From Verrucomicrobiia bacterium (GTDB lineage Bacteria; Verrucomicrobiota; Verrucomicrobiia; Opitutales; Cerasicoccaceae), in contig JAUIHT010000004.1 in assembly GCA_030432235.1 (NCBI GenBank), positions 186,001-250,000 of the forward strand: a DNA stretch of 64,000 nt. The letters run 5' to 3'. Below are positions 1-64,000 of the stretch, one piece after another. The notes below the pieces were generated by a model. That model made no database searches. It saw nothing but the letters and a program-made list of their open reading frames with translations, and had not been told where the DNA came from. Position 1 is the stretch's first letter; each line of letters begins with the position of its first letter. The translations under genes were made by a program, and so were the position numbers.

Positions 1-1121
1 GGCGGCTTGCCCGCCTTTTCTTTAGCTATCTGACAATACTTAACGATAGATTGGACATACTTGTCGACCTTGACCGGGTCGCTTCTTTCCACGCCCTTTT
101 CATCGATAAAAGCCACGCCCGGGGTCACCATCCATTTAGGGAAATGCCAGTACTCAAACCAAACCTGTCCGTTGCGCTTAAGGAATTCCTTGTTTAACGC
201 AAAGTCGCTGATGTTGCCATTGGGGAAATTATCACCGTAGTAGTGCGGCACCGCAGCACCGAGATCGTCCCAATTATCAGCCGCTTCGTTCAACTCACCT
301 GCAATCGGGTTTTCTCGTTGGATTAGCAAATTATAATCTTCGATGAACTCCCAAAACTTGGCTTTTCCGGAATCACTTAATTCCGCGTAAGCGGTGGGAA
401 TGGTTGTGCCGCCAAACCCTATCATAGTCTGACGCACTTCTTTCTCTTTGATGAGAACTTCGGCCGGAACTGGTGCGGTGCCCTTTAGCCCTCCCTTAAA
501 AAGACCGGAAGCATCAGACAGCTGCAGTTGGTGGTGGTGTAAATCCTGAAGGCAGCTTTGAGCGATTTTGCGCTTACCGTTAACCCAAACCGCCAATTCG
601 GTGTTATGCGATAGCACAAGCGAAATGGATCTTACAGGTTCAGAAAAAGCGACCGTGCGACTAGGCCATTTCTGCTCCGGGTGGATGTTAATACCCGTTT
701 CGCCATTGAAACTGGACATGTGGGCCTTAAACCAGCGATTGCTATCCACATCAAAATCCTGATCGAACAACAGGTCGGGAGAATGCAGCCAGAAGGAGTC
801 GTGAAAACATTGCTGAAAAACCAACTCCGTGGAATCCATCGTAAGCGTGATCTTGCTCTCGGGCCCGGTCAGTATCCATTTCAATTGGGCCTCTCCGGGT
901 TGCCATTCGTCAAATTCCAGAGTACGCTCAAAACAAGCCGGGAGACGCTCCTTGAAAAAATGCGGCCTTTGCTGCTCCCCACACAACCAGATGTCCATGG
1001 TAGAATCATCCAAAGGAAGGCAAAATGCTTCGAGCACATCATCATTAGCGGTCAAGTTTGAACGGGCTTTTTCTGCCAGGGCTGATGATGACTCAGTATT
1101 GTTTTTTTCGATTTGTTCCAT
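1..1121 (-). CDS. GH30-like (clan GH-A) glycoside hydrolase, 3' part outside the window
   Basis: An open minus-strand frame runs from an ATG at 1121 to the window edge, giving about 373 residues without a stop. An in-frame TGA lies eight codons upstream of that ATG, which limits the start. The first 200 residues read like a beta-sandwich (WLCGEQQRPHFF, LAVWVNGKRKIA), as in many hydrolases with N-terminal jelly-roll domains. From about residue 230 the sequence RQTMIGFGGTTIPTAY resembles the first strand of GH30 enzymes (consensus GFGG), followed by LIQRENP and VWFEYWHFPKWM, typical of GH-A barrels. No signal peptide is visible. The catalytic glutamates would lie outside the window. It is divergent from the pseudopilin gene at 1257, and the gap holds two TTAC/GTAA palindromes. 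The family is inferred from short motifs; another GH-A family is possible. Confidence 0.55.
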   Translation of the reverse strand, partial: MEQIEKNNTESSSALAEKARSNLTANDDVLEAFCLPLDDSTMDIWLCGEQQRPHFFKERLPACFERTLEFDEWQPGEAQLKWILTGPESKITLTMDSTELVFQQCFHDSFWLHSPDLLFDQDFDVDSNRWFKAHMSSFNGETGINIHPEQKWPSRTVAFSEPVRSISLVLSHNTELAVWVNGKRKIAQSCLQDLHHHQLQLSDASGLFKGGLKGTAPVPAEVLIKEKEVRQTMIGFGGTTIPTAYAELSDSGKAKFWEFIEDYNLLIQRENPIAGELNEAADNWDDLGAAVPHYYGDNFPNGNISDFALNKEFLKRNGQVWFEYWHFPKWMVTPGVAFIDEKGVERSDPVKVDKYVQSIVKYCQIAKEKAGKP

Positions 1122-1165
1122 CACTATCCAAGCTCGCCAAAAGCATCAACAAGGTCGACAGAATA

Positions 1166-1175
1166 TTACGTGTAA
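1166..1175. promoter_or_regulatory. candidate operator TTACGTGTAA (site 1)
   Basis: TTAC and GTAA half-sites separated by two bases, in the divergent gap between the GH30-like gene (start 1121) and the pseudopilin gene (start 1257). The same 10-mer recurs at 2101 before the LacI gene, and the general form TTACNCGTAA recurs at 8008 and 15170. Binding by the LacI protein at 2179 is inferred. Confidence 0.45.
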
Positions 1176-1219
1176 AAAGGATTGCTATTCGCGGAACAAA
1201 ATCAGGAATCCTATATTAG

Positions 1220-1227
1220 TTACGTAA
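1220..1227. promoter_or_regulatory. palindrome TTACGTAA, possible second operator half-pair
   Basis: A perfect 8-bp palindrome with the same half-sites as the neighbouring TTACGTGTAA but no spacer. It lies 45 bp downstream of that site and 29 bp before the chosen pseudopilin start. It may be chance; listed because of its proximity to site 1. Confidence 0.25.
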
Positions 1228-1256
1228 TGAATCTATTACCGCGGGAGCACAAAACA

Positions 1257-1982
1257 ATGCGAACGTCCCCACCAAGACTCAGACATGGTTTTACGTTAGT
1301 CGAGCTGTTGACCGTTATTGCGATTGTAGCAGTGCTGGCCACCATCCTGATCGCCCTTGTCGGCAGCGCCAGAAATCAGGCAATGGTAGTGGAAAACACC
1401 AGCAATATCAGGCAAATCTATACCGCAGGGCAGATGTATGTCAGCGAGAACGATGGCCAAATGCCGGACCACCAGTTCGATAAGTTATTTCCTTGGCGCT
1501 CCTATGCCGTCTTCTGGCCCAGCATCGGCTCTCCTGGTTTAGGGAATTTGCTTATCCAGGGTCAGATCGATGATCCTAAAGTTTTTTACTCACCATTCGT
1601 GGAGAGCGAGCGTCATACCTATGAAGCATTCGCGAATGACTTTGCACAATTCCGTACCAATCAGGACCCGGGCAATTTAGCAGTCCGTTGCGGTTACATG
1701 TACAATCCCGACAGGCTGAGGGATCCACAAACGGGCCAAATAGCAGACCAATTCCGCACCGTACATGACATTGATGATCCCTCTACAACAGTTATGGTCA
1801 TGGACTTGCTTGTCGACCAGACGGTTCAAGGCCAGAAAACCCCGCCGGCCTGGTGCATCGTTATGGCAGATGGCTCTGCCAAGCGCATTGAGTCCGCAGA
1901 AGCTTATCATTCTATTTCGGGTGGGGTCAGCAACGACTACAACTCCTTTCTACAAATTCTGGATGATTTGCTGGACCGCTGA
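1257..1982 (+). CDS. prepilin-type N-terminal cleavage/methylation protein (pseudopilin)
   Basis: The N-terminus reads MRTSPPRLRHGFTLVELLTV, a type IV prepilin leader with cleavage expected between G and F, the conserved Glu at +5, and a following hydrophobic helix (IAIVAVLATILIALV). I chose ATG 1257 because GGGAG lies nine bases upstream; an in-frame ATG at 1227 and a TTG at 1182 are alternatives. The product is about 241 residues. The remainder resembles the large verrucomicrobial/planctomycetal pseudopilin family, ending with a strand-rich module containing VMADGSAKRI, where the usual H-X9-DG motif has kept DG but has no His at the expected spacing. Such proteins are numerous in these phyla and their substrates are mostly unknown. 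It is followed by the LacI gene at 2179, and the promoter carries TTAC/GTAA palindromes. Confidence 0.85.
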   Translation: MRTSPPRLRHGFTLVELLTVIAIVAVLATILIALVGSARNQAMVVENTSNIRQIYTAGQMYVSENDGQMPDHQFDKLFPWRSYAVFWPSIGSPGLGNLLIQGQIDDPKVFYSPFVESERHTYEAFANDFAQFRTNQDPGNLAVRCGYMYNPDRLRDPQTGQIADQFRTVHDIDDPSTTVMVMDLLVDQTVQGQKTPPAWCIVMADGSAKRIESAEAYHSISGGVSNDYNSFLQILDDLLDR

Positions 1983-2100
1983 GGTTACGAATTGCATCTC
2001 TTAGGCCGCAACCCGCACCGTGCTACACACTTCCACCAGAGCCAGCTGAGAGGCCAGTTCGTATCGGTTCGATGAGACTTTACAGTGCATCCTCCATATA

Positions 2101-2110
2101 TTACGTGTAA
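2101..2110. promoter_or_regulatory. candidate operator TTACGTGTAA (site 2)
   Basis: Identical 10-mer to site 1, in the flank context ATAT-site-GATAT, 68 bp before the ATG of the LacI-family gene at 2179. This position would suit autoregulation by that LacI protein (inference). Confidence 0.45.
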
Positions 2111-2178
2111 GATATAACTCAATGCTATCTATTGCAGAAAGGATCTGGCCCCTTAGAAATCCATGAAACTTACAGACA

Positions 2179-3213
2179 ATGCCTAAGCATACGGTCACCA
2201 TGCAGGATGTGGCCAACGCCTGTCATCTTTCAAAAATGACGGTCTCTCTGGCATTGAAGAACGACGTCAGGGTCAAAAAAGAAACCAAAAAGCTGGTACT
2301 GCAAAAGGCGGCGGAGCTGGGCTATAAATCCAACCCCTATGTCTCCGTCTTGATGGCCCAGCTGCGCACCAGCAGCAAACGCAAAGCGAGCCCGGTCATA
2401 GCCTTTTTGAATCTAAAAAATCCACCGGAAGATCTGCACGCAAACAACGCTGGCAAAAACTACTACATGGGTGCAAAAGCACGCGCGGAGAGCCTGGGAT
2501 TTCGCTTGGAGGAATTTAGCCCGTTTGCAAAAGGAATGACTTTAGAGCGGCTTGAGAAAATCTTTTATACGCGCAATCTCCATGCACTGTTGCTCACTCC
2601 AGCCGACCACCGCCATACACATATAGATTTACATTGGGAAAGGTATGCCGCGGCAAAATTCGGTTTTACGGTAGACCGGCCGGATGTTCATTCCGTCACC
2701 ACCGACCACTTTCAGTCAGTACAGCTTTTGACAAATGAACTGTTTTCTTTGGGCTACCGCCATATGGGCCTGGCCTTGCCCGACTCCATGAATGACAGAG
2801 TCGATCACCGCTGGGCAGGTGCTTTTCTCTACTGCCAATGGAACTATGCTAAAAAGGCGAAACTCGAGCTGTTCGTGCCGACAAAATGGGACAAGGCTTC
2901 GTTCCTTAAATGGTTTAAGAGCAAACGTCCGCAAGTAGTTATCAGTTATGACCCCATTGTACCCACTTGGCTGGAGGAAGCGGGCTACGCCATACCTGAA
3001 GATGTAGGCTACGCGACTGTCGATTGGTCCAGGGACTACCCTCATTTCTCGGGAATCAATCCGCATCCGCAACGTGTCGGACGACTGGGCATCGACCTAG
3101 TGATCGAACAAGTGCATCGCAACGAATATGGTATTCCACCCGAGGCGAAGCGCGTATTGGTCGCGGGTGAATGGGTCATGGGCTCCACTGTAAAAAAGCA
3201 GCGACACGATTAG
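2179..3213 (+). CDS. LacI-family transcriptional regulator
   Basis: A 344-residue protein of usual family length. The N-terminal helix-turn-helix spans about residues 8-29 (MQDVANACHLSKMTVSLAL) and is followed by the hinge (AAELGYKSNP, about 44-53), then a periplasmic-binding-protein-like effector domain to the end. The hinge-proximal sequence VSVLMAQLR is of the type seen in other verrucomicrobial LacI proteins, including two more in this window. The ATG at 2179 places the HTH at the expected distance. The gene directly precedes the alpha/beta-hydrolase at 3224 with a 10-bp gap, so the two are probably cotranscribed. An identical candidate operator lies upstream of it and upstream of the GH30-like/pseudopilin pair. 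The effector is unknown; sugar sensing is inferred from the family. Confidence 0.93.
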   Translation: MPKHTVTMQDVANACHLSKMTVSLALKNDVRVKKETKKLVLQKAAELGYKSNPYVSVLMAQLRTSSKRKASPVIAFLNLKNPPEDLHANNAGKNYYMGAKARAESLGFRLEEFSPFAKGMTLERLEKIFYTRNLHALLLTPADHRHTHIDLHWERYAAAKFGFTVDRPDVHSVTTDHFQSVQLLTNELFSLGYRHMGLALPDSMNDRVDHRWAGAFLYCQWNYAKKAKLELFVPTKWDKASFLKWFKSKRPQVVISYDPIVPTWLEEAGYAIPEDVGYATVDWSRDYPHFSGINPHPQRVGRLGIDLVIEQVHRNEYGIPPEAKRVLVAGEWVMGSTVKKQRHD

Positions 3214-3223
3214 CCGTGCCAAT

Positions 3224-4375
3224 ATGAATAGTACCAAACGACAAGCAGGCCCCTGGGACCTTGATGCGCTCTTGAACAGTGAATGCTCCTTTTCTTGGGG
3301 CGAAGCCTTACAGGTATCCCAACGAGTCCGTGGTTTGTACTACACGGGAGAGCCTTACAAGGGCCGATCTACTCGAATATTTGCCTGGCTGGGCATTCCA
3401 GACAAGCCGAGAGCCAGCCGGAAACGGTTTCCTGGGATAGTGCTGGTTCACGGCGGTGGGGGCACAGCCTTTTCCGAATGGGCCGAACTATGGGCCGGGC
3501 GCGGCTATGTCTGCATTGCCATGGACCTATCGGGAAAAGGTCCGAACAGAAGCGCTTTGGCAGACGGCGGACCGGACCATAGAGATGAGGACAAGTTCGA
3601 GGCCATTCTCAGCGGTCTCACTGACGCGTGGCCCTATCATGCCGTCTCCAATGTCATCCGGGCTACGAATCTCCTAGCTAATCTGCCAGAGGTGGACTTC
3701 CAACGCCTGGGCATAACCGGCATTTCATGGGGCGGCTATCTAACCTGCATCGTTAGCTCCATTGACGAGCGATTGCGGGCAGCCGCTCCAGTCTATGGCT
3801 GCGGCTATCTGCATCATAATAGTGTATGGTTAAAAAACCTGGCAGAGCTGCCCCAAGCTGTACGCGAGGCATGGATTGCCAACTACGACCCCTCCAACTA
3901 TCTGCACCTGCGCAAGCAACCCATGCTGTGGCTCAATGGAACAAACGATTTCGCCTACCCTTTGGATAGCTACCAAAAGAGCTATCGTCTGCCCCCCTGC
4001 GAAAGAACGCTTTCCGTCCAGGCCGGTCTGGGCCATGGGCAGGAAATCGGGGCCGCACCAGTCGAGGTAGCACGATTCATGGACCACTATCTGCGCGGCG
4101 GCCAGCCATTAACAAAACTCGGCGAAACCACCTTAGAGAATAACACGCTTAGCGCCCAACTTCTCAATCCGGGAGCCAACCTCAAGTCAGCAGCGCTGCA
4201 CTATACATTAGACACTGGCCCCTGGAAGGAAAGAGTCTGGCAACAGACTCCCGCCCAACTGTACGCAACCCATGTAGCAGCTCCCCGCCCAGGTACAGAG
4301 TCATGCGTGGCCTATTTTAGCGTCACCGATGCTCTAGGCGCTGTAACCACCTCAGAGCATATGGTCACGACCTAG
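3224..4375 (+). CDS. alpha/beta-hydrolase (acetyl-xylan-esterase / dienelactone-hydrolase-like)
   Basis: A 383-residue protein with an alpha/beta-hydrolase core: oxyanion region LVHGGGGTAF (about 74-83), nucleophile elbow GITGISWGGYLT with Ser168, probable acid Asp242 in NGTNDFAYP, and His271 in GLGHGQEIG. A C-terminal extension of about 100 residues looks like a small beta-sandwich. No signal peptide is seen, so it is probably cytoplasmic. It follows the LacI gene by 10 bp and converges with the DUF4838 gene that ends at 4389. Relatives include carbohydrate esterases and prolyl-oligopeptidase-like hydrolases. The genomic setting favours deacylation of a carbohydrate, but the substrate cannot be read from the sequence. 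Confidence 0.85.
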   Translation: MNSTKRQAGPWDLDALLNSECSFSWGEALQVSQRVRGLYYTGEPYKGRSTRIFAWLGIPDKPRASRKRFPGIVLVHGGGGTAFSEWAELWAGRGYVCIAMDLSGKGPNRSALADGGPDHRDEDKFEAILSGLTDAWPYHAVSNVIRATNLLANLPEVDFQRLGITGISWGGYLTCIVSSIDERLRAAAPVYGCGYLHHNSVWLKNLAELPQAVREAWIANYDPSNYLHLRKQPMLWLNGTNDFAYPLDSYQKSYRLPPCERTLSVQAGLGHGQEIGAAPVEVARFMDHYLRGGQPLTKLGETTLENNTLSAQLLNPGANLKSAALHYTLDTGPWKERVWQQTPAQLYATHVAAPRPGTESCVAYFSVTDALGAVTTSEHMVTT

Positions 4376-4388
4376 GGCCCCTCCTTTT

Positions 4389-7121
4389 CTACTCTTCAGA
4401 CTTACCTGAGGGCCGAACAATAAACTCGCCTGGACCTTGAGGCTCGTCTCCCCATGGAGAACTCAATGGCGGTGACCATACGTAGACAGAATGCTTGCTT
4501 CGGGTGCGCTCAATCTGAACGGGAATGGTCCGCTGTTGCGCTCCGGTTTCTTTGACAATGTCTTTGTAAAAGACGGCCTTTTCATCCTCTCGCAACGCAC
4601 TCCATTCGAAAACCAATAGGGCAGACCATAAATCGCCGGCGCTTTGGATGTGCCTCACATAGGGCGCATTGCCTTCCGGATTGCCTGGATAGAGAACGAA
4701 ATCGCTATCAAAAACACGAACAGTAACAACTTCATCTTCGAGAGGCTCTCCCTCTCCATGAAGCAGTAATGCAATACCCTCCTTGTTGAACACGGCCTCG
4801 AAGGTAGTCTCACGGTCTGCTGGAAAACCGTAGTTGAGGTAAGGTGTACCGCCACTGGCTCTGCCCTGTACGAGTGAACTCACCCCTGACGCTTTTTGCC
4901 ATATGGGGTCATCAATCACCTCAGGCAAAATCTCGACTTCAGAGACCTCATAAGATGGCACTTTCCCAAGATTCTCTTGCGCCACGGTCGCTTCAACAAA
5001 AAGGCCTTGCTTCAAAGCGTAATTGGACACGGTAGGCTGAAACACGAAATAAGGAGTCCTCAGCCACTCAAGCCTGCGAGCGAAAACGGATTTAGGGCTA
5101 TTTTCATTAGCGGCCTCTGGTTCTTTGCCATAAGTAAGCTTCGCGTCAAAAGTCGCATCTTTCCCATCCGGCTTACTTCTAAAGTGGAAGACTTGCGCCG
5201 CTCCAGCAGGTATCGCCGGCAACTGTCCTTGTGCTTCGACAGAGGACCGAAGACCGTTCTCGGAAATCAACGTCGCACCTCCATCGTTTGCGAATACAAG
5301 CCTTTGACCGGGTTGCACGACCCCTTCCCAAGTCACCTCGCCCTCAGACCATATCACAGCAGGGTTTACGATTGGACTCTCGGTGGCCTTGAGGCTCAGT
5401 TCCAGGGGAGCCGATTCTTCCCCGATGTTTGGCACGTAGAAAGCCGATCCTGTTCGTACTTCGGATTCGATTTCAGGAGGCAATCCAACCTCTTGCCTGG
5501 CATACTCAAGTAAGGATGCCATTTTCTTAATCCTTTTCTCCGGATAACTCTGCGCATAATATAAATCGGGATGAGCATAGTACTGTCCCCAAATCAAATT
5601 AGCATTCTGCCATTCCAGTTCATAGCCATCGATTAGCTCAGTATAGAATTGATTCATGCTCTCCCCCGCCGGGCCAAAGAACTTTTCCGTGGCATCAGCG
5701 ATCTCCGCATCGACATCCATCTCCGGGTTCCACAATAGTCGCAGCCATAGATAATACGCCAAGTACTGGTCCTGCTGAATGTAGCCCTCTCCATTAATAA
5801 ACACACCCGACACATAGGGCTCCACTTCCTTTAACCACTTCTGCATTGAATGAGGTGCGATGGTCGAGGGCGTTACAAACAATCCCGGCCAACACCAGTA
5901 CTCCCAGAGGAACAGGCGGTCTTTATCGTTACCGACCAGCTTATACCATTCCTTCACCTGCTCTAAATTATACTCAAATACCTCAGGCTGCTTGTTTTGC
6001 GTGCTGGAACGCATCAGACACAGCATGATATCAACATTGTCAGGTATATCCATGTCCGGCGGATAATAGTGCCATTGGTAAGCAAGCGTAGCGATACGCA
6101 TGGAGGGCCACCGCCTCTTTACCTCGGTCGACAATCGACGAATGTAGTCAAACCAAAGATTTGACTGCTTGCCCCACCCTTCATCTGGCTCGCGCAACGC
6201 CAATGCCGCTTCACTGTAGCTATCTTTATAGTGGTCTGAAGGCTCAGCAAAAATATACTGTGTGTTCGGCGGTCGCAACATGCCGATGTTTATCTCACCA
6301 TTGCTTTGAAAATACTTCTCCAGATGCTCAAGTTCCTTTTCCAGAACCAACGGCTCGGCATAATCCAAAAACTCCAGGTTCCTTGTCCCGTCCTCATTTA
6401 AGACAAAAAGCTCTGGATGTTCTTTCGCATACAAACGCTTCCATTTGGGAACATCGTGCACATGGTTAATATTAAAGTCGCGGGAGCTGCCAGTCTTTAG
6501 CCCCATAAAGCCCCTCGGCAAACCATGCGGGACGCGGTGCGCAAATACCGGATGCCCCTGAAGATGCACATCCGAGGGGATGGAAAAAAGGTCCATACGC
6601 GGTATGACTGTGCCCAGCTCAAACATGTCCGGGTCCATCTCAATGCTTGATAGCAAAAAACGGTAACCCATGACTTCCTGAGCATATGCCTCCACTGCGT
6701 GCATCAAACCGAGGTCCGCAGGCGCCGCCCTGTTGTTCGTGCCCGCAGGAGCGATAGTTCCTACCAATATCAAATCGTCCTCTGAGCTTATAACCGTGTA
6801 TCCTTCTGGCTCCACCGGCAAGTCAACCCGATCCACGAGATGGTCGCCATAGCCTACGTAAATGACCGAGCCTTCCTTTGGCGCTTCACTTGCATGGTAT
6901 ATCGGCAAGAGTTCCCCTGTCGCCTTTTCGATCAAAAACTGCATTCGCTTGGCTGCGTCCATCTGGGTCATGCGAATACGCCCATTGGAATCCTGCATCT
7001 GCAGTACTTTATCAGGAATGACTATAAACATTGCGGCCTCGCTCTCCTCGACTGCGAAGACAGGCAATGACAGCAGGAGAAAACCGATGGCAAACAGGCA
7101 AAACTTAAATGGATATTTCAT
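4389..7121 (-). CDS. secreted DUF4838-domain protein with C-terminal CBM9-like domain
   Basis: A 910-residue protein with a clear signal peptide (MKYPFKFCLFAIGFLLLSLP, cleavage near FAV). Residues about 30-170 form an alpha/beta domain like the N-terminal domain of GH67/GH20-type enzymes (VIYVGYGDHLV, HAVEAYAQEVMGYRFLL). The middle, about 190-560, matches DUF4838, a barrel-like domain of unproved activity (WFDYIRRLSTEVKRRWP, NVDIMLCLMRSSTQNK, RLFLWEYWCWPGLF, YVSGVFINGEG). Residues 724-910 resemble a family-9 carbohydrate-binding sandwich (YEVSEVEI then DDPIWQKA). It is a paralogue of residues 195-1050 of the neighbouring 1655-residue protein but lacks that protein's DNRLRE-like repeats. It lies after the terminator that follows the PEP-CTERM gene. 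A glycoside hydrolase role is plausible but not established for the family. Confidence 0.85.
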   Translation of the reverse strand: MKYPFKFCLFAIGFLLLSLPVFAVEESEAAMFIVIPDKVLQMQDSNGRIRMTQMDAAKRMQFLIEKATGELLPIYHASEAPKEGSVIYVGYGDHLVDRVDLPVEPEGYTVISSEDDLILVGTIAPAGTNNRAAPADLGLMHAVEAYAQEVMGYRFLLSSIEMDPDMFELGTVIPRMDLFSIPSDVHLQGHPVFAHRVPHGLPRGFMGLKTGSSRDFNINHVHDVPKWKRLYAKEHPELFVLNEDGTRNLEFLDYAEPLVLEKELEHLEKYFQSNGEINIGMLRPPNTQYIFAEPSDHYKDSYSEAALALREPDEGWGKQSNLWFDYIRRLSTEVKRRWPSMRIATLAYQWHYYPPDMDIPDNVDIMLCLMRSSTQNKQPEVFEYNLEQVKEWYKLVGNDKDRLFLWEYWCWPGLFVTPSTIAPHSMQKWLKEVEPYVSGVFINGEGYIQQDQYLAYYLWLRLLWNPEMDVDAEIADATEKFFGPAGESMNQFYTELIDGYELEWQNANLIWGQYYAHPDLYYAQSYPEKRIKKMASLLEYARQEVGLPPEIESEVRTGSAFYVPNIGEESAPLELSLKATESPIVNPAVIWSEGEVTWEGVVQPGQRLVFANDGGATLISENGLRSSVEAQGQLPAIPAGAAQVFHFRSKPDGKDATFDAKLTYGKEPEAANENSPKSVFARRLEWLRTPYFVFQPTVSNYALKQGLFVEATVAQENLGKVPSYEVSEVEILPEVIDDPIWQKASGVSSLVQGRASGGTPYLNYGFPADRETTFEAVFNKEGIALLLHGEGEPLEDEVVTVRVFDSDFVLYPGNPEGNAPYVRHIQSAGDLWSALLVFEWSALREDEKAVFYKDIVKETGAQQRTIPVQIERTRSKHSVYVWSPPLSSPWGDEPQGPGEFIVRPSGKSEE

Positions 7122-7176
7122 ACTTATCTACTGCGCGCGAATGGTCTGAAGGTATGGATTTGGCCCAATTAGGGCG

Positions 7177-7215
7177 AAAAAAATGGCAAGCACTATCGAA
7201 ATAGGTACTTGCCAT
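7177..7215 (-). terminator. intrinsic terminator after the PEP-CTERM gene at 7234
   Basis: Read on the minus strand, ATGGCAAG pairs with CTTGCCAT across a loop that includes a further short pairing (GTAC/GTGC), and the stem is followed directly by a run of seven T. It lies 18 bp past the stop of the 226-residue PEP-CTERM gene and about 60 bp before the start of the next minus-strand gene, separating the two transcription units. Confidence 0.8.
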
Positions 7216-7233
7216 AGTTTAGCAGCAATAACC

Positions 7234-7914
7234 CTAGCTTTGCTTACGACGCTTGAAAGCAAGGGCAACGAAAGCCACACAGCCTGCAGCCAGAGCGAAA
7301 GCTCCAGGCTCAGGCACAGAAGTAAACGAGACATCCAAGGTTACCGGGCTGTCAGTGCGCCCCAAGCGGTTACCGCTGACAAAGCGGAATACCTGAATGG
7401 AAATCGTGTCCCCAGGGCCTACGGATGCAATGTTGCCATCGAAGTAACTCGTGATATCGCCCGAAACGCTGGTTGGCAGAGAACCCACCGTAGCAAGAAC
7501 GATATTGGAACCTGAAACAGGACTATATTCATCATAATAAATGGTGTCACCATCCCAACTGTTTTCAGAGATTAAGCCGACAACCAGGCCGGGACCGCCC
7601 ACTTCATTCTGCAGGTTTATGAAGTCGATAGTTACAGAGCTTAGCTCTTCACCGATAGGGGCCTCAGGTATCTGATACTGCAACCACCCTTGCCATTCAC
7701 CACTTCCACTGTTGCCAAAGCGGATCCGAGGCGTCTGCGTGAAGCCTGGACTACCGGAGGTGCTTTGACCGAATTGAGTGCTGCCTTGGTAAGTCGGCGA
7801 TACCACCACAGAAGAATCCCCGTAGGCACTGATAATGGTTGAGAGGAATGCAATGAGCCCTACAAGCTTAACCTTACTTCCCGCTGATAATAGACTGTGG
7901 TATTGCTTTTTCAT
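7234..7914 (-). CDS. PEP-CTERM protein made of one DNRLRE/CBM96-like domain
   Basis: A 226-residue exported protein. An N-terminal signal (positive start, hydrophobic KLVGLIAFLSTIISAYG) is followed by one domain of about 165 residues and a PEP-CTERM anchor beginning near residue 200 (VPEPGAFALAAG, hydrophobic segment, KRRKQS end), the substrate of exosortase-type sorting. The domain has TPRIRFGNSGSGEWQGWLQY, GLISENSWDGDTIYYDEY, DITSYFDG and SGNRLGRTDSPV. The same domain occurs two full and two partial times in the 1655-residue protein encoded just upstream on this strand. The motif order (WxGWLxY, W..xT/VYY, DITSW, NRxxRTD) resembles DNRLRE/CBM96 beta-sandwiches, so a surface glycan-binding role is a reasonable inference. 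It has its own terminator on both sides and a TTACCCGTAA site 94 bp upstream. Confidence 0.88.
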   Translation of the reverse strand: MKKQYHSLLSAGSKVKLVGLIAFLSTIISAYGDSSVVVSPTYQGSTQFGQSTSGSPGFTQTPRIRFGNSGSGEWQGWLQYQIPEAPIGEELSSVTIDFINLQNEVGGPGLVVGLISENSWDGDTIYYDEYSPVSGSNIVLATVGSLPTSVSGDITSYFDGNIASVGPGDTISIQVFRFVSGNRLGRTDSPVTLDVSFTSVPEPGAFALAAGCVAFVALAFKRRKQS

Positions 7915-7959
7915 AATCGACTACTTGTTTTTATAGGATTGTTCGAGATTTGGGTTCTT

Positions 7960-7981
7960 AAAAAAGTATTCATCCGAATAC
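7960..7981 (-). terminator. intrinsic terminator after the 1655-residue gene
   Basis: On the minus strand GTATTC pairs with GAATAC around a GGAT loop and is followed by six T. It lies about 80 bp past the stop of the gene ending at 8064 and before the PEP-CTERM gene at 7914, so it separates these two minus-strand genes. Confidence 0.7.
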
Positions 7982-8007
7982 AGGTTCCGGGCAATCAATG
8001 AGCTATC

Positions 8008-8017
8008 TTACCCGTAA
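8008..8017. promoter_or_regulatory. candidate operator TTACCCGTAA (site 3)
   Basis: Matches TTACNCGTAA. It lies in the 149-bp gap between the 1655-residue gene and the PEP-CTERM gene, 94 bp before the latter's ATG, a position suited to controlling that gene. Confidence 0.4.
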
Positions 8018-8063
8018 AATACAAATAAAAACCGGCCCGCTGGAGAATCGATGCCATCCAAGC

Positions 8064-11000
8064 TTATTCATCTCCGGAATACTGTATATTCAGCCTGAAA
8101 AACTGGCTTTGAAATGAAGGATCTACAGATACGGTATGCTTCACCATATTCCACGAGTCACCTGTCTCAATAATACTTTGCTCTAGAGTTTCAGCGTTAC
8201 TCCAGTGAACCAAATCAGTGGATACTTGCAAAATGACATCCATTTCGTAAGCGGATGCTGATTGTCTGTAAACGTACTCAACCACAGAGTCGCTAACTTT
8301 TGTAACGGTTGCTGGAATCGTATAAGCCGGTTGCTCCACACCCATCACATAAGCAAAAATCTGCTCCCTGCTCATCTCTGATACTGCCAGGCCTGATGGC
8401 CCACTATTGGATTCGATAGAAAAACCATCGAGCCAAACCAATGTCGCCTCGGTTGAATTGTTGTTCTCAAAAAGAAGCGTGACCGCATGGAGGCCAGCCG
8501 GAATAGATGAGCTGAACCACTCCCAACCGTCCAGAGAACGGGACGGATCCCAGTTGATATCCAATTCCGTGCCATCGACAAAGATACGAGGTATAATATC
8601 ATCACCTTCAGCGAATCTATAAAATCCAAGATCCTGAGAGGCACCTAAATCGATATTAAAACTCAGCGAGGAGTATGCACCAGGAGACAATTCACCCAAT
8701 GACATTGAGCCCCTTTCTCCGAACATCCAGTCGGTTATATCAAGCTCAGGGGACACATCATTCCCCCCGATCGGAAGTATAGCCTTCGTTTCATCGGAAG
8801 CATATTGGTCATAGTAAATAGTTGCCCCATTCCATGAACTCTCCACGAGGTCCGCGACCATGCCTGGATACCCTAGCTCATTGTAGACATTGGAGAACTT
8901 CAACACCGCAGACGCCACCGGGATATCGGGCTCCGCCGGCATGACGAACTTCATCCATGACTGCCACTCACCACTACCATCACCAGAGTTACCCCATCGC
9001 AGGCGAGGGGATAACAAATAGCCTGGATTTGCGGCATCCCGCCCAGGTGCCTGGAAGGAGTTATGGCTTCCTCGGCTGACAGTAGCTACGACAAGTGGCT
9101 CAGAATCTGGGATGTACTGTATCTCAAGGCTTGCCGGACTGTCCGTGCGCGCTCTGCGATTCCCACTTATGGCTCGGTAAACCCGAACAGTAAGTTCGCT
9201 CCCCGGCTGAATACTGGCCTCGGTTCCGTCAAACCATGAGCTGATATCTATGAGGGTACTCGCTTGATGACTACCAACGCTCACCGCCGTAAGACTTGTT
9301 TGGGCGGTATAGCGATCATAGTAGATAGATGAGGCATCCCAGCCATTATTCGCCAACCCGATGACCAGACCAGGTGACGCGGTCTCGTCAACGATATCGG
9401 AAAGCTCCAAATATACATTTCCTATTACATGACCGGGAACCTCAGGTATTGAAAACTTCAGCCAGCCCTGCCATTCGCCGCTCCCATCTCCGGAATTACC
9501 CCACCGCAGGCGAGGAGATTGAATATAGCCAGGGCTGCCAGCGCCACTACCAGGAGACTGGGCTGAGTTCACGCTCCCACTCAAGTCAGCCGCTACGGTA
9601 ACAGGAGGCAGCCCAGACTCATAAGTCAGCTCAACCCATACGTCGTCATCGGTCCTTGCCCGTCGATGGCCACTCACATAGCGATAAAGCTTAATCGCGA
9701 ACGCTTCTCCTGGCGATACGTCCTCGTCGATACCGTCATTTGGCAGGTAGAATTCGGTATCCAGAAAAATACCACGACCCGAACTACTAGCACCGTAGGC
9801 AATCTCATCCAAATTAACCGCCTCCAATGCTTCAGCAGAGAAATTTGTAGGTGCTAAGAAGCGTAGCAATCCAATGCTTTTAGGATTCTCCCCCCATGGC
9901 GTGCTCAATGTCGGCGCCCATATTTTGCCCACACTACCTTCCATGGAAACCTGGGTATCCAGCTCATAATCCACCCCAGGCTCAAGTGAGGAGCTGATCG
10001 AAGTAGATATATCCGCCCAATCAATCTTGATAAGTGCAGTCCAATGATCGGTGCTGGCTAGGAATTCTTCTACAGGCGCCGACTCAGAAATAAAGTCATT
10101 GTTGTCCAGCTCTACTTCCAACGTACCGAATTGAAAAGTGAGGAGGTCGTTCGTACTTAACGCTTCTTCTGCCTCAATGCGAATAGCCATGCCAACCCCT
10201 GGCTTATAGACTATCTTAAAGCACGTATCCACTGGTGACTTGAACCCAAAGATGTCATAAGGTGTGCTGCCCTCGACGTTGCCTTCGACCAGCTTGAAGG
10301 CCGACACCCCATCCCATGCATCACTATCAACCGAGCCGGGCAATTGAGCGACTTGCATGACATCATAGGCAGTACGCCTGCCTAAATGATGCTGTGCCAC
10401 GAACGCCTCAGCAAAGAATCCTTGCTTCTCGTCATAAACTGAATTCGTCGGATGAAGCACCGCATATGCGTCTCTTAGCCAATTCAAACGTTTCCCCAAA
10501 ATATCAATCTCGCTTTCAAGCATCGGCAAACTAGCGCTCTCTCCATAGTCTAGTCTTACTTCGAACTCTGTCTCCGGATTAGTATTCTTGTGCCATAGAT
10601 ATACCACGTCCGCCCTTCCCGGCATGAGGCTGGGATGCAATCCTGCCAACAGCCCACTGACACCTACGGTAGTGCCGCTTGTTTGTCTTAACTCTGCTCC
10701 TGCCTCATCAATGGACAGTTCTTCACCGGGCTGAAGCGTACCAGCCCAAGTCAAGCGACCACCTTGCCAGCCTACCGAGGGGTTGATGATTGGAGAATCG
10801 ACCGCGGAGAGCGTGATGCGAACCGGCACTTCAGTGTCGTGAACATTCAAAAGATAGATTGCCGTTCCGCTTTGAGCTATCGTTTCAATGTCGGAATTTA
10901 GACCAAGGGTTTCTCGCGCATCCTCCAATTGGGTCGATAAGTACTCAATGTCGGTGGTGGAATAGCTCTGCTCGTAGTAGAGTTCCGGGTCTGCATAGTA

Positions 11001-13031
11001 TTGCCCCTGGCTTAAAAGCGGAGAACTCCATTCAATTTCATACCTGCTAATAAGCCGCGAATAAAAATCCCGCATACTACTTCCAGCACTACCATAGAAC
11101 TTATTACACAAATCCTGGATTTCCGCCTGCACATCGATATCTGGGTCCCAAAGCAAGTCTAACCATAATCGATACATCAAATACTGGTACTGCAGAGGCT
11201 CTCCACCTCCGTTGATAAAGACTCCCGAGGCGTAAGTCTCTACGTCCTGCAACCAATCCTGCATTGAGTATGGTGAGATGGTCGGTGGCGTAATAAAGAT
11301 GCTCGGCCACACCCAATATTCCCACAAGAACAAGCGGTCCCGGTCACCACCTAAACGCGTGTACCATTGTTGAAGAAGGCTTAAATTATAGTTGTATACA
11401 TCTGTCTGTTTATTCTGCGTTGATGAACGCATCAAAGACAGCATGATATCCACATTATCGGGAATGACAATGCTTGTACTGGGGAGCTCAGAATACCATT
11501 GATAGGCAATTGTCGCCACGCGCTTATCCGGCCAGCGAATCTCCACTTCCTCCGCCAATTGACGTATATACTCAAACCAGATGTCAGATTGGCGCCCCCA
11601 TACCGATCCGCTTCGAACCAGAGCCTGAGCTGCGCTACTATAGCTTATCGGGTAATTATCCGTTGGAACTTCAATAATGTATTTATCCGTTGGCGGCATG
11701 AACATACCAGGCGTTTGGGTGCCACCGCTGGAAAAGAATGTCTCTAAGTGCTCCAGTTCTTTTTCCAGAACCATTGGCTCTGCGTAGTCCAGATGATTCC
11801 AGTCCCGGGTGCCATCTGCCTTTAAAACAAACAGCTCAGGATGTGTGCTTCCGTACATCGCATACCACTCCTGTACATCGTGCGCATGGTTCGCCGTATA
11901 ATCGACTGAACTGCCGGATTTCAACCCCCTCATTCCGGTTGGCATCCCATGATACAGCCTGTGCTGATAAAAAGGCGCATCCTGAATGAACAAACCTGAA
12001 GAAATGTACGAGGCCGGCTGAGAATCAAAATCCACGATATCAGGTATGTAGGTACCCAACTCGAACAATTCAGGATCAACATCGCGACTAACGGAAAACA
12101 AGAAGCGATAGCCCAGCAATGTCTCTGCAAAAGTCGTCACGGCATGCAGTACGCCGCGGTCCCGGGCGACAGGGCTATTGTTAATGCCGGCGGCCGCAAT
12201 TTCTCCCAAGAGATACAGACTTCCGCCCTCTTCCTGTATTACCAGCCCTTCCGGAGCAGTCGGGGGTGACACCGACACCGGAACATGTGCTCCATAACCA
12301 ACGTATATCCGGTATCCCGATGTTGGTGCCGCAGATGCACTGTAAATCATGGGTTTTGCGTCCATTCCTTGCGTGAGCAACGCCTGCAACCAATTCGCAG
12401 CTTCCAATTGCCCGGCAATGGCTGCATCAGGAACAATAATTGAAGTTGATGCCGTTTTCCGAAAAGAAACCTTTGCCGTTACCGACAAATCAGTCCTGGC
12501 GCGACGATTGCCGCTGATGCTGCGAAACACTTTTACGGAGAGCACATCGCCCGGCTGAATACTCGCTGTAGCTCCATCGAACCAAGATGTAATATCAGCA
12601 GAAGTATTCTCCTGGTGCGTACCGATGGGCAACACCACCAATGAATCTTGCACCGCATATCGGTTATAATAGACATTGGCATCATCCCATTGATTATCCA
12701 CCAGCCCCACAACCAGCCCCGGCGAAGACGCTTCATTCAAAATACCGGAGAATTCCAATGTCACCCCCTCTATGGTGTATCCGGCAACGACAGGTATGGT
12801 ATACTGCAGCCACCCTTGCCATTCGCCACTTCCATCGCCTGAGTTTCCCCAGCGAATGCGGGGAGACTGCTTAAACCCAGGATTCCCTGAAGAGTTTCCC
12901 GGAGTCTGTATCGAGTTTACGCTTCCACTAAAATCCGCAGTGACATTCAGCGTCATTTGCGCGAGCAGATCGGCACCCGCCAATAGCCAAAGCAGCGTGC
13001 AAGAGCGAAGGATGCAACTGACTGATTTCAA
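8064..13031 (-). CDS. giant secreted DUF4838 protein with DNRLRE-like repeats
   Basis: A 1655-residue exported protein. The start is a TTG with AGAGGA eight bases upstream; an in-frame TAG before it excludes an earlier ATG. Order: signal peptide 1-25; DNRLRE/CBM96-like copy 1, 26-190; GH67/GH20-type N-terminal fold about 195-315; DUF4838 about 330-690 (IWFEYIRQLAEEVEIRWPDK, RLFLWEYWVWPSIF); linker sandwich to about 880; CBM9-like 890-1050; a half copy of the DNRLRE-like domain 1065-1137; full copy 1143-1306; a further copy 1313-1437 that loses its C-terminal NRRARTD strand; another sandwich 1440-1540; and a C-terminal module with LQVSTDLVHWSNAETL typical of verrucomicrobial exported proteins. 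It has no PEP-CTERM tail. It follows the GHL6-like gene by 15 bp, so the two are probably one transcript. Multivalent glycan binding around a DUF4838 core is inferred. Confidence 0.88.
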   Translation of the reverse strand: MKSVSCILRSCTLLWLLAGADLLAQMTLNVTADFSGSVNSIQTPGNSSGNPGFKQSPRIRWGNSGDGSGEWQGWLQYTIPVVAGYTIEGVTLEFSGILNEASSPGLVVGLVDNQWDDANVYYNRYAVQDSLVVLPIGTHQENTSADITSWFDGATASIQPGDVLSVKVFRSISGNRRARTDLSVTAKVSFRKTASTSIIVPDAAIAGQLEAANWLQALLTQGMDAKPMIYSASAAPTSGYRIYVGYGAHVPVSVSPPTAPEGLVIQEEGGSLYLLGEIAAAGINNSPVARDRGVLHAVTTFAETLLGYRFLFSVSRDVDPELFELGTYIPDIVDFDSQPASYISSGLFIQDAPFYQHRLYHGMPTGMRGLKSGSSVDYTANHAHDVQEWYAMYGSTHPELFVLKADGTRDWNHLDYAEPMVLEKELEHLETFFSSGGTQTPGMFMPPTDKYIIEVPTDNYPISYSSAAQALVRSGSVWGRQSDIWFEYIRQLAEEVEIRWPDKRVATIAYQWYSELPSTSIVIPDNVDIMLSLMRSSTQNKQTDVYNYNLSLLQQWYTRLGGDRDRLFLWEYWVWPSIFITPPTISPYSMQDWLQDVETYASGVFINGGGEPLQYQYLMYRLWLDLLWDPDIDVQAEIQDLCNKFYGSAGSSMRDFYSRLISRYEIEWSSPLLSQGQYYADPELYYEQSYSTTDIEYLSTQLEDARETLGLNSDIETIAQSGTAIYLLNVHDTEVPVRITLSAVDSPIINPSVGWQGGRLTWAGTLQPGEELSIDEAGAELRQTSGTTVGVSGLLAGLHPSLMPGRADVVYLWHKNTNPETEFEVRLDYGESASLPMLESEIDILGKRLNWLRDAYAVLHPTNSVYDEKQGFFAEAFVAQHHLGRRTAYDVMQVAQLPGSVDSDAWDGVSAFKLVEGNVEGSTPYDIFGFKSPVDTCFKIVYKPGVGMAIRIEAEEALSTNDLLTFQFGTLEVELDNNDFISESAPVEEFLASTDHWTALIKIDWADISTSISSSLEPGVDYELDTQVSMEGSVGKIWAPTLSTPWGENPKSIGLLRFLAPTNFSAEALEAVNLDEIAYGASSSGRGIFLDTEFYLPNDGIDEDVSPGEAFAIKLYRYVSGHRRARTDDDVWVELTYESGLPPVTVAADLSGSVNSAQSPGSGAGSPGYIQSPRLRWGNSGDGSGEWQGWLKFSIPEVPGHVIGNVYLELSDIVDETASPGLVIGLANNGWDASSIYYDRYTAQTSLTAVSVGSHQASTLIDISSWFDGTEASIQPGSELTVRVYRAISGNRRARTDSPASLEIQYIPDSEPLVVATVSRGSHNSFQAPGRDAANPGYLLSPRLRWGNSGDGSGEWQSWMKFVMPAEPDIPVASAVLKFSNVYNELGYPGMVADLVESSWNGATIYYDQYASDETKAILPIGGNDVSPELDITDWMFGERGSMSLGELSPGAYSSLSFNIDLGASQDLGFYRFAEGDDIIPRIFVDGTELDINWDPSRSLDGWEWFSSSIPAGLHAVTLLFENNNSTEATLVWLDGFSIESNSGPSGLAVSEMSREQIFAYVMGVEQPAYTIPATVTKVSDSVVEYVYRQSASAYEMDVILQVSTDLVHWSNAETLEQSIIETGDSWNMVKHTVSVDPSFQSQFFRLNIQYSGDE

Positions 13032-13039
13032 TTTATGTA

Positions 13040-13045
13040 TCCTCT
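13040..13045 (-). promoter_or_regulatory. Shine-Dalgarno AGAGGA deciding a TTG start
   Basis: On the minus strand AGAGGA stands eight bases before TTG at 13031. The only in-frame codons upstream before a TAG are non-initiating, so this ribosome binding site supports TTG as the true start of the 1655-residue protein and gives a complete signal peptide. Confidence 0.7.
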
Positions 13046-13046
13046 G

Positions 13047-15185
13047 CTAGTAGTGAATGTTGATTACGGCGTGCTCCTTAATGGAAGTAATCTCAATCCT
13101 ACCCTCACCCGGTTCTACTAAGCCTAAAACGAGCTGATCGGCGCCTGCCACTACCTTAGCCTCCATAAATGGTTTATTAGTCCGGATTATCAGTGGACCT
13201 GTAGGTGCGGGGGCGCCAGCATTGCAGAAATCCAATCCGTTGATAGTACGCATGCGGGGATTCCGGTTGAATAGATGAATGGCCGATGAGCCATCTTTCA
13301 TTTCGAAAGCCGAAAAAATGACCTGCAATGGCCCCTCCACTGTTAGAGGTTGCTTCAAGTACGGGCGCAAAAGCTGTTCAATGAGCGCAGCCGTGCTTCG
13401 ATGCGGCTGCTTTGCGTAGGCCGCTCCGGGCTGAAAGGAGATAAATACCAGCCGGCCCTCGCCTATGCTTTTCTCCACCGCAAACATTCCGATAGCTCCC
13501 TCCTGATCGATATTGGCAATATCCTTGGAAGCTCTTTTCATCCGCTCTTTTTTAGTGAGCATGCCCTGAGTGCGGCCCTTCAGCAGACATTTGACATCCT
13601 TGGCCTCAAAAGTGAAGCCCTGCCCGGAGACCAAAAACTCTTCGCCGTCCGGTCTTTCCTGCAGCCCACTGGACTCGACCATACAATGGGGATAACTCTG
13701 ATGCGTCTCGGTAGGACGAATGAAGCGAGAGAGCAGGCTCTCGCCGGTCGTGTTTCCGAACTCATCGAACTGCGCAGAATCCCCAAAGGCAATGACCACG
13801 CCACCGCGCTCCATAAAACGCTCCAGGTTGTCCAGCACCCTGCCGGGCAAATATGGGCTAGCGGGAATGATAACCGGGGGGCCGATTGGGCTCTCGCTGG
13901 CAATATCTTCCAGCTCATCTTCGAGTAGGGCCCCGTAAAGGCAATGTAAGTCCTCCAGCAGGTAAGCATAGCCGAAGCACGCCTGCCAGCGTGGCAGCTT
14001 GTCGTAAGGATATTCAAAGTCGAGCGATGCCTGCGAGATGAGCAGCCGTGCAGCAATGACTGGCTTACCCTGAATCCACCGAGCCCGCTCAATAGCCATG
14101 TCCGCAATTACCTTCAATGCTCTCGGAGAGGTTGATGGGTGCTTGGCCAGACCAAAAGAGGGATGCGCACCGGCCGTAAAGCAGGCGGCCGCGAAATGTG
14201 TCAGCGCATCGGTATCCGGCTCTGATCGCCCAGGCCCGGGCACATGCGCAGTATCTTCAAAACGAGTCCAGATCTCAGGGCATACACTCGGATTCATTGC
14301 CCGCAACAATCGGGCCTGAAGGCAAATCTGCTGTCGACGCAGTTCATCCTCTCCGACCATCATGCTTTGCATCGGAGTACGAAGCAGGGCGCAACCAACC
14401 TCCGTTCCGGTAGTCAAACGGGTAAAGTGATTGAAGCACAAAACAGCCTGCGGTTGCTGTGCAAGGACCCGCTCACTCAAGCTTTGGAAATAGGCAGACC
14501 ACCACTCTCCCCGCCAGCGCACCCAGCGACGAAAGACAGGGTTGGCAAAATCCAATGTTTCCGGAATGTCCTCTCCGGTGGCCTCACGAAATGCTTTTCG
14601 CATGTGTGCTGAGCGCGAAGCCCAGCGAAAATCCGCATCCGAGCGCTGGTAGCAACCGTCAAACCAGATGCCATCAAAGCCGATATCCCGAATCTGCTCC
14701 ACACAATAATCCACCAGCAGATCACCATACGGCGAAGCCAGGCAGACAAAGTGCCCATTGCGCTCATAATATGTCGACTCTTCCCCAAGGAATTCGACCC
14801 GCCAGTCAGGATGCTCCTCGGCAAGGAGTGGAGCCGTTGTCAGGTAGTCCCACGCCATGACCGTGATGCCGCGTTCATGAGCCTGTTCGATGAGCCAAGG
14901 CAGGTTTTCCGCATTCGGGTCATCCCTGTACGGCATGATTTTGGAGGGATAAAGCGGGTACCGGCCTTTACCCTGAGCGCTATACCAGAAGCTATCGACT
15001 TTGCATTCCACAAAGGTATCGAGCATCCGGGATAGCCGGTCCCGGTCTTCAATCGCAGCGCCAGGCCGGTATTCGATTCGAACCGCGCAATCAAGATATG
15101 GGGTAACGCCTGATTTTTGCACACCGGAATTGTCTCTGCACCTGAGGTAAAAGCAACGAGAAGTCACCTTTACTCGTAATATCAT
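13047..15185 (-). CDS. putative glycoside hydrolase (GHL6-like) with beta-galactosidase trimerisation-like domain
   Basis: About 712 residues. The N-terminal half reads as a TIM barrel: LDTFVECKVDSFWYSAQGKG, LIEQAHERGITVMAWDYLT, HPDWRVEF, YGDLLVDYCVEQI, FDGIWFDGCYQR. This matches the hypothetical glycosyl hydrolase 6 type (PF14871-like). About residues 360-610 resemble the class-I-amidotransferase-like trimerisation domain of GH42-type enzymes (VIIPASPYLPGRVLDNLERF, ERGGVVIAFGD). A small C-terminal sandwich follows (AIHLFNRNPRMRTINGL). No signal peptide is evident. The start is uncertain: GTG 15188, ATG 15185 and an in-frame GTG near 15123 (reading VQKSGVTPYLD) are all possible, and a TTACTCGTAA site overlaps the first two, which favours the internal start. 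The gene precedes the DUF4838 gene by 15 bp. Confidence 0.72.
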   Translation of the reverse strand: MILRVKVTSRCFYLRCRDNSGVQKSGVTPYLDCAVRIEYRPGAAIEDRDRLSRMLDTFVECKVDSFWYSAQGKGRYPLYPSKIMPYRDDPNAENLPWLIEQAHERGITVMAWDYLTTAPLLAEEHPDWRVEFLGEESTYYERNGHFVCLASPYGDLLVDYCVEQIRDIGFDGIWFDGCYQRSDADFRWASRSAHMRKAFREATGEDIPETLDFANPVFRRWVRWRGEWWSAYFQSLSERVLAQQPQAVLCFNHFTRLTTGTEVGCALLRTPMQSMMVGEDELRRQQICLQARLLRAMNPSVCPEIWTRFEDTAHVPGPGRSEPDTDALTHFAAACFTAGAHPSFGLAKHPSTSPRALKVIADMAIERARWIQGKPVIAARLLISQASLDFEYPYDKLPRWQACFGYAYLLEDLHCLYGALLEDELEDIASESPIGPPVIIPASPYLPGRVLDNLERFMERGGVVIAFGDSAQFDEFGNTTGESLLSRFIRPTETHQSYPHCMVESSGLQERPDGEEFLVSGQGFTFEAKDVKCLLKGRTQGMLTKKERMKRASKDIANIDQEGAIGMFAVEKSIGEGRLVFISFQPGAAYAKQPHRSTAALIEQLLRPYLKQPLTVEGPLQVIFSAFEMKDGSSAIHLFNRNPRMRTINGLDFCNAGAPAPTGPLIIRTNKPFMEAKVVAGADQLVLGLVEPGEGRIEITSIKEHAVINIHY
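15170..15179. promoter_or_regulatory. candidate operator TTACTCGTAA (site 4)
   Basis: Fourth match to TTACNCGTAA. It overlaps the first codons of the GHL6-like gene if ATG 15185 is used, or lies about 47 bp before an in-frame GTG near 15123, where it would be a normal promoter position. Confidence 0.35.
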
Positions 15186-15405
15186 CACAAGGCAGTGCCA
15201 GGGGACTCCCCCACTTCTTTTCTGCCCACTGGGGAGCCGACGACATCGGGGATGCTCGAATCGGTAAACTATTTAGCCGAAATGGGTAAGTGTTAAACCT
15301 GTCCGAGCACCCTTATTGGGACTACAAATGGGTGATATTGATTTCGATATCTGTATATCGACTGCTTTCTCCCACCCCCTCAACAAACCCCCAAAATATA
15401 TCTAC

Positions 15406-16134
15406 ATGAAATCATCGCTCAGCCGCCTCCATTGCCTTCTTGGCGTTTCTCTATTTGGAATTTTTGCCGGTCCTGCTGCCGAAGCGATTGTTGCCGGAGA
15501 CGAGGTCCTGATTGATTTCGGCCTGACTACCGAGCAAAGCCCGGGGAACTGGAACAACGTCCATTTGAATGCCGCCTCAAGCACCCAAAATTGGCTCATA
15601 AATACCCCCTACAATCCAGTAGCCAACTTGACTGAATTCAACAGCGGCAACGGCACAGGAGTGAGCTTCTCGCTCGAATCGAGCGGAAATGACTCTGGTA
15701 TCCCAACCTACAATAATGCCGGGCAACCAGTCGTGTCCCCATTCGTCCTCAGCTCCACTCGCGACTTGGCCTACATCGGGGCCGGCTCAACGACAGTAAC
15801 CTTCACACTTTCCGGCTTGGATGACTCCCTCCTTTACGACTTCAGTTTCTTCTCGTCGATCACTACCGCATCGAGTGGCCGGCTTACGGAGTTCACGATC
15901 GACGGCAATACTCAGCAGGTGGACGCCTTCAATAATACAACACCGCTCACATTCAGCAGTATCGCCTCTACTGGTGGTGTGATCGATATCGAGTGGACCG
16001 GGGCGGGTACGACAAATGTCGCAATTCTGAATGCCATGCAAATAAACGCCGTTCCCGAACCCACCACCACCGCTACCTTACTCGGGGCGATCGTGGGCTT
16101 GCTGGCACTTCTGCGTTTTCGGCGGCAATCCTGA
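15406..16134 (+). CDS. PEP-CTERM sorting-domain protein
   Basis: About 242 residues from ATG 15406, chosen because it opens a normal signal peptide (MKSSLSRLHCLLGVSLFGIF, cleavage near AEA). The mature part contains DEVLIDFGLTTEQSPGNWNN and later VTFTLSGLDDSLLYDFSFF, a pattern common in verrucomicrobial beta-sandwich exoproteins, and DIEWTGAGTTNVAILNAMQI. It ends in a PEP-CTERM tail starting near residue 215 (VPEPTTTATLLGAIVG, then LLRFRRQS). Exosortase-dependent surface attachment is expected; no exosortase gene is in the window. Function is otherwise unknown. It precedes the FAD oxidoreductase on the same strand by about 67 bp. Confidence 0.85.
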   Translation: MKSSLSRLHCLLGVSLFGIFAGPAAEAIVAGDEVLIDFGLTTEQSPGNWNNVHLNAASSTQNWLINTPYNPVANLTEFNSGNGTGVSFSLESSGNDSGIPTYNNAGQPVVSPFVLSSTRDLAYIGAGSTTVTFTLSGLDDSLLYDFSFFSSITTASSGRLTEFTIDGNTQQVDAFNNTTPLTFSSIASTGGVIDIEWTGAGTTNVAILNAMQINAVPEPTTTATLLGAIVGLLALLRFRRQS

Positions 16135-16179
16135 AGCCCGGCGTACTAGCTGAGGCTCGGCCACTATCATTACCGTGCG

Positions 16180-16193
16180 GTGCAGCACTGCAC
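16180..16193. promoter_or_regulatory. palindrome GTGCAGCACTGCAC before the FAD oxidoreductase gene
   Basis: Six-base arms GTGCAG/CTGCAC around CA, ending eight bases before ATG 16202. It could be an operator overlapping the ribosome-binding region or a small hairpin; no second copy was seen. Confidence 0.25.
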
Positions 16194-16201
16194 TGCTAAC
16201 T

Positions 16202-19066
16202 ATGTATTCTTTCATGTTTCGTCAGCTCGTCTCATCCATACCTTTGACCCTTGCCACGCTGGCCTTTGGCGCGGCGACAACCCCGAACCCAGGCCTTACG
16301 TATTATTACGACGCACCGAAGGCGCCGGTAGTGGATGTCGAAGCAGACATCATTGTCTATGGCGGGACTTCAGGCGGGGTAACGGCCGCCGTACAAGCCG
16401 CGCGCCAGGGGAACTCCGTCGCTCTGGTCGTTTTTGGGCGGCACGTGGGCGGCCTGACGGCGGGGGGGCTGACGGCGACCGACGGCGTCAAAGCACAGGT
16501 CCAGGGCGGCATCACGCGGGAGTATTTCGATATCACCGGCAACGCGGGGTTTGAGCCGTCGACAGCAGAGGCGGCGTTTGAGTCCTTGTTGGCGGACCCC
16601 GTTCCGGGCGAAACGTGGGACACCGCCATCCCGACCTATTACGAGCAGCGGCTGGAATCCGTAGAAAAGGACGGCGCGCGCATCCTCGCGCTGCACATGG
16701 AAAACGGCAGCGTTTTCCGGGGGCGGATGTTTCTCGACTGCACTTACGAGGGCGACTTGATGGCGCTGGCCGACGTCCCCTATACCTATGGTCGCGAGGC
16801 ACAAAGCGTTTATGGCGAGTCCTTGGCCGGTCGGCATCCGTCGGTTTTGCTGCCAGGCGTCGACCCGTATGTCGTCGTGGGGGATCCTGCCAGTGGGTTG
16901 ATTTATAATCTCATGCCCGACGAGGGCGAGGGCCCCGTAGGAGTGGGTGACGACCATATCCAGGCATACAATTTCCGGATGTATACCGTGCAGACTAGCG
17001 ACCCGGCCAGGCGCCAACCGCTCTTCCAACCACCGGGATACAACGCCAGCGACTTCGAGATACTATATCGCTACCATAAGAGCGGTGGCACGACGTCGAT
17101 GCAGGTGGGCAACGACATTAACAACCACGAGCTGTTTGACCGCGGCGTGGCAACGGACCACATCGGCGGCAACCGCTGGAGCTATGATGGCGGCGCGACC
17201 TGGATACCTTGGGCCGAAGCCGATTACGAGACACGTGAGCTGATGTATCAAAGTCATGTGTCGTGGCAGCTTGGCATGCTGTGGTACTTGCAGAACGATC
17301 CGCGCTACGCCGCACTGGTCGACGATACGTCGCTGCCGCAAGCGCGCCGGGACAACATCACCGCACTGATTGCTAAGATGCAGCAGCTCGGCTTCCCGCC
17401 AGGCGAGTATACCGAGACAGGCGGCTGGACGCACGAGTTGTACGTCCGCGAAGCGCGACGCATGGTTTCGGACTTCGTCGTGACACAACATCACTACGAT
17501 CGCGAATTGCCCGTCGAGGACAGCGTTGGTCTGGCGAATTACCGCGCCGATGCCCACCACAGTCGTCGCTTTGTATCGAATAGCGGCCAGGTGCGGGTCG
17601 AAGGCGACACCGGCGGGAGCAACACGACGCCGTGGCAAATCCCTTATCGTGCGCTGATCCCACCCGAGGAGCATGCGACGAATCTACTCGTGCCGTGGGC
17701 AATCTCGTCTTCACACGTGGCCTTCTGCTCAATGCGCATGGAACCATGCTTCATGGCACTGTCCCAGTCGGCGGCGATTGCCGCAGGGTTGGCCATTGAG
17801 CAAGACAACAGTGTGCAAGCAATTGCATATGAAGAGCTGCGGCCGCTCCTGCTCACGGCGGGACAAATCCTTGGTGACCGCCCCTCGGTTTCCGATATGA
17901 TCATCATCGACAATGCGGACTCCGCCAGTGTGGAGCGCGTGGGCGAGTGGCTGGCAAGCACAGGCGCGAGCGGTTACTATGGCAGTGATTATCTGCACGA
18001 CGAAAACACCGGGGGTGGCAAGAGTGTGACGTTCCGCCCTGACATTCCCATGACTGGCGCTTATCAGGTTTTCCTGAGCTGGACCTCGCACGCCAACCGC
18101 GCCACGAACGCCTCTGTGGACGTCACGCACGCCGAGGGGACAACTTCCTTAAGCGTGGACCAGACGATCAACCGTGGTGACTGGTTCTATCTGGGCGAAT
18201 TCACTTTCGATGCCGGGACATCGGGAGCCGTGACGCTTCACAATACGGGTGCAGACGGTTACGTAATCGCTGATGCGGTGCGCTTCGTCCAGGTCGCAGA
18301 CACCCCGCAACCGCTCATCAATGTCGTCGCCCCGAATCCCGTCGCACGTGAAGCGGACGCCACACCAGCCCGCGTCCAGATCGTCCGTGACAACGTTTTG
18401 GACAGCGCCGCTGTCACGGTGAATCTCACCTATGGCGGCGATGCCACTGCGGATGTCGACTATGTCGCCCTGCCCGCTTCGGTCACCATCCCTGCGAATC
18501 AATTGAGCGTCGACCTATGGGTGGAGCCAATGGTGAATGATGTTGCCCAAGGCACTCGCACATTAACGGTCGGTTTTACTCCAGCCACCGGCTATCAAGC
18601 CGGGGTCAGCCCGCAGGCGACGATCACCATTCTCGACAAACCCGCGGACCAATGGCGTTACGAAAAATTTTCGCCTACCGGTGAGGAGACTTCAGCCGTC
18701 AGCGAGCCCGGCGCCGATGTCGACATGGATAAGCGCACCAATTGCCAGGAGCGCTTCTTCCAAACGGAACCGCAGTCCGGGGTCGTCCCTCCCCGCCACG
18801 AACCGTACGTCGTGTGGGAGCTGGTCGGCGGGCGGTTATGGCTGGGCCTGGCCTGGCGCCGCGCCGGCATTGCGCACGATTTGGATTTCCAGGTTTACTA
18901 TTCAGAGGGCCAACTGACTCATTCCTGGCAGCCGCTCCAAACGCCGGTGGAAACGACATATTGGTCCCCTGCCTCCGGTGACCGCGACATGCGTCAGCGT
19001 CTTGACGCAACCGGCATGGATACCGTGTTTTTTAAGTTCGTAGTGGATGATTCGAGGTCCCTGTAG
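16202..19066 (+). CDS. secreted FAD-dependent oxidoreductase with Golvesin-like and Calx-beta domains
   Basis: About 954 residues from ATG 16202; a GTG at 16175 is also in frame. The N-terminus MYSFMFRQLVSSIPLTLATL looks like a signal peptide. ADIIVYGGTSGGVTAAVQAA (about 49-68) is the FAD-binding Rossmann motif of the FAD_oxidored (PF12831-type) family, followed by GRHVGGLTAGGL and, later, the family blocks VLLPGVDPY and MRMEPCFMALSQSAAIAAGL. About residues 575-696 resemble the Golvesin/xanthan-lyase-type accessory domain (GYYGSDYLHDENTGGGKSV, GADGYVIADAVRFV). About 703-813 form a Calx-beta repeat (AREADATPARVQIVRDN). A short C-terminal sandwich ends with residues like those of other verrucomicrobial exoproteins. 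Base composition is visibly more GC-rich than in neighbours. The substrate is unknown. Confidence 0.88.
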   Translation: MYSFMFRQLVSSIPLTLATLAFGAATTPNPGLTYYYDAPKAPVVDVEADIIVYGGTSGGVTAAVQAARQGNSVALVVFGRHVGGLTAGGLTATDGVKAQVQGGITREYFDITGNAGFEPSTAEAAFESLLADPVPGETWDTAIPTYYEQRLESVEKDGARILALHMENGSVFRGRMFLDCTYEGDLMALADVPYTYGREAQSVYGESLAGRHPSVLLPGVDPYVVVGDPASGLIYNLMPDEGEGPVGVGDDHIQAYNFRMYTVQTSDPARRQPLFQPPGYNASDFEILYRYHKSGGTTSMQVGNDINNHELFDRGVATDHIGGNRWSYDGGATWIPWAEADYETRELMYQSHVSWQLGMLWYLQNDPRYAALVDDTSLPQARRDNITALIAKMQQLGFPPGEYTETGGWTHELYVREARRMVSDFVVTQHHYDRELPVEDSVGLANYRADAHHSRRFVSNSGQVRVEGDTGGSNTTPWQIPYRALIPPEEHATNLLVPWAISSSHVAFCSMRMEPCFMALSQSAAIAAGLAIEQDNSVQAIAYEELRPLLLTAGQILGDRPSVSDMIIIDNADSASVERVGEWLASTGASGYYGSDYLHDENTGGGKSVTFRPDIPMTGAYQVFLSWTSHANRATNASVDVTHAEGTTSLSVDQTINRGDWFYLGEFTFDAGTSGAVTLHNTGADGYVIADAVRFVQVADTPQPLINVVAPNPVAREADATPARVQIVRDNVLDSAAVTVNLTYGGDATADVDYVALPASVTIPANQLSVDLWVEPMVNDVAQGTRTLTVGFTPATGYQAGVSPQATITILDKPADQWRYEKFSPTGEETSAVSEPGADVDMDKRTNCQERFFQTEPQSGVVPPRHEPYVVWELVGGRLWLGLAWRRAGIAHDLDFQVYYSEGQLTHSWQPLQTPVETTYWSPASGDRDMRQRLDATGMDTVFFKFVVDDSRSL

Positions 19067-19121
19067 CAGACCCACGGCTTGGAGAGGCTTATTATACCTG
19101 TTCTCAAAAGAAATAAGACTA

Positions 19122-19197
19122 TTGACCACGGATTACGCTGATGGGCACGGATATTTTTTACCTTGTATCCGTGTTATCAGTGTAATCTGCGGTTAAA
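19122..19197. repeat. long imperfect inverted repeat (dispersed-palindrome type)
   Basis: TTGACCACGGATTACGCTGA at the left pairs with the reverse complement of ATCAGTGTAATCTGCGGTTAA at the right, and CACGGATA pairs with TATCCGTG inside, leaving a loop of about 14 bases rich in T. The sequence resembles the dispersed 'accacggattacacggat' palindromes seen in many Verrucomicrobiota, Planctomycetota and Bacteroidota genomes (recalled, not searched). It lies between convergent genes and may also end transcription. Confidence 0.7.
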
Positions 19198-19204
19198 ATA
19201 AACG

Positions 19205-19221
19205 TCTCAAATTAATTGAGA
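19205..19221 (-). terminator. possible terminator after the AraC gene at 19229
   Basis: TCTCAA pairs with TTGAGA around ATTAA. Read on the minus strand the stem is followed by CGTTTATTTT, a weak U-rich tail, eight bases past the AraC stop codon. Confidence 0.4.
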
Positions 19222-19228
19222 GATGGTA

Positions 19229-20179
19229 TTAGAAACCCCGAGGATTTTTTTTTACATGGTTTCTATACTCTCGAGGTGAGGTTCCCGTTTGCTTCTTAAA
19301 CCAGCGGGAAAAGCTAGGCAGGGAACAAAAACCCAGTTCGAAAGCTACCTCCTTAATGGAGAGCAACGCACTGCCGAGTAATTCCTTGGTGCGCACTAAT
19401 TTCCGCCGGTCGAAATACTGACGTGGAGTCATATCAAAATGCCGGTTAAACAGGCGATCCAATTGACCGGCACTAAGCCCCACCTCAGCGGCTAACCGTG
19501 CTTCATCAAACATCAGGCCAACCGGAATTCCATCAAGCTTCTGGACTGCGGCCAATATCCGCTGGTCGGTCTGGGCCAAGCGTGATGGCACAACTCCAAG
19601 GCTCAGCAAGGTACTAGTCAGTACAAAAAGCCAGGAATCAAAAGCCCGCTGGAGTGCAATGTGTGTCGTGAGGCTCGCCCGCATCTGCGGTAAATACAGA
19701 TAATCCTCCGCCACCGGAATTAGACGCTGTACGGTGCGGTAAAGAATCCTGCTTTGCTTTTCAAGTTGAGGGACCGTAGCTGCCTCGACCACCAGTGCAT
19801 CTTCCCAATCGAACAGGGGATGCCCACCGGGCCAATAGAGATCAAAATGAATTGAAAGGATGCGGGCGGCGTCTGAAAACCGTTGCCATCGCGGTCCGGG
19901 GGGAGGGAAAACCCATTGTCCGGACCGGGCTTCGACGGTCTGCGCACCTGTCTGAATCCGCATGTCGCCTTGCAGGATCAGCAATGCGGAGTATCCAGGA
20001 TAATGTCTTTTCTTATCCCGATAGCGCTGCTCGACACCGTGCTCGTATATCCAAATGAATTCTGATTTCAAGTAGGCCCAGTCACTTAATTTAAGTTGGC
20101 CTATTAAGCTTGGATTGCCCCCTTTCATAATGAAATAGGCTAAATTATCGCTCTCTATTGCCAAGCCTATTGAATCCAA
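19229..20179 (-). CDS. AraC-family transcriptional regulator
   Basis: About 316 residues from a TTG at 20179; an in-frame ATG at 20128 (MKGGNPSLIGQLKLSDWAY) gives 299 residues and may be the true start, as neither has a strong Shine-Dalgarno. The N-terminal part is cupin-like (YPGYSALLILQGDMRIQTG, ARSGQWVFPPPGPRW). The last 90 residues carry the two AraC helix-turn-helix motifs (LAAEVGLSAGQLDRLFNRHF and IKEVAFELGFCSLPSFSRWF), ending with TGTSPREYR. The gene converges with the FAD oxidoreductase gene and is followed upstream on the same strand by the esterase at 20273, either of which could be its target. Confidence 0.9.
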   Translation of the reverse strand: MDSIGLAIESDNLAYFIMKGGNPSLIGQLKLSDWAYLKSEFIWIYEHGVEQRYRDKKRHYPGYSALLILQGDMRIQTGAQTVEARSGQWVFPPPGPRWQRFSDAARILSIHFDLYWPGGHPLFDWEDALVVEAATVPQLEKQSRILYRTVQRLIPVAEDYLYLPQMRASLTTHIALQRAFDSWLFVLTSTLLSLGVVPSRLAQTDQRILAAVQKLDGIPVGLMFDEARLAAEVGLSAGQLDRLFNRHFDMTPRQYFDRRKLVRTKELLGSALLSIKEVAFELGFCSLPSFSRWFKKQTGTSPREYRNHVKKNPRGF

Positions 20180-20272
20180 ACCAGACAGATGCGATCGCAG
20201 GTGGTGACCGCCCTTGTTCGTATGTTCGTCTAAGGAGTCGCAGGCCCAGACGTGGTTTTTGAGCAGTTGCCC

Positions 20273-21205
20273 TCAGTTCAGCAGGTGCTGGTTGTAAAAG
20301 TCAACGAACTCGAAGACATCGAGGAGCATGGTCGGCCAGCCGTGCTTCTTGCCGGGACGTGCGATGACTTCGACATCTAGGCCGAGGGCCTCGGCTTTTT
20401 CGTCGAAGCGGGTGGACTGGTCGTAAGGCACGAGGGTATCTGCGGTGCCGTGGTAGATGAGGATGGGTGGAAGGCTCGGCGTGATGTGGTCGATGGGTGA
20501 CATAGCGTGGCCGACGGGCAGCCAGGGCTCGACGGCACGCGATGTCATGCCAAAGGCCGCGACGAAACTCTTGGGCGGGCCACCATCGTGGAGATTTTGC
20601 GTCGAGTCTCCGAGGTTGATGAGGTCGGTCACGGGGAAAAAGACAGCGGCGGCCTCAATGGCACTGCTTTCGCGGTCAATCGGATCGGCGGCATTGGGGT
20701 CGCCGGGGCCTCCGGTGGTGGCAAGCATGAGCGCTAGGTGCCCACCGGAGCTGCCTCCGCTGACACCGAGCCGCTCCGGGTCGACGCCGTAGTCGGCCGC
20801 ATGGTAGCGGATAAAGCGCACGGCGCGTTTGACGTCTTCGACGGTCTCCATGACGGTGGCCTCGGGCTGCGAAACATGACGCACGAGGAAAAGCGTGTAG
20901 CCATCGCGCAGCAGCGGCGCAGCCGGCCAGGGCTCAATGGGCTCGCTGCGAGACTTCCAGCGGCCACTAATCAAAAACAGAATACCGGCTCCGTTAGGGT
21001 CATCCGGGACAAAGATATCCATGGTCAGATCATGGCTTTTGCGCTGACCGTAGACGACGTCTGCGGTCTCATCGTATGAAGGGTGATAGTATAGCCACAA
21101 GCTGCCTGCAACGAGCGCCAACACGACGAAAATCGCCGCCAGGCTTTTTAGGGTGACGCGAACAACACGACGAAAGCCAAGCTTACTGTTTACAGCATTT
21201 TTCAT
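20273..21205 (-). CDS. membrane-anchored alpha/beta-hydrolase (esterase/lipase, BD-FAE-like)
   Basis: A 310-residue protein with a positively charged N-terminus and one hydrophobic segment at about residues 15-40, so it is probably anchored with the catalytic domain outside. The core shows ILFLISGRWKSRSEP near the oxyanion region, the nucleophile elbow GVSGGSSGGHLAL with Ser153, the acid in YHGTADTLVPYD, and the His in PGKKHGWPTM. This arrangement fits the esterase/lipase group that includes bacterial feruloyl and acetyl esterases. Codon use is visibly GC-rich, like the FAD oxidoreductase nearby and unlike most of the window. The flanking gaps show no clear terminator. The ester substrate is unknown. 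Confidence 0.85.
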   Translation of the reverse strand: MKNAVNSKLGFRRVVRVTLKSLAAIFVVLALVAGSLWLYYHPSYDETADVVYGQRKSHDLTMDIFVPDDPNGAGILFLISGRWKSRSEPIEPWPAAPLLRDGYTLFLVRHVSQPEATVMETVEDVKRAVRFIRYHAADYGVDPERLGVSGGSSGGHLALMLATTGGPGDPNAADPIDRESSAIEAAAVFFPVTDLINLGDSTQNLHDGGPPKSFVAAFGMTSRAVEPWLPVGHAMSPIDHITPSLPPILIYHGTADTLVPYDQSTRFDEKAEALGLDVEVIARPGKKHGWPTMLLDVFEFVDFYNQHLLN

Positions 21206-21311
21206 TATTACAAAAAACAGTCACCTTAACACTGGTGATAAGTGTAGTCATTTTTCAGTACATTCAGGCGATGCACCACACAAATGCAACCACGATTACC
21301 TGTACATGCAA

Positions 21312-22112
21312 TCAATTCACGGATGAATCGTCCATGCTTGTGTCACTATCCAGAGGATTCTTCAGTACCAGGATTCGGTATTGGCTTTCGCGACCCGGTT
21401 TCGTGTGTATCAATGCGAGTACGCGGTCAGTGGACTCGACAAACAAGCGCTCGGCATGCCGCTCCCTCCACTCACCATTCCCATCGGCTGAACCAATCCG
21501 GACAATGGCCGTAAAATTGGCAACCGGCCCTAACTCGGCGATATCCGATCCCATGGGCTGCAGGATAAGTTGTTGTTTATTGAACATGCACGCGACGGCC
21601 GAAGCAGTCAAATTGAGGACTAGCGCCTCGCCGGGTCGGATATGTTCAATGGAATTATCTATGAGTATAACATCATACCACGCTTCTGATTTACGTGGGT
21701 AAAAAACAAGCAAGGCTCGCTTGATATTTTGTGGAATGTTAACTTCAGCAATGACTTTGCGTGTAATGGATCCATCTGGAGCGAGTGTTTCCTGAAAGAA
21801 CCGGAGAGGGTTCAAACCGTCATACTTGTAGGTTGGCGAAATCTGTCTCTCAACCGCGTTGACATCACTGGACTCGCCAACCCCGTCAGGGCAATACTGT
21901 ATGATGGGCGGTCGATAACTCTGCATCACATTCCCCTGCACTTCAGAGCCGCCAATCGAACCATCCTCTTTACGGGTCAAAACCCCCGGAGGGGATCCTC
22001 CCGGCCACAGGCAAACCTGGAAATAAACGGGAGTCTTCTCCTGCGCCAAAGAAGTATTCAAGCAAACCAGAGAAAGGAGCAGTAACGCAGCAAATCTGTA
22101 AAACGATCGCAT
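21312..22112 (-). CDS. secreted protein of unknown function next to Verru_Chthon A
   Basis: A 266-residue protein with a clear signal peptide (MRSFYRFAALLLLSLVCLNT, cleavage after SLAQ). I do not recognise the mature domain. Visible blocks are VYFQVCLWPGGSPPG, QYCPDGVGESSDVNAVE, KYDGLNPLRFFQETLAPDG, ALLVFYPRKSEAWYDVILID and ALIHTKPGRESQYRILVLK, a strand-rich pattern. It starts 17 bp after the stop of the Verru_Chthon cassette protein A gene on the same strand and is very probably cotranscribed with it. A role in the same envelope structure is therefore inferred, with no sequence evidence for its activity. Confidence 0.8.
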   Translation of the reverse strand: MRSFYRFAALLLLSLVCLNTSLAQEKTPVYFQVCLWPGGSPPGVLTRKEDGSIGGSEVQGNVMQSYRPPIIQYCPDGVGESSDVNAVERQISPTYKYDGLNPLRFFQETLAPDGSITRKVIAEVNIPQNIKRALLVFYPRKSEAWYDVILIDNSIEHIRPGEALVLNLTASAVACMFNKQQLILQPMGSDIAELGPVANFTAIVRIGSADGNGEWRERHAERLFVESTDRVLALIHTKPGRESQYRILVLKNPLDSDTSMDDSSVN

Positions 22113-22129
22113 GAACTCAATAGTTGTAA

Positions 22130-25100
22130 TTAGCCCTGATTTAGCCAGCGAAACGACACGACAACATAACGGCGACCAAAATCTTGGTTGAGTGTGCTGT
22201 TTAAATCCACAATCGCCGTCTCTGGAACTTCAGACGAATCCACAAATTCGGGCATTCTCTGAACGACCGCCTCGCCATACGCTTTGCTCACCTCACCGTT
22301 AAAAGGATTCGTGTGTTCCCCATATACGTATATGGTAAAGGTGTCTGAACGGTTCGTCAGTACGGCCCCCAGGCGGGCAAGCAGGTCTGCTTGCGAAAAC
22401 CAACCAGGCAGCATTTCCGTCCGCCAGCCATCCTGGGTCTCATCAATGTAGCCAGGCTCCGTTCGGGGAACGGTGGCCACGTTAGCATTTGCCAGAGCGG
22501 CGTTGATCCGCGCACTCTCAACCGTGATTCCCAATGCGTCCGCTTCTTCAGCCGTGATGTTGTCGGCAGCTTCAATTACAGCAGTCAACGCCCCCTTTAA
22601 ACGAAAGGCATCTACCCCCAGGCCGGACGGCGCGTCTGTGTATGGATCACGATTTACAAAGCCAGCCATTGAAACAAACGGCCCCCGTCGTTTCACCTCT
22701 TTTACTATCTGGTGCGCCAAATTGACTATCTGGTCCGCAGTCAATGTACGGTACCCCGCATAAGTCTCAGACGAGTATTCATCCGAAGAGCCGGAATCAA
22801 AAGCCAGGCCGGGATTGTCGTGAATCCGTAGAAAGGGTGATCCCGTCTCTTGATTGCCCGCTACTTGTTCGCCATAAAATGCTGACAAAATCGAGCGCCA
22901 GGCTTCCTCGGAGGTCGAGTTGATGTTAAAGGCGCCATCGACCATGAAATTAGCAGCCACTTGGCTACTGCTCATCGTACTGGTATCCGTAGCATCGAGA
23001 GCCACAAATCTCTGGTTAGCCGCTTGACGACTGCTGTCACTTGGAATGGTTGAAAAGAAATAGTCATCCCAGAGCGCCTCATTGAGCAAATAGCTAAAAT
23101 CATAATGTTGCCCCCTGGTTTCGCAGTAAGTTTTGACCGATCCTTGTGAGGGATAGTCTTCTTCCCAGTCGACAAACAATTGATCCACAGGAATCATCGG
23201 GTCCGCAACACTGCTACCGATAGGGTATGCGGGGAGAAAACTATCAAAACGCCCCCATCTCAGCCCATAATGCGTACGCTGCTTACCAGTGTTGCCGACT
23301 AAGCGGGGGGAATAAAGCGGCGCGTGCATGAGCTGCCCGATACTATGCAAGTCAGTTCTCTCCGGAGGTGACTCGAACAGGATACACTTGTCCGTGTAGA
23401 CAGGATTGATACTGAATCCGGCACCACCACTGTCCCCTGCCACAGGAAATCCGACCTGATGCTCATCACCGTTTGTAGTCAGGTAGGATTCGATTGAAGG
23501 ATTGTGGATCCTGGAAAATTTGGCCTCATTATATGCTTTGTCATGAATGAGCATCGGATTCAGCCCTTGGGCGGCGGCACGTGGATTGTAGTGGGCCAGC
23601 CATTTCACCGATTGATCGGTATTATACTCAACGAAATTACGGATAAATCTCACCCCAACGCTACCCGAAAGATCGGTAACCGGCCCTCCCATCGCTTGCA
23701 TAGTAACAGTAGGGGCAGTTGAAGGTATATTGCCCATGCCATAGAATGAGGCGCATAGAGTCGCACTGTCTGACAAGCGAACCAATCGGAAAGCCCGCTC
23801 AAAGTCCCAATGCGGCCTGAGGGCAAACTTTTGAGGTTCCGTAGTAGTAGAAGTAGGCGGAGTAATACTATGACCCGTATCAATTGAATAGCTCGCAGTT
23901 GGTCTGAATCCGGGAAGCAATTGATTCTGCCCGGCACTCAAGCTAAAGTTACTATCCGGGACATCCAAAGGCACATTACCCGCAGGTGGACTAAAACACA
24001 TTGCCTCACCGGGCTCGAGCCGAACTCCGGGAAGCGTAAATCCTATCTCCGCACTTTGGGAGGCCTCAAGGTCCTGATAACCCTGTCCTGTCAGGCCAAT
24101 ATCCCAATGGCCGAAATGGCGTCGAAAATAATTAGACTGCGAAGGATTACTATTATTGTTGTTGGCTAGCCCGTAATCCAGCCGGTAGTCGGTAGTCTCC
24201 AAAACCCGGTCATAAGGATTCCAAAGGACCACGGCAGGCAGAAATTCCATATGTACGCTACCATCGCTGGCATAGCGCGGTAGGAAATAAATTTGAAACA
24301 GCGTCACCACCGGGTAGAAACCTGTCTCGGTATCCGTCTGAGGACGTACAGGGAGCTCGCCTGAGGCATTGATTGGCGTGCTCACCCAGCTCTGCAACTG
24401 GGACCAGAGAGGCCCCCCCTTATCCGCATCGCTGGCGGTTCCACTCAACGGACCGAAAATCTGCCCAGTAGGCATTTGAGAATTTTCATACAAAGCGAGC
24501 GTGAGGTCCTTCTTGAGCCCACCGTCGGCCACATTCGTCAACAGCCCATAGCTGTAGGTGGTCAAATCCTCATAGTGGCCCTCTATAGCTGCCTCTTCGC
24601 CTGGACTGTCAGCAGCCCCTTTCAACTGCTCGCTGTTCAACACATTCCGTCGGGCTTCCGGCTCAACGGATGACAGCCATTCCAAGTCCGTCATCTGCGT
24701 CACATCAATCTGCTGTGCCGAAATCAGAGGCTGCGCTAAACTTTCGTCTTTGGGCAAAGTGATCTTCGCTTTCACCCCCTCATCACTCACCAGGTAGGCA
24801 TAGGCATCGCTATCACCTAAAGAACTCAGGGGCACCTCGACCTCGGTTGGCACCTTTAGCGTCACCAGTTCACCCGTGAAATCGATATCGACAAAATCCG
24901 GATCGGTTGCTGAAAGGGCCTCATTCCCACTCACAAGCCACGTTACCACATCTCCACTTGTACTATCCCAGACCCCAGTCCACCTGCCATGAGCATGGCC
25001 ATCCAACGCGAGAGTTTCCGGAATGTCGTCCATTATATCCGAACGCGCAGTCACTCGCTGATCGACGCCCGCATGTTTCTGCAGCTCTCCAATCGCTGTG

Positions 25101-25291
25101 CGCAGGGCAAGCAGGGCATTTTGCTCGGCCTTTTCCGACGAAAGTTGGTTGCCGGCCATTGAGGTTTCAACCTGAATCAAGACACTTAAGGTGACGATGA
25201 GCAAAAGCACAAAAACCATCAACGAAAGTGCTACCACTAAGGCAAAACCCGCAGCTTGAGGCCGGGAACGTTTGAAGAAAATGGTATTCAC
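22130..25291 (-). CDS. Verru_Chthon cassette protein A homologue (PilX-like)
   Basis: A 1053-residue protein from a GTG start. The N-terminus has a type IV pilus-like hydrophobic helix (AAGFALVVALSLMVFVLLLI) followed by a PilX-like segment (KAEQNALLALRTAIGELQK). The C-terminal half contains blocks I associate with Verru_Chthon cassette protein A: NFMVDGAFNINSTSEEAW, QIVNLAHQIVKEVKRRGPF, MAGFVNRDPYT, LPGWFSQADLLARLGAVLTN and RSDTFTIYVYGE, ending with AVVQRMPEFVD. In many Verrucomicrobia this protein is encoded with B, C and D pseudopilins; here the only close neighbour is the unrelated secreted protein at 21312. A palindrome lies 53 bp upstream. The role is unknown, probably a pseudopilus-like envelope complex. 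Confidence 0.88.
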   Translation of the reverse strand: MNTIFFKRSRPQAAGFALVVALSLMVFVLLLIVTLSVLIQVETSMAGNQLSSEKAEQNALLALRTAIGELQKHAGVDQRVTARSDIMDDIPETLALDGHAHGRWTGVWDSTSGDVVTWLVSGNEALSATDPDFVDIDFTGELVTLKVPTEVEVPLSSLGDSDAYAYLVSDEGVKAKITLPKDESLAQPLISAQQIDVTQMTDLEWLSSVEPEARRNVLNSEQLKGAADSPGEEAAIEGHYEDLTTYSYGLLTNVADGGLKKDLTLALYENSQMPTGQIFGPLSGTASDADKGGPLWSQLQSWVSTPINASGELPVRPQTDTETGFYPVVTLFQIYFLPRYASDGSVHMEFLPAVVLWNPYDRVLETTDYRLDYGLANNNNSNPSQSNYFRRHFGHWDIGLTGQGYQDLEASQSAEIGFTLPGVRLEPGEAMCFSPPAGNVPLDVPDSNFSLSAGQNQLLPGFRPTASYSIDTGHSITPPTSTTTEPQKFALRPHWDFERAFRLVRLSDSATLCASFYGMGNIPSTAPTVTMQAMGGPVTDLSGSVGVRFIRNFVEYNTDQSVKWLAHYNPRAAAQGLNPMLIHDKAYNEAKFSRIHNPSIESYLTTNGDEHQVGFPVAGDSGGAGFSINPVYTDKCILFESPPERTDLHSIGQLMHAPLYSPRLVGNTGKQRTHYGLRWGRFDSFLPAYPIGSSVADPMIPVDQLFVDWEEDYPSQGSVKTYCETRGQHYDFSYLLNEALWDDYFFSTIPSDSSRQAANQRFVALDATDTSTMSSSQVAANFMVDGAFNINSTSEEAWRSILSAFYGEQVAGNQETGSPFLRIHDNPGLAFDSGSSDEYSSETYAGYRTLTADQIVNLAHQIVKEVKRRGPFVSMAGFVNRDPYTDAPSGLGVDAFRLKGALTAVIEAADNITAEEADALGITVESARINAALANANVATVPRTEPGYIDETQDGWRTEMLPGWFSQADLLARLGAVLTNRSDTFTIYVYGEHTNPFNGEVSKAYGEAVVQRMPEFVDSSEVPETAIVDLNSTLNQDFGRRYVVVSFRWLNQG

Positions 25292-25343
25292 GGAAAGGGG
25301 TAATGAAAGACAAAGGGCATCTTATTGAACAAATGCGTAAGCC

Positions 25344-25360
25344 TAAAGGAGATTCCTTTA
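25344..25360. promoter_or_regulatory. palindrome TAAAGGA-GAT-TCCTTTA upstream of Verru_Chthon A
   Basis: Perfect seven-base arms around GAT, 53 bp before the GTG start at 25291. It suits an operator for a dimeric regulator. The rest of the 235-bp gap shows no other structure I would report. Confidence 0.4.
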
Positions 25361-25526
25361 ACCTTTTTGGTATTTGAGCAGCAGAAAATAGCTATTCACA
25401 AACTATGAATGCATGAGCCACAGACAACATTGAGTCCCGGATTCACACTTGTACCCAAATCACTACCACCTAAAAAGTAGCTCGAATGCTAGCCCGTGTT
25501 ATGCGACTAAACATGCACCTGGGAGT

Positions 25527-26444
25527 TCAAGCAGTAGTCGGACGGGAAAGCCAATGTTCCATGCCCGAAATCACCTCCGAGGCACGCTTAAGCTCATCAG
25601 CACTAAGCCCTCGGAACGGGGCCGCTAGATGGCGCTGGCAAATCCCGCTAAGCTCAAGTGCCCCCTTGATTCCCTGGATGATGCGGGAACCGTGTCGGCC
25701 AATGTTATAGAGCCCGCAGGACAGTTCCATGACTTCACGCTGTAAAGCAGCAGCTTGGGCGAAATCTCCCGCCTGCATGTGCTCGTAAATAGAGACGTAC
25801 AGCCGCGGAAATAAATTCGCGCCACCGCTGACACCACCATGGCCTCCAGCCAGGAGAGACTCCGCCAGCAATTCTTCCGGACCAATGAGAAGCTTCTTAT
25901 CCCGCTTGCCGATAAGACGACGGACTTGCTTGAAATAGAATAAATCTCCTGAGCTATCCTTCAGGCCGAGGCAATTCTCGCACTGAAAAGCTGTCTCGAT
26001 CACATCCAGCGGTATGGTGACCTTAGTCAGGGAAGGCATGTTGTAGAGGAAAAACGGCAGGCATAAGAGCTCCACCATATCCTGCACAAAGTCCTGAAGC
26101 TCCGGCCCTCCAGGAATAAAATAGTAAGGTGGCGTAAAGGCCACCGCTGAAGCACCGGCCTCTTTGGCGTACTTGGCAAGATTGTGGGACTCAACCATCG
26201 AGGTATCGCTGATACTTACGATTACCGGAATACGCCCTCCGATGGATTCTGTGACCCGAGCGATAAACTGTCGACGGAGATCGTAACTCAAGTGTGGCCC
26301 TTCTCCGGTCGTCCCCAGAATGAAGACGCCATGCACACCACCTTCAATTACATGCTCCAGCAACCGATCCACGCCTTCCCGATCCAGAGTGCCATCGGCC
26401 ATGAGAGGTGTAACCAGGGGCGGAATGATGCCTTTGATATCCAT
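25527..26444 (-). CDS. dihydrodipicolinate synthase / N-acetylneuraminate lyase family protein
   Basis: A 305-residue class I aldolase of normal family length. FILGTTGEGPHLS (Thr45, Thr46) is the carboxylate-binding GTTGE motif, Tyr134 lies in FFLYNMPSLTKV, and the Schiff-base Lys162 is in CLGLKDSSGD. The family includes DapA, sialate lyase and 2-keto-3-deoxy sugar acid aldolases. As part of a GH-rich gene set it is more likely to cleave or dehydrate a sugar acid than to make lysine (inference). It is the last gene of a minus-strand run with the GDSL lipoprotein (48-bp gap) and two GH-A hydrolases. A BNR/sialidase-like gene lies upstream, so an N-acetylneuraminate-like substrate cannot be excluded. 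Confidence 0.9.
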   Translation of the reverse strand: MDIKGIIPPLVTPLMADGTLDREGVDRLLEHVIEGGVHGVFILGTTGEGPHLSYDLRRQFIARVTESIGGRIPVIVSISDTSMVESHNLAKYAKEAGASAVAFTPPYYFIPGGPELQDFVQDMVELLCLPFFLYNMPSLTKVTIPLDVIETAFQCENCLGLKDSSGDLFYFKQVRRLIGKRDKKLLIGPEELLAESLLAGGHGGVSGGANLFPRLYVSIYEHMQAGDFAQAAALQREVMELSCGLYNIGRHGSRIIQGIKGALELSGICQRHLAAPFRGLSADELKRASEVISGMEHWLSRPTTA

Positions 26445-26492
26445 GAGGATGAGACGAAAGCGCTGTATTCTATCTACTGACGCAGCTCGCTG

Positions 26493-27227
26493 CTATTGGT
26501 TGATCCGACCGGAAATATAAGGGTCCATTGCCTGCGCCCATATGCGGTAACCTTCTTCACTCGGATGCAAGGCGTCAGGAAAACGTTCTTTGCTCAGGGA
26601 ACCATCTGGCTCCGCCAACTGATCGCTGATATCGAGAAAAACAACACGCGGATCGTTGTCCATTAAAGCCAGGAGACGATTTATCTTCTCAATCTTTTCC
26701 CGCTCTGTGGCTTTGGGATTGGCGCTACGCGGAAACACGCCCATGAGCAATACTTGGCTGGATGGACAGCGCGTCAGTATCTCCTCCACGATAGCCTCTA
26801 CGCCTTCAGCAATCTCCTTGGCACTATCACGATGGATATTATTCGTCCCGGCCAAAACCACAACCATCTTCGGGTCCTTCCCATCCAGATTGCCATTTTG
26901 CATACGCCAAAGAATACTCTCTGTCCGATCCCCACTGATACCGAGGTTAACCGGGTGAATTTCTCCATAGTATTCTCTCCAAACCTCCTTGCCGATGCTA
27001 CCCCAGCGATGCGTGATGGAGTCTCCAACAAAGACCAAGTCAGATTTCGCGTCCTTCACCCGCTCATTGAGACGGTTGTAGTTCTTGGCCATGCCGTCCC
27101 GAGGCTCGGGTGCTACGGCCGGGTTACTCGCGAAACAGCCACCTACGCCGAAAATCAGTAGAACAAAAACTAGCGCGATGCGAATGACATGCAGGCAAAG
27201 GCGGCCGGGGAATTGAGCGATAGCCAT
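26493..27227 (-). CDS. SGNH/GDSL-type esterase, probable lipoprotein
   Basis: A 244-residue protein. The hydrophobic N-terminus ends in GVGGC (Cys31), a plausible lipobox, so the mature protein is probably lipid-anchored. SGNH blocks are all visible: DLVFVGDSITHRWGS with Ser70 (block I), VNLGISGDRTESILWRM (block II Gly), VVLAGTNNIHRDS (block III Asn) and DALHPSEEGY (block V Asp/His). The pattern is close to the platelet-activating-factor-acetylhydrolase-like GDSL group common in carbohydrate clusters, where members remove acetyl groups from glycans. It begins five bases after the GH-A gene at 27233 ends and precedes the DapA-like gene. The substrate is inferred from context only. Confidence 0.88.
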   Translation of the reverse strand: MAIAQFPGRLCLHVIRIALVFVLLIFGVGGCFASNPAVAPEPRDGMAKNYNRLNERVKDAKSDLVFVGDSITHRWGSIGKEVWREYYGEIHPVNLGISGDRTESILWRMQNGNLDGKDPKMVVVLAGTNNIHRDSAKEIAEGVEAIVEEILTRCPSSQVLLMGVFPRSANPKATEREKIEKINRLLALMDNDPRVVFLDISDQLAEPDGSLSKERFPDALHPSEEGYRIWAQAMDPYISGRINQ

Positions 27228-27232
27228 ATTGC

Positions 27233-28783
27233 TTATTTCTGGTAGAGTCTCAAGAGCACTGGATGTGTCGGTACAGCAATGTTCTTGAAGAACAGCTTTC
27301 CATCTTTCTCGGTCGCTGCCGGTTCATAAACGCGGCCCGTCAAAAGATCAGTTGCCTCAAAGCCGACACGCTCCGGGTCGACATTGATTTCCAGGTCCGC
27401 CGGACGTGGTGGCTGGTCACTGATTCGCTCCATGGACCAGAATGCAATCACGGGCTCGCCTTCGGCGTTTTTGAACTGGTAAGTGGCAATGCGATCAGGC
27501 GCATACAGAACGGTACCATCGCGCGCCTCGAAAGGCCATCCCCTGGCACGCTCCGTCGTTTTTTCCATAGTGAACTCGACCGCATCACTGATGACGAAAC
27601 CCGCAGTTGCCCGGGCGAGGCGTTTGACAGCGTAATAGGAAGGTTTAAAGGTCCCGTCTGCCTTTATCAGGCCCCAGTTATCCTCGCCTACAAACTCCTG
27701 CGAATCCGGCTTGCGCCAGCTCATCTGGCTGTCGACCAAGGTGTACACCGTACTGACCTCCACACCGAGTCCCAAGCACTCCAACATACGGCGCTGAATG
27801 TAGGAGGCCTGTGCCTCCTCCGTCATGCCGGTAAAGTTACTGCGGGCGCCAGCCCCATCACGCTTTGTCGTGAAGCCCCACTCGGTCAGCCAGGTTTCGG
27901 GCGGCCCGTGATGCTTTGCGGAAAAGGCTTCCGAATAGCGAATGAGCGAAGCAAAAGTACCATCCTCGTCAGCTGTCTGCCGGCCTCCGTTGCGAATGTA
28001 ATTTTCCTTGGAAGCCACATAAGGCACCACCTCGGGAACGATGCGGTAGCTGTACGGGTGCAGTACAACGCCATCCACATCGGAGGAAATACCCATCTCG
28101 ATCATACGCATGTTCATGGCGGGAAAGGAGCCCAGACCGATGATCTTCATATCCGGATTGACGGCTTTGACCGCTTCGGCGGTGGTGTTCAAAAGCTTCA
28201 CGTAGCGGCGCAGCCAAGACTCCGGCTCACCATCCTCATTCAGTCCGTACAGGTCCCCTCCCTGCGTCGTGCCTTCACCATAGGTCTTGGCATACCAGTG
28301 AAAAGGCTCGTTCAGTACCTCGATAGCCTGAATGCGATCACCGTACTCCTTGGCCAGATAAGCCGATGCCTGAGCATAGCCATCCGCATCGTAACGATCT
28401 TCATAGAGAGGATTACTGGCACTCAAAGTAACGATCACTTTGATGCCATGCTTCTTGGCCAAATCGAGCCACTGAATGTCCTTAGCAGGTAGCTTGTAAA
28501 CGCCCTTCTCTTTCTCCATCCAGCTCCAGATGATTTCGTCACGTACCCATCCCAAGCCCATATCGGCAACAATAGGCATGTACTTTTCTGGATCCCAGTG
28601 CCAGAACGCGCGCATCTTGCGGACGAAGTGTGTACTCGCACCCAGGTGCTGGTTAAGTGCCTGCGGTGGGGAGTTGTCAGCCTCTTCAGAGGTGGCTGCG
28701 GAGGCTCCAGATAGGAAAGTCCCTGATGCCGCAAGGAATCCAACAGCGAGTATCTTTTGAAACAAAGTTGTCTTTTGTATCAT
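27233..28783 (-). CDS. secreted clan GH-A glycoside hydrolase, copy 2 of a tandem pair
   Basis: A 516-residue protein with a signal peptide (MIQKTTLFQKILAVGFLAAS, cleavage near ASAA). The barrel shows LGWVRDEIIWSWMEKEKGVY, the acid/base Glu159 in IEVLNEPFHWY, VDGVVLHPYSYR, and the probable nucleophile Glu301 in TWLTEWGFTT. These are clan GH-A features; the overall pattern is closest to GH39/GH5-type bacterial enzymes, but I cannot assign the family. A C-terminal sandwich of about 110 residues follows (YQFKNAEGEPVIAFWS, VGFEATDLLTGRVYEP). It is a close paralogue of the gene at 28804, separated by 20 bp, clearly from tandem duplication. It lacks the Ser/Thr-rich N-terminal linker of the other copy. 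Confidence 0.88.
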   Translation of the reverse strand: MIQKTTLFQKILAVGFLAASGTFLSGASAATSEEADNSPPQALNQHLGASTHFVRKMRAFWHWDPEKYMPIVADMGLGWVRDEIIWSWMEKEKGVYKLPAKDIQWLDLAKKHGIKVIVTLSASNPLYEDRYDADGYAQASAYLAKEYGDRIQAIEVLNEPFHWYAKTYGEGTTQGGDLYGLNEDGEPESWLRRYVKLLNTTAEAVKAVNPDMKIIGLGSFPAMNMRMIEMGISSDVDGVVLHPYSYRIVPEVVPYVASKENYIRNGGRQTADEDGTFASLIRYSEAFSAKHHGPPETWLTEWGFTTKRDGAGARSNFTGMTEEAQASYIQRRMLECLGLGVEVSTVYTLVDSQMSWRKPDSQEFVGEDNWGLIKADGTFKPSYYAVKRLARATAGFVISDAVEFTMEKTTERARGWPFEARDGTVLYAPDRIATYQFKNAEGEPVIAFWSMERISDQPPRPADLEINVDPERVGFEATDLLTGRVYEPAATEKDGKLFFKNIAVPTHPVLLRLYQK

Positions 28784-28803
28784 TTGTTAAATTGGGCTTT
28801 CGT

Positions 28804-30429
28804 TTATTCGTAGATCTTGAGCAGTACCGGATGAGGCGGCACACGGAAATTTTTCAAGTAGCGCTTGCCCTCGGCTTCGCCTTCCCGAGCAACGTATTCA
28901 TCGCCAGTCATCAAATCCGTGACTTCGATTTTGGCGTCCACGGGTACGTCGAGGAATATATCTGCTGGGCGGGGGCTGCGATCCCCCAGCCGCTCCGTGG
29001 ACCATATCGCCAGAACCGTACGCCCGTCATAATCTTTGAACTGGTAACAGGCGATGCGATCCAGTGCCTTGAGCACCATCCCATCGCGGGTGTGAAACTC
29101 TTGGTCGTCTGTACGGGAGGTTTTGTTGACGATATGGACAGCGACATCGTCACTAACGGTTAGCCCTGCGGTGGCGCGGGCAAGGCGTTGTACCGCGTAG
29201 TAAGCTGGTTTCGGCGTACCATCGGCATGGACGAGCCCGAAGTTGTCTTCGCTACTGAACTCTGTCTTTTCCGGAGCACTGAACTGCTCATTCACGAGAG
29301 CGTAAACAGTGCTAACGTCGACACCAAGGCCGAGCCCCTCCATGAAGCGACGCTGAATGTAGGCCGCCTGAGCCTGCTCGGTGAATCCGTTGTAGCTTGA
29401 TCGTGAACCTGCACTAGGCCGTTTTGTCGTGTAACCCCACTCGGTCAGCCAGATTTCCTCCGGGCCATCGTGCTGGGCGGAAAAATCACGGGCATACTCG
29501 ATGAGCGAAGCAAAAGAGCCGTACTCGTCCGCGGTCTGGCGGCCCCCGTTACGGATGAAATTCTCCTCCGAGGCTGCATAGGGAACCACTTCCGGCGTGA
29601 TGCGATAACTGTAAGGATGCAGAACAACACCGTCAACTTCAGGCGCAATCCCCAACTCGATCATACGCATGTTCATGGCGGGGAAAGCCCCCAGCCCGAC
29701 CACCTTCATGTCGGGGTTCACCGCCTTTACCGCCTTCGCCGTGACGTTGAGCAGATTCACATAACGCCCCAACCAAGACTCCACCGCTCCGTTCTCGTCC
29801 CGCCCGTAAAGATCTCCTCCCCGGCTGGTGCCCTCCTCATAAGCGCGCGCATACCAGTTGAAGGGTTCATTGAGTACCTCAATTGCCTGAATCTTCCCCT
29901 TCAGCTCCGTTGCCAGAAACACCGCAGCAGCGGCGAATTTATCTGGTTGGTAAGTATCCTCTCTGCCATGCATTTTGTTATCACCGCTAAGGATGACAAC
30001 GATATTCAGACCCGCTTCATGGGCCAGGTCTATCCACTCCATATAGCCTTCCGGCATGACAAACTTGCCGGGCTCCCGCTCGATTTTATTCCACATGATT
30101 TCATCCCGAACCCAGCCGACGTCGAGGTCGGCAATCATAGGGACAAACTTCTGCGGATCCCAGTGCAGCATGTTGTGCTTGCGCACAAAATGAGTGGCAA
30201 CCCCAATGTGCTCATTCTTTCGTGGCTTGGCCGAGCTACTATTGTCTGTCTCCGCTGCGGTAGGCTCAGATGCACCACCATATGACATGGCTTGGGAGAC
30301 CGAAGTATTTTCTTTCCCTGAGGAAGTCGACTTCGGCTGCCAAGTGTCTTCCAGCGCGTGGGCGCTGAAATGAGATAAAACCGATAGTGCGACAATTAGA
30401 ATCGAAGCGTTTATTTTCAAAAAAGGCAT
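28804..30429 (-). CDS. secreted clan GH-A glycoside hydrolase, copy 1 of a tandem pair
   Basis: A 541-residue protein with a signal peptide (LIVALSVLSHFSAHA) and a Ser/Thr-rich linker at about 30-70 absent from its paralogue. The catalytic domain has VGWVRDEIMWNKIEREPGKF, the acid/base Glu188 in IEVLNEPFNWY, VDGVVLHPYSYRITPEVVPY, and the probable nucleophile Glu330 in IWLTEWGYTTKR. The C-terminal sandwich contains YQFKDYDGRTVLAIWSTERL. It is the first gene of the minus-strand set that continues with its paralogue, the GDSL lipoprotein and the DapA-like protein. Two diverged copies side by side suggest division of labour on related linkages (inference). The family within clan GH-A is not resolved. 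Confidence 0.88.
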   Translation of the reverse strand: MPFLKINASILIVALSVLSHFSAHALEDTWQPKSTSSGKENTSVSQAMSYGGASEPTAAETDNSSSAKPRKNEHIGVATHFVRKHNMLHWDPQKFVPMIADLDVGWVRDEIMWNKIEREPGKFVMPEGYMEWIDLAHEAGLNIVVILSGDNKMHGREDTYQPDKFAAAAVFLATELKGKIQAIEVLNEPFNWYARAYEEGTSRGGDLYGRDENGAVESWLGRYVNLLNVTAKAVKAVNPDMKVVGLGAFPAMNMRMIELGIAPEVDGVVLHPYSYRITPEVVPYAASEENFIRNGGRQTADEYGSFASLIEYARDFSAQHDGPEEIWLTEWGYTTKRPSAGSRSSYNGFTEQAQAAYIQRRFMEGLGLGVDVSTVYALVNEQFSAPEKTEFSSEDNFGLVHADGTPKPAYYAVQRLARATAGLTVSDDVAVHIVNKTSRTDDQEFHTRDGMVLKALDRIACYQFKDYDGRTVLAIWSTERLGDRSPRPADIFLDVPVDAKIEVTDLMTGDEYVAREGEAEGKRYLKNFRVPPHPVLLKIYE

Positions 30430-30886
30430 ATAGGGAATTTCGGATATGAGGGTTCCAATCGGCTGCCCGAATGGCAGCGGCTAGCTAATCTAAAGGGATG
30501 GATTATTCCACTTGACCGTCCACGAAGCGATGTAGTGATGCGAAAAAGCGGCTGAACCCGTTGATTCAACAATATCTATTCTTCGCACAACATTTCGGGG
30601 CATTCAGATTTAGGGGTGATCACGATAGTAATTTGACACTATTCAGTTCCACTCATCAACGTGAAAGGCTTGCAGTATTGATGCTAATATTTATCCAAAA
30701 CGGTACAGCGCAAAGAATGGTACCGGAAATGACTTTCAGGGCAAAACCATTAACAAAAAGTTACCGTACACGCGACTTAGCCAACAAAGGGCTTTATTTA
30801 AGTTTATCATAAATGGTAATATAGAAAGCCTCAAATCTTCTGTCCAAGACTAAGCGTAATATGGCTATAAATCAGCCAGGGAATCG
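30430..30886. other. 457-bp gap without a recognised gene
   Basis: Lies upstream of the tandem GH-A set and downstream of the BNR/sialidase-like gene, both on the minus strand, and must hold the promoter of the former. It is AT-rich near 30770-30830. A short hairpin TGGCT/AGCCA occurs near 30860 without a T-run. The 83-codon frame at 30561 has no signal, motif or ribosome site and looks like chance. Confidence 0.6.
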
Positions 30887-32053
30887 TCATGGAAAAAGGC
30901 TCAAACCAATACCGGAGAGTGCGGCATTTTTATAGTCCCCAATACGATGAAAGGTGAGAAAGTTGGCATCGTGTTGGTTATGAGCGCCACCATGCTCATC
31001 ATCCCATGAGGTCCGGCTGACGACTACGATGTCGTCTCCATCAAAGAGCCAATCGGTGTACTGAAAGCCGTGACAGGCTGAATCCGGATGATAGAGCACG
31101 ACACTCTGAATCGACCACTCACGTGCATCGGTGGAGTGAAGCAAGGCCAGCGTGTTTCTGATAAAAGTATGTCGCTTCAAGTCTGCCTGATGACATTCAG
31201 GGACCGCATTGGAGAGCGACCAATACTCACCGGTTTTGGGGTCCTGTCTGATGGAGAACTTGGTCGCTGCACCTGGAAAGCTGATAAAGTCACGCGCTGG
31301 CTCAAAATGCAGACTGCGTCCATCCTTATCCAGCCTGACAATGGCAGCAACTCCACCCGGATCATAATCGACACGCAGTATGTTTCCTATACTGCCATCC
31401 GGCAGGGCAAGGACATTGCCCTCCAGCCAACCGCCAAAACCATGCTTAAGCCATGCGGGGTTTTGACGGAGTATCGAGCTGACCTGCCAACTGTCCTGAC
31501 GGAGCAAGTCCGCCCCAAGCGGTGCGGACATGAGCATCGGGTTGTAACGATTCCCCCAGCGCGTACTCGAGGTAGCGTCCTCGATGGTGCGCCATATCCG
31601 GCCACGATGCACAAGCATCGGCATCGGTGCGGTGTGAAACTGCCCATAAGGCGTCAACAGGCCCGTTTCAACGTCCTCGGGGATGGTCCAACTGTGTCCC
31701 CCGTCGTCACTGCGGCGGATGACAACCAAACCGTGATGATGTGTCGGGCCCATCAGGTAAAGAGCCCCGTCATGAGCAAAAAGATTCGACCAGAAGGCAG
31801 GCTTCACGGTGGCTATTTGCGTCCAGGACTGGCCACGATCTTCACTGCGGAAGATAAGCGTCGTACCCTTTTCAAATTCTTCAGTAGCAGGGCCAAAGTA
31901 ATCATGCGAAGCGATGTAGGCACCGTCATCCAGAATGGCTAAACTGGGCGACCCGATGTACATCTGGCGCTTGGCAGGCACGTGATGAATCACCGTTCCC
32001 GGAGGTACACTGACGGAAGCTGCCGGTGACTTCTGATCGGTTTCTGTAGGCAT
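30887..32053 (-). CDS. BNR/Asp-box sialidase-like protein, cytoplasmic
   Basis: A 388-residue beta-propeller protein. Two Asp boxes are visible: SEDRGQSW (70-77) and SDDGGHSW (115-122), and the strand pattern (LIFRSEDRGQSWTQIATV, VVIRRSDDGGHSWTIPEDV, VVSRTSWDDEHGGAHNQHDA) is that of the exo-sialidase/neuraminidase-like superfamily. There is no signal peptide, so it probably acts on imported oligosaccharide. I cannot find the full arginine triad and Tyr/Glu pair of true GH33 sialidases, so another propeller glycosidase or a lyase-like activity is possible. It is divergent from the AraC gene at 32133 with a gap of about 80 bp, suggesting regulation by that protein. Confidence 0.75.
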   Translation of the reverse strand: MPTETDQKSPAASVSVPPGTVIHHVPAKRQMYIGSPSLAILDDGAYIASHDYFGPATEEFEKGTTLIFRSEDRGQSWTQIATVKPAFWSNLFAHDGALYLMGPTHHHGLVVIRRSDDGGHSWTIPEDVETGLLTPYGQFHTAPMPMLVHRGRIWRTIEDATSSTRWGNRYNPMLMSAPLGADLLRQDSWQVSSILRQNPAWLKHGFGGWLEGNVLALPDGSIGNILRVDYDPGGVAAIVRLDKDGRSLHFEPARDFISFPGAATKFSIRQDPKTGEYWSLSNAVPECHQADLKRHTFIRNTLALLHSTDAREWSIQSVVLYHPDSACHGFQYTDWLFDGDDIVVVSRTSWDDEHGGAHNQHDANFLTFHRIGDYKNAALSGIGLSLFP

Positions 32054-32132
32054 AAAGCTCTCGCGTCTTGGTATTTAGAATTGTATATTAGCGCGTTCTC
32101 GTATTTCGCTCAGGTGTTCGTTGAAGAATCCC

Positions 32133-33080
32133 ATGACAATGAAATCTCCGAAAGCGTTAAGCCTTATCAACGGCGGTAAATTCGCTGTACAATCTGGTAC
32201 GCGGCCGAGACAGACGCGCGACTATTGGCTCATCTTCGAATCATTTCACCCCTTAGCGATGGGCTGGGTCAACCGCTCTGCGCAGATTCATCGTAGCTGG
32301 GCCATGCTGCCTCAGTGGGAATCGGACACGAACCGCACATTGCATGTCTATTCACTAGTCTTCATCACTCGCGGTGAAGGCTCATTTTGGGACGCGTTGA
32401 CCAAAACGGAACGACCGGTATGCCAGGGAGACCTACTGTGCTTGTTTCCAGGAATTGCCCATGTATATGTGCCGTGCGCAGGAACCACCTGGGATGAAAT
32501 AAACATTGAATTTTCCGGCCCCGTTTTCGATGCATGGTCAGGCCTGGGCATGCTCGACGCGCATGAACCCGTAAGACATCTGGCACGCCCAAAAGACACA
32601 AAGGAAATTGAAAGCTGGCTGGAGCGATTTCACCAAGTCGTACTTCCAATGGCCCACCGTGAACACTCCGAGCCCACCCTCGACGACGTCGGGCGAATGT
32701 TGAATCTCATCGCGCAAATGTGCGGCACCTGGCAGAAAGACGTCGCCGAGTCCGAGGTCGAATGGGCCAACGAAGCACGCCAAAAACTCATGCAATGGCC
32801 CTTGGAGAAGAAACTCGATCTAAAGTCACTGGCCGTCTCATTCGGGCTGGGAGAGCAAGCTTATCGTAAGAAGTTCAAGCGCTTGTGCGGCGTCAGCCCA
32901 TCAGTATTCCATGCCCGGCGTCAGATTGAAGAAGCCTGCTACTTGCTCATTTCAACCAACACATCAATCAAAGAGATAGGCTACAATATCGGCTTCGGCA
33001 GTCTCTTTTATTTCTCACGTCGCTTCAAGCAGGTGACTGGGGTTTCTCCACAGGAATACCGTAATCAGGCACGCGCCTGA
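32133..33080 (+). CDS. AraC-family transcriptional regulator
   Basis: About 315 residues from ATG 32133; a TTG at 32121 and ATG at 32139 are alternatives. The first residues read MKSPKALSLINGGKFAVQSG, and the DNA encoding them recurs in degraded form at 34199 and 44215. An N-terminal cupin-like domain (VYSLVFITRGEGSFWDAL, VCQGDLLCLFPGIAHVYVP) precedes the C-terminal double helix-turn-helix (LKSLAVSFGLGEQAYRKKF and IKEIGYNIGFGSLFYFSRRF), ending in TGVSPQEYRNQ. It is divergent from the BNR/sialidase-like gene. A PEP-CTERM relic on the opposite strand overlaps its last codons. Confidence 0.9.
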   Translation: MTMKSPKALSLINGGKFAVQSGTRPRQTRDYWLIFESFHPLAMGWVNRSAQIHRSWAMLPQWESDTNRTLHVYSLVFITRGEGSFWDALTKTERPVCQGDLLCLFPGIAHVYVPCAGTTWDEINIEFSGPVFDAWSGLGMLDAHEPVRHLARPKDTKEIESWLERFHQVVLPMAHREHSEPTLDDVGRMLNLIAQMCGTWQKDVAESEVEWANEARQKLMQWPLEKKLDLKSLAVSFGLGEQAYRKKFKRLCGVSPSVFHARRQIEEACYLLISTNTSIKEIGYNIGFGSLFYFSRRFKQVTGVSPQEYRNQARA

Positions 33081-33243
33081 CCTTGATGCAAGCCAGAGTA
33101 AAGAGCCCGAAAAGCAGAGCATAGGCACCGGGCTCTGGAATGGCGGACGCCGTGCACTGCAGTGTGTTGCCATCATCACAGAAGACGCCAACCCACCCTG
33201 TTTTTCTGAAGTCGGATAACGCAATATTAGGGTATCGCCAAAA
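33025..33243 (-). pseudogene. relic of a PEP-CTERM gene
   Basis: After an in-frame TGA at 33246-33244 the minus strand reads about 73 codons with no start of its own: SDFRKTGWVGVFCDDGNT, then AIPEPGAYALLFGLFTLACI and KVRR. This is the C-terminal PEP-CTERM anchor (IPEP, hydrophobic segment, basic end) with a short piece of the preceding domain. The frame runs on into the 3' end of the AraC gene and stops at 33025. The rest of the gene upstream is missing, being replaced by a hairpin repeat and the intact PEP-CTERM gene at 33329. It is best read as a decayed copy. Confidence 0.7.
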
Positions 33244-33268
33244 TCAATAAGTGGGATGCTTGCACATG

Positions 33269-33299
33269 CGTAGGGCCGCCACAAGCGGGCGGCCCTACA
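33269..33299. repeat. GC-rich perfect hairpin GTAGGGCCGCC / GGCGGCCCTAC
   Basis: Eleven-base perfect arms at 33270-33280 and 33288-33298 around a seven-base loop, between the AraC gene/PEP-CTERM relic and the PEP-CTERM gene at 33329. There is no T-run, so it is more like a REP-type dispersed element than a simple terminator, although it could stop transcription from both convergent genes. Confidence 0.75.
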
Positions 33300-33328
33300 T
33301 AGCTATACTTAACTTAAACCGTTCTAAA

Positions 33329-34123
33329 TCAGCCCTGCTTGCGCTTGCGGCGAATGAGAACAAGGCCAGCGGCACAGGCGCCGAAAATCATTGCGTAGGT
33401 CGAAGACTCAGGGATATTGGCCAGGCCGACGACCCCGGTGATGTCATATTGGCCATCACCAGCGAGAACGATGTTCGAAACGCTACCGCCATTGGCCACG
33501 CCATAATCACTCAAATCAAGAGCCAAGTATACAATGTCAGCATCAACAATGGATGCTGGCGATTCCCAAGCACTAACTGCCTCGAGCAAGGCGACGGTAT
33601 ATGGAGGAAAGCCGGTGCCACTTGGTTTGCCGGTGCGAGAAGTGGCGTCGACGATGGTACCAGATGCAACGAAAGGGTTGCCGCCGACGGCTTCATTAAT
33701 CGTCATTCCATTCAGGGTGACATTCAGTACATTGGATGTTTCAGTGCCAATTATTTCAAACAGGAAGATATCGGCCCCCGTTCGGTTCACTACGGGAGTG
33801 TCAAAATCAAAACTCAGATTGTACATTCCGCTGTAACCAGTAGTGAGGCTCAAATCTTCCATAAGCCCAGACGCAGCGGTACCATAGAACGGCCCGGTGC
33901 CAGCAGCAACAATCTGGTAAGCTTTAGTATTACTTGCGTTATACATGTTGAAGTCAGTCATGTCTACGCCAATGAAGGACGTATACTCCGTGCCATCGAC
34001 CGTGATCTTCGTCAAATTGGCCGCATTTGAACCATCGGTTTCAATGGCGATTTGGGCGGTGGCTATCGATGCGCCAACGGCAAGCACCAATGCGCATAGA
34101 GTGGATTTGGTAACAAGTTTCAT
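33329..34123 (-). CDS. PEP-CTERM sorting-domain protein
   Basis: A 264-residue exported protein with a strong signal peptide (MKLVTKSTLCALVLAVGASI, cleavage after ATA). The mature region is strand-rich (NLTKITVDGTEYTSFIGVDM, YNLSFDFDTPVVNRTGADIF) and I do not recognise the fold. The anchor begins near residue 237 as IPESSTYAMIFGACAAGL, followed by IRRKRKQG. The motif is PES rather than PEP, as often in Opitutales. It stands alone between the AraC gene and a heparinase-like gene, with a relic of another PEP-CTERM gene just beyond its 3' end. Confidence 0.87.
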   Translation of the reverse strand: MKLVTKSTLCALVLAVGASIATAQIAIETDGSNAANLTKITVDGTEYTSFIGVDMTDFNMYNASNTKAYQIVAAGTGPFYGTAASGLMEDLSLTTGYSGMYNLSFDFDTPVVNRTGADIFLFEIIGTETSNVLNVTLNGMTINEAVGGNPFVASGTIVDATSRTGKPSGTGFPPYTVALLEAVSAWESPASIVDADIVYLALDLSDYGVANGGSVSNIVLAGDGQYDITGVVGLANIPESSTYAMIFGACAAGLVLIRRKRKQG

Positions 34124-34442
34124 AGCTTAATTTTGTTTCTGGGGTTACTTTAAGAGTCGAGTCCTTTAGAGATACACTATTCCAGATCTGAAACAAATCA
34201 TGAAGCGCAAAGCCTTACCAATAGCGGTAAATTCATTAAAGAATCCGGTATGCAATGTGGGTTTAGCACAGTCATCTGAAAAGACCCACCTACCATATCA
34301 GACAATCCAAGGAGCGCTAACCTTAAGCGAATGGGGTTGATGTAGCCGGTTGAACTTAAAGGATGAGATGAGTGATGTCAGCTTGAGATATCCCGCCTTG
34401 AGCACCTCAGTTAGATAAAATTCCCAAAACCTTGAGTTACCC
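34124..34442. other. 319-bp gap with a degraded copy of the AraC 5' end
   Basis: At 34199-34250 the plus strand reads a degenerate version of the first codons of the AraC gene at 32133 (shared blocks AAGCCTTA, GCGGTAAATTC, AATC-GGTA). The rest should hold the promoters of the divergent PEP-CTERM gene and heparinase-like gene; I see no strong operator or terminator. Confidence 0.55.
34199..34250 (+). pseudogene. short relic of an AraC-family gene 5' end
   Basis: About 50 bp align to 32139-32205 of the AraC gene with roughly three quarters of positions matching by eye. No open frame continues. A better-preserved copy lies at 44215. It may instead be a conserved regulatory segment, but in the intact gene it is coding. 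Confidence 0.5.
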
Positions 34443-36323
34443 ATGGTAAATCTGCTCAATGACTCCCCTTCAACGGACGAACTACGTCGAATACTAGAAG
34501 GATGCCCATCTATCCCTCTCCTGCCCGCGCTGGGGGACTTGCGCTGGAAAAAGCTCCTGAACAATCCTGTCATGCGGCTTTCGCTCACCACGTTACTGGA
34601 GCGTGCACAGGGCGGTGTCAGCCAACCACTCCCCGAACTGACAGACGAGCTCTATTGTGACTTCGCCCGAACAGGCCAGAGACGGCCCTTCGAGGCCCTG
34701 TATTTCAAGCGTCGCCAGATGCTTGGACACGCCGGATTCGGCCTCGTCTACGAACCGGGAAACACGGGCTTTCGCCGTTCTTTTTTGGCAAAATTAGAGG
34801 GCATTGCCACGGAGGAGTCATGGGCGCTTCCTTCGACGGTGAACAATCCGACGGGGCGAGACCCGATGCGACTCGATTTGTTTTCGGCGGAAACAGCCAA
34901 CATGATGGGGTTCTGTCTGAATCTTTTTGACGAAATCATACCGACCGCTTTGCAAGAGCAGATCCGGCAGCGCTTACAGGCCCAGATATTCAATAACTAC
35001 TTGGAGAACGCCGAGAGCATGAATTGGCCGCGCCTCACAAGCAACTGGAATGCAGTCTGCCATCAGGGAATTCTGGGTGCGGCTCTGGCTGTTCTTGATG
35101 ACACCGAGCTACTGGCATGTTTACTGAAAGCCGCATCGCACTACCTGCCCTATTTTCTCAAAGGCTATGGCGAAGATGGCGGCTGTCAGGAGGGGCCGAG
35201 CTACTGGGAGTACGGCTTTGGCTGGTTTGCCATGCTCAATGAGCAAATCGAAGCCCGCACTCGAGGTCAGTTATCACTCTTCAGCAACGATCAAAAAACG
35301 TGGCGTATTGCCGAATACGGCCCGGCGGCTTGCCTGAAAAACCATTATTTGGTGAGCTTCTCGGATTCGTCCATGCAGGCCCTTGTCAGGCCACATCTTT
35401 TCAGCTATCTGGAACGACGTCTGAATGAACTTACGTGTCGACGACAAGCCCTTGAGAGTTACCGCTACCTGGCCGAAAATGGCATAGATTTGGAGGGCAA
35501 TCACGCCGATCTGCCAAACCTCCTGCTTCAATTTTATTACGCACCCAACGACCTGGGAGCCGAGGTCAAATCCGAGTTGAAGCCCGACCATTACTATCCG
35601 GACATGCAGGTATGGATCGTAAGAGGCCGTGACCAAGCTGGGAACGTTTGGGAGCTTGCAGCCAAATGCGGGCACAACGAAGAACATCATAACCACAACG
35701 ACGTAGGAAGCTTTCTGCTGAACATCAACGGCGTGCCCATGCTCATCGATATTGGCGCGCAGGAGTACACCCGCTCCTACTTCCCTCTCGATACCCGCTA
35801 CCAGCACTTTGCGCCGCGAACCTTGAGCCATTCCCTACCAATCGTAAACCGCCAAGAGCAGGCACACGGCAGAGAATACTCAGGCTCGGTACTCGAAAGC
35901 CGCATCAATCAGGACGAGATCACCTTTGCCCTCGACTTCGCTGGAGCCTATCCAGAATCCGCCGCCTGCCGAAGCCTGAAACGTCGAATCACGTTGGAAA
36001 AGCACCACGGTTTCCTGGTGCTCGAAGACAGCTTTGCGTTCCATGGCCACGGAACATTCGAATCCGCCTTTGCAACAGACGACGCCAAGATTAGTATCCA
36101 ATCTCAGCAGCAAGCTATCATTGAGAAGCAAGGCTTACGCATGAAGCTCACCTGTGGGCCGGAAGTAGAATGGGACCGCGTCGAAAGCTGGCCCTACCGC
36201 AAACGCCCTGGTCAGGAGCTGGATTCTATCAACCTAGACAAACGCATCAAGCGGCTGGTGCTTGTGCCCATAGAACCCCAGCAAGAGATTGGCTATCAAA
36301 TCCGTTTGGAACTTCTTGGATAG
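34443..36323 (+). CDS. heparinase II/III-family protein, cytoplasmic
   Basis: A 626-residue protein with the two-domain layout of heparinase II/III-type lyases. The alpha/alpha-toroid part contains LTSNWNAVCHQGILGAALAV (Asn201, Asn203, His207) and GEDGGCQEGPSYWEYG with Glu250 and Tyr254, the position of the catalytic Tyr in this superfamily. The beta-sandwich part begins near residue 400 and has CGHNEEHHNHNDVGSFLL, the conserved His/Asn cluster, then VPMLIDIGAQEYT. No signal peptide is visible, so it would act on internalised uronate-containing oligosaccharide. It converges with the GH130 gene of the eight-gene operon, with a 26-bp gap. Substrate and PL family number are not assignable here. 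Confidence 0.87.
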   Translation: MVNLLNDSPSTDELRRILEGCPSIPLLPALGDLRWKKLLNNPVMRLSLTTLLERAQGGVSQPLPELTDELYCDFARTGQRRPFEALYFKRRQMLGHAGFGLVYEPGNTGFRRSFLAKLEGIATEESWALPSTVNNPTGRDPMRLDLFSAETANMMGFCLNLFDEIIPTALQEQIRQRLQAQIFNNYLENAESMNWPRLTSNWNAVCHQGILGAALAVLDDTELLACLLKAASHYLPYFLKGYGEDGGCQEGPSYWEYGFGWFAMLNEQIEARTRGQLSLFSNDQKTWRIAEYGPAACLKNHYLVSFSDSSMQALVRPHLFSYLERRLNELTCRRQALESYRYLAENGIDLEGNHADLPNLLLQFYYAPNDLGAEVKSELKPDHYYPDMQVWIVRGRDQAGNVWELAAKCGHNEEHHNHNDVGSFLLNINGVPMLIDIGAQEYTRSYFPLDTRYQHFAPRTLSHSLPIVNRQEQAHGREYSGSVLESRINQDEITFALDFAGAYPESAACRSLKRRITLEKHHGFLVLEDSFAFHGHGTFESAFATDDAKISIQSQQQAIIEKQGLRMKLTCGPEVEWDRVESWPYRKRPGQELDSINLDKRIKRLVLVPIEPQQEIGYQIRLELLG

Positions 36324-36349
36324 TCAAACTCCTCCAAACGACTCCCGGA

Positions 36350-37354
36350 TCACAATGGCTTGATCGTTGCCAATAATTCATCGAGCTCCGCGGTAAGCAA
36401 ACCAACACAAGTATCCGCGGCGCCATAGTAGATTTTCACCGACGAATCCTCCTCCAGAATCATACCGCAGGGGAAAATTACGCTACCACGAAAGCCGTGA
36501 ACTTCGTGCTCTAATTCCGGACGAATAAGAGGCTCTGGGGCGATTCCGATAACCTCGGTCGGGTCGTCCAGATCAAGCAGGATAAGCCCTGCGTAGTAGA
36601 TTTTATTCCAGCCCGGATGCCAGGCGCTTAGCTCATGCTCTGTTTTTTCCACTGCATGGATTGTGCAAAGCCAGCCTTTATCAGTACGAATGGGCGGAGC
36701 CGCCGGGCCGATTTTACAGTTACTGTACGGTACTTCTTCACTTCCGAGAAGTAATCGCGTATTACCCCAGTAGCGTAAATCTTTTGAGCGGGAGACCCAT
36801 ATTTCGAATGCCTCGCTTTTACCCCGCCCATAAATAGGAAAAGGTCTTTCCAGCCGTATGTATTCCCCTTCGATTTTCTCTGGAAACAGAACCATATTCC
36901 GGTTGTCGGGTGTGGAAATAGACAGCGCTTCAAAGTCCTTCAAATCTGTGCTGCGCGCAATTGCCCCGCAGACCCCATGTTGTGTGTCCATGGCGAAACA
37001 AAAAATATAGTCTCCTTCGTCAGTAAGCATCATGCGAGGATCGTAAATTCGCTTAATTTCCTGGGGCATGAAGCGCGCCGGAAAAAGATGAGCCCATTGC
37101 TCGCGTATCATTTCGGGATCCAATATAGGCTCAGGTTCAGCCGTCCAATGGATTCCATCTTTGCTTCGGGCCAAGCCAATGTTGGTGCCGTCAAATCGGG
37201 CCGTTCCCTCCTGGTGACCGTAGTCGTTACGAAAAACCATGAGATACTCCCCCTGGCTTTTGACCACGCCGGGATTGAAAACGCAGGGACGATACTTGTC
37301 CGCGTTAAAAGGAAATGCTTCAGCCGTAAAAACTGGTTTAGGGTATTTATTCAC
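36350..37354 (-). CDS. GH130-family glycoside phosphorylase/hydrolase
   Basis: A 334-residue protein of usual GH130 length starting at GTG 37354. The five-bladed propeller motifs are present: VFNPGVVKSQGEYLMVFRND, GIHWTAEPEPIL, RIYDPRMM, NMVLFPEKIEGEYIRLERPF, SNCKIGPAAPPIRTDKGWL and VKIYYGAADTCVGLL. Known members are mannoside phosphorylases or beta-mannosidases acting inside or outside the cell; no signal peptide is seen here. It is the last gene of the eight-gene minus-strand operon and overlaps the lactonase-like gene by eight bases, which ties it to the redox steps encoded before it. A mannose-containing or related disaccharide is the likely substrate by family; the epimer is uncertain. 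Confidence 0.88.
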   Translation of the reverse strand: MNKYPKPVFTAEAFPFNADKYRPCVFNPGVVKSQGEYLMVFRNDYGHQEGTARFDGTNIGLARSKDGIHWTAEPEPILDPEMIREQWAHLFPARFMPQEIKRIYDPRMMLTDEGDYIFCFAMDTQHGVCGAIARSTDLKDFEALSISTPDNRNMVLFPEKIEGEYIRLERPFPIYGRGKSEAFEIWVSRSKDLRYWGNTRLLLGSEEVPYSNCKIGPAAPPIRTDKGWLCTIHAVEKTEHELSAWHPGWNKIYYAGLILLDLDDPTEVIGIAPEPLIRPELEHEVHGFRGSVIFPCGMILEEDSSVKIYYGAADTCVGLLTAELDELLATIKPL

Positions 37355-38123
37355 AAGTACTTTTTTTGAGGTGAGTTACGAGACAGTCGTTGCCTTCCGG
37401 ACGAAAGGTTTCTTGGGAATATTGAGCATGTCCGTTGCTGCATACTTCCGGGGCGTGCCCGTAGATGACGCGGACTCCGCGCTGCTGCATCGCGATAATA
37501 TTTTCGAAGGTTTCCAAGGCAGAGGTACGGTCGAAAGCAGAGGCAGGGAGAGAGCGTTGCTCCAAGGCAACACGGGTATAGGCGGCGTCGGCAGCCAACA
37601 GCATTTCCTCCCCGGAAACAACACTCAGCAGCAGGGACTGATGGCCAGGGCTATGACCCGGCGTGGAAAGAGCACGCAAACGCCCGTCACCGAATAGATC
37701 GCAATCACCGTCGAGAAACTGCCAGCGGACGGAATGCCGCTCAACAAACACCTCAACTCCCGGCTGGCGCAACTCCTCGCGCTGCAGATAGCAGGGAACA
37801 TCGCTGAGAGCCTCAAAGCCACCGGCATGATCAGAATGAAGATGAGACAACACGACATGAGTTACATCCGTCGGCTTCAGGCCCAGTGACGCCAGTTGCT
37901 CGACGACGTAATCTCCCTCAGTCATGACAGGGATATAGTCACCTCTGGCCGATGCGTGAATAGCTGAGCGCGCATAACCGGTATCAAAAAGGACCCGATT
38001 CCCTCTATGTTCGATGAGAAAGAAAGGGACTGGCACCTCGAAGGGCTCATCGTCTGCCGGGCCGCCCTCAATCAGGTGCCTCATTGTGCGTATGGTGCCG
38101 CCCTGGAGCAAATATAGTTTCAC
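37347..38123 (-). CDS. MBL-fold hydrolase, lactonase-like
   Basis: A 258-residue metallo-beta-lactamase-fold protein from GTG 38123. The zinc motif is SHLHSDH (His94, His96, Asp98, His99), followed by TPGHSPGHQSLLL, LLAADAAY and VIYGHAPE, which supply the remaining metal ligands. The pattern is that of the N-acyl-homoserine/gamma-butyrolactone lactonase (AttM/AiiA-like) group. Its GTGA start overlaps the stop of the quinone-oxidoreductase-like gene, and its end overlaps the GH130 gene. In an operon rich in sugar dehydrogenases a sugar lactone is a more likely substrate than a quorum signal (inference). Confidence 0.85.
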   Translation of the reverse strand: MKLYLLQGGTIRTMRHLIEGGPADDEPFEVPVPFFLIEHRGNRVLFDTGYARSAIHASARGDYIPVMTEGDYVVEQLASLGLKPTDVTHVVLSHLHSDHAGGFEALSDVPCYLQREELRQPGVEVFVERHSVRWQFLDGDCDLFGDGRLRALSTPGHSPGHQSLLLSVVSGEEMLLAADAAYTRVALEQRSLPASAFDRTSALETFENIIAMQQRGVRVIYGHAPEVCSNGHAQYSQETFRPEGNDCLVTHLKKSTCE

Positions 38124-39079
38124 TGTAAGCGAGTAAGGACGACTTTCCCAAGGTTCTCCTGGCGCTCCAATATGGCGTGCGCGGCTTCGGCTTCGGTCAT
38201 GGGAAGCGTGGCGTGGATAAGCACTTTGATCTCGCCGGAGGCAAGAGCCGGCCAGAACCGCTCTTCAAGCCCCTTGAGAATCTCCGCTTTCATCTCAGTG
38301 CTGCGACTGCGCAGGGTGCTGCCGATGAGCTTCACGCCCCGCTTGAAAAAATCCAACATATTCAGCTCGCTCATGGGCGAGCCCAACGTTGCGATGACGA
38401 TCCAGCGCCCGCCGCGAGCCATCGTTTCCAGGCACGGCCCCAGATTCGGACCAGCCACGCAGTCCATGGCCACATCGACCGGGTGCTTGGCCAGCACTTC
38501 GGCGATGACTTCATTTTTCCGATTGATAATCACATCGGCACCGAGTTCCTGGACGAAACGTTCTTTGTCCTCGGAACCCACTGTGGTGACGACCTTCGCA
38601 CCCAATGCCTTAGCGAGCTGGATAGCAGCCATGCCTAATCCGCTGGCGCCGGCCTGAATGAACACCGTATCGCCCTTGTCCATGCCGCCTTCGAGGCAAA
38701 GATTCAGATAAGAGGTAGCAAAAGCTTCGGGAATCGCTGCTGCCTCGGCCATGGACAAGCCCTCGGGAATCGGCAGAGCCATATCCGCAGGTACGACAAC
38801 TTTCTCGGCATAGCCTCCTCCGCCGAGCAGCGCGCAGACTTTGTCACCCACCTTCCAACGGCTATGCGCCGGTGCTTCCAGCACAATCCCGGCTACCTCC
38901 AGGCCCGGCCATTCAGGCCAGCCAGGTGGCGGTGGGTAGTTGCCCTCCCGCTGCATGAGGTCCGCGCGATTGAGCGCGGTGGCGTGTACCTCGACCAGAA
39001 TTTCGTTTTCCCTGGTCACTGGGTCGGGAACCTCCGACCAGAGCAAGTGTTTCTCGTTATCAATGATGACTGCTTTCAT
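38120..39079 (-). CDS. quinone-oxidoreductase-like MDR protein (PIG3 type)
   Basis: A 319-residue zinc-free medium-chain dehydrogenase/reductase. ATALNRADLMQREGNYPPPP and WPGLEVAGIVLE match the PIG3/QOR-like subgroup, and VFIQAGASGLGMAAIQLAKA is the NAD(P)-binding loop. Ends with VVLTRLQ as in that subgroup. It overlaps the preceding Gfo/Idh/MocA gene by one base and the following lactonase-like gene by four, so it is in the middle of the operon. Relatives reduce quinones or enones; here it may reduce an unsaturated sugar derivative (inference). Confidence 0.88.
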   Translation of the reverse strand: MKAVIIDNEKHLLWSEVPDPVTRENEILVEVHATALNRADLMQREGNYPPPPGWPEWPGLEVAGIVLEAPAHSRWKVGDKVCALLGGGGYAEKVVVPADMALPIPEGLSMAEAAAIPEAFATSYLNLCLEGGMDKGDTVFIQAGASGLGMAAIQLAKALGAKVVTTVGSEDKERFVQELGADVIINRKNEVIAEVLAKHPVDVAMDCVAGPNLGPCLETMARGGRWIVIATLGSPMSELNMLDFFKRGVKLIGSTLRSRSTEMKAEILKGLEERFWPALASGEIKVLIHATLPMTEAEAAHAILERQENLGKVVLTRLQ

Positions 39080-40245
39080 TATAAATCAGGTTCCTGGACC
39101 AGTGGGTGCCGGCGACAGGCTAATGGAAAATCGACGGTACGCCGTGACAAGTGAGCCGCGTAGATGCCTTGAATCATTTCCACCACAGTTCTGGCATTCC
39201 CGATATTCGACAGTGGTGGCCGGTCCTCCTCGATAGCCTGCATCAGGTCCCAGGCGGCGAAGCGATTGGACTCCATAAACCACCTGGCACGCGGCACATC
39301 GGACTGGCTGCAAAGCCTATAATCCAGCGGCTCGGCACCGGGGACGGTACGCCCCTCCGTTACAGGCACTTGTTCAAAGTCTGTGATCGTCTCGGGAAAA
39401 CCAGTTTGTCGGCTTATGAGCAATGGCTGGGTCCCGCCGTCGTCAAAACGCAACGAGAGCGTGCCCTTGGTTCCCATCACGCACAGGCCCATGTGAGGCG
39501 CGGATTGATTTGGCTTAAGCAAGCCACGGCGGCTCTCAAAAAGCCCGCTTACTCCGCAAGGGAACATGAAGGACGCAAACACCTCGTCGCCCAAAGCCGG
39601 CCCGACGGGCTCGACCGTTTCCTCCTTGTCTGACAAGGCAGCTCTCCGACCACCTACACTTACCCGCGCCATGACGGACTCGGGCGAGCCGAATAAAAAT
39701 ACCATCAGGTCGAGAATGTGAGTGCCGAGCACAATTAGATCTTCACCACCACCACGATGATCGCATTTGCCGCGTCCAATCGCTGATAATGGTGTCCCAA
39801 TCTCGCCAGCCTCAAGCAATTGCTTCATGTTACGGAAGGCCAAGTCATGACGCGCCGGATGCGCCATAGCGAGCTTGACGCTCGTAGCCTCTACCAGGCG
39901 AACGATCTCGTCTGCTTCCTCTAGCAGAACACTGACAGGCTTTTCACAGTAGATATGGCAACCCTTCTGCACTACTTTACGTATCTGCTCCAAGTGGTCT
40001 TCCGGATGTCGTGAAGATAGCACAACAATATCCGGCGACTCCACCTCCAGCAACGACTCTATAGATTTGTAATGACGTTTCGCCTGCGTCTGCTCCATTT
40101 TACGCACCAATTGGTCCAGGTTGGCATCGACAAGTGCAACGACCTCCACATTCGGCAGTCCGCGGAATGCGGTATGCAAGCCATGTAGCCCTAGCATCGG
40201 CTTCGAGCTGTCCTTTACAATAGCAACTTTCCAATGCCTGCTCAT
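39079..40245 (-). CDS. Gfo/Idh/MocA-family oxidoreductase
   Basis: A 388-residue protein. The N-terminal Rossmann segment is unusual: KVAIVKDSSKPMLGLHGLH replaces the common GxGxxG loop, as in a subgroup with HGLH/HGLD at this place. The family motif YCEKPVSVLLEEAD with Lys is intact. The C-terminal sheet domain has IGRGKCDHRGGGEDLIVLGT and HILDLMVFLFG. Its ATG overlaps the stop of the MDR gene at 40242 (ATGA), and related proteins exist as fusions of exactly this MDR-plus-Gfo pair, which suggests a physical or functional partnership. Substrate unknown; sugar or inositol oxidation by family. Confidence 0.87.
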   Translation of the reverse strand: MSRHWKVAIVKDSSKPMLGLHGLHTAFRGLPNVEVVALVDANLDQLVRKMEQTQAKRHYKSIESLLEVESPDIVVLSSRHPEDHLEQIRKVVQKGCHIYCEKPVSVLLEEADEIVRLVEATSVKLAMAHPARHDLAFRNMKQLLEAGEIGTPLSAIGRGKCDHRGGGEDLIVLGTHILDLMVFLFGSPESVMARVSVGGRRAALSDKEETVEPVGPALGDEVFASFMFPCGVSGLFESRRGLLKPNQSAPHMGLCVMGTKGTLSLRFDDGGTQPLLISRQTGFPETITDFEQVPVTEGRTVPGAEPLDYRLCSQSDVPRARWFMESNRFAAWDLMQAIEEDRPPLSNIGNARTVVEMIQGIYAAHLSRRTVDFPLACRRHPLVQEPDL

Positions 40246-41261
40246 GCCAGTTGCTTCCAGTCAAAGACTGCGCCGACAGGGAAATCATGATGATTCCCGG
40301 CAAGATTCTGATAAACCCCGGGCCCATCTTGAGGGGCATATACAGCCGTCAATATCTTGCTCATATCGAGTCGGCCGTCCGCCATGAAGCGCAAGAGCGC
40401 CCGGGCATCATCCTTCCATGTCCACGAGTGCGGACGCGACTCAAGCTTCGGGCGGGCGTTGGTGTGTGCCCCTATTATCTCGACGCCGGGCCGGTGAACC
40501 TGCTGGTAGTAGTCGATGGCGGTGTCCGACACGCGCGTGCAACCCAGCAAGGCAACCCGACCAAACGGCGCTGCGAAACCCAGCACCTGTTGCAAAGCAA
40601 TGGATTGACCTGTAACTTCAATCGTTGCGTTAACCCCACCACGAGTTGCTGACTTGACCTGCTCAATGTAGTCGTCCGTCGCCGGGTCAAAAGCATGATG
40701 CGCGCCGAGGGAGAGCGCAGTTTTGCGCCGAATAGCGCTCAGGTCCGACGCGATAACGGGCGAGCCACCTGCAATCCGGCATAGCGCCACCGAGAAAATG
40801 CCCAGGATGCCCAAGCCCACCACGGCCGCGCTTTCACCAACTTCCAAACGCGTCTTCCTGAGCCCATTGAGTGAGAAACCTGCAATTATAGCGAAAACTG
40901 CATGCTCCGAAGGGAGCGAATCGTCCTCAATCTTCAACAGATTACTTTCGGTGATGTTGTTATAATTGGAATGTTGACTGCCCCAGTGCGTCAGCACTCG
41001 GTCGCCGTTTTGGACGCTCCTGACATTGCTTCCAACTTCCACCACGCAGCCCACACCACTGTAACCAAGAGTTTTTGGAAAACTGCCTGGCGGATTATCT
41101 GTGAGGTTCGGGAGGTCGAGCAGGCACGCACGTTCCGTGCCCGCACTGACGGCGGAAAATTCGTTCTCCACCAGCACACGATCGCCTGACAGTGGACGCA
41201 ATTCAGACTCCAACAGTTCTGCCTTACCCGCCGCCGTAAAAGTAATTGTCTTTCGTTTCAT
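40242..41261 (-). CDS. zinc-binding-dehydrogenase-family MDR protein (bi-domain oxidoreductase type)
   Basis: About 339 residues from ATG 41261 (MKRKTITFTAAGKAELLESE); a TTG at 41282 would add seven residues. ENEFSAVSAGTERACLLDLP and TLGYSGVGCVVEVG are typical of the MDR half of bi-domain dehydrogenase/Gfo proteins, in which the structural-zinc cysteines are absent. The nucleotide loop is AAVVGLGILGIFSVALC. It is followed by a Gfo/Idh/MocA gene with an ATGA overlap and preceded by the SDR gene two bases from its longest frame. It is probably an NAD(P)-dependent sugar or polyol dehydrogenase; the substrate is not evident. Confidence 0.86.
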   Translation of the reverse strand: MKRKTITFTAAGKAELLESELRPLSGDRVLVENEFSAVSAGTERACLLDLPNLTDNPPGSFPKTLGYSGVGCVVEVGSNVRSVQNGDRVLTHWGSQHSNYNNITESNLLKIEDDSLPSEHAVFAIIAGFSLNGLRKTRLEVGESAAVVGLGILGIFSVALCRIAGGSPVIASDLSAIRRKTALSLGAHHAFDPATDDYIEQVKSATRGGVNATIEVTGQSIALQQVLGFAAPFGRVALLGCTRVSDTAIDYYQQVHRPGVEIIGAHTNARPKLESRPHSWTWKDDARALLRFMADGRLDMSKILTAVYAPQDGPGVYQNLAGNHHDFPVGAVFDWKQLA

Positions 41262-41284
41262 CTTCAAAAATATAAATGACAAAT

Positions 41285-42028
41285 TTATCTATTACCCCCG
41301 CAACTACGGGCACCATCAATCAGGTAATTACTTCCACTGATGAACGAGGCGTCATCAGAACTGAGATAGAGGATCAGTTTCACCACTTCCTCTGGTTCGG
41401 CAGCACGGCCTAAGGGTGTTTTCATCTTGGCCATTGCCGCGCGCGTCATCACTGGCCCGGGCGAAACACAGCAGGCACGGATGCCATGCGGTGCGCCGAA
41501 GAGCGCCAGAGACTTGGTCAGGCCTATCATACCGCTCTTGGCCGCACCATAAACAACGGAGCTTGCCGCCCCCGTAACACCGTCTACGGAACCCAGGTTT
41601 ATAATCACTCCGCTGTTTTGTTTCTTCATTACCGGCAAAACCGCGCGGCAAAAATATATTGGCCCGGAAAAATTTACTTCGATGCCCCAGTCGATAGCAT
41701 CAAGTGGCATTTCATCAAATCCCTCCGGGCAATTACAGACGCGATGCGGATTACCACCGGCACAGTTAACGAGGATATCGATTCGACCATATCGCTCGAG
41801 GGTACAAATCGACGCCCGCTGTACTTCCTCGTATGAACGAACATCAACCCCTAGCCCATGCGCTACGCTACCAGCCGCACAGATAGCATCCGCAGCCGCC
41901 TGAGCAGCATCCGCATTCACGTCAACGAGTACGACCTTGGCACCTTCAGCGGCGTATAATTCGGCAGCAAGGCGCCCCATTCCCGAGGCAGCGCCGGTAA
42001 CAACAGCAACTTTATCTTTAAATCTCAT
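41285..42028 (-). CDS. SDR-family oxidoreductase
   Basis: A 247-residue classical short-chain dehydrogenase. The cofactor loop is VVTGAASGMGRLAAE, NAG is present as LVNCAGGN, and the catalytic Ser146, Tyr159 and Lys163 lie in NLGSVDG and VVYGAAKSG. Asp35 after the second strand (VVLVDVN) suggests NAD preference. It ends with SGSNYLIDGA as in many sugar dehydrogenases. It sits inside the eight-gene operon between a Gfo/Idh/MocA gene (7-bp gap) and the MDR gene. Likely oxidises or reduces a sugar intermediate. Confidence 0.92.
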   Translation of the reverse strand: MRFKDKVAVVTGAASGMGRLAAELYAAEGAKVVLVDVNADAAQAAADAICAAGSVAHGLGVDVRSYEEVQRASICTLERYGRIDILVNCAGGNPHRVCNCPEGFDEMPLDAIDWGIEVNFSGPIYFCRAVLPVMKKQNSGVIINLGSVDGVTGAASSVVYGAAKSGMIGLTKSLALFGAPHGIRACCVSPGPVMTRAAMAKMKTPLGRAAEPEEVVKLILYLSSDDASFISGSNYLIDGARSCGGNR

Positions 42029-42035
42029 AGTTCAC

Positions 42036-43037
42036 CTATCCTTTATACCCACAGGCTTTTAGATGACATGTCTGCACGAGCCGCTCATGCTCGTAAGAGT
42101 AGGGATTAGAAATTTCGCCACGAACGATACGGGCAAACTCCAGCAGATGATCCTCGTAGCGGTCACGTAGTGGCGGTTGAGGTATCTCATGCAGCCCCTT
42201 TTCGAACTCCCCATAGGATTCACGCAAATTAAGAAATACACGCCCCCCCGCTTTGTTTGTCTCCAGTTCCAGTGGCTGCACAGTGAGCGTGCCTTTATCT
42301 CCACAGATTACCAAGTTACGCCGCAAGTTGCCTTCGACCTCAACAATAGTCGTGCGGAGTGAGGCCGAGCAACCACCGGGGAAGGTTAAAACCGTAAAAC
42401 CGTTATCGACCAAACCGTCGTCGCGGGTACACGACGATAAAGGAATGACTCGCTCGGGCTCACCCATAAGTTTGACGGCAATGTCGATGAGATGACAAAG
42501 AAATATGTAGGCTGCGCCTTTTTGAAACGGAATAAATCTGCTGCGAGTGTCCTCACCGTCAAAACGACTCATGGCGGCATCGATAGTGGCTATTCTACCG
42601 AGCAAGCCCTCGTGAACTGCCTTGATACAAAACTCAATCGCCGGGCTGTTGCGATACATGTAGCCCATCTGCACGGTAAGGTGACGGCGCTCTGCCTCTT
42701 CAAGCAGCTGCTCAAACGCTTTTAAGTCCTCCCCACCTGGCTTGTCCACGTGAAGATGCTTACCAGCGAGGAGACACTTCATAGCTACTTCCACAGTGGC
42801 AAGCTCCTCGACCTCGACCAGAATCGCATCGACATCGGAACGGGCCAGGAGCTCGTCGCTGCTCATCCAGTTTGCGTCCTTGTACCGAATCGAGTTCTGC
42901 GCGGCTTCCCTGCGCTTCGGGTCGTCTTCGGCCACCCCGATAATATCAAAAACATCCGGGTGCAGTTTCAGCGACGCGTACTTGTAAGCGTGCATGTGCC
43001 CGGTGCCAATTTGGCCGATCTTTATCTTTTTATTCAT
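42036..43037 (-). CDS. Gfo/Idh/MocA-family oxidoreductase
   Basis: About 333 residues from ATG 43037, chosen because it overlaps the upstream stop as ATGA; a GTG at 43046 is also in frame. The Rossmann loop is KIGQIGTGHMHAYKYASL, and the usual EKP motif appears as VDKPGGEDLKAF, with Asp for Glu but the Lys kept. The C-terminal domain carries YIFLCHLIDIAVKLMGEPE. Second gene of the operon. Family members oxidise sugars at C2, C3 or C4, or reduce ketosugars. The partner specificity is unknown. Confidence 0.88.
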   Translation of the reverse strand: MNKKIKIGQIGTGHMHAYKYASLKLHPDVFDIIGVAEDDPKRREAAQNSIRYKDANWMSSDELLARSDVDAILVEVEELATVEVAMKCLLAGKHLHVDKPGGEDLKAFEQLLEEAERRHLTVQMGYMYRNSPAIEFCIKAVHEGLLGRIATIDAAMSRFDGEDTRSRFIPFQKGAAYIFLCHLIDIAVKLMGEPERVIPLSSCTRDDGLVDNGFTVLTFPGGCSASLRTTIVEVEGNLRRNLVICGDKGTLTVQPLELETNKAGGRVFLNLRESYGEFEKGLHEIPQPPLRDRYEDHLLEFARIVRGEISNPYSYEHERLVQTCHLKACGYKG

Positions 43038-44107
43038 CCGATCCACTGGAACTGCGGGTTCTGCTTTTTCACGATTTCGGTGATTCGGACGACCTCCAGA
43101 GCATCCTGGTTTGTCACCGGAAATGGAATACTATTGCGGATGGCATTATAAAGATGGCGGGCGAGCTCATCTTCGACATACTCCCACATGTTAACAGCCG
43201 GCTCGACCGGACGCGTTTCCTCAATCCAGGGAAGGTCCTGATTACCGTAAGAGCCTGCTCCCAGTTCGGGCGTGTTGCTGCTGGCACTTCCCTTTGGCCA
43301 GCAAAATTCCGGATCGAGGTATCTGAGGGTTATCTCTTTCTGGCGCTGTCCGTAGACCAAGGTTCCCCTGTCTCCGATTATGGTACAATAGTGCCCGTGT
43401 ATCGCCACCGCATTGCTAATTTCGATTTCAGCCACAATACCATTCGAACCAGAAAGATTAATACGAACATGATCATCGGCGTCACCAGCCTGCAGGATAT
43501 TCCGGAGACAACTGGTGACCTCTTGCACCGGCGCACCAATCATCTGCAAGCTCTGGTCCAGCAAATGTGGCGCCCAAACACTTAATTGACCCCCACCACA
43601 ATCCAAACGCATCTGCCAGTCATTACGGCGCATGAACGCATGATGCTTACTGAGCTTCACCACTTGGATATTCCCCAAAAGACCATCGGCAACAATTGCA
43701 CGGGCATTCGCAAATGCAGGCTCGAATCGATGATTATGTCCACAATAGAGCCGGTCCGGATATTCCTGGGCCAAACACATGAGTAATTGGTAGTCTTCCG
43801 CCGTAACCCCGATGGGTTTTTCCAACAGCACTTTCTTCCCTGCAAGAAGCGCCTGCCGAGCATGGCGTGCATGGTCTAGTGAGCGGGTGGCGATGATAAC
43901 CAACTCCATCTCGGCGTTACTCAGAAATGTGCTATAGTCGGTATAAGCACTACCACCGTAGTGGTTCGCTGCTTCCTCTGCCCGGGCAGAATCAGTATCG
44001 CAAAAAGCAACCGGTTTGAATCTATCATTGAACGCAGAAAAGTGGTGGCAATGCTTAACACCAATACGCCCAAGACCACAGACTCCATAGTTCACAGGGT
44101 TACTCAT
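43034..44107 (-). CDS. Gfo/Idh/MocA-family oxidoreductase, first gene of the operon
   Basis: A 357-residue protein. The NAD-binding loop YGVCGLGRIGVKHCHHF, the EKP motif VLLEKPIGVTAEDYQ with catalytic-region Lys, and LDCGGGQLSVWAPHLLDQSL in the substrate domain are all typical, the pattern being that of inositol 2-dehydrogenase-like members. Its stop overlaps the next gene (ATGA). The 400-bp gap upstream contains a decayed AraC copy and must hold the operon promoter. An inositol or sugar dehydrogenase role is plausible but not proven. Confidence 0.9.
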   Translation of the reverse strand: MSNPVNYGVCGLGRIGVKHCHHFSAFNDRFKPVAFCDTDSARAEEAANHYGGSAYTDYSTFLSNAEMELVIIATRSLDHARHARQALLAGKKVLLEKPIGVTAEDYQLLMCLAQEYPDRLYCGHNHRFEPAFANARAIVADGLLGNIQVVKLSKHHAFMRRNDWQMRLDCGGGQLSVWAPHLLDQSLQMIGAPVQEVTSCLRNILQAGDADDHVRINLSGSNGIVAEIEISNAVAIHGHYCTIIGDRGTLVYGQRQKEITLRYLDPEFCWPKGSASSNTPELGAGSYGNQDLPWIEETRPVEPAVNMWEYVEDELARHLYNAIRNSIPFPVTNQDALEVVRITEIVKKQNPQFQWIG

Positions 44108-44508
44108 CGCATTCTTCAGGATAGAACGTTGATTGGGCTACTTACGCGTCCTATATATATTGAAATCATATACTAGCACGATCATATTTTCCCAAGGGTT
44201 CGTAGAAGGATTCCATGTCTATGAGGCATCCGAAAGCGTTAAGCCTTATCAACGACGGTAAATTCGCTGGACAATCTGGTACGGGAGGGACCCTACAAAA
44301 GGATGTCCAAACGCGTGCGCAGTGTCCGTTCTTTGGTCTTGCATGCACGGCAGAGGGTCGAGAAAGCCTGCTACCAGCTTTTCCCGACATACGCCTGGAT
44401 GAAAGTAATTGGTTAGGCTATGGGCTTCGTCAGCCCCTTCAAAAATCTCACGCCATTTCACAATCTTGAACTGGCCAGCCAGCTATTAATATACCCGCTT
44501 CAAGCGGA
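44108..44508. other. 401-bp gap with a decayed AraC gene
   Basis: Contains the operon promoter region (AT-rich ATATATATTGAAATCATATA near 44152-44171), a relic of the AraC gene (44199-44469), and a short palindrome CCGCTTCAAGCGG at 44495-44507 directly past the LacI stop codon, which may be an operator or weak terminator. Confidence 0.6.
44199..44469 (+). pseudogene. decayed AraC-family gene with large internal deletion
   Basis: The first part (from the upstream GTTCGT-GAAG and ATG 44215) matches the start of the AraC gene at 32133, reading HPKALSLINDGKFAGQSGTG. From 44297 a second frame reads KRMSKRVRSVRSLVLHARQ then VEKACYQLFPTYAWMKVIG, a TAG, then AMGFVSPF, matching the C-terminal helix-turn-helix KKFKRLCGVSPSVFHARR, IEEACYLLIST, KEIGYNIGFGSLF of the intact protein. 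About 660 bp between these parts are missing, the junction shifts frame, and the second HTH is interrupted by the stop. The match extends upstream of the ATG, so a duplicated segment rather than domain similarity explains it. Confidence 0.8.
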
Positions 44509-45567
44509 TTAGCTCAGCCTTGGAAAAGATTCGCCATCCACCCAATAGCCTTCATTAAGCAGGTGCCGTGGAACGGTTGGTATTCCACGTTCGTTGGCGT
44601 TCAACTGCGTAACCACCAATTCAACGGCGTTCGCACCGATGGCCTCCCAGCATTGGTTGATTCCGGCGATCTGAGGCCACGGCGATGACCAGTGCGGTGA
44701 GACAAAAGCGATATCATCCGGGATACGCCAATTCAAGCGACTGATTGCAAGCCATGTGTCGTGAAAGCCAATCACCACTTGGGGATGGTGCTCAATAAGC
44801 CATTCTTGAATACTCTGAATAACATCCTTGGTGCTTTCGGGAACGATGTAGGATTGGTAGAGTTCACCTGGCCTTGTATTCTTTTCACGATGGTAGAACT
44901 CCGAGCTGAGCGAATAGTCCGAAAGAGGCTCGTGGTATTCTGACATAACTAAACCCACATGCCGATAGCCATATTCCTCAATACGCTTGAGTGCCAAGCG
45001 TACGCCATGGGACCAATAGAAACCTGATCGCGCAAGGCCAGGCTTGGTGATTGTGAAACCGGAAGTTGCAACCGCGAAAGAGGACCAGTCAAAGTCAGTC
45101 AGATCGTCCTCTTTTAGGTACTGTATGTGCGGAATGATGACCCCGGGTATCCCTCGGCTTCTTATCATGCGCGACATCCTATCCACGTTGTAATCAACAT
45201 CTCGAAACCATAGTGGCTCTATAACATAACCGAGTTCTTTCCCCCGGGCTTTTGCACCTTGGAGGTGAGTATATATATAACCGTTGCGTGGAAAGTCGGT
45301 CAGATCCTCGTTGGTGAGAAGGTAAGCGAGTGTAGCCTGATAACTCATCGTGCCACTAGCACGGCGATGCGCAACATACGCAGCAACCAACGGGTTAGGT
45401 TTCCAACCCAGTGATTTGGCCGTTTTAAGGATTTTTTCCCGTGTTGCGGTGGGAATCGATGACTTATTGGTCAGAGCCCTTGAGACAGTCGAGTGACTAT
45501 AGCCGCAGGCTTTGGCTATGGAGCGTATCGTTGGAGGGGCGTCAGGCACCCGTGCACCTTGGTGCAT
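44509..45567 (-). CDS. LacI-family transcriptional regulator
   Basis: About 352 residues from ATG 45567. The helix-turn-helix is IRSIAKACGYSHSTVSRALT and the hinge segment KSLGWKPNPLVAAYVAHRR. The effector domain is of normal length and ends RHLLNEGYWVDGESF. The start is doubtful: GTG 45573 and GTG 45549 (VPDAPPTIRS) are in frame, and a TGCACCAAGGTGCA palindrome overlaps the ATG; with GTG 45549, AAGGTG would serve as ribosome site and the palindrome would lie in the leader. It is divergent from the pseudopilin gene at 45658. A second TGCACC/GGTGCA palindrome follows that gene, so this LacI probably controls the pseudopilin, PEP-CTERM and beta-helix genes and itself. Confidence 0.92.
   Translation of the reverse strand: MHQGARVPDAPPTIRSIAKACGYSHSTVSRALTNKSSIPTATREKILKTAKSLGWKPNPLVAAYVAHRRASGTMSYQATLAYLLTNEDLTDFPRNGYIYTHLQGAKARGKELGYVIEPLWFRDVDYNVDRMSRMIRSRGIPGVIIPHIQYLKEDDLTDFDWSSFAVATSGFTITKPGLARSGFYWSHGVRLALKRIEEYGYRHVGLVMSEYHEPLSDYSLSSEFYHREKNTRPGELYQSYIVPESTKDVIQSIQEWLIEHHPQVVIGFHDTWLAISRLNWRIPDDIAFVSPHWSSPWPQIAGINQCWEAIGANAVELVVTQLNANERGIPTVPRHLLNEGYWVDGESFPRLS
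45553..45566. promoter_or_regulatory. candidate LacI operator TGCACCTTGGTGCA
   Basis: Perfect six-base arms around TT. It overlaps the ATG of the LacI gene and lies 92 bp before the divergent pseudopilin start. The same palindrome with a different spacer recurs at 46394. Confidence 0.5.
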
Positions 45568-45657
45568 GGCCACAATATTGTCAAATCTAGAACTGCTTAT
45601 CTAAAGTGACATCTGTTTTCGCAGCATAACATTTGTTCAATTACCCCGTTATTTCAC

Positions 45658-46389
45658 ATGCCCTCTTCCCCTGATTATCGTCGCCCGTTCGGTTTCACCC
45701 TGGTGGAATTGTTGGTGAGCATTGCCCTAATAGCTGTCCTGGGTGCGTTACTAATAGTTGTGTTATCGAGTGTTCGGCAGAAAGCGGCGACGGTTCAATG
45801 TACCAGTAATCTACGCCAGATCGGCATTGCCATATTCTCATACACCAGCGATCACCAAGGCCAATTGCCACCGGGTTATGACTGGGATGAGGCAATCGCC
45901 GAATATCTCGCCGTGTCAATAGACGACGCGGGCAAACCTCTCTCCTACACTTCTATTTTGCAGTGTCCGCTGGATCCGGCTCCCTTGGGAGATGCGCAAC
46001 GCTCGTATACCGTTTCCCGAATGACGGAAGACAGGAACGATCCGAAAGGAGTGTTTGGTGCAAGAACACTTACGGACGCGGAAGGCAACAAGTCCGAGCA
46101 GGATTCTCGCTTTTTATCTGAAATACCCTTTCCGGACAGGACTATTATGGTGGCCGAGAAGTATTGGGCAAACAACAAGCAGTTTGGCCGGGCTTACTCG
46201 GGCACCGATGGCTGGATGGGGGTGAATAGTGCCCCAAGACTGGAGGACGGGGCCTACTATCATGGTGAGGGCACCAATTACCTTTTCTGTGATGGGCACG
46301 TGGAACTACTCAAAGCCGAGCAAGTGATTCATCCTTACTTCAATACCAGCAATTGGCGCTCCGGACGTTGGGGTATTGGACCTCGATAG
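45658..46389 (+). CDS. pseudopilin with H-X9-DG motif
   Basis: A 243-residue protein. The prepilin leader is MPSSPDYRRPFGFTLVELLV with cleavage expected at G-F and the Glu at +5, followed by a hydrophobic helix (SIALIAVLGALLIVVLSSV) and QCTSNLRQIGIAIFSY, the standard start of this family. Near the end, HGEGTNYLFCDGHVELL fits the prepilin-type processing-associated H-X9-DG motif exactly. Such proteins are highly amplified in Verrucomicrobiota and Planctomycetota. It is divergent from the LacI gene with a candidate operator in between, and lies before the PEP-CTERM and GH110-like genes. Confidence 0.92.
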   Translation: MPSSPDYRRPFGFTLVELLVSIALIAVLGALLIVVLSSVRQKAATVQCTSNLRQIGIAIFSYTSDHQGQLPPGYDWDEAIAEYLAVSIDDAGKPLSYTSILQCPLDPAPLGDAQRSYTVSRMTEDRNDPKGVFGARTLTDAEGNKSEQDSRFLSEIPFPDRTIMVAEKYWANNKQFGRAYSGTDGWMGVNSAPRLEDGAYYHGEGTNYLFCDGHVELLKAEQVIHPYFNTSNWRSGRWGIGPR

Positions 46390-46393
46390 CCTA

Positions 46394-46407
46394 TGCACCT
46401 CGGTGCA
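46394..46407. promoter_or_regulatory. candidate LacI operator TGCACCTCGGTGCA
   Basis: Same TGCACC/GGTGCA arms as at 45553 around TC, four bases past the pseudopilin stop codon and 120 bp before the chosen start of the PEP-CTERM gene. Confidence 0.5.
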
Positions 46408-46527
46408 CGCCGGGCCCTTTGTCTTTGTTGAATGAAAAGCATAGGAATCTTATTTCAAATAGCCCCTCCCCCACAACCAACACTCTCGAAAATGAATAAC
46501 CCAACAAACTCAATATCCCTGAAAGCA

Positions 46528-47385
46528 ATGACCCACCCAACTACACCCAAATTACCGGCCCTCCTCACATTGATACTGACACTGAGCTTGAGCGCCAGTG
46601 CCAGCACAGTCGTCTTCTCCGACAGCATGGACTATGTGGATGACGCGGCAATCCAGGCTGCCTGGACAGCCGCAGTGACTGGATCCAACCCAGGCGTCGC
46701 CACGCAGACCAGCTATACTCCCACTCCGTTGTCAGGTCTCAATCCCACACCCGCGAGTGGTTCCTTCATGACTCTGAATAACGGTGTGCGCTATCGAGAG
46801 CTGGGCGCTACGCTGACGGACAGTTGGACATTCAATGTTCTTATCCAGTCTTCCTCCTATTCACGTAGCATTGTGGCCTACTTGCTCGATTCTACAGGAA
46901 CGGAAGGCTATGGTATTCGTTTTGGTACCGCCTTGGTGGACCAATACAATGGCGACGGTTATGTTCGCATTACCAAGTTTGATAATTCGACTTATACCGA
47001 CTGGAGCAGTTTCGGCACAGGCACATCACTTACCGCGCAAGCCTTGAGCAATCATCCCGTGACTGGCTATGAAGTAACCAGCGCACCCGACAGTGATCAG
47101 AACAATGCAACTTACAACACGGCTGCCTGGGAAGACTTCATGGAATTGACCCTCACTTGGGACAGTGGAACTGGTACACTGACCGCTTATGCCGATGGGG
47201 TTGAGGTTGGCAGTGCCACGGATACGGACTTCTCCAGCTTCAGTCGCGTCTACTTGCGGGGTAACACCACAAGTTTTTTCGACGAAGTGGTCATTTCCAC
47301 GGTACCCGAGTCCGGTTCAGCCGCTTTCCTACTGGGTGGTGTCGCGCTGGTTCTGAGCTTAATGGTTTTACGCCGCCGGCATTAA
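46528..47385 (+). CDS. PEP-CTERM sorting-domain protein with lectin-like sandwich
   Basis: About 285 residues from ATG 46528, chosen because it opens directly into a signal peptide (PALLTLILTLSLSASASTVV); ATGs at 46432 and 46492 are in frame. The mature part (FSDSMDYVDDAAIQAAWTA, GYGIRFGTALVDQYNGDGYV, MELTLTWDSGTGTLTAYADG, RVYLRGNTTSFFDEVVI) looks like a laminin-G/concanavalin-type beta-sandwich as found in many exported verrucomicrobial proteins. The tail is VPESGSAAFLLGGVALVLSL then RRRH, a PES variant of PEP-CTERM. It lies between the H-X9-DG pseudopilin gene and the beta-helix gene. Confidence 0.83.
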   Translation: MTHPTTPKLPALLTLILTLSLSASASTVVFSDSMDYVDDAAIQAAWTAAVTGSNPGVATQTSYTPTPLSGLNPTPASGSFMTLNNGVRYRELGATLTDSWTFNVLIQSSSYSRSIVAYLLDSTGTEGYGIRFGTALVDQYNGDGYVRITKFDNSTYTDWSSFGTGTSLTAQALSNHPVTGYEVTSAPDSDQNNATYNTAAWEDFMELTLTWDSGTGTLTAYADGVEVGSATDTDFSSFSRVYLRGNTTSFFDEVVISTVPESGSAAFLLGGVALVLSLMVLRRRH

Positions 47386-47563
47386 TGGGACCTCAAAAGC
47401 CGATGGCCTTCAGTTTCCTGAACTGAAAAGCCATATATACGGCAAACATATTCTGTTAATACAAACATCCATTCCATGGGTGTATGTGTGCTCGGTTTGT
47501 CGCTCGAATGGCAAGTCGGCGCTTCCTTATAACAGCAACAGATCCGCGCATCAATCTATATAC

Positions 47564-50407
47564 ATGAAACTTCCGGTTTGCTTCACCAGGGCATCGATCA
47601 TCGTAGTGATCCTGACAATTACAGGCTTTGTTATTTCCAGATCGCCAATGGCTGCGTCCCCCGTCGTACAAGAGATACGTATCAATAATGCAGGCTTTCA
47701 CACGATTCAGGCCAGTGCCTTGGAGGTCTCCGCGACTCAGGAATCACAACTTGAGTTCGAACTAGCCGTTTTACGAGCAGGCGATATCGAAAAGAAGCGG
47801 GAAGTAGTCGTCATGACACAACTACAGGCCGGCGACAACCTCACCTTTGATAATTTTCTCGGCTACCTCAACCCTGGCGACCTTGTTCAGGCCAGCTTAA
47901 AGCCTGTGGCAGAAAATGAAGCTGTGGATGTTCAACTGGATTGGGAGATCATGCAAGTACCCTCAATTCCGGTAAGTAGCTTTCCGCGCGACTGGCAAAC
48001 GGTAACCGGTCTGGTTTCTCCCGATAGCTGGGCTGTGATAGCATTTGCGACCCCCGATGCATCAGAAGAACCCCATAAACTCTCATCCAATGATACTTCA
48101 AACATGTCGCAGCAAGCCAACCACGAAGGTACTGTTGTGTTGGAAGTAATCGAAGGTGATAGCAAAGGCACAATACTGGCTTTTGAAGCTCCTCATAGCG
48201 GCTATTATGCTCTGGATGATGCCTGGGTGGAGGCCAGAAGTGGCGATGAGATAATTGGCAATATCTTCAAGAGTTCGCAAGAATCAGCCATTCGCCGTAT
48301 CTCATTTTCTTCCGGGGACGGGCGGATCGATTTGAATACGGATATAGGTTACCTGGCGAAAGAGGATGTGATTTACCTGGCCTTCACTTGTAAGGATTCA
48401 GCAGCGCAAATTGAATGTGCGATGAATGTCGTCGAATGGGCGCCACGGAGGGCTCCATTACGAGTGAAGCGAGGGCAGGACGGGTTTCTGGATGTATTGG
48501 ACCCAGAGCATCCAGGCTCCTATATTGATATCCCCCAGGCGCGATGGGTGAACGTACTGGCGCAGGACGGCGATGCCAGCGGGGCTATCCTACAGGCATT
48601 TGATCAAGCCAGCGCCCTGCGAACCAATTCCGACGAGTATGTGGGCATTCGCTTGGTAGCAGGCCAAGAATACCTGGTGGGCACTGGGCTGGCCTGCGGC
48701 CGACTGTTTGAGTTGAAGAACGAGTCTCGTCTGATTTTTGACGGTAATGGGGCAACCTTGTTGATGAATTCGGCCGAGCTGCAGCGCGATGGGATCGACC
48801 TATTCGTTACATTGGGCTGCAGCTATCTGGCATTCGCGGATTTCATCGTGGACCAGCAGCTTCCTCCACCCTTTACCTTTGGCAAGGTCACGAAGGTAGG
48901 GCCGATGGCGAGCGGCAGACAAACGGTAACCTTTGAAGTGCCTCCGGACAGACCGGACCCGGTGAAAGATATCCGCCGCGACGGCATGGCCTCTGGATAC
49001 GCGTATGATTCCAAAACGCCAGGCCGGATTGTGGAAGGCGGCTGGTCACACTACCCCGGCGCGGGCGGAGCCCCACATCTTAGGCAGACGAGTACTGAGG
49101 GTGCTTTTGAACATGTGGTAACGCGTACGAATCAGGCAATCTCCCCGGGGGATCTATGGCTGGTTAAAAACAAGAAAGCTGGCACGACCTACTTGGTAGC
49201 TGACCGCTACTCGCACGATATCACACTTGCAAATGTCACGGCACGAGCACCTGGAGGCGGTTTACTTCGCTTCTGGCAAGCGTCCGCCATCAATCTGATC
49301 GACTGCAAAATGGAGCCGACCGGCGACCACTGGATCAGCGCCACCTCCGATGGTATTCACGGGCGAGGCCGCGTCGGCCCCTGGATCGAAGACACGGTCC
49401 TGAGGGGCGTGTGTGAAGACACCATGAATATTTACGGCGCCAGCATGGTAGTGCTTTCAGATGAGGATGCGAAAGATACTGTCTTCTCCCTCCGCTACTA
49501 TGATCGCAACGCCAAAACCAAAGAGCCCACTCGCATCCCCGACGGGAATGAGGTGGCCGTGGGCGATGCGCTCGTTTTTTTCAATCCGGAGGAGGGTGTT
49601 GTCATCGGTCGTGCACAGGTCACGCAAATTGCGGACGGGCGCTTCACCCTGTCCCATCCCGTATCTGGTGTCGAAACCTGGTCTCCAGGGAGAGGCAACC
49701 GCATCACCATGGTCTACAGCAACACTTCGGTCGGACGCTTTTACATACGTGACTCAAGTTTTCAGGATTCGATGCGTTTCGGCGTTTACATCAAGGCCGA
49801 GCAGGGCGTCATTTTCAATTCCCGCTTTGAAGGGCTGGCCGCCACCGCAATATTTGCGGTGAACGAGCCGGGTTGGCCCGAGGGCCCACCCGCCAGCTAT
49901 CTTTGGCTACAAGGCAATGCTTTTAGCCATAACGGCTTCGACTTTCAGTCAAAAAACCGCGATTTCCTTACCGCAGATCCGGCCCAAATCAGCGTCTATA
50001 CACGTAAGTTGCGCCCCACCGAACCGTCGCAGGACACCTTTGAGCAGTACCTGGCATCCGGCCAATACGCCAACAGCCATATGAAGTTCATCGGGAATAC
50101 CTTTCAGGACTGGCGCGGTATGGGCATAGCCGTACGCAACTCGCGCAACGTTCTGATTGCGGACAATGTTTTCATGCCTCCGATCGACGACGCCCAAGTG
50201 CGTTCCACACTAGGCAGGGATCCCCTGCTGGCTGAAGATGGACGCGGGTACTATACGGCCATCTTGCTCAAGGATGTCATCGGTGCGCGCTTGAGTGGAA
50301 ACCGCTTCATCGGTCTGCCATCAGGAGATAGACCGATTGTCACCGGGCTCAACGTCAAGCAGGTTCTGGAAAGTGACAACGTGTCGCTGCCCATGACCGA
50401 AAACTGA
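47564..50407 (+). CDS. secreted right-handed beta-helix protein, GH110-like
   Basis: About 947 residues from ATG 47564, which opens a signal peptide (MKLPVCFTRASIIVVILTIT); an upstream frame from 47480 is possible but less signal-like. The first 350 residues are strand-rich and unrecognised. From about 370 a beta-helix begins with DGDASGAILQAFDQASAL and contains LTLASYLAFADFIVD-like turns, ATSDGIHGRGRVGPWIEDTV, GVCEDTMNIYGASMVVL, FYIRDSSFQDSMRFGVYIKA and GLAATAIFAVNEPGW. The order 'D..H..R....I......DD..N..G' resembles GH110 alpha-1,3-galactosidases. It follows the PEP-CTERM gene by about 180 bp and converges with the frameshifted gene. The GH110 assignment is by motif order only. Confidence 0.75.
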   Translation: MKLPVCFTRASIIVVILTITGFVISRSPMAASPVVQEIRINNAGFHTIQASALEVSATQESQLEFELAVLRAGDIEKKREVVVMTQLQAGDNLTFDNFLGYLNPGDLVQASLKPVAENEAVDVQLDWEIMQVPSIPVSSFPRDWQTVTGLVSPDSWAVIAFATPDASEEPHKLSSNDTSNMSQQANHEGTVVLEVIEGDSKGTILAFEAPHSGYYALDDAWVEARSGDEIIGNIFKSSQESAIRRISFSSGDGRIDLNTDIGYLAKEDVIYLAFTCKDSAAQIECAMNVVEWAPRRAPLRVKRGQDGFLDVLDPEHPGSYIDIPQARWVNVLAQDGDASGAILQAFDQASALRTNSDEYVGIRLVAGQEYLVGTGLACGRLFELKNESRLIFDGNGATLLMNSAELQRDGIDLFVTLGCSYLAFADFIVDQQLPPPFTFGKVTKVGPMASGRQTVTFEVPPDRPDPVKDIRRDGMASGYAYDSKTPGRIVEGGWSHYPGAGGAPHLRQTSTEGAFEHVVTRTNQAISPGDLWLVKNKKAGTTYLVADRYSHDITLANVTARAPGGGLLRFWQASAINLIDCKMEPTGDHWISATSDGIHGRGRVGPWIEDTVLRGVCEDTMNIYGASMVVLSDEDAKDTVFSLRYYDRNAKTKEPTRIPDGNEVAVGDALVFFNPEEGVVIGRAQVTQIADGRFTLSHPVSGVETWSPGRGNRITMVYSNTSVGRFYIRDSSFQDSMRFGVYIKAEQGVIFNSRFEGLAATAIFAVNEPGWPEGPPASYLWLQGNAFSHNGFDFQSKNRDFLTADPAQISVYTRKLRPTEPSQDTFEQYLASGQYANSHMKFIGNTFQDWRGMGIAVRNSRNVLIADNVFMPPIDDAQVRSTLGRDPLLAEDGRGYYTAILLKDVIGARLSGNRFIGLPSGDRPIVTGLNVKQVLESDNVSLPMTEN

Positions 50408-50441
50408 CACCGCCCTAGGCGCTTGGCTGTTCTTACAGGCC

Positions 50442-52659
50442 TCACGTTGCACGGAAGAGGCGCGCGTGGCCGGCTTCAATCATGGATGCGGTTGCAGGCT
50501 GCCCGTTCTGCAAATCAACAGCGTCACCTGGCAAGCGTAGGTCGAAGGACCGCAAGGATAACTCGCTCCGGCTGAAGTTCGCCACCAGCCAATAGCGAAG
50601 TCCGTCCAAGCCGGAGACTTCCACAGCGCGTACTTGTGCCGTGCCAGTGTCCAGTTGCGCCTGGAGATTTGCGTCGTGGAAAGCTCGTGTTTGCTGCGTG
50701 CTGACGGATGAGAGAACGGCCCACCCGCAATCAAGGATGACTTCTCCTGCTTCGAAACACGCAGGCCCGAGCACCAGCGGGTAGCAGATTTCTTCGACGT
50801 AAAGCGACCGCAGGTTCCCTGCGCGGCGTTCGGGTGTCCGGTGTATCGTCAGCTCCCTGTCACCGTAAAGGCCCACAACGCCAAGCTTACCCTCAATGTT
50901 TGCCCAGTGCCCATGCAGGGAAAGGGCCTGCTCGTGTGCTGGAGGAGACTCAAGAACGATTTCTCCATCACCGCATTCCAGCCTGCGCCGATACTGCTGG
51001 TAGACATCATTTGGAATATTCAGGTGGAGGCCCTTGATGCTGGCAACATAGCCCCGGCGAGCACCCATCTGGCAGAAATGCATACCGATCACGGTGTGCC
51101 CATCGGGCAGTGCCGCAAAGGCAGTTTGAAGGAGGGCGGAGTCACTACCGGACCAGCTTTCGGCTAATACGAGGTCCGCACCTTCGATTAGCGAACCACA
51201 AGTGATAAAACCGCCCTCGAATGAGCTGATGTTGCAGCTATTGAGCCGTCGTTGAGGCTGGGCAGAGTCGCGCAGCGAATGATGGCAGAACTCCACGCGC
51301 CCACCGAGATTGTATTCCCACTCGGCCAGATGGCCGTCACCGGGAGGTTGGCACATCCCCTGGGCTAAGTTCATCGCGCGCCAACAAAAAGAAGCCAGGC
51401 GGGTCGGACAGCGATGAAAAACGGCTCCATGCTCTGGCTCGCACCAGCTATCAGCGACCGTAGTCTCGAAGTCCTCTTCCGCTCCATGTCCTTCCGTTGT
51501 AACCAACTCCCGGTAGCTGACCAGCATAGCCAGCGCACAGGCGCGATCGGATTCCAACCGGGTATAATAGAGAGGGTTTCTACGCCGCAAGGCATCCAGG
51601 CGAGACGAATAGAAACTCCCGTCGTTATTCTGTGAAGTCTCTCCCTGAATCAACCCCAGCTGGCGCTCAATTAACGGCAGCGCATGAGGATCCTTTAGGT
51701 AATCTGCGGCGAAAAGAAGTGCTGGCAGCAAGTATTCCTGGCAGTAGGCATAGCGTATCCGACCGTCTCCTCCGATACGAGCCAGACGACCATCACTGAA
51801 AATAAAGCGCCTAAGGACATTCCAAAGCTCCACCTGGTGCAGGTAGAGGCTCTCCGGGCAAGGAAGACCGGCAGCCTTCATGTCAAAGTGAAGCATGGCC
51901 ACATTGCTGACGCAGATGACCATATACCCGACGTTCAGATATCCGTGGTGATCCAATGCATAATGGGAAAAGAAATTAGCACCGATGTGCCGCTCTCGGA
52001 GGGGCTTGCCGGCTATGATTCGTTCATCCAAAGCGTCGGCCTCAATGCTGACGCCGTTTATCAGGAACTCGTGAGCGCGTTCCTGCCACAGTGCGGCGTG
52101 AGGATGCTCTGGATAATGCATCGCAGCACGCCAGAGCAAAGCGCCATTCCAGATATTGGACTCCGGATCATTAGCGCCTTCATGTGCCCAGCGTGACGCT
52201 TTGATGCCTTGGTTTTGCCCTCGATGGGTAGTCATGGAGAAGCCAATCGGCTTCGTTACAAAGCATGTTACGAAGCGCGTCTTGGTCGGATGCCGAAAGA
52301 TATGGCCCCAAATGATGCACCCCGAACATCATGCGCTCCACACCCAATGCGCTGATCCAGGTGTTACCCCAGCGTGAACCGTCCGCGCAATGAAAGCGGC
52401 CTGTCTTGTGGCTCTCCAAATTATAGCGCAAGGCGGCCAGAGACCGCTCAAGAGCCCAGTTCGTATCTATATCCGATAATTCCTTGCTCTTGGCACAGAG
52501 TGTAGCCAATACGGCGGCAAATTTTTGCTGGGTCTGCACTCCCCAGCCATTGTAACCAGTGCCATAAATTCCAAGATGCTCACGCCCGACTGGAATCGTC
52601 CAGTAACGCTCAGCCGCCTTGGCCCAATAGTTGATAAGACTTAAGGCAATGGACACCAT
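50442..52659 (-). pseudogene. alpha/alpha-barrel protein gene interrupted by a frameshift
   Basis: Two overlapping minus-strand frames together make one protein of about 735 residues. The first (52659-52180) runs MVSIALSLINYWAKAAERYW to NEADWLLHDYPSRAK and then ends after a few out-of-frame residues. The second continues as GIKASRWAHEGANDPESN and NIWNGALLWRAAMHYPEHPH to 50442, with its apparent ATG at 52235 lying inside the LHD codons of the first frame. A one-base shift near the GGGCAAAACC at about 52215-52225 joins them. The protein looks like an alpha/alpha-toroid (repeated W/Y-rich helices, RIGGDGRIRYAYCQEYLLPA) with a C-terminal sandwich, in the manner of heparinase II/III-like lyases, but I see no family-specific catalytic motif. 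It is divergent from the AraC gene at 52852. Confidence 0.75.
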
Positions 52660-52851
52660 TCTCGATTATATTAATATAACCCCGACACTTTGATCGAAGC
52701 AATAAGCAAGGCACTACAGCAAATCCTGAATTACGCAACAAGGTGCACGACGCGAATAGTGCTTTCACATGCCTACCAATTCAGGCAGCATTCAATGCAA
52801 GGCGGTTAGCGTGCTGGTGACCATCGTCCTACAAACCGCCAGGCTGAGTAT

Positions 52852-53724
52852 ATGACTATGAAAACGACGTCCGACAGGATTGTTTTCGAAGGAGGCAATA
52901 CCTTGTTGCCGGAGCTGGAACTAGTAGGTTGGGCTCGGGTAAAAGCGGCCCGTACAGGTGCCCTCACTGCGCACACGCACCCCAAGGTTCTCGAGGTCTT
53001 TTGCCTGGAGCGCGGTGAAGCGGAATGGTGGGTGGAACAGGAGAACCATCGATTGATGGCGGGGGACATCTATCTGAACCGACCGGGTGAACTCCACGGC
53101 GCCGTGGGCAGTGTGTTGCGTCCATGCGCCTATACCTGGCTGCAAGTAGACATTGGGCCTTATTGCCTGCCTGGTATGCCTGCGGAGCACGCAAACGCAC
53201 TCTGTACACGATTAGTGGCCTCGGGTGTCCGGCGGTTTGCCGGTTCGCATGAGTTGCGTACTGCATTCTCCAGTATGTTTGCGCTGCATTTACGCAAGAA
53301 GAGCCCGTTCACATTTCTAGTTCGCGCGCAACTTCATCTGCTGCTGGCACTCCTGGCCGAAGAATTGAAAGCCGCATCCGAAGCAACACAATCTGCAAGC
53401 CAGTATTCCTATGCCATCAGAAGAGCCATTGAGCGTATCGATTCAGATCCCTCTGAAGATTGGAATATACCGGAGCTAGCTGCGTGGGTGGGGCTTCGGT
53501 CCAGTCAATTCAACGCGCGTTTTTTCTCGGAAACCGGGCGCACTCCGGCGGACTACCGTCGGTGGCGGCGCATTGAGTTGGCCAAGAAACGGCTCCGCGC
53601 CAGCAAATGTTCCATTGTGCGTCTGGCCCACGAGTTAGGGTTCAGTTCAAGCCAACACTTTGCCGCGACGTTCCGTCGGCTGGAGGGCACTAGCCCCAGC
53701 CATTATCGAGACACCACGCGATGA
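52852..53724 (+). CDS. AraC-family transcriptional regulator
   Basis: A 290-residue protein; a second ATG lies two codons in. The N-terminal cupin domain is clear (ALTAHTHPKVLEVFCLERGE, HRLMAGDIYLNRPGELHGAV), with His residues typical of sugar-sensing AraC proteins. The C-terminal double helix-turn-helix is IPELAAWVGLRSSQFNARFF and IVRLAHELGFSSSQHFAATF, ending GTSPSHYRD. It is divergent from the frameshifted alpha/alpha-barrel gene (192-bp gap) and precedes the Gfo/Idh/MocA and TIM-barrel genes, which are its likely targets. Confidence 0.92.
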   Translation: MTMKTTSDRIVFEGGNTLLPELELVGWARVKAARTGALTAHTHPKVLEVFCLERGEAEWWVEQENHRLMAGDIYLNRPGELHGAVGSVLRPCAYTWLQVDIGPYCLPGMPAEHANALCTRLVASGVRRFAGSHELRTAFSSMFALHLRKKSPFTFLVRAQLHLLLALLAEELKAASEATQSASQYSYAIRRAIERIDSDPSEDWNIPELAAWVGLRSSQFNARFFSETGRTPADYRRWRRIELAKKRLRASKCSIVRLAHELGFSSSQHFAATFRRLEGTSPSHYRDTTR

Positions 53725-53808
53725 GCCTTCAAAGAGGCTGGCATGGTCAAAAAACTACGGCGATGAAGAATGAACGCCATCCGCCTGGTTTTCTGTTAAT
53801 ATGGTGCC

Positions 53809-54966
53809 ATGGAACTCGTTCGTTTTGGAATCATTGGTCTTGGCAACATAGGTAACAGCCACGTTAACCGCTTTCTGGAAGGCAAAATTCCCGGAGCAAA
53901 ATTAGTCGCTGTTTGTGATAACAATCCGGCTGCCTTGGAGCGCTATGCCGACATCAGAGGATGGACTGACAGCGCTGCCCTCATACGTTCCGGTGAGGTC
54001 GACGCCGTCCTGATCGCCACCCCTCATAATTTGCATGTGCCAATAGGAATCGACGCGTTGGAAAACGGACTTCACGTGTTATGCGAAAAGCCACTGGCCG
54101 TTCATAAGGCAGACTGCCAGCGCCTGCTTGCCGCCCATACCAACCCGGAGCTTGTTTTCGGGATCATGTTCGACACCCGCACCGAGCCACGCTACCAGAA
54201 GGTGCGTGAAATGATCTTGGGTGGTGAGCTTGGCCGCATCCGGCGAATCAACTGGATTCTCACCAACTGGTTCCGCTCCAATGCCTACTATGCATCCAGT
54301 AGTTGGCGCGCCACATGGGCAGGTGAAGGAGGCGGCATCCTCGTCAACCAACTGCCGCACGACCTCGATCTCTTTCAGTGGATTTTTGGACTGCCCCGTC
54401 GCGTACGGGCCTTTTGCCCGCTGGGCAAGTATCATCCGATCGAAGTCGAAGATGAAGTCAATGCCCTCCTTGAGTTTGAAGATGGCACCACGGCAGTGCT
54501 TGTAGGCTCGACCGGTGAGGCCCCCGGAACAGACCGCCGTGAAATCGTGGGTGATCTCGGGAGACTTGTGATTCATACGGACCATCTGCATTGGACCCGT
54601 AATCTGGTCCCTACAGATGAGCATTGTCGCACGACCAAGGAGGGCTTCGTCTCACCAGAGACCGAAGAAATAGTGATACCGATTGAGGGCCAAGCCGGCC
54701 GCCATACCGAAGTGATCTGCCGCTTCGTCGAAGCCATCCGGGAAGGCAAGCCACTGGTGGCGCGGGCGGAGGAAGGCCTCGCCTCAGCAGAGCTCGCCAA
54801 CGCCATCCTGCTCTCATCGGAAGAAGATCGCACGGTGGATTTACCACTCGATGCCGAAGCCTTTTCCGCCTGCTTGGAAAGACTTTGCGCAACGTCGCGT
54901 TTCTCCCCTGGGGATGCGTCTCCGGTAGCAACCCCTGCTCCCAATATGAACGCGTCCTTCAACTGA
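53809..54966 (+). CDS. Gfo/Idh/MocA-family oxidoreductase
   Basis: A 385-residue NAD(P)-dependent dehydrogenase. ELVRFGIIGLGNIGNSHVNR is the Rossmann loop, LCEKPLAVHK (Glu93-Lys94-Pro95) the family motif, and GEGGGILVNQLPHDLDLFQW the substrate-domain helix with His. It is followed 41 bp later by a TIM-barrel sugar epimerase-like gene on the same strand; this pairing occurs in pathways where a sugar is oxidised to a 3-keto form before the glycosidic bond is cleaved or the sugar epimerised (established for some members; its application here is inference). It is fairly long for the family, with a 20-residue tail. Confidence 0.9.
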   Translation: MELVRFGIIGLGNIGNSHVNRFLEGKIPGAKLVAVCDNNPAALERYADIRGWTDSAALIRSGEVDAVLIATPHNLHVPIGIDALENGLHVLCEKPLAVHKADCQRLLAAHTNPELVFGIMFDTRTEPRYQKVREMILGGELGRIRRINWILTNWFRSNAYYASSSWRATWAGEGGGILVNQLPHDLDLFQWIFGLPRRVRAFCPLGKYHPIEVEDEVNALLEFEDGTTAVLVGSTGEAPGTDRREIVGDLGRLVIHTDHLHWTRNLVPTDEHCRTTKEGFVSPETEEIVIPIEGQAGRHTEVICRFVEAIREGKPLVARAEEGLASAELANAILLSSEEDRTVDLPLDAEAFSACLERLCATSRFSPGDASPVATPAPNMNASFN

Positions 54967-55007
54967 ACCTTAAATATCACTGTTTCCTGAACCCCTAGAT
55001 TATTACC

Positions 55008-55907
55008 ATGTTCCCTGCTTATTATTCTGGATTTGCCGATGAAGCTGGCCCTGACCTGGACACGCAAATACGAGCCACGCTTGAACTGGGGTGGAATGCC
55101 ATCGAAATGCGCGGCGTGCGGGTCCCCGGATACGATGCGGCCAATCTGCACGACATTCCCGATGAAGCTTTTGAGAAGGTAGCCGAAGGTCTGGCCCTCG
55201 CCGGGGTTCGCGTCAATTCCCTGGGCTCCGCCTTGGCCAACCACGGCAAGGACATCAGCAAGCCTTTCGCCGAAGAGGCGACTACGGCTCGTCGCACGGC
55301 CGAACGCAGCCAACGCCTTGGGGCCGAGTTTGTTCGCGTCATGAGCTACCCGATAGGCGATCCGACGAACCTGCACGAGGAAGAACGCTACCGCCGCTTA
55401 CGCGAGTTCGTCACCATATTCGCGGATGCCGGGATTACGGTAGTACATGAAAACTGCAATAATTTCGGCGGTATGGGCTGGCCTTACGCCCTGCGTTTGC
55501 TGGAAAACGTTCCCGGGCTGAAACTGGTCTTCGACATGGGCAATTGCGTGGCTGATCTGGACTACAACCAGCCTGCGCCCCACCCTTGCCAGGATGCTTG
55601 GGAATTCTATGAAAATGTCCGCGATCACGTCGTGTATGTGCATATCAAAGATGCCCATCAGGGCGTAGCCCGAGACAAGAAACTGCACTGTTTCCCAGGC
55701 GAGGGCCATGGACAGGTTCGCCGTATTGTGACCGATTTATTCGAGCGCGGCTACTCCGGTGGCCTTTCCATTGAGCCCCATATGTACGCCGGGCTGGACG
55801 ATGCCAGTCTCACGCACGAGGACAACTGCTACCAGACCTACTTGCAATACGGCCGCCGCCTCATGCACATGGTCGAGGAAATCAAGCAAAAGACCGCTCT
55901 TGTATGA
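55008..55907 (+). CDS. sugar phosphate isomerase/epimerase-type TIM-barrel protein
   Basis: A 299-residue AP-endonuclease-2-fold protein. Metal-binding residues expected in this fold are visible: Glu148 in VVHENCNNFGG, Asp176 in LVFDMGNC, His212 in VYVHIKDAH and Glu256 in LSIEPHM, and FPGEGHGQVRRI forms the loop before the last strand. Members include xylose isomerase-like epimerases, IolE/IolI, and 3-keto-sugar eliminases/hydratases. It is encoded after a Gfo/Idh/MocA dehydrogenase and converges with a LacI gene 20 bp away. Likely acts on the keto-sugar produced by its neighbour (inference). Confidence 0.9.
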   Translation: MFPAYYSGFADEAGPDLDTQIRATLELGWNAIEMRGVRVPGYDAANLHDIPDEAFEKVAEGLALAGVRVNSLGSALANHGKDISKPFAEEATTARRTAERSQRLGAEFVRVMSYPIGDPTNLHEEERYRRLREFVTIFADAGITVVHENCNNFGGMGWPYALRLLENVPGLKLVFDMGNCVADLDYNQPAPHPCQDAWEFYENVRDHVVYVHIKDAHQGVARDKKLHCFPGEGHGQVRRIVTDLFERGYSGGLSIEPHMYAGLDDASLTHEDNCYQTYLQYGRRLMHMVEEIKQKTALV

Positions 55908-55927
55908 TCGCTAGATTAGCCCAAGCT

Positions 55928-56971
55928 TCATTGTGCAGACTGCGCTCTGACAGTCTGCCCCTCTACCCACGTACCATCGATCATAATACTTCTCGGTGAG
56001 CGTGGAATACCGAAGTCATTGCACTGAATCGTCGTGTGGAGCAAATCCATGGCCGCCTTACCGATCTCGAAAGAGTTCTCATTTACGCCGGCATAGCCGG
56101 AACCCCTCTCAGTAACAGAGAGAAAAGCCAGTCCAATATCTTCAGGAACCGCCATTCCGAGATCCTTTAACCATTTAGGAGTGTCCCAAAAATTGGTCAG
56201 GATAACGTCCGGCTTTTGGTTCTCAATGTAGTGCTCTAACTCTTCACGACTGAAACTGCTAACACTGTTTACCGGTATGGTATCATGGGTCGCGAAACAT
56301 TTCTGCTCCATCATGCAACCGGCCATCCACGCATAGCCCACGCGGGCGTCGTAGCGCTGATTCAGGATAATACCAACACGCCTATAGCCAAGTTTATACA
56401 ATTCCCTGACTGCGAGAGAGGCCGAGCGAAAGTGATTATTCGTGGCCACATGCAGCACTGGCTCTGCCAAGGTAAACCCAAAAGTCACGGCGGCAAAATG
56501 CTCCCATGCCAGATCCAACGAAGTATTCGTCTTCGGTTGAGGAGGTAACAGAATCCCATAGATATTTCTTGTCCTTAAAATATCACCCATGCGTTTCGGG
56601 GTCATCCCACGCTCATTGAGCCAAAACTCCTCAATGGTATAGCCAAGTTCTTTTGACCGGGACAACGCACCTTGGAAATACTCCGCATACACGGGGTGCT
56701 CATGTTGCCATTCCTTGGGCTTAGACCAGTTAGTCAGCCAGGCAACAGTAGCCCGGTTCAAACGATTACAATCACGGTGTCGATAGGCCATCAGCGCCTT
56801 CAGCATTGGGTCCGGCCTCCAACCAAGCTCATTAGCCACACGAAGAATCGCCTGACGAACATCCTCCGTAATCCTGGGACTATTTCTCAGAGCCAGGGAA
56901 ACGGTCATTTGGCTGACGCCGCAAGCCTTGGCAATGTCGCGCTGCGTTGGGCGGTATGAGTCTCTATTCAT
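55928..56971 (-). CDS. LacI-family transcriptional regulator
   Basis: A 347-residue protein. The helix-turn-helix is QRDIAKACGVSQMTVSLALR, the hinge ANELGWRPDPMLKALMAYR, and the effector domain is complete (YAEYFQGALSRSKELGYTIE, VGIILNQRYDARVGYAWMAG, ending IMIDGTWVEGQT). It converges with the TIM-barrel gene and is preceded by a 232-bp gap after the SDR gene on the same strand. Its targets could be the SDR/kinase divergent pair or the Gfo/TIM pair; I did not find a convincing palindromic operator in either promoter. Confidence 0.93.
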   Translation of the reverse strand: MNRDSYRPTQRDIAKACGVSQMTVSLALRNSPRITEDVRQAILRVANELGWRPDPMLKALMAYRHRDCNRLNRATVAWLTNWSKPKEWQHEHPVYAEYFQGALSRSKELGYTIEEFWLNERGMTPKRMGDILRTRNIYGILLPPQPKTNTSLDLAWEHFAAVTFGFTLAEPVLHVATNNHFRSASLAVRELYKLGYRRVGIILNQRYDARVGYAWMAGCMMEQKCFATHDTIPVNSVSSFSREELEHYIENQKPDVILTNFWDTPKWLKDLGMAVPEDIGLAFLSVTERGSGYAGVNENSFEIGKAAMDLLHTTIQCNDFGIPRSPRSIMIDGTWVEGQTVRAQSAQ

Positions 56972-57203
56972 GGCCTAAGCGATCCGGACAGAATTTGCCG
57001 CACAACCTCCTACCCTATGGGAACTAAGTGAACGGAACACAAGGGGGCATGCATACTTGAGTTATTCTGCACCGAACAACCAAGAATTACCAGTCAGTTT
57101 TCAGTAAAAACAGCCCTGCGGTTGCGAACCTACCCTGACCAAAAGATGCTGAAGAAACAAAAAATATTTTAATCGCAGCAAAAGCTACAGCGACATGACA
57201 CTA

Positions 57204-57947
57204 TCAGGTAATCGAGCGGCCCCCGTCAGCGACTATCTCAGCGCCAGTAATAAAGGCAGATTTGTCGCTGACCAGGAACAGAGCTGTCTGCGCGATTTCA
57301 TTCGTCGTTCCTATGCGCCCAGCTGGAAGCTGTTGACCCAGAGCTATCTTGACTTCGTCTCCTTCGGCAAATCCAGGGGTGTCAACAGCTCCCGAAACCA
57401 GTGTATTGGCTCTAATAACGGGTCCGTAATCACGAGAAAGCACCCGGCTCAAGGCGTTAACACCACCCTTTGCCACAGCATAGGCGCCAAAACTCGGTTC
57501 AGGTATGATGGATTGCAGCGAAGAGACATTCACAATACTGCCGGCTCCTGCCTTCAGCATGAAGGGGATGGCCGCACGCGCTCCCATGAAATAAGCCTTA
57601 AGGGAAACCGCCATCGTCTGATCCCAATCTTGATCGGATACATCACCAATTTTAGTGTAGGTTCGCCAGTAGGCATTGTTAACGAGGATATCCCAAGTCC
57701 ACCCTTTTTCGGTTATCCAACTCGCAAGTTCGCTCCACTTTTCAGGAAGGCCAACATCCATGCAAAAGGCATGGGCTTTACCTCCTTCAGCACGAATTGC
57801 CTGGGCCACCGCCTCAAGCTGTTCTTCCTTACGAGCCAGAAGGATCACTTTGGCGCCCTGCTGTGCAAACACCTTTGCTATTTCTTCACCGATTCCCTGG
57901 CTCGCTCCCGCAATCACGGCCACTCTATTTTCTAATTCAGCTGTCAT
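57204..57947 (-). CDS. SDR-family oxidoreductase
   Basis: A 247-residue classical SDR. The cofactor loop is VAVIAGASQGIGEEIAK, NNA is present in ILVNNAYW, and the catalytic Ser142, Tyr156 and Lys160 lie in VNVSSLQS and FGAYAVAKGGV. The basic residues after strand 2 (LLARKEEQL) suggest NADP(H). It is divergent from the FGGY kinase with a 54-bp gap, so both probably share a control region. In this setting it likely interconverts a keto-sugar or sugar acid and the corresponding polyol or hydroxy acid (inference). Confidence 0.92.
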   Translation of the reverse strand: MTAELENRVAVIAGASQGIGEEIAKVFAQQGAKVILLARKEEQLEAVAQAIRAEGGKAHAFCMDVGLPEKWSELASWITEKGWTWDILVNNAYWRTYTKIGDVSDQDWDQTMAVSLKAYFMGARAAIPFMLKAGAGSIVNVSSLQSIIPEPSFGAYAVAKGGVNALSRVLSRDYGPVIRANTLVSGAVDTPGFAEGDEVKIALGQQLPAGRIGTTNEIAQTALFLVSDKSAFITGAEIVADGGRSIT

Positions 57948-58001
57948 GCCATTACCCTTATTCTTCCCTTTGATTCAAGGACAAGCCACAAGCTAGTTTT
58001 C

Positions 58002-59495
58002 ATGAAAAACGACCCGCGCATACTGTGCCTGGATATAGGTACATCGGCCTGCAAAGGAGGCCTGTTTGACCGCGCAGGTAATGCCGTAAAAACCGCCCGG
58101 GTTAGCTATCCTTTCCTGCCCTCAAAGGATGCCTCGAAGGTAGAGCAAGACCCAGAAGCAATCTGGAGCGCCATCGAAACAACGATACAAGAACTTGCTT
58201 CTCATCATGAGTCGGCCTCGCGGATTGCTGCCATATCTTTAAGCGCTCAGATGAGCACCCACATGCTCGTTGATCGCCAAAATGCCCCCCTGAGTCACTT
58301 TCTGACATGGGCAGACAGCCGGGCAGAACGGGAGTCTGTAGAGTTTGCCTCCAACTTCAGCCCAGAGCTACTTATTCAGGAATTGGGCGCGAAGTTGCCC
58401 CCTGCTCCCTCGTGGCCTCTGCCAAAATTAAAATGGTGGATGCGCCATGAGCCAGACTTGATTGAGCGCGCGCATTATCTGGTGCAGCCCAAAGATTGGA
58501 TCATCTGGAAGCTCACCGGACGATGGATATCGGACTTGTCCAGCTTGCGAGGCATTCGGCATCAAAAAAACGGTTCGTGCAGCCAGATGCTGATGGACTG
58601 GTGCGGTGTCCATCCAGATATTGTCCTTCCTTATGCGAAACCCCATGATATCGCGGGAACGCTTCGTCCGGAATGGGCTAAAGCATGGAAGCTATCCGCA
58701 GACATTCCCGTCATCGTAGGACTCAACGATCTCGCAGCAGCCGTTATCGGAGTAACCGGGCTTACGAACCATACGACCGCTTTCGATATTACCGGCACAT
58801 CGGAACAACTGGGCGTCTACCTGCCGCAACCAGATGTTTCATTTAGCACAAGCGCATTCAGCCAGATTCCCTTACTCGATAATCATACCTTGCGCTACGG
58901 AGTCACCTCCTCCAGCGGAAGCGTCCTGAATTGGTATCAAAATCAATTCAGCTATGCAAAAACATCCGGGGACTGGCACCAGGTATTCCGGGAGGCTCTC
59001 GAAACAGTCCCTCCAGGTTCTGATGGTTTATTGTTCCTGCCCTATCTGTATGGCGAACGTGCGCCTTGGTTTAACCCCAAAGCAAGCGGAGCCTTCGCTG
59101 GCATTCACTCAAGGCATACGAATCGTCATTTCACCCGCGCAGTAGTCGAGGGCATCACATACAACCTACAGGCAATTTACCACAGGCTTGGTGCTGAGAA
59201 TATTAACGAGATACATGCGATCGGAGGCAGTACTACTTCCAAAGCTTGGAATCAGTTAAAAGCCGATGTGTTTCAAGTCCGTCTCATGGTCCCGGAGTGC
59301 CGCGAAGCGGGATGCCTCGGCGCCGCAATCCTCGCCTCGCATGCCCTCGGCTGGCATGGCTCAATAACCGAGGCCGGCAAGGCGATGATTCGGACGAAGG
59401 ATGTTTACGAGCCAAATGCATCGATGGCCGATTTCTATCAGGAGCAATGCGCGCGATTCGAGGCCCTATACCACGTGCTTCATCCTGCAGAATAA
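58002..59495 (+). CDS. FGGY-family carbohydrate kinase
   Basis: A 497-residue kinase of normal family length. ILCLDIGTSACKGGLFD is the phosphate-1 loop, HFLTWADSRAERE the first FGGY region, FDITGTSEQLGVYL the phosphate-2 region, LLFLPYLYGERAPWF and GSTTSKAWNQLKADVFQ the second signature, and EAGCLGAAILAS the adenosine region. The best match by eye is to gluconokinase/xylulokinase-like members. It starts an apparent operon with the polyol-phosphate dehydrogenase-like gene (26-bp gap), the lactonase-dehydrogenase fusion and the GH36 gene. It would supply the phosphorylated sugar or sugar acid for the next enzymes. Confidence 0.92.
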   Translation: MKNDPRILCLDIGTSACKGGLFDRAGNAVKTARVSYPFLPSKDASKVEQDPEAIWSAIETTIQELASHHESASRIAAISLSAQMSTHMLVDRQNAPLSHFLTWADSRAERESVEFASNFSPELLIQELGAKLPPAPSWPLPKLKWWMRHEPDLIERAHYLVQPKDWIIWKLTGRWISDLSSLRGIRHQKNGSCSQMLMDWCGVHPDIVLPYAKPHDIAGTLRPEWAKAWKLSADIPVIVGLNDLAAAVIGVTGLTNHTTAFDITGTSEQLGVYLPQPDVSFSTSAFSQIPLLDNHTLRYGVTSSSGSVLNWYQNQFSYAKTSGDWHQVFREALETVPPGSDGLLFLPYLYGERAPWFNPKASGAFAGIHSRHTNRHFTRAVVEGITYNLQAIYHRLGAENINEIHAIGGSTTSKAWNQLKADVFQVRLMVPECREAGCLGAAILASHALGWHGSITEAGKAMIRTKDVYEPNASMADFYQEQCARFEALYHVLHPAE

Positions 59496-59521
59496 ACCTA
59501 ACGACTCCGACCCAACTTACC

Positions 59522-60703
59522 ATGAAAGCGATAATATTTGGAGCAGGGAAGATAGCGCGCAGCTTCATTGCTCATCTACTGCACAATAACGACATTGAGA
59601 TTGTTCTCGTTGACGCTAACCCCGACCTCGTCGCCTCGCTCAATGTGCGCGGCAAATACCATGTGGAAGTTATGGGGAATTCGTCACGCAGTGCCGAGAT
59701 ACAGAATTACACAGCCTACACACTCGAGCAGCACGAGAAGATAGCCACGGCTTGGTCAGAGTCACAAATCACGTTTACCAGTGTCGGTGGCAAAAACCTC
59801 GAAGCGCTTGGGCAACACCTGGCCCAGATCATAGAAATTCGGATGAAGAGCAAAGACAGTGACGGCGTGAACAACGTTATCACCTGTGAAAACTGGAAGG
59901 AGCCGGCCACTTTACTCAGGAATGCTATAGCAAACAGGCTCCCGCAGTCTCATATGAGGCGGTTTCAGGCTGCGTATAGCTTTAGTGAGGCAGTGGTTAT
60001 GCGCTCAGCGATTGAGCCGACACCCGAGCAACTGAAGCACGACCCTCTTTGGGTAAATGCCCAAGACTACTGGGAATTGCCCGTTGATAAAAGTCGCATT
60101 CGCGGAGAGCCCACCCCCATAGAAGGGATTCGTTACATCGAGGGATTTTTCGGATACCTCGAACGCAAATTTTACACCTATAATGCCGCAAATGGCACGG
60201 TGTCTTTTCTGGGACACGCGCGAGGGCATCGGTATCTATATGATGCCGCAACCGATCCATGGATTATAAAGATACTCCAAGGCGTGTATGAAGAAACGGG
60301 CAAAGCGCTTTCATTAAAACACAACATCCTCTATTCTGCCCAAGAAGAATTCGCCAAGTCGTCGCTGAAGAAGCTGCAGGATTGCCACATCATCGACTAC
60401 GTGGAGCGCAATGCCCGCGATCCGATACGTAAGCTTGGTCCGAACGATCGATTAGTGGGTTCCGCCCGACTGGCTGAAAGCTTTGGTATAAAGCCAGAGA
60501 ACTTGGCCGTCTCAATCGCAGCTGCGCTGCACTATTTCGAGCCCGGTGATCCGAGCGCGGTGGAGCTCCGCCAGCTTCGGGAAAGTGAAGGTGTGGAAGG
60601 AGTGCTTACAAAGGTATGCAAAATTAGCCCAAACGAACCGCTAGGCATACTGGTGATGGAGGCGATCAAGTCATTACAGCAAGAAAGTATCTTACCCGCA
60701 TGA
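59522..60703 (+). CDS. mannitol-1-phosphate-5-dehydrogenase-like protein with altered active site
   Basis: About 393 residues from ATG 59522, where the Rossmann strand begins (MKAIIFGAGKIARSFIAHLL); the frame is open further upstream inside the kinase gene but that part is not homologous. The C-terminal domain matches MtlD: ERKFYTYNAANGTVSFLG, RNARDPIRKLGPNDRLVG. In MtlD the catalytic set is Lys, Asn five residues on, and His three further (K-x4-N-x2-H); here Lys and Asn are kept but His is Asn. The dinucleotide loop is GAGKIAR instead of GAGNIGR. Its stop overlaps the ATG of the fusion gene (ATGA), and that gene carries a second, related domain. It probably oxidises or reduces a phosphorylated sugar other than mannitol 1-phosphate. 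Confidence 0.87.
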   Translation: MKAIIFGAGKIARSFIAHLLHNNDIEIVLVDANPDLVASLNVRGKYHVEVMGNSSRSAEIQNYTAYTLEQHEKIATAWSESQITFTSVGGKNLEALGQHLAQIIEIRMKSKDSDGVNNVITCENWKEPATLLRNAIANRLPQSHMRRFQAAYSFSEAVVMRSAIEPTPEQLKHDPLWVNAQDYWELPVDKSRIRGEPTPIEGIRYIEGFFGYLERKFYTYNAANGTVSFLGHARGHRYLYDAATDPWIIKILQGVYEETGKALSLKHNILYSAQEEFAKSSLKKLQDCHIIDYVERNARDPIRKLGPNDRLVGSARLAESFGIKPENLAVSIAAALHYFEPGDPSAVELRQLRESEGVEGVLTKVCKISPNEPLGILVMEAIKSLQQESILPA

Positions 60704-62709
60704 CAACTTTGCCAACGACACTCAGACCGCTGCCATTTCCTCTTGAATCAAAGGGAATTGCCATCCGCTATATCGGACAAGTCGGTTTTGTACTGCAGCA
60801 CCGGGGCTTTACCATTGCCATAGACCCCTATCTCACTGACTCGGTTGATCGCCTAAAGGAATTCCCCAAAGACTTCTGGGTTCGCAATTACGATCCACCG
60901 GTCTGCTACGAGGAGTTGCACTATGTCGATCTGGTTTTATGCACCCACGATCACCTCGACCACCTCGATCCTGAAACGCTACTGGGGATAAGTACCGCCT
61001 CGCCGCAATGTCGCTTTTTGATGCCGAAGCAAAGTGCAGAAATCATGCGAGCGAACGGACTGGCTACCGAAAGAATTGACGTGATCAACGCCGGCCAAAA
61101 CCTGAGCTTCGGGGATATCACCATAGAACCAGTAGCCGCCGCCCATGAGTCCTACGAAACCGACGATGCCGGCTTTCACCGCTTCTTAAGCTATTTGCTG
61201 ACCTGGAAAGGCATGACCATCTATCACGCGGGGGACACGCTTCGCACCCCTGAACTTGAGGATATCTTTTCTCATAGATCTATAGATGTTGCATTTCTTC
61301 CCATCAACGGTCGAAGCGAATCGCGTAGAAAGCTTGGCATCGTCGGCAACCTGACACCTGAAGAAGCTGTCAATCTGGCCGCCAGCACCAATATCGGCTT
61401 AGTCATTCCAACTCACTACGATCTATATCCTAATAATGGCGCGAAGTTGGCTGATTTTGTTTCAGCCTGGGAACTGGTGCCACAGGAGAAACGTCCCGCG
61501 CTAAAAGCATTTCTTCCAGGTGAAGTAATAACTTACAGCAAACCCAACGCAGCTAAAGAATTGGCGGTTATCATAGGAGCCGGAAAAACCGGTCGCGGCT
61601 TTCTGGCTCGTCTACTCCAGAACTCCTCTTACGCAGTTGCGTTTATTGATAAATCAGAGCCTCTGGTTAAGCGTCTCAATGAAGATGGCCGGTACGTAAT
61701 TCATTATTTCGGCGGCGAGCATTCGCCCAATGGCATAGAGCATGTAATAGCCGCCCATAGCAACAGCCAGGAGGCGCATGATTGGCTTTGTCAGGCATCC
61801 TTAGTCATGACTGCGATTGGCGAAAGTAATATCCCAGAGCTTGGCAGCCTTCTCATCAAAGCCTTGGAATATCGCCGATCACACAAAACCCCAAAGATGC
61901 ATATGCTGGTGTGCGAAAATGGAGTCACACCCGCTGCGCCACTTGAACAATTACTCACCGGCTACGATGATGTTATTGAGCTTGGAGAAGCAGCCATCTT
62001 CTGCTCAACCATTGAGCTACCTGGCACACGCCTCGACATACAGTCAGAATACTATCATGAACTCCCATTCGATTCTCAAAAGCTGAATACGTTAAGGCAC
62101 TTCCCTGGCCTGCGGCCAGAGGCCGAATTCCCCATCTTACTCATTCGTAAAATCTATACCTACAATTGCCTTAGCGCATGTATCGCGTACCTGGGAGCGT
62201 ACAAGAACTATCAGTGGTATGCCGACGCAGCCAACGATCCCGAAATCAGTGAAATACTCGACCAAATCGCAGAGCCGCTGAACAAAGCGATTTCGAAAAC
62301 CTATAACGTCGATATTGATAAGCAACGGCTCTTCTCCCAAGCAGCCTTGAAAAAATTCAGGGATTACAACATTCGGGATAGCATCGCCCGTAATGCTCGC
62401 AATGCCATAGGAAAGCTCTCTCCCAATGACCGGTTGGCCGGTCCCGCAAGATTGATCAGTGAGCAAGGGGACTCCGTCACTTCCTTAGCCTTGGTAATCG
62501 CTTCGGTATTGCTGTATGCAGAGGAACACGAACCCTCAGCCAAGGCACTCTTGAATGACCCTGTGACGGAGCATACCATTGAGACTCTCACGGGCCACAA
62601 GCATGATAGCGAACTAGCCCGAGCCAGCGCTTCGTTCTATCATCGGCTTAAGAAAAGCCACCACCAGTCATTAAGCGATGTTCTCGCATTATCGAAATGC
62701 AGCCAATAA
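60700..62709 (+). CDS. fusion: UlaG-like MBL lactonase + mannitol-phosphate-dehydrogenase-like domain
   Basis: A 669-residue two-domain protein. Residues about 15-280 are a metallo-beta-lactamase fold of the UlaG (L-ascorbate-6-phosphate lactonase) type: CTHDHLDH (His83, His85, Asp87, His88), His149 in VAAAHESYET, Asp179 in IYHAGDT and His239 in VIPTHYDLYP. After a short link, residues 287-669 form a polyol-phosphate dehydrogenase: AVIIGAGKTGRGFLARLL, RKIYTYNCLSACIAYLG and RNARNAIGKLSPNDRLAG. The catalytic K-x4-N-x2-H reads K-N-Ser, so the His is lost here too. The domain is a paralogue of the gene just before it, with which it shares an ATGA overlap. Coupling of lactone hydrolysis and a redox step on one phosphorylated sugar is inferred. 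Confidence 0.88.
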   Translation: MTTLPTTLRPLPFPLESKGIAIRYIGQVGFVLQHRGFTIAIDPYLTDSVDRLKEFPKDFWVRNYDPPVCYEELHYVDLVLCTHDHLDHLDPETLLGISTASPQCRFLMPKQSAEIMRANGLATERIDVINAGQNLSFGDITIEPVAAAHESYETDDAGFHRFLSYLLTWKGMTIYHAGDTLRTPELEDIFSHRSIDVAFLPINGRSESRRKLGIVGNLTPEEAVNLAASTNIGLVIPTHYDLYPNNGAKLADFVSAWELVPQEKRPALKAFLPGEVITYSKPNAAKELAVIIGAGKTGRGFLARLLQNSSYAVAFIDKSEPLVKRLNEDGRYVIHYFGGEHSPNGIEHVIAAHSNSQEAHDWLCQASLVMTAIGESNIPELGSLLIKALEYRRSHKTPKMHMLVCENGVTPAAPLEQLLTGYDDVIELGEAAIFCSTIELPGTRLDIQSEYYHELPFDSQKLNTLRHFPGLRPEAEFPILLIRKIYTYNCLSACIAYLGAYKNYQWYADAANDPEISEILDQIAEPLNKAISKTYNVDIDKQRLFSQAALKKFRDYNIRDSIARNARNAIGKLSPNDRLAGPARLISEQGDSVTSLALVIASVLLYAEEHEPSAKALLNDPVTEHTIETLTGHKHDSELARASASFYHRLKKSHHQSLSDVLALSKCSQ

Positions 62710-62758
62710 CCCGCTCTCTTTTTCATAATAAACAATCTGAATATTAAACGAATCAGTC

Positions 62759-64000
62759 ATGGCATCAAATGAACATACCCCTCAATCAAGCGAGGCTAGT
62801 ACTTCTTCTAACAGCGCATTAAGCCCCGAACCACTATCAACCCAAAACCCTATCGTAGAATATCGCTGTGGGGATTTCACGGTTACCTACATTCTGGATC
62901 CCGAGACCTCCGCGGTGGGGTTAAGGCTGCTGCCTACTTCGAAGGCAGGAAGCGTCGTGAAAGCCCGTAAGCATTTGTTGACACCCGAAATACTGGCACA
63001 GCCCGATCACCTTCAGCCTTTTCTGGCATCTCATGGTGAAACCTCTCTGATACAAATAAAACTCATGGAGGACAACACCTGCGGTGGCTTCTCTGCCGGA
63101 CGTACAATGCGTTTTAATGAAACGGTAAATGCGCTTCGCCTAGACTGCCAGGAGGTTCACATGCTACCAAAAGGCGGCTTTCGGATACAAACCAAGCTCC
63201 GCGGCTCTCGCAACTTTGTTTGTATGCATGTCCTCAGCTACCAATCAGGGGATGACGCCGTTACCGTATACACTGAGTTTACCAATACCGGGGAAGATAT
63301 TTTATCCCTGGAAATGCTCTCAAGCTTCGCCTTGGGGCACCTCTCTCCTTTCGACGGTGAAGAATCAAAAGAACGCCTCAATGTTCACCGCTTCCGCAGC
63401 AACTGGTCCGCCGAAGGCCGTCATGACGCAGTTCTGCTGGAAGACATGCACTTGGAGCGCTCCTGGAGTTGCGCTAGCGTGGTCAACGAGCGCTTCGGAC
63501 AAGTCGGCTCAATGCCCGTGAGGGGATTTTTTCCCTTTGTAGCCATTGAAGACACATCCGAAGGGGTCTTTTGGGGAGCTCAACTAGCCTGTGCATCTTC
63601 CTGGCAGATGGAAGTTTACCGGAAGGATGACAAGGTAAGCCTCTCTGGAGGTTTAGCCGACCGTGAGTTTGGGCATTGGATAAAGCGGGTTGTGCCCGGC
63701 GAAACCTTTGTTACGCCACATGCATGGCTATCTACTGCTGCCTCCGGCCTGGATTCTTTCTGTCAGAGACTCACGCGGATGCAGTCGCACGCACTTGATA
63801 ACCTACCCTCTATCGAGGAAAATCTGCCCATCTTATTTAACGAATACTGCTCCACCTGGAATAAGCCAAATCCAGAGCATATCCGTAAGACTGTAGAGTG
63901 TTTGAAGGGCCTGCCTATTCGTGTTTTTGTTATAGACGATGGTTGGACCGCTCGCCCTGATAACGCCTTCCAGTTTAATGGAGACTGGGAAATCGCCACA
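62759..64000 (+). CDS. GH36-family alpha-galactosidase-like protein, 3' part outside the window
   Basis: A plus-strand frame runs from ATG 62759 to the window edge, 414 codons without a stop. The Ser/Thr-rich first 35 residues are not a signal peptide, so it should be cytoplasmic. Residues about 40-330 form the N-terminal sandwich of GH36 enzymes (VYTEFTNTGEDILSLEMLSS, HRFRSNWSAEGR, FVAIEDTSEGVFWGAQL). The barrel starts with LPILFNEYCSTWNKPNPEHI and IRVFVIDDGWTARPDN, the conserved W-N and DDGW motifs of alpha-galactosidases. The catalytic Asp residues lie beyond the window. It follows the lactonase-dehydrogenase gene by 49 bp and is probably the fourth gene of that operon, pointing to an alpha-galactoside as the pathway's entry substrate (inference). 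Confidence 0.88.
   Translation, partial: MASNEHTPQSSEASTSSNSALSPEPLSTQNPIVEYRCGDFTVTYILDPETSAVGLRLLPTSKAGSVVKARKHLLTPEILAQPDHLQPFLASHGETSLIQIKLMEDNTCGGFSAGRTMRFNETVNALRLDCQEVHMLPKGGFRIQTKLRGSRNFVCMHVLSYQSGDDAVTVYTEFTNTGEDILSLEMLSSFALGHLSPFDGEESKERLNVHRFRSNWSAEGRHDAVLLEDMHLERSWSCASVVNERFGQVGSMPVRGFFPFVAIEDTSEGVFWGAQLACASSWQMEVYRKDDKVSLSGGLADREFGHWIKRVVPGETFVTPHAWLSTAASGLDSFCQRLTRMQSHALDNLPSIEENLPILFNEYCSTWNKPNPEHIRKTVECLKGLPIRVFVIDDGWTARPDNAFQFNGDWEIAT

Follow-up and report, generated by a model that had tools for sequence, protein, structure and literature searches.

What is encoded by a run of eight tightly packed genes in which six products are oxidoreductases and the last is a glycoside phosphorylase-like protein? 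The genes lie on the minus strand of the window (the whole 64,000-nucleotide stretch of verrucomicrobial DNA analysed here), from 44107 to 36350, in the 5' to 3' order GfoA, GfoB, SDR, MDR, GfoC, QOR, MBL and GH130 (Table 1). The initial annotation had placed eight genes of these families here and had counted five or six dehydrogenases, and our analysis confirmed both. Neighbouring genes overlap or are at most 23 bp apart, with spacings of -13 bp for GfoA/GfoB (with a GTG start of GfoB), +7 bp for GfoB/SDR, +23 bp for SDR/MDR if MDR starts at its ATG (41261) or +2 bp if it starts at the TTG further upstream, and -4, -1, -4 and -8 bp for MDR/GfoC, GfoC/QOR, QOR/MBL and MBL/GH130. The packing is therefore as tight as first described, with gaps within about 25 bp, but overlaps reach 13 bp instead of staying within 1-8 bp. 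Between 36200 and 45700 there were 6 promoter-like matches against 6.3 in shuffled sequence and 12 terminator-like matches against 9.8 (sd 3.1), no clear excess of either, and so no internal operon boundary is supported. We regard the eight genes as one predicted operon.

Table 1. Positions and assignments of the operon genes and their two neighbours in the window
Feature	Coordinates	Strand	Assignment
GfoA	43034..44107	-	Gfo/Idh/MocA oxidoreductase; intact GxGxxG and EKP
GfoB	42036..43046	-	Gfo/Idh/MocA oxidoreductase; GTGHMH glycine motif, DKP motif
SDR	41285..42028	-	Short-chain dehydrogenase, Y160-K164
MDR	40242..41261	-	Medium-chain dehydrogenase without the usual catalytic-zinc motifs (SAGTE, GYS); possible TTG start 41282
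GfoC	39079..40245	-	Module-defining Gfo/Idh/MocA protein; invariant RGGGED, degenerate N-terminal nucleotide-binding turn
QOR	38120..39079	-	Putative NAD(P)H quinone oxidoreductase, PIG3 family
MBL	37347..38123	-	Metallo-beta-lactamase-fold hydrolase, HLHSDH; AttM/AiiA AHL lactonases nearest; local addition
GH130	36350..37354	-	Putative beta-mannoside phosphorylase; local addition; 8 bp overlap with MBL
LacI-type regulator	44509..45573	-	About 400 bp upstream of the operon, same strand
Heparinase II/III-like protein	34443..36323	+	Convergent; end 26 bp from the GH130 gene

Comparison with relatives divides the operon in two: the first six genes are a recurrent module, and MBL and GH130 are local additions. 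Within 8 kb of GfoC at 42 other non-redundant loci we found QOR at 33, GfoB and SDR at 30 each and MDR at 23, with GfoA at 6, MBL at 1 and GH130 at none. Loci were counted where at least 4 kb was present on each side of GfoC, neighbours were taken from strand-restricted gene calls and tblastn at identity thresholds that we chose (QOR 45, GfoB 30, MDR 34, any SDR 35), duplicates were dropped only when a 120-residue segment of their GfoC sequences matched exactly, and the relatives from the contig scan are the best 80 of 128. At 39 control loci of distant GfoC homologues QOR and MDR were never found, GfoB once and SDR 16 times, although these homologues are only about 30-40% identical, many of them from Poribacteria, and a more diverged QOR could have escaped there. 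The recurrence against this background indicates that the grouping is real. Absences are less certain, as at most 4 or 5 candidates were scored per genome and the 387 genomes searched are a sample of the phylum. One relative has the identical order from GfoA to QOR, followed by an aldo/keto reductase. Some genomes group as many as seven Rossmann-fold enzymes with a transporter and a regulator; the loci L055 and L059, for instance, bring together MDR, GfoB, two SDR, an epimerase-like SDR, GfoC, QOR, an MFS transporter and a LacI regulator. Several GfoC loci at 50% identity or above (such as L132, L140 and L142) have no partner genes nearby. The synteny check suggested in the initial annotation is thus positive for the six genes from GfoA to QOR and negative for MBL and GH130, whose adjacency is not kept in relatives, and this rules out the eight-family set as a conserved unit. 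No description of the module was found in a limited search of the literature, in which Gfo/Idh/MocA is a poor search term and "MocA" is shared with a cognitive test.

The proteins of the module combine ordinary family membership with some unusual motifs. All three Gfo proteins exceed the Pfam GFO_IDH_MocA gathering score; the host genome has 40 such domain matches above the cut-off, so that three of these genes together are not in themselves improbable. Relatives of GfoA at 58-70% identity occur within the module of several other genomes. In GfoB the third glycine of the nucleotide motif is replaced, and its family shows GxGHxH in 30/37 rows and GxGxxG in 0/37. GfoC of the window has no G.G..[GAHN] nucleotide-binding turn, such a turn occurs within the first 34 residues in 14/62 rows of its family, and the structural model of GfoC has just a three-residue helix (23-25) between strands 5-10 and 33-39; the usual mode of NAD(P) binding may therefore be absent. 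The SDR family retains YxxxK in all 24 rows. In zinc-dependent alcohol dehydrogenases the ligands of the catalytic zinc lie in the motifs C-G-x-D and G-H-E; in the MDR family C[GA][TS][DE] or GH[ED] is found in the expected stretch in 0/27 rows, while S.GTE is present in 27/27. The predicted MDR structure was set aside as a guide to function, since the matches listed for it are a broad mix of zinc dehydrogenases and quinone oxidoreductases. QOR (TIGR02824, 361.1 bits against a cut-off of 296.8) is the only operon protein above an NCBIfam cut-off, and for this reason the other activities are family-level guesses.

The hydrolase of the module appears to be exchangeable. MBL has the HxHxDH metal motif (HLHSDH at residue 94) and lies below the NCBIfam cut-offs for AHL lactonases of the AttM/AiiA type (159 against 390; 125.4 against 375). 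At E 1e-20 it was found in 2/104 genomes, one being the host genome, and apart from the window, a single relative was found to have it next to GfoC, with a weak split match at L125. A hydrolase joins the module at 13 of 64 loci, the window included, a count that is partly circular because the queries were chosen from those loci; the types are unrelated (Amidohydro_2 at 6 loci, PF00144 at 3, MBL at 2 and an alpha/beta hydrolase at 2), and all share the strand of GfoC, with centres 0.9-2.1 kb downstream of its centre. Four types in one slot point to a single ester- or lactone-opening step performed by different enzymes. A locus from Opitutia (L062/L158) additionally has an Ldh_2 enzyme, an Amidohydro_2 protein and an FAH-type hydrolase that most resembles 2,4-didehydro-3-deoxy-L-rhamnonate hydrolase; as a query, the latter matched one of the 50 loci L121-L170 (L158, from the same genome). 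A LacI regulator lies near 22/42 GfoC loci and an MFS transporter near 12/42, which suggests a catabolic setting. The LacI-type regulator in the window falls outside the cluster of those that flank the module in relatives, and the best match in the host genome to the module LacI of another genome (G006) is only 27%. The heparinase II/III-like gene has proximity to the operon and no other sign of module membership, and a scan of 99 of the 198 flanking proteins from 36 loci for a common glycan target found no Pfam family in more than three.

GH130 offers a concrete lead to a substrate, namely beta-mannosides. The protein matches Pfam Glyco_hydro_130 at 148.2 bits (gathering score 26), and YDPR at residue 104, with what is presumably the catalytic Asp of the DPR motif, aligns with YDPR of 1vkd, as do NRN, RP and KIG. 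It belongs to the same family as, and aligns overall with, TM1225 and Lin0857, both of which we take to be GH130 phosphorylases, and shares YDPR with TM1225; unlike these it is encoded beside a redox module, and it falls short of the equivalog cut-offs for named specificity groups such as beta-mannobiose phosphorylase (178.7 against 550; 154.7 against 450 bits). Among solved chains the best two bear no activity name, followed by phosphorylases and a mannoside synthase, with chains named glycosidase or glycoside hydrolase ranking lower. Elsewhere GH130 was found near GfoC in one Lentisphaerae genome, behind an open frame on the opposite strand. Close GH130 relatives are present in 25 of 38 genomes whose GfoC reaches at least 39%, against 46 of 349 others (family-stratified odds ratio 4.4, p ~0.001, a statistic that corrects for family and ignores genome size and kinship within families). 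The 38 exclude 11 genomes with distant homologues, whose loci are without QOR or MDR and none of which has GH130; their inclusion gives 25/49. GH95, considered because such a protein lies beside the G006 operon, is ruled out as a substrate hint, being found in 13/38 against 167/349 (stratified odds ratio 0.76, p 0.73). The link between Gfo proteins and a phosphorylase family, which the initial annotation had not recognised from elsewhere, is thus indirectly supported across genomes, whereas adjacency of the two is nearly unique to the window.

These observations are best explained by a transferable catabolic module for an unusual sugar, which would be degraded through keto intermediates with a lactone-opening step; we infer the reactions, their order and the substrate, and give the explanation as a whole a probability of roughly 40%. 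The products of the first six genes would act on a single class of such sugars, which would not be phosphorylated early on; several enzymes using NAD(P) would instead shift ketone groups from carbon to carbon. Oxidation by SDR or GfoA would give a lactone or a keto-sugar, and a hydrolase, in the window MBL, would open the lactone. GfoB, GfoC and MDR would oxidise or reduce further positions, amounting to epimerisation through keto intermediates, and QOR would reduce a ketone-conjugated C=C bond. GH130, added at the end of the operon, probably cleaves a beta-mannoside and so frees either the sugar or its mannosyl partner; many other module genomes encode a close GH130 relative elsewhere. A sugar of the 6-deoxyhexose or L-hexose type is a tentative guess at the substrate. 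The serial oxidation, lactone opening and reduction first envisaged fit the families and a module that is non-random, but for six genes rather than eight. There is no dehydratase, kinase or aldolase among the eight operon proteins, and the pathway is consequently incomplete in cis. We dropped the argument that no dehydratase is available, since MR_MLE_C (enolase-superfamily) proteins, among which there might be an acid-sugar dehydratase, occur in all 13 module genomes tested. An undescribed variant in which redox enzymes replace the acid-sugar dehydratase seems very unlikely: a ketone formed by a Gfo protein or SDR would allow elimination promoted by GfoC with its rebuilt nucleotide-binding turn, and QOR reduction of the enone would yield a deoxy-keto acid without a metal dehydratase, the sugar being supplied from a beta-mannoside by the phosphorylase, whose gene is part of the operon here and would act in trans in other genomes.

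A rather unlikely competitor is an unconventional cleavage of glycans beside a phosphorylase: GfoA and GfoB would oxidise C3 of a glycoside that is still intact, beta-elimination would release the aglycone, and other operon enzymes would complete the conversion. It would agree with the closest solved chains, DgpA2 (bound to isoorientin) for GfoA and 8qc2, titled NAD-dependent glycoside hydrolase, for GfoB, and with the oxidation-elimination-hydration-reduction chemistry reported for levoglucosan catabolism (PMC7676230). However, no AP_endonuc_2 or PF06439 was found in the operon or among the scanned module-adjacent proteins of relatives, and the Gfo proteins score 41.6, 26.2 and 21.4 bits against a glycoside 3-dehydrogenase cut-off of 750. 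The keto-intermediate bond cleavage that the initial annotation had raised for Gfo/Idh/MocA enzymes is therefore unsupported in its known form, although two PF06439 proteins above cut-off elsewhere in the host genome could supply an eliminase or hydratase in trans.

The module might instead serve general redox or detoxification purposes, acting on reactive keto-sugars, and MBL and GH130 would then just be neighbours that share its transcript. The PIG3 type of QOR, the mosaic of identities (QOR 84-85% to L041/L042 and 51-54% to G006, GfoC 64% and 75%, respectively), the G+C of GH130, the lowest of the eight genes at 0.498, and the unconserved adjacency of the last two genes are all compatible with such a role. 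LacI regulators and MFS transporters, often found with the module and typical of nutrient use, make it improbable, as does the co-occurrence of GH130 after family stratification. Slightly less credible again is catabolism of an inositol-type cyclitol, in parallel with Thermotoga IolGMN, in which Gfo proteins and MDR would make a diketo-cyclitol and the hydrolase would open its ring. Among NCBIfam models ranked by E-value, IolG comes first for each of GfoA, GfoB and GfoC and IolM third for MDR, and Foldseek gives scyllo-inositol dehydrogenase as the best match to GfoC; resemblances of this kind are common throughout these superfamilies, and scores of 98.6, 52.9 and 71.7 (IolG, cut-off 355) and 74.2 (IolM, cut-off 450) fall far short.

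Keto-intermediate catabolism of an unusual sugar, our preferred reading, has partial parallels in known systems. The non-phosphorylative Routes I-III, including the L-fucose/L-rhamnose diketo-hydrolase route, share SDR dehydrogenases, a lactonase step and, at L062/L158, an FAH-type hydrolase, so that the gene set there covers much of the diketo-hydrolase route, while the available portion of that description notes no counterpart for three Gfo proteins, an MDR lacking zinc motifs or QOR (PMC6336799). Both the acid-sugar dehydratase and the FAH hydrolase of Route III are absent from the operon in the window. The L-glucose/L-galactose pathway of Luteolibacter LG18 (lguABCDEF), from the same phylum, Verrucomicrobiota, and set beside the module by description, proceeds through 5-keto intermediates; its enzymes include an altronate dehydratase and a KDPG aldolase, and the excerpted account notes no Gfo trio or QOR (PMC12632266). 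In Paracoccus laeviglucosivorans 43P the first enzyme of the L-glucose pathway is reported to be a scyllo-inositol/L-glucose dehydrogenase (PMC5969746). This enzyme and levoglucosan dehydrogenase are among the nearest folds to GfoC, which is about 22% identical to the 43P enzyme and differs in its nucleotide-binding turn; the 43P pathway is described as having C5 epimerisation by a dehydrogenase/reductase pair together with a dehydratase, kinase and aldolase (PMC12632266). LgdA-B1-B2-C resembles the module in sugar dehydrogenation and reduction through a 3-keto intermediate, but is reported to use a dedicated eliminase and hydratase (PMC7676230). No eliminase or hydratase family expected of a keto-glycosidase pathway of the BT_2158/BT_2159 or levoglucosan type is found among the eight operon proteins. 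The module is also present in the complete chromosome of Kiritimatiellota bacterium B12222 and in the named strain Geminisphaera colitermitum TAV2, which makes it testable, and its recurrence in poorly cultured groups suggests a route of sugar use that present annotation has missed.

Six genes of the eight-gene operon, GfoA, GfoB, SDR, MDR, GfoC and QOR, belong to a module recurrent well beyond the window, which we define by GfoC, whereas the two genes that follow, MBL and GH130, do not. GfoC was used as the query in 387 genomes of the phylum, with up to 4 candidates scored per genome, and loci of the best 80 of 128 relatives from a scan of 84,980 species were added. Removal of duplicates left 66 loci including the window (the closer part being L040-L079, L121-L164 and G006). 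With the window excluded, 63 loci carried a GfoC of at least 40% identity, and 42 of these had at least 4 kb on each side. Within 8 kb of GfoC in these 42 loci we found QOR in 33, GfoB in 30, SDR in 30 and MDR in 23, together with a LacI regulator (22), an MFS transporter (12), an epimerase-like SDR (12) and GfoA (6). The subset with GfoC of at least 50% identity (22 loci) gave QOR 20, GfoB 16 and MDR 12. Partner genes were absent near some close GfoC, as in L132, L140 and L142. Around distant GfoC homologues (39 control loci, from L080-L090 and L165-L200), QOR and MDR were each found in 0, GfoB in 1 and SDR in 16. The number of SDR loci therefore carries little weight by itself, whereas QOR, GfoB and MDR are specific. 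The synteny of all eight families, for which the initial annotation proposed a search, thus holds for the first six, which in locus L040 (genome G030) have an order identical to that of the window, but not for MBL (1 of 42 loci) or GH130 (0 of 42).

Genes of the operon and their positions in the window
Gene	Family	Position	Strand
GfoA	Gfo/Idh/MocA oxidoreductase	43034-44107	-
GfoB	Gfo/Idh/MocA oxidoreductase	42036-43046	-
SDR	short-chain dehydrogenase	41285-42028	-
MDR	medium-chain dehydrogenase	40242-41261	-
GfoC	Gfo/Idh/MocA oxidoreductase	39079-40245	-
QOR	putative quinone oxidoreductase	38120-39079	-
MBL	metallo-beta-lactamase-fold hydrolase	37347-38123	-
GH130	putative beta-mannoside phosphorylase	36350-37354	-

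All eight genes are on the minus strand, between 44107 and 36350, with successive intergenic distances of -13, +7, +23, -4, -1, -4 and -8 bp. A LacI-type gene of the same orientation lies ~400 bp upstream of GfoA; at the other end, a heparinase II/III-like gene is convergent with the operon, 26 bp from GH130. Promoter- and terminator-like matches at the operon were in no clear excess over shuffled sequence. G+C content is lowest in GH130 (0.498), and is 0.590 in QOR. The 5.7 Mb genome holds 40 Gfo/Idh/MocA domain matches above the Pfam cut-off. Elsewhere in the window, a cluster at 25527-32053 encodes a DHDPS-family protein, a GDSL esterase and a protein with weak BNR-repeat matches, and, located between these, two large proteins (27233-28783 and 28804-30429) have no Pfam match.

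In G030 the six genes are followed by an aldo/keto reductase, not by MBL and GH130; L041 (genome G056) has the order GfoB-SDR-MDR (shortened)-GfoC-QOR; in G006 a second SDR takes the position of MDR, and MBL follows; and other loci keep the membership with gene order shuffled. By their record taxa, loci with GfoC and QOR come from Lentisphaerae, Victivallis, Kiritimatiellota, Opitutia, other Verrucomicrobia, Planctomycetota, WS1, Zipacnadia, Armatimonadetes and one Deltaproteobacterium. In a WS1 genome, branched-chain-type ABC transporter genes come after the module (L122:6282-8433). Our literature searches, several of them poor tests, did not find the module described. Contig G006:C54 carries two tandem versions, each with a LacI gene (L008:4597-12340, and L008:13428-20000 continuing into L009:1-1073), the first having GfoC only as a short partial match but also encoding an esterase and an additional protein of 232 aa. 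The window MDR is 72% identical to that of the first version, and the window GfoA, GfoB, SDR and GfoC are 70-79% identical to the second; from this split, genes seem to have been swapped between versions. The window QOR is 84-85% identical to those of L041 and L042 and 51-54% to G006, and GfoC is 64% identical to the former and 75% to the latter, identities by which the interior of the operon is judged to be mosaic in its history.

Relatives of MBL (E 1e-20) were found in 2 of 104 genomes searched, one being the window's own. A hydrolase is present in 13 of 64 loci, window counted (Amidohydro_2 6, PF00144 3, MBL 2, alpha/beta hydrolase 2), which is a pattern rather than a test, as the queries came from the same loci. 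The module-joined hydrolases lie on the same strand, centred 0.9-2.1 kb downstream of the GfoC centre. Because the four hydrolase folds are unrelated, different enzymes seem to have been recruited, time and again, for a single ester- or lactone-opening reaction.

QOR is the sole operon protein above a curated NCBIfam cut-off (PIG3 family). The usual zinc motifs were found in 0 of 27 MDR rows examined, and the fold matches of the MDR model (mean pLDDT 87.6) are zinc dehydrogenases and quinone oxidoreductases. GxGxxG is normal in GfoA but occurs in none of the 37 GfoB-family rows, 30 of which have GxGHxH. Among 62 GfoC rows RGGGED is present in 62, HxxD in 61 and EKP in 60, but most lack the glycine-rich turn (loose pattern in 14). 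The Pfam match of GfoC begins at profile position 22. The GfoC model (mean pLDDT 91.7; 78 for residues 11-20) has only a three-residue helix at the place of the first Rossmann helix. Its nearest folds, levoglucosan dehydrogenase (Z 33.8, rmsd 3.1, 324 residues) and a scyllo-inositol dehydrogenase with L-glucose dehydrogenase activity (Z 33.5, rmsd 3.0, 322 residues), are tied with several others within 1 Z. From the degenerate nucleotide-binding turn and the invariant RGGGED, it is possible that cofactor use has been lost or changed in this family.

Of 387 genomes, 71 have GH130 relatives (E 1e-60), and by contig position these lie near GfoC only in the window's genome (2.7 kb) and in the Lentisphaerae genome G308 (3.1 kb), where an opposite-strand open frame of 275 aa separates the two. 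Close GH130 is present in 25 of the 38 genomes that have a module GfoC and in 46 of the 349 that lack one. With genomes grouped by family, which was assigned from a ribosomal S11 listing, the stratified Mantel-Haenszel odds ratio was 4.4 (p about 0.001); for GH95, included to control for a lifestyle rich in glycans, it was 0.76 (p 0.73). A link between a phosphorylase and the redox genes thus finds indirect support in genome-level co-occurrence, not in conserved adjacency, and as such GH130 is probably functionally tied to the module, its place in a shared operon probably being a local event. The protein can be aligned with TM1225 (1vkd) and Lin0857 (5b0p), with YDPR kept, and reached no named specificity group at NCBIfam cut-offs. 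A second LacI-type protein, by sequence, is encoded at 55928-56971, and relatives 27-33% identical to it adjoin GH130 in L101, L102, L103 and L106.

The operon fell short of features tested for the keto-glycosidase pathways, for the inositol pathway and for the named AHL lactonases. An Opitutia locus (L062/L158) encodes SDR, GfoC, QOR, Amidohydro_2, Ldh_2, an FAH-type hydrolase, an OPH-like protein and an MFS transporter; GfoB and another SDR lie there on the opposite strand. This gene set resembles the L-fucose and L-rhamnose diketo-hydrolase route described in PMC6336799; no dehydratase is among the genes identified at the locus. The closest family to the FAH-type hydrolase is 2,4-didehydro-3-deoxy-L-rhamnonate hydrolase, with 210 bits against a cut-off of 500. 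In each of 13 module genomes examined, enolase-superfamily proteins are encoded outside the module, and therefore no pathway step can be claimed as missing. With its reactions predicted from gene families, we likened the module to the L-glucose/L-galactose type pathway of Luteolibacter LG18 and the Paracoccus 43P pathway, both as described in PMC12632266, and to a non-phosphorylative deoxyhexose route. Its accompanying LacI regulators, MFS transporters and hydrolases suggest that a small molecule is taken up and broken down, and the dehydrogenase families suggest that this is a sugar. Such a sugar would be catabolised non-phosphorylatingly via keto intermediates with lactone opening, each reaction being that expected of its enzyme family.
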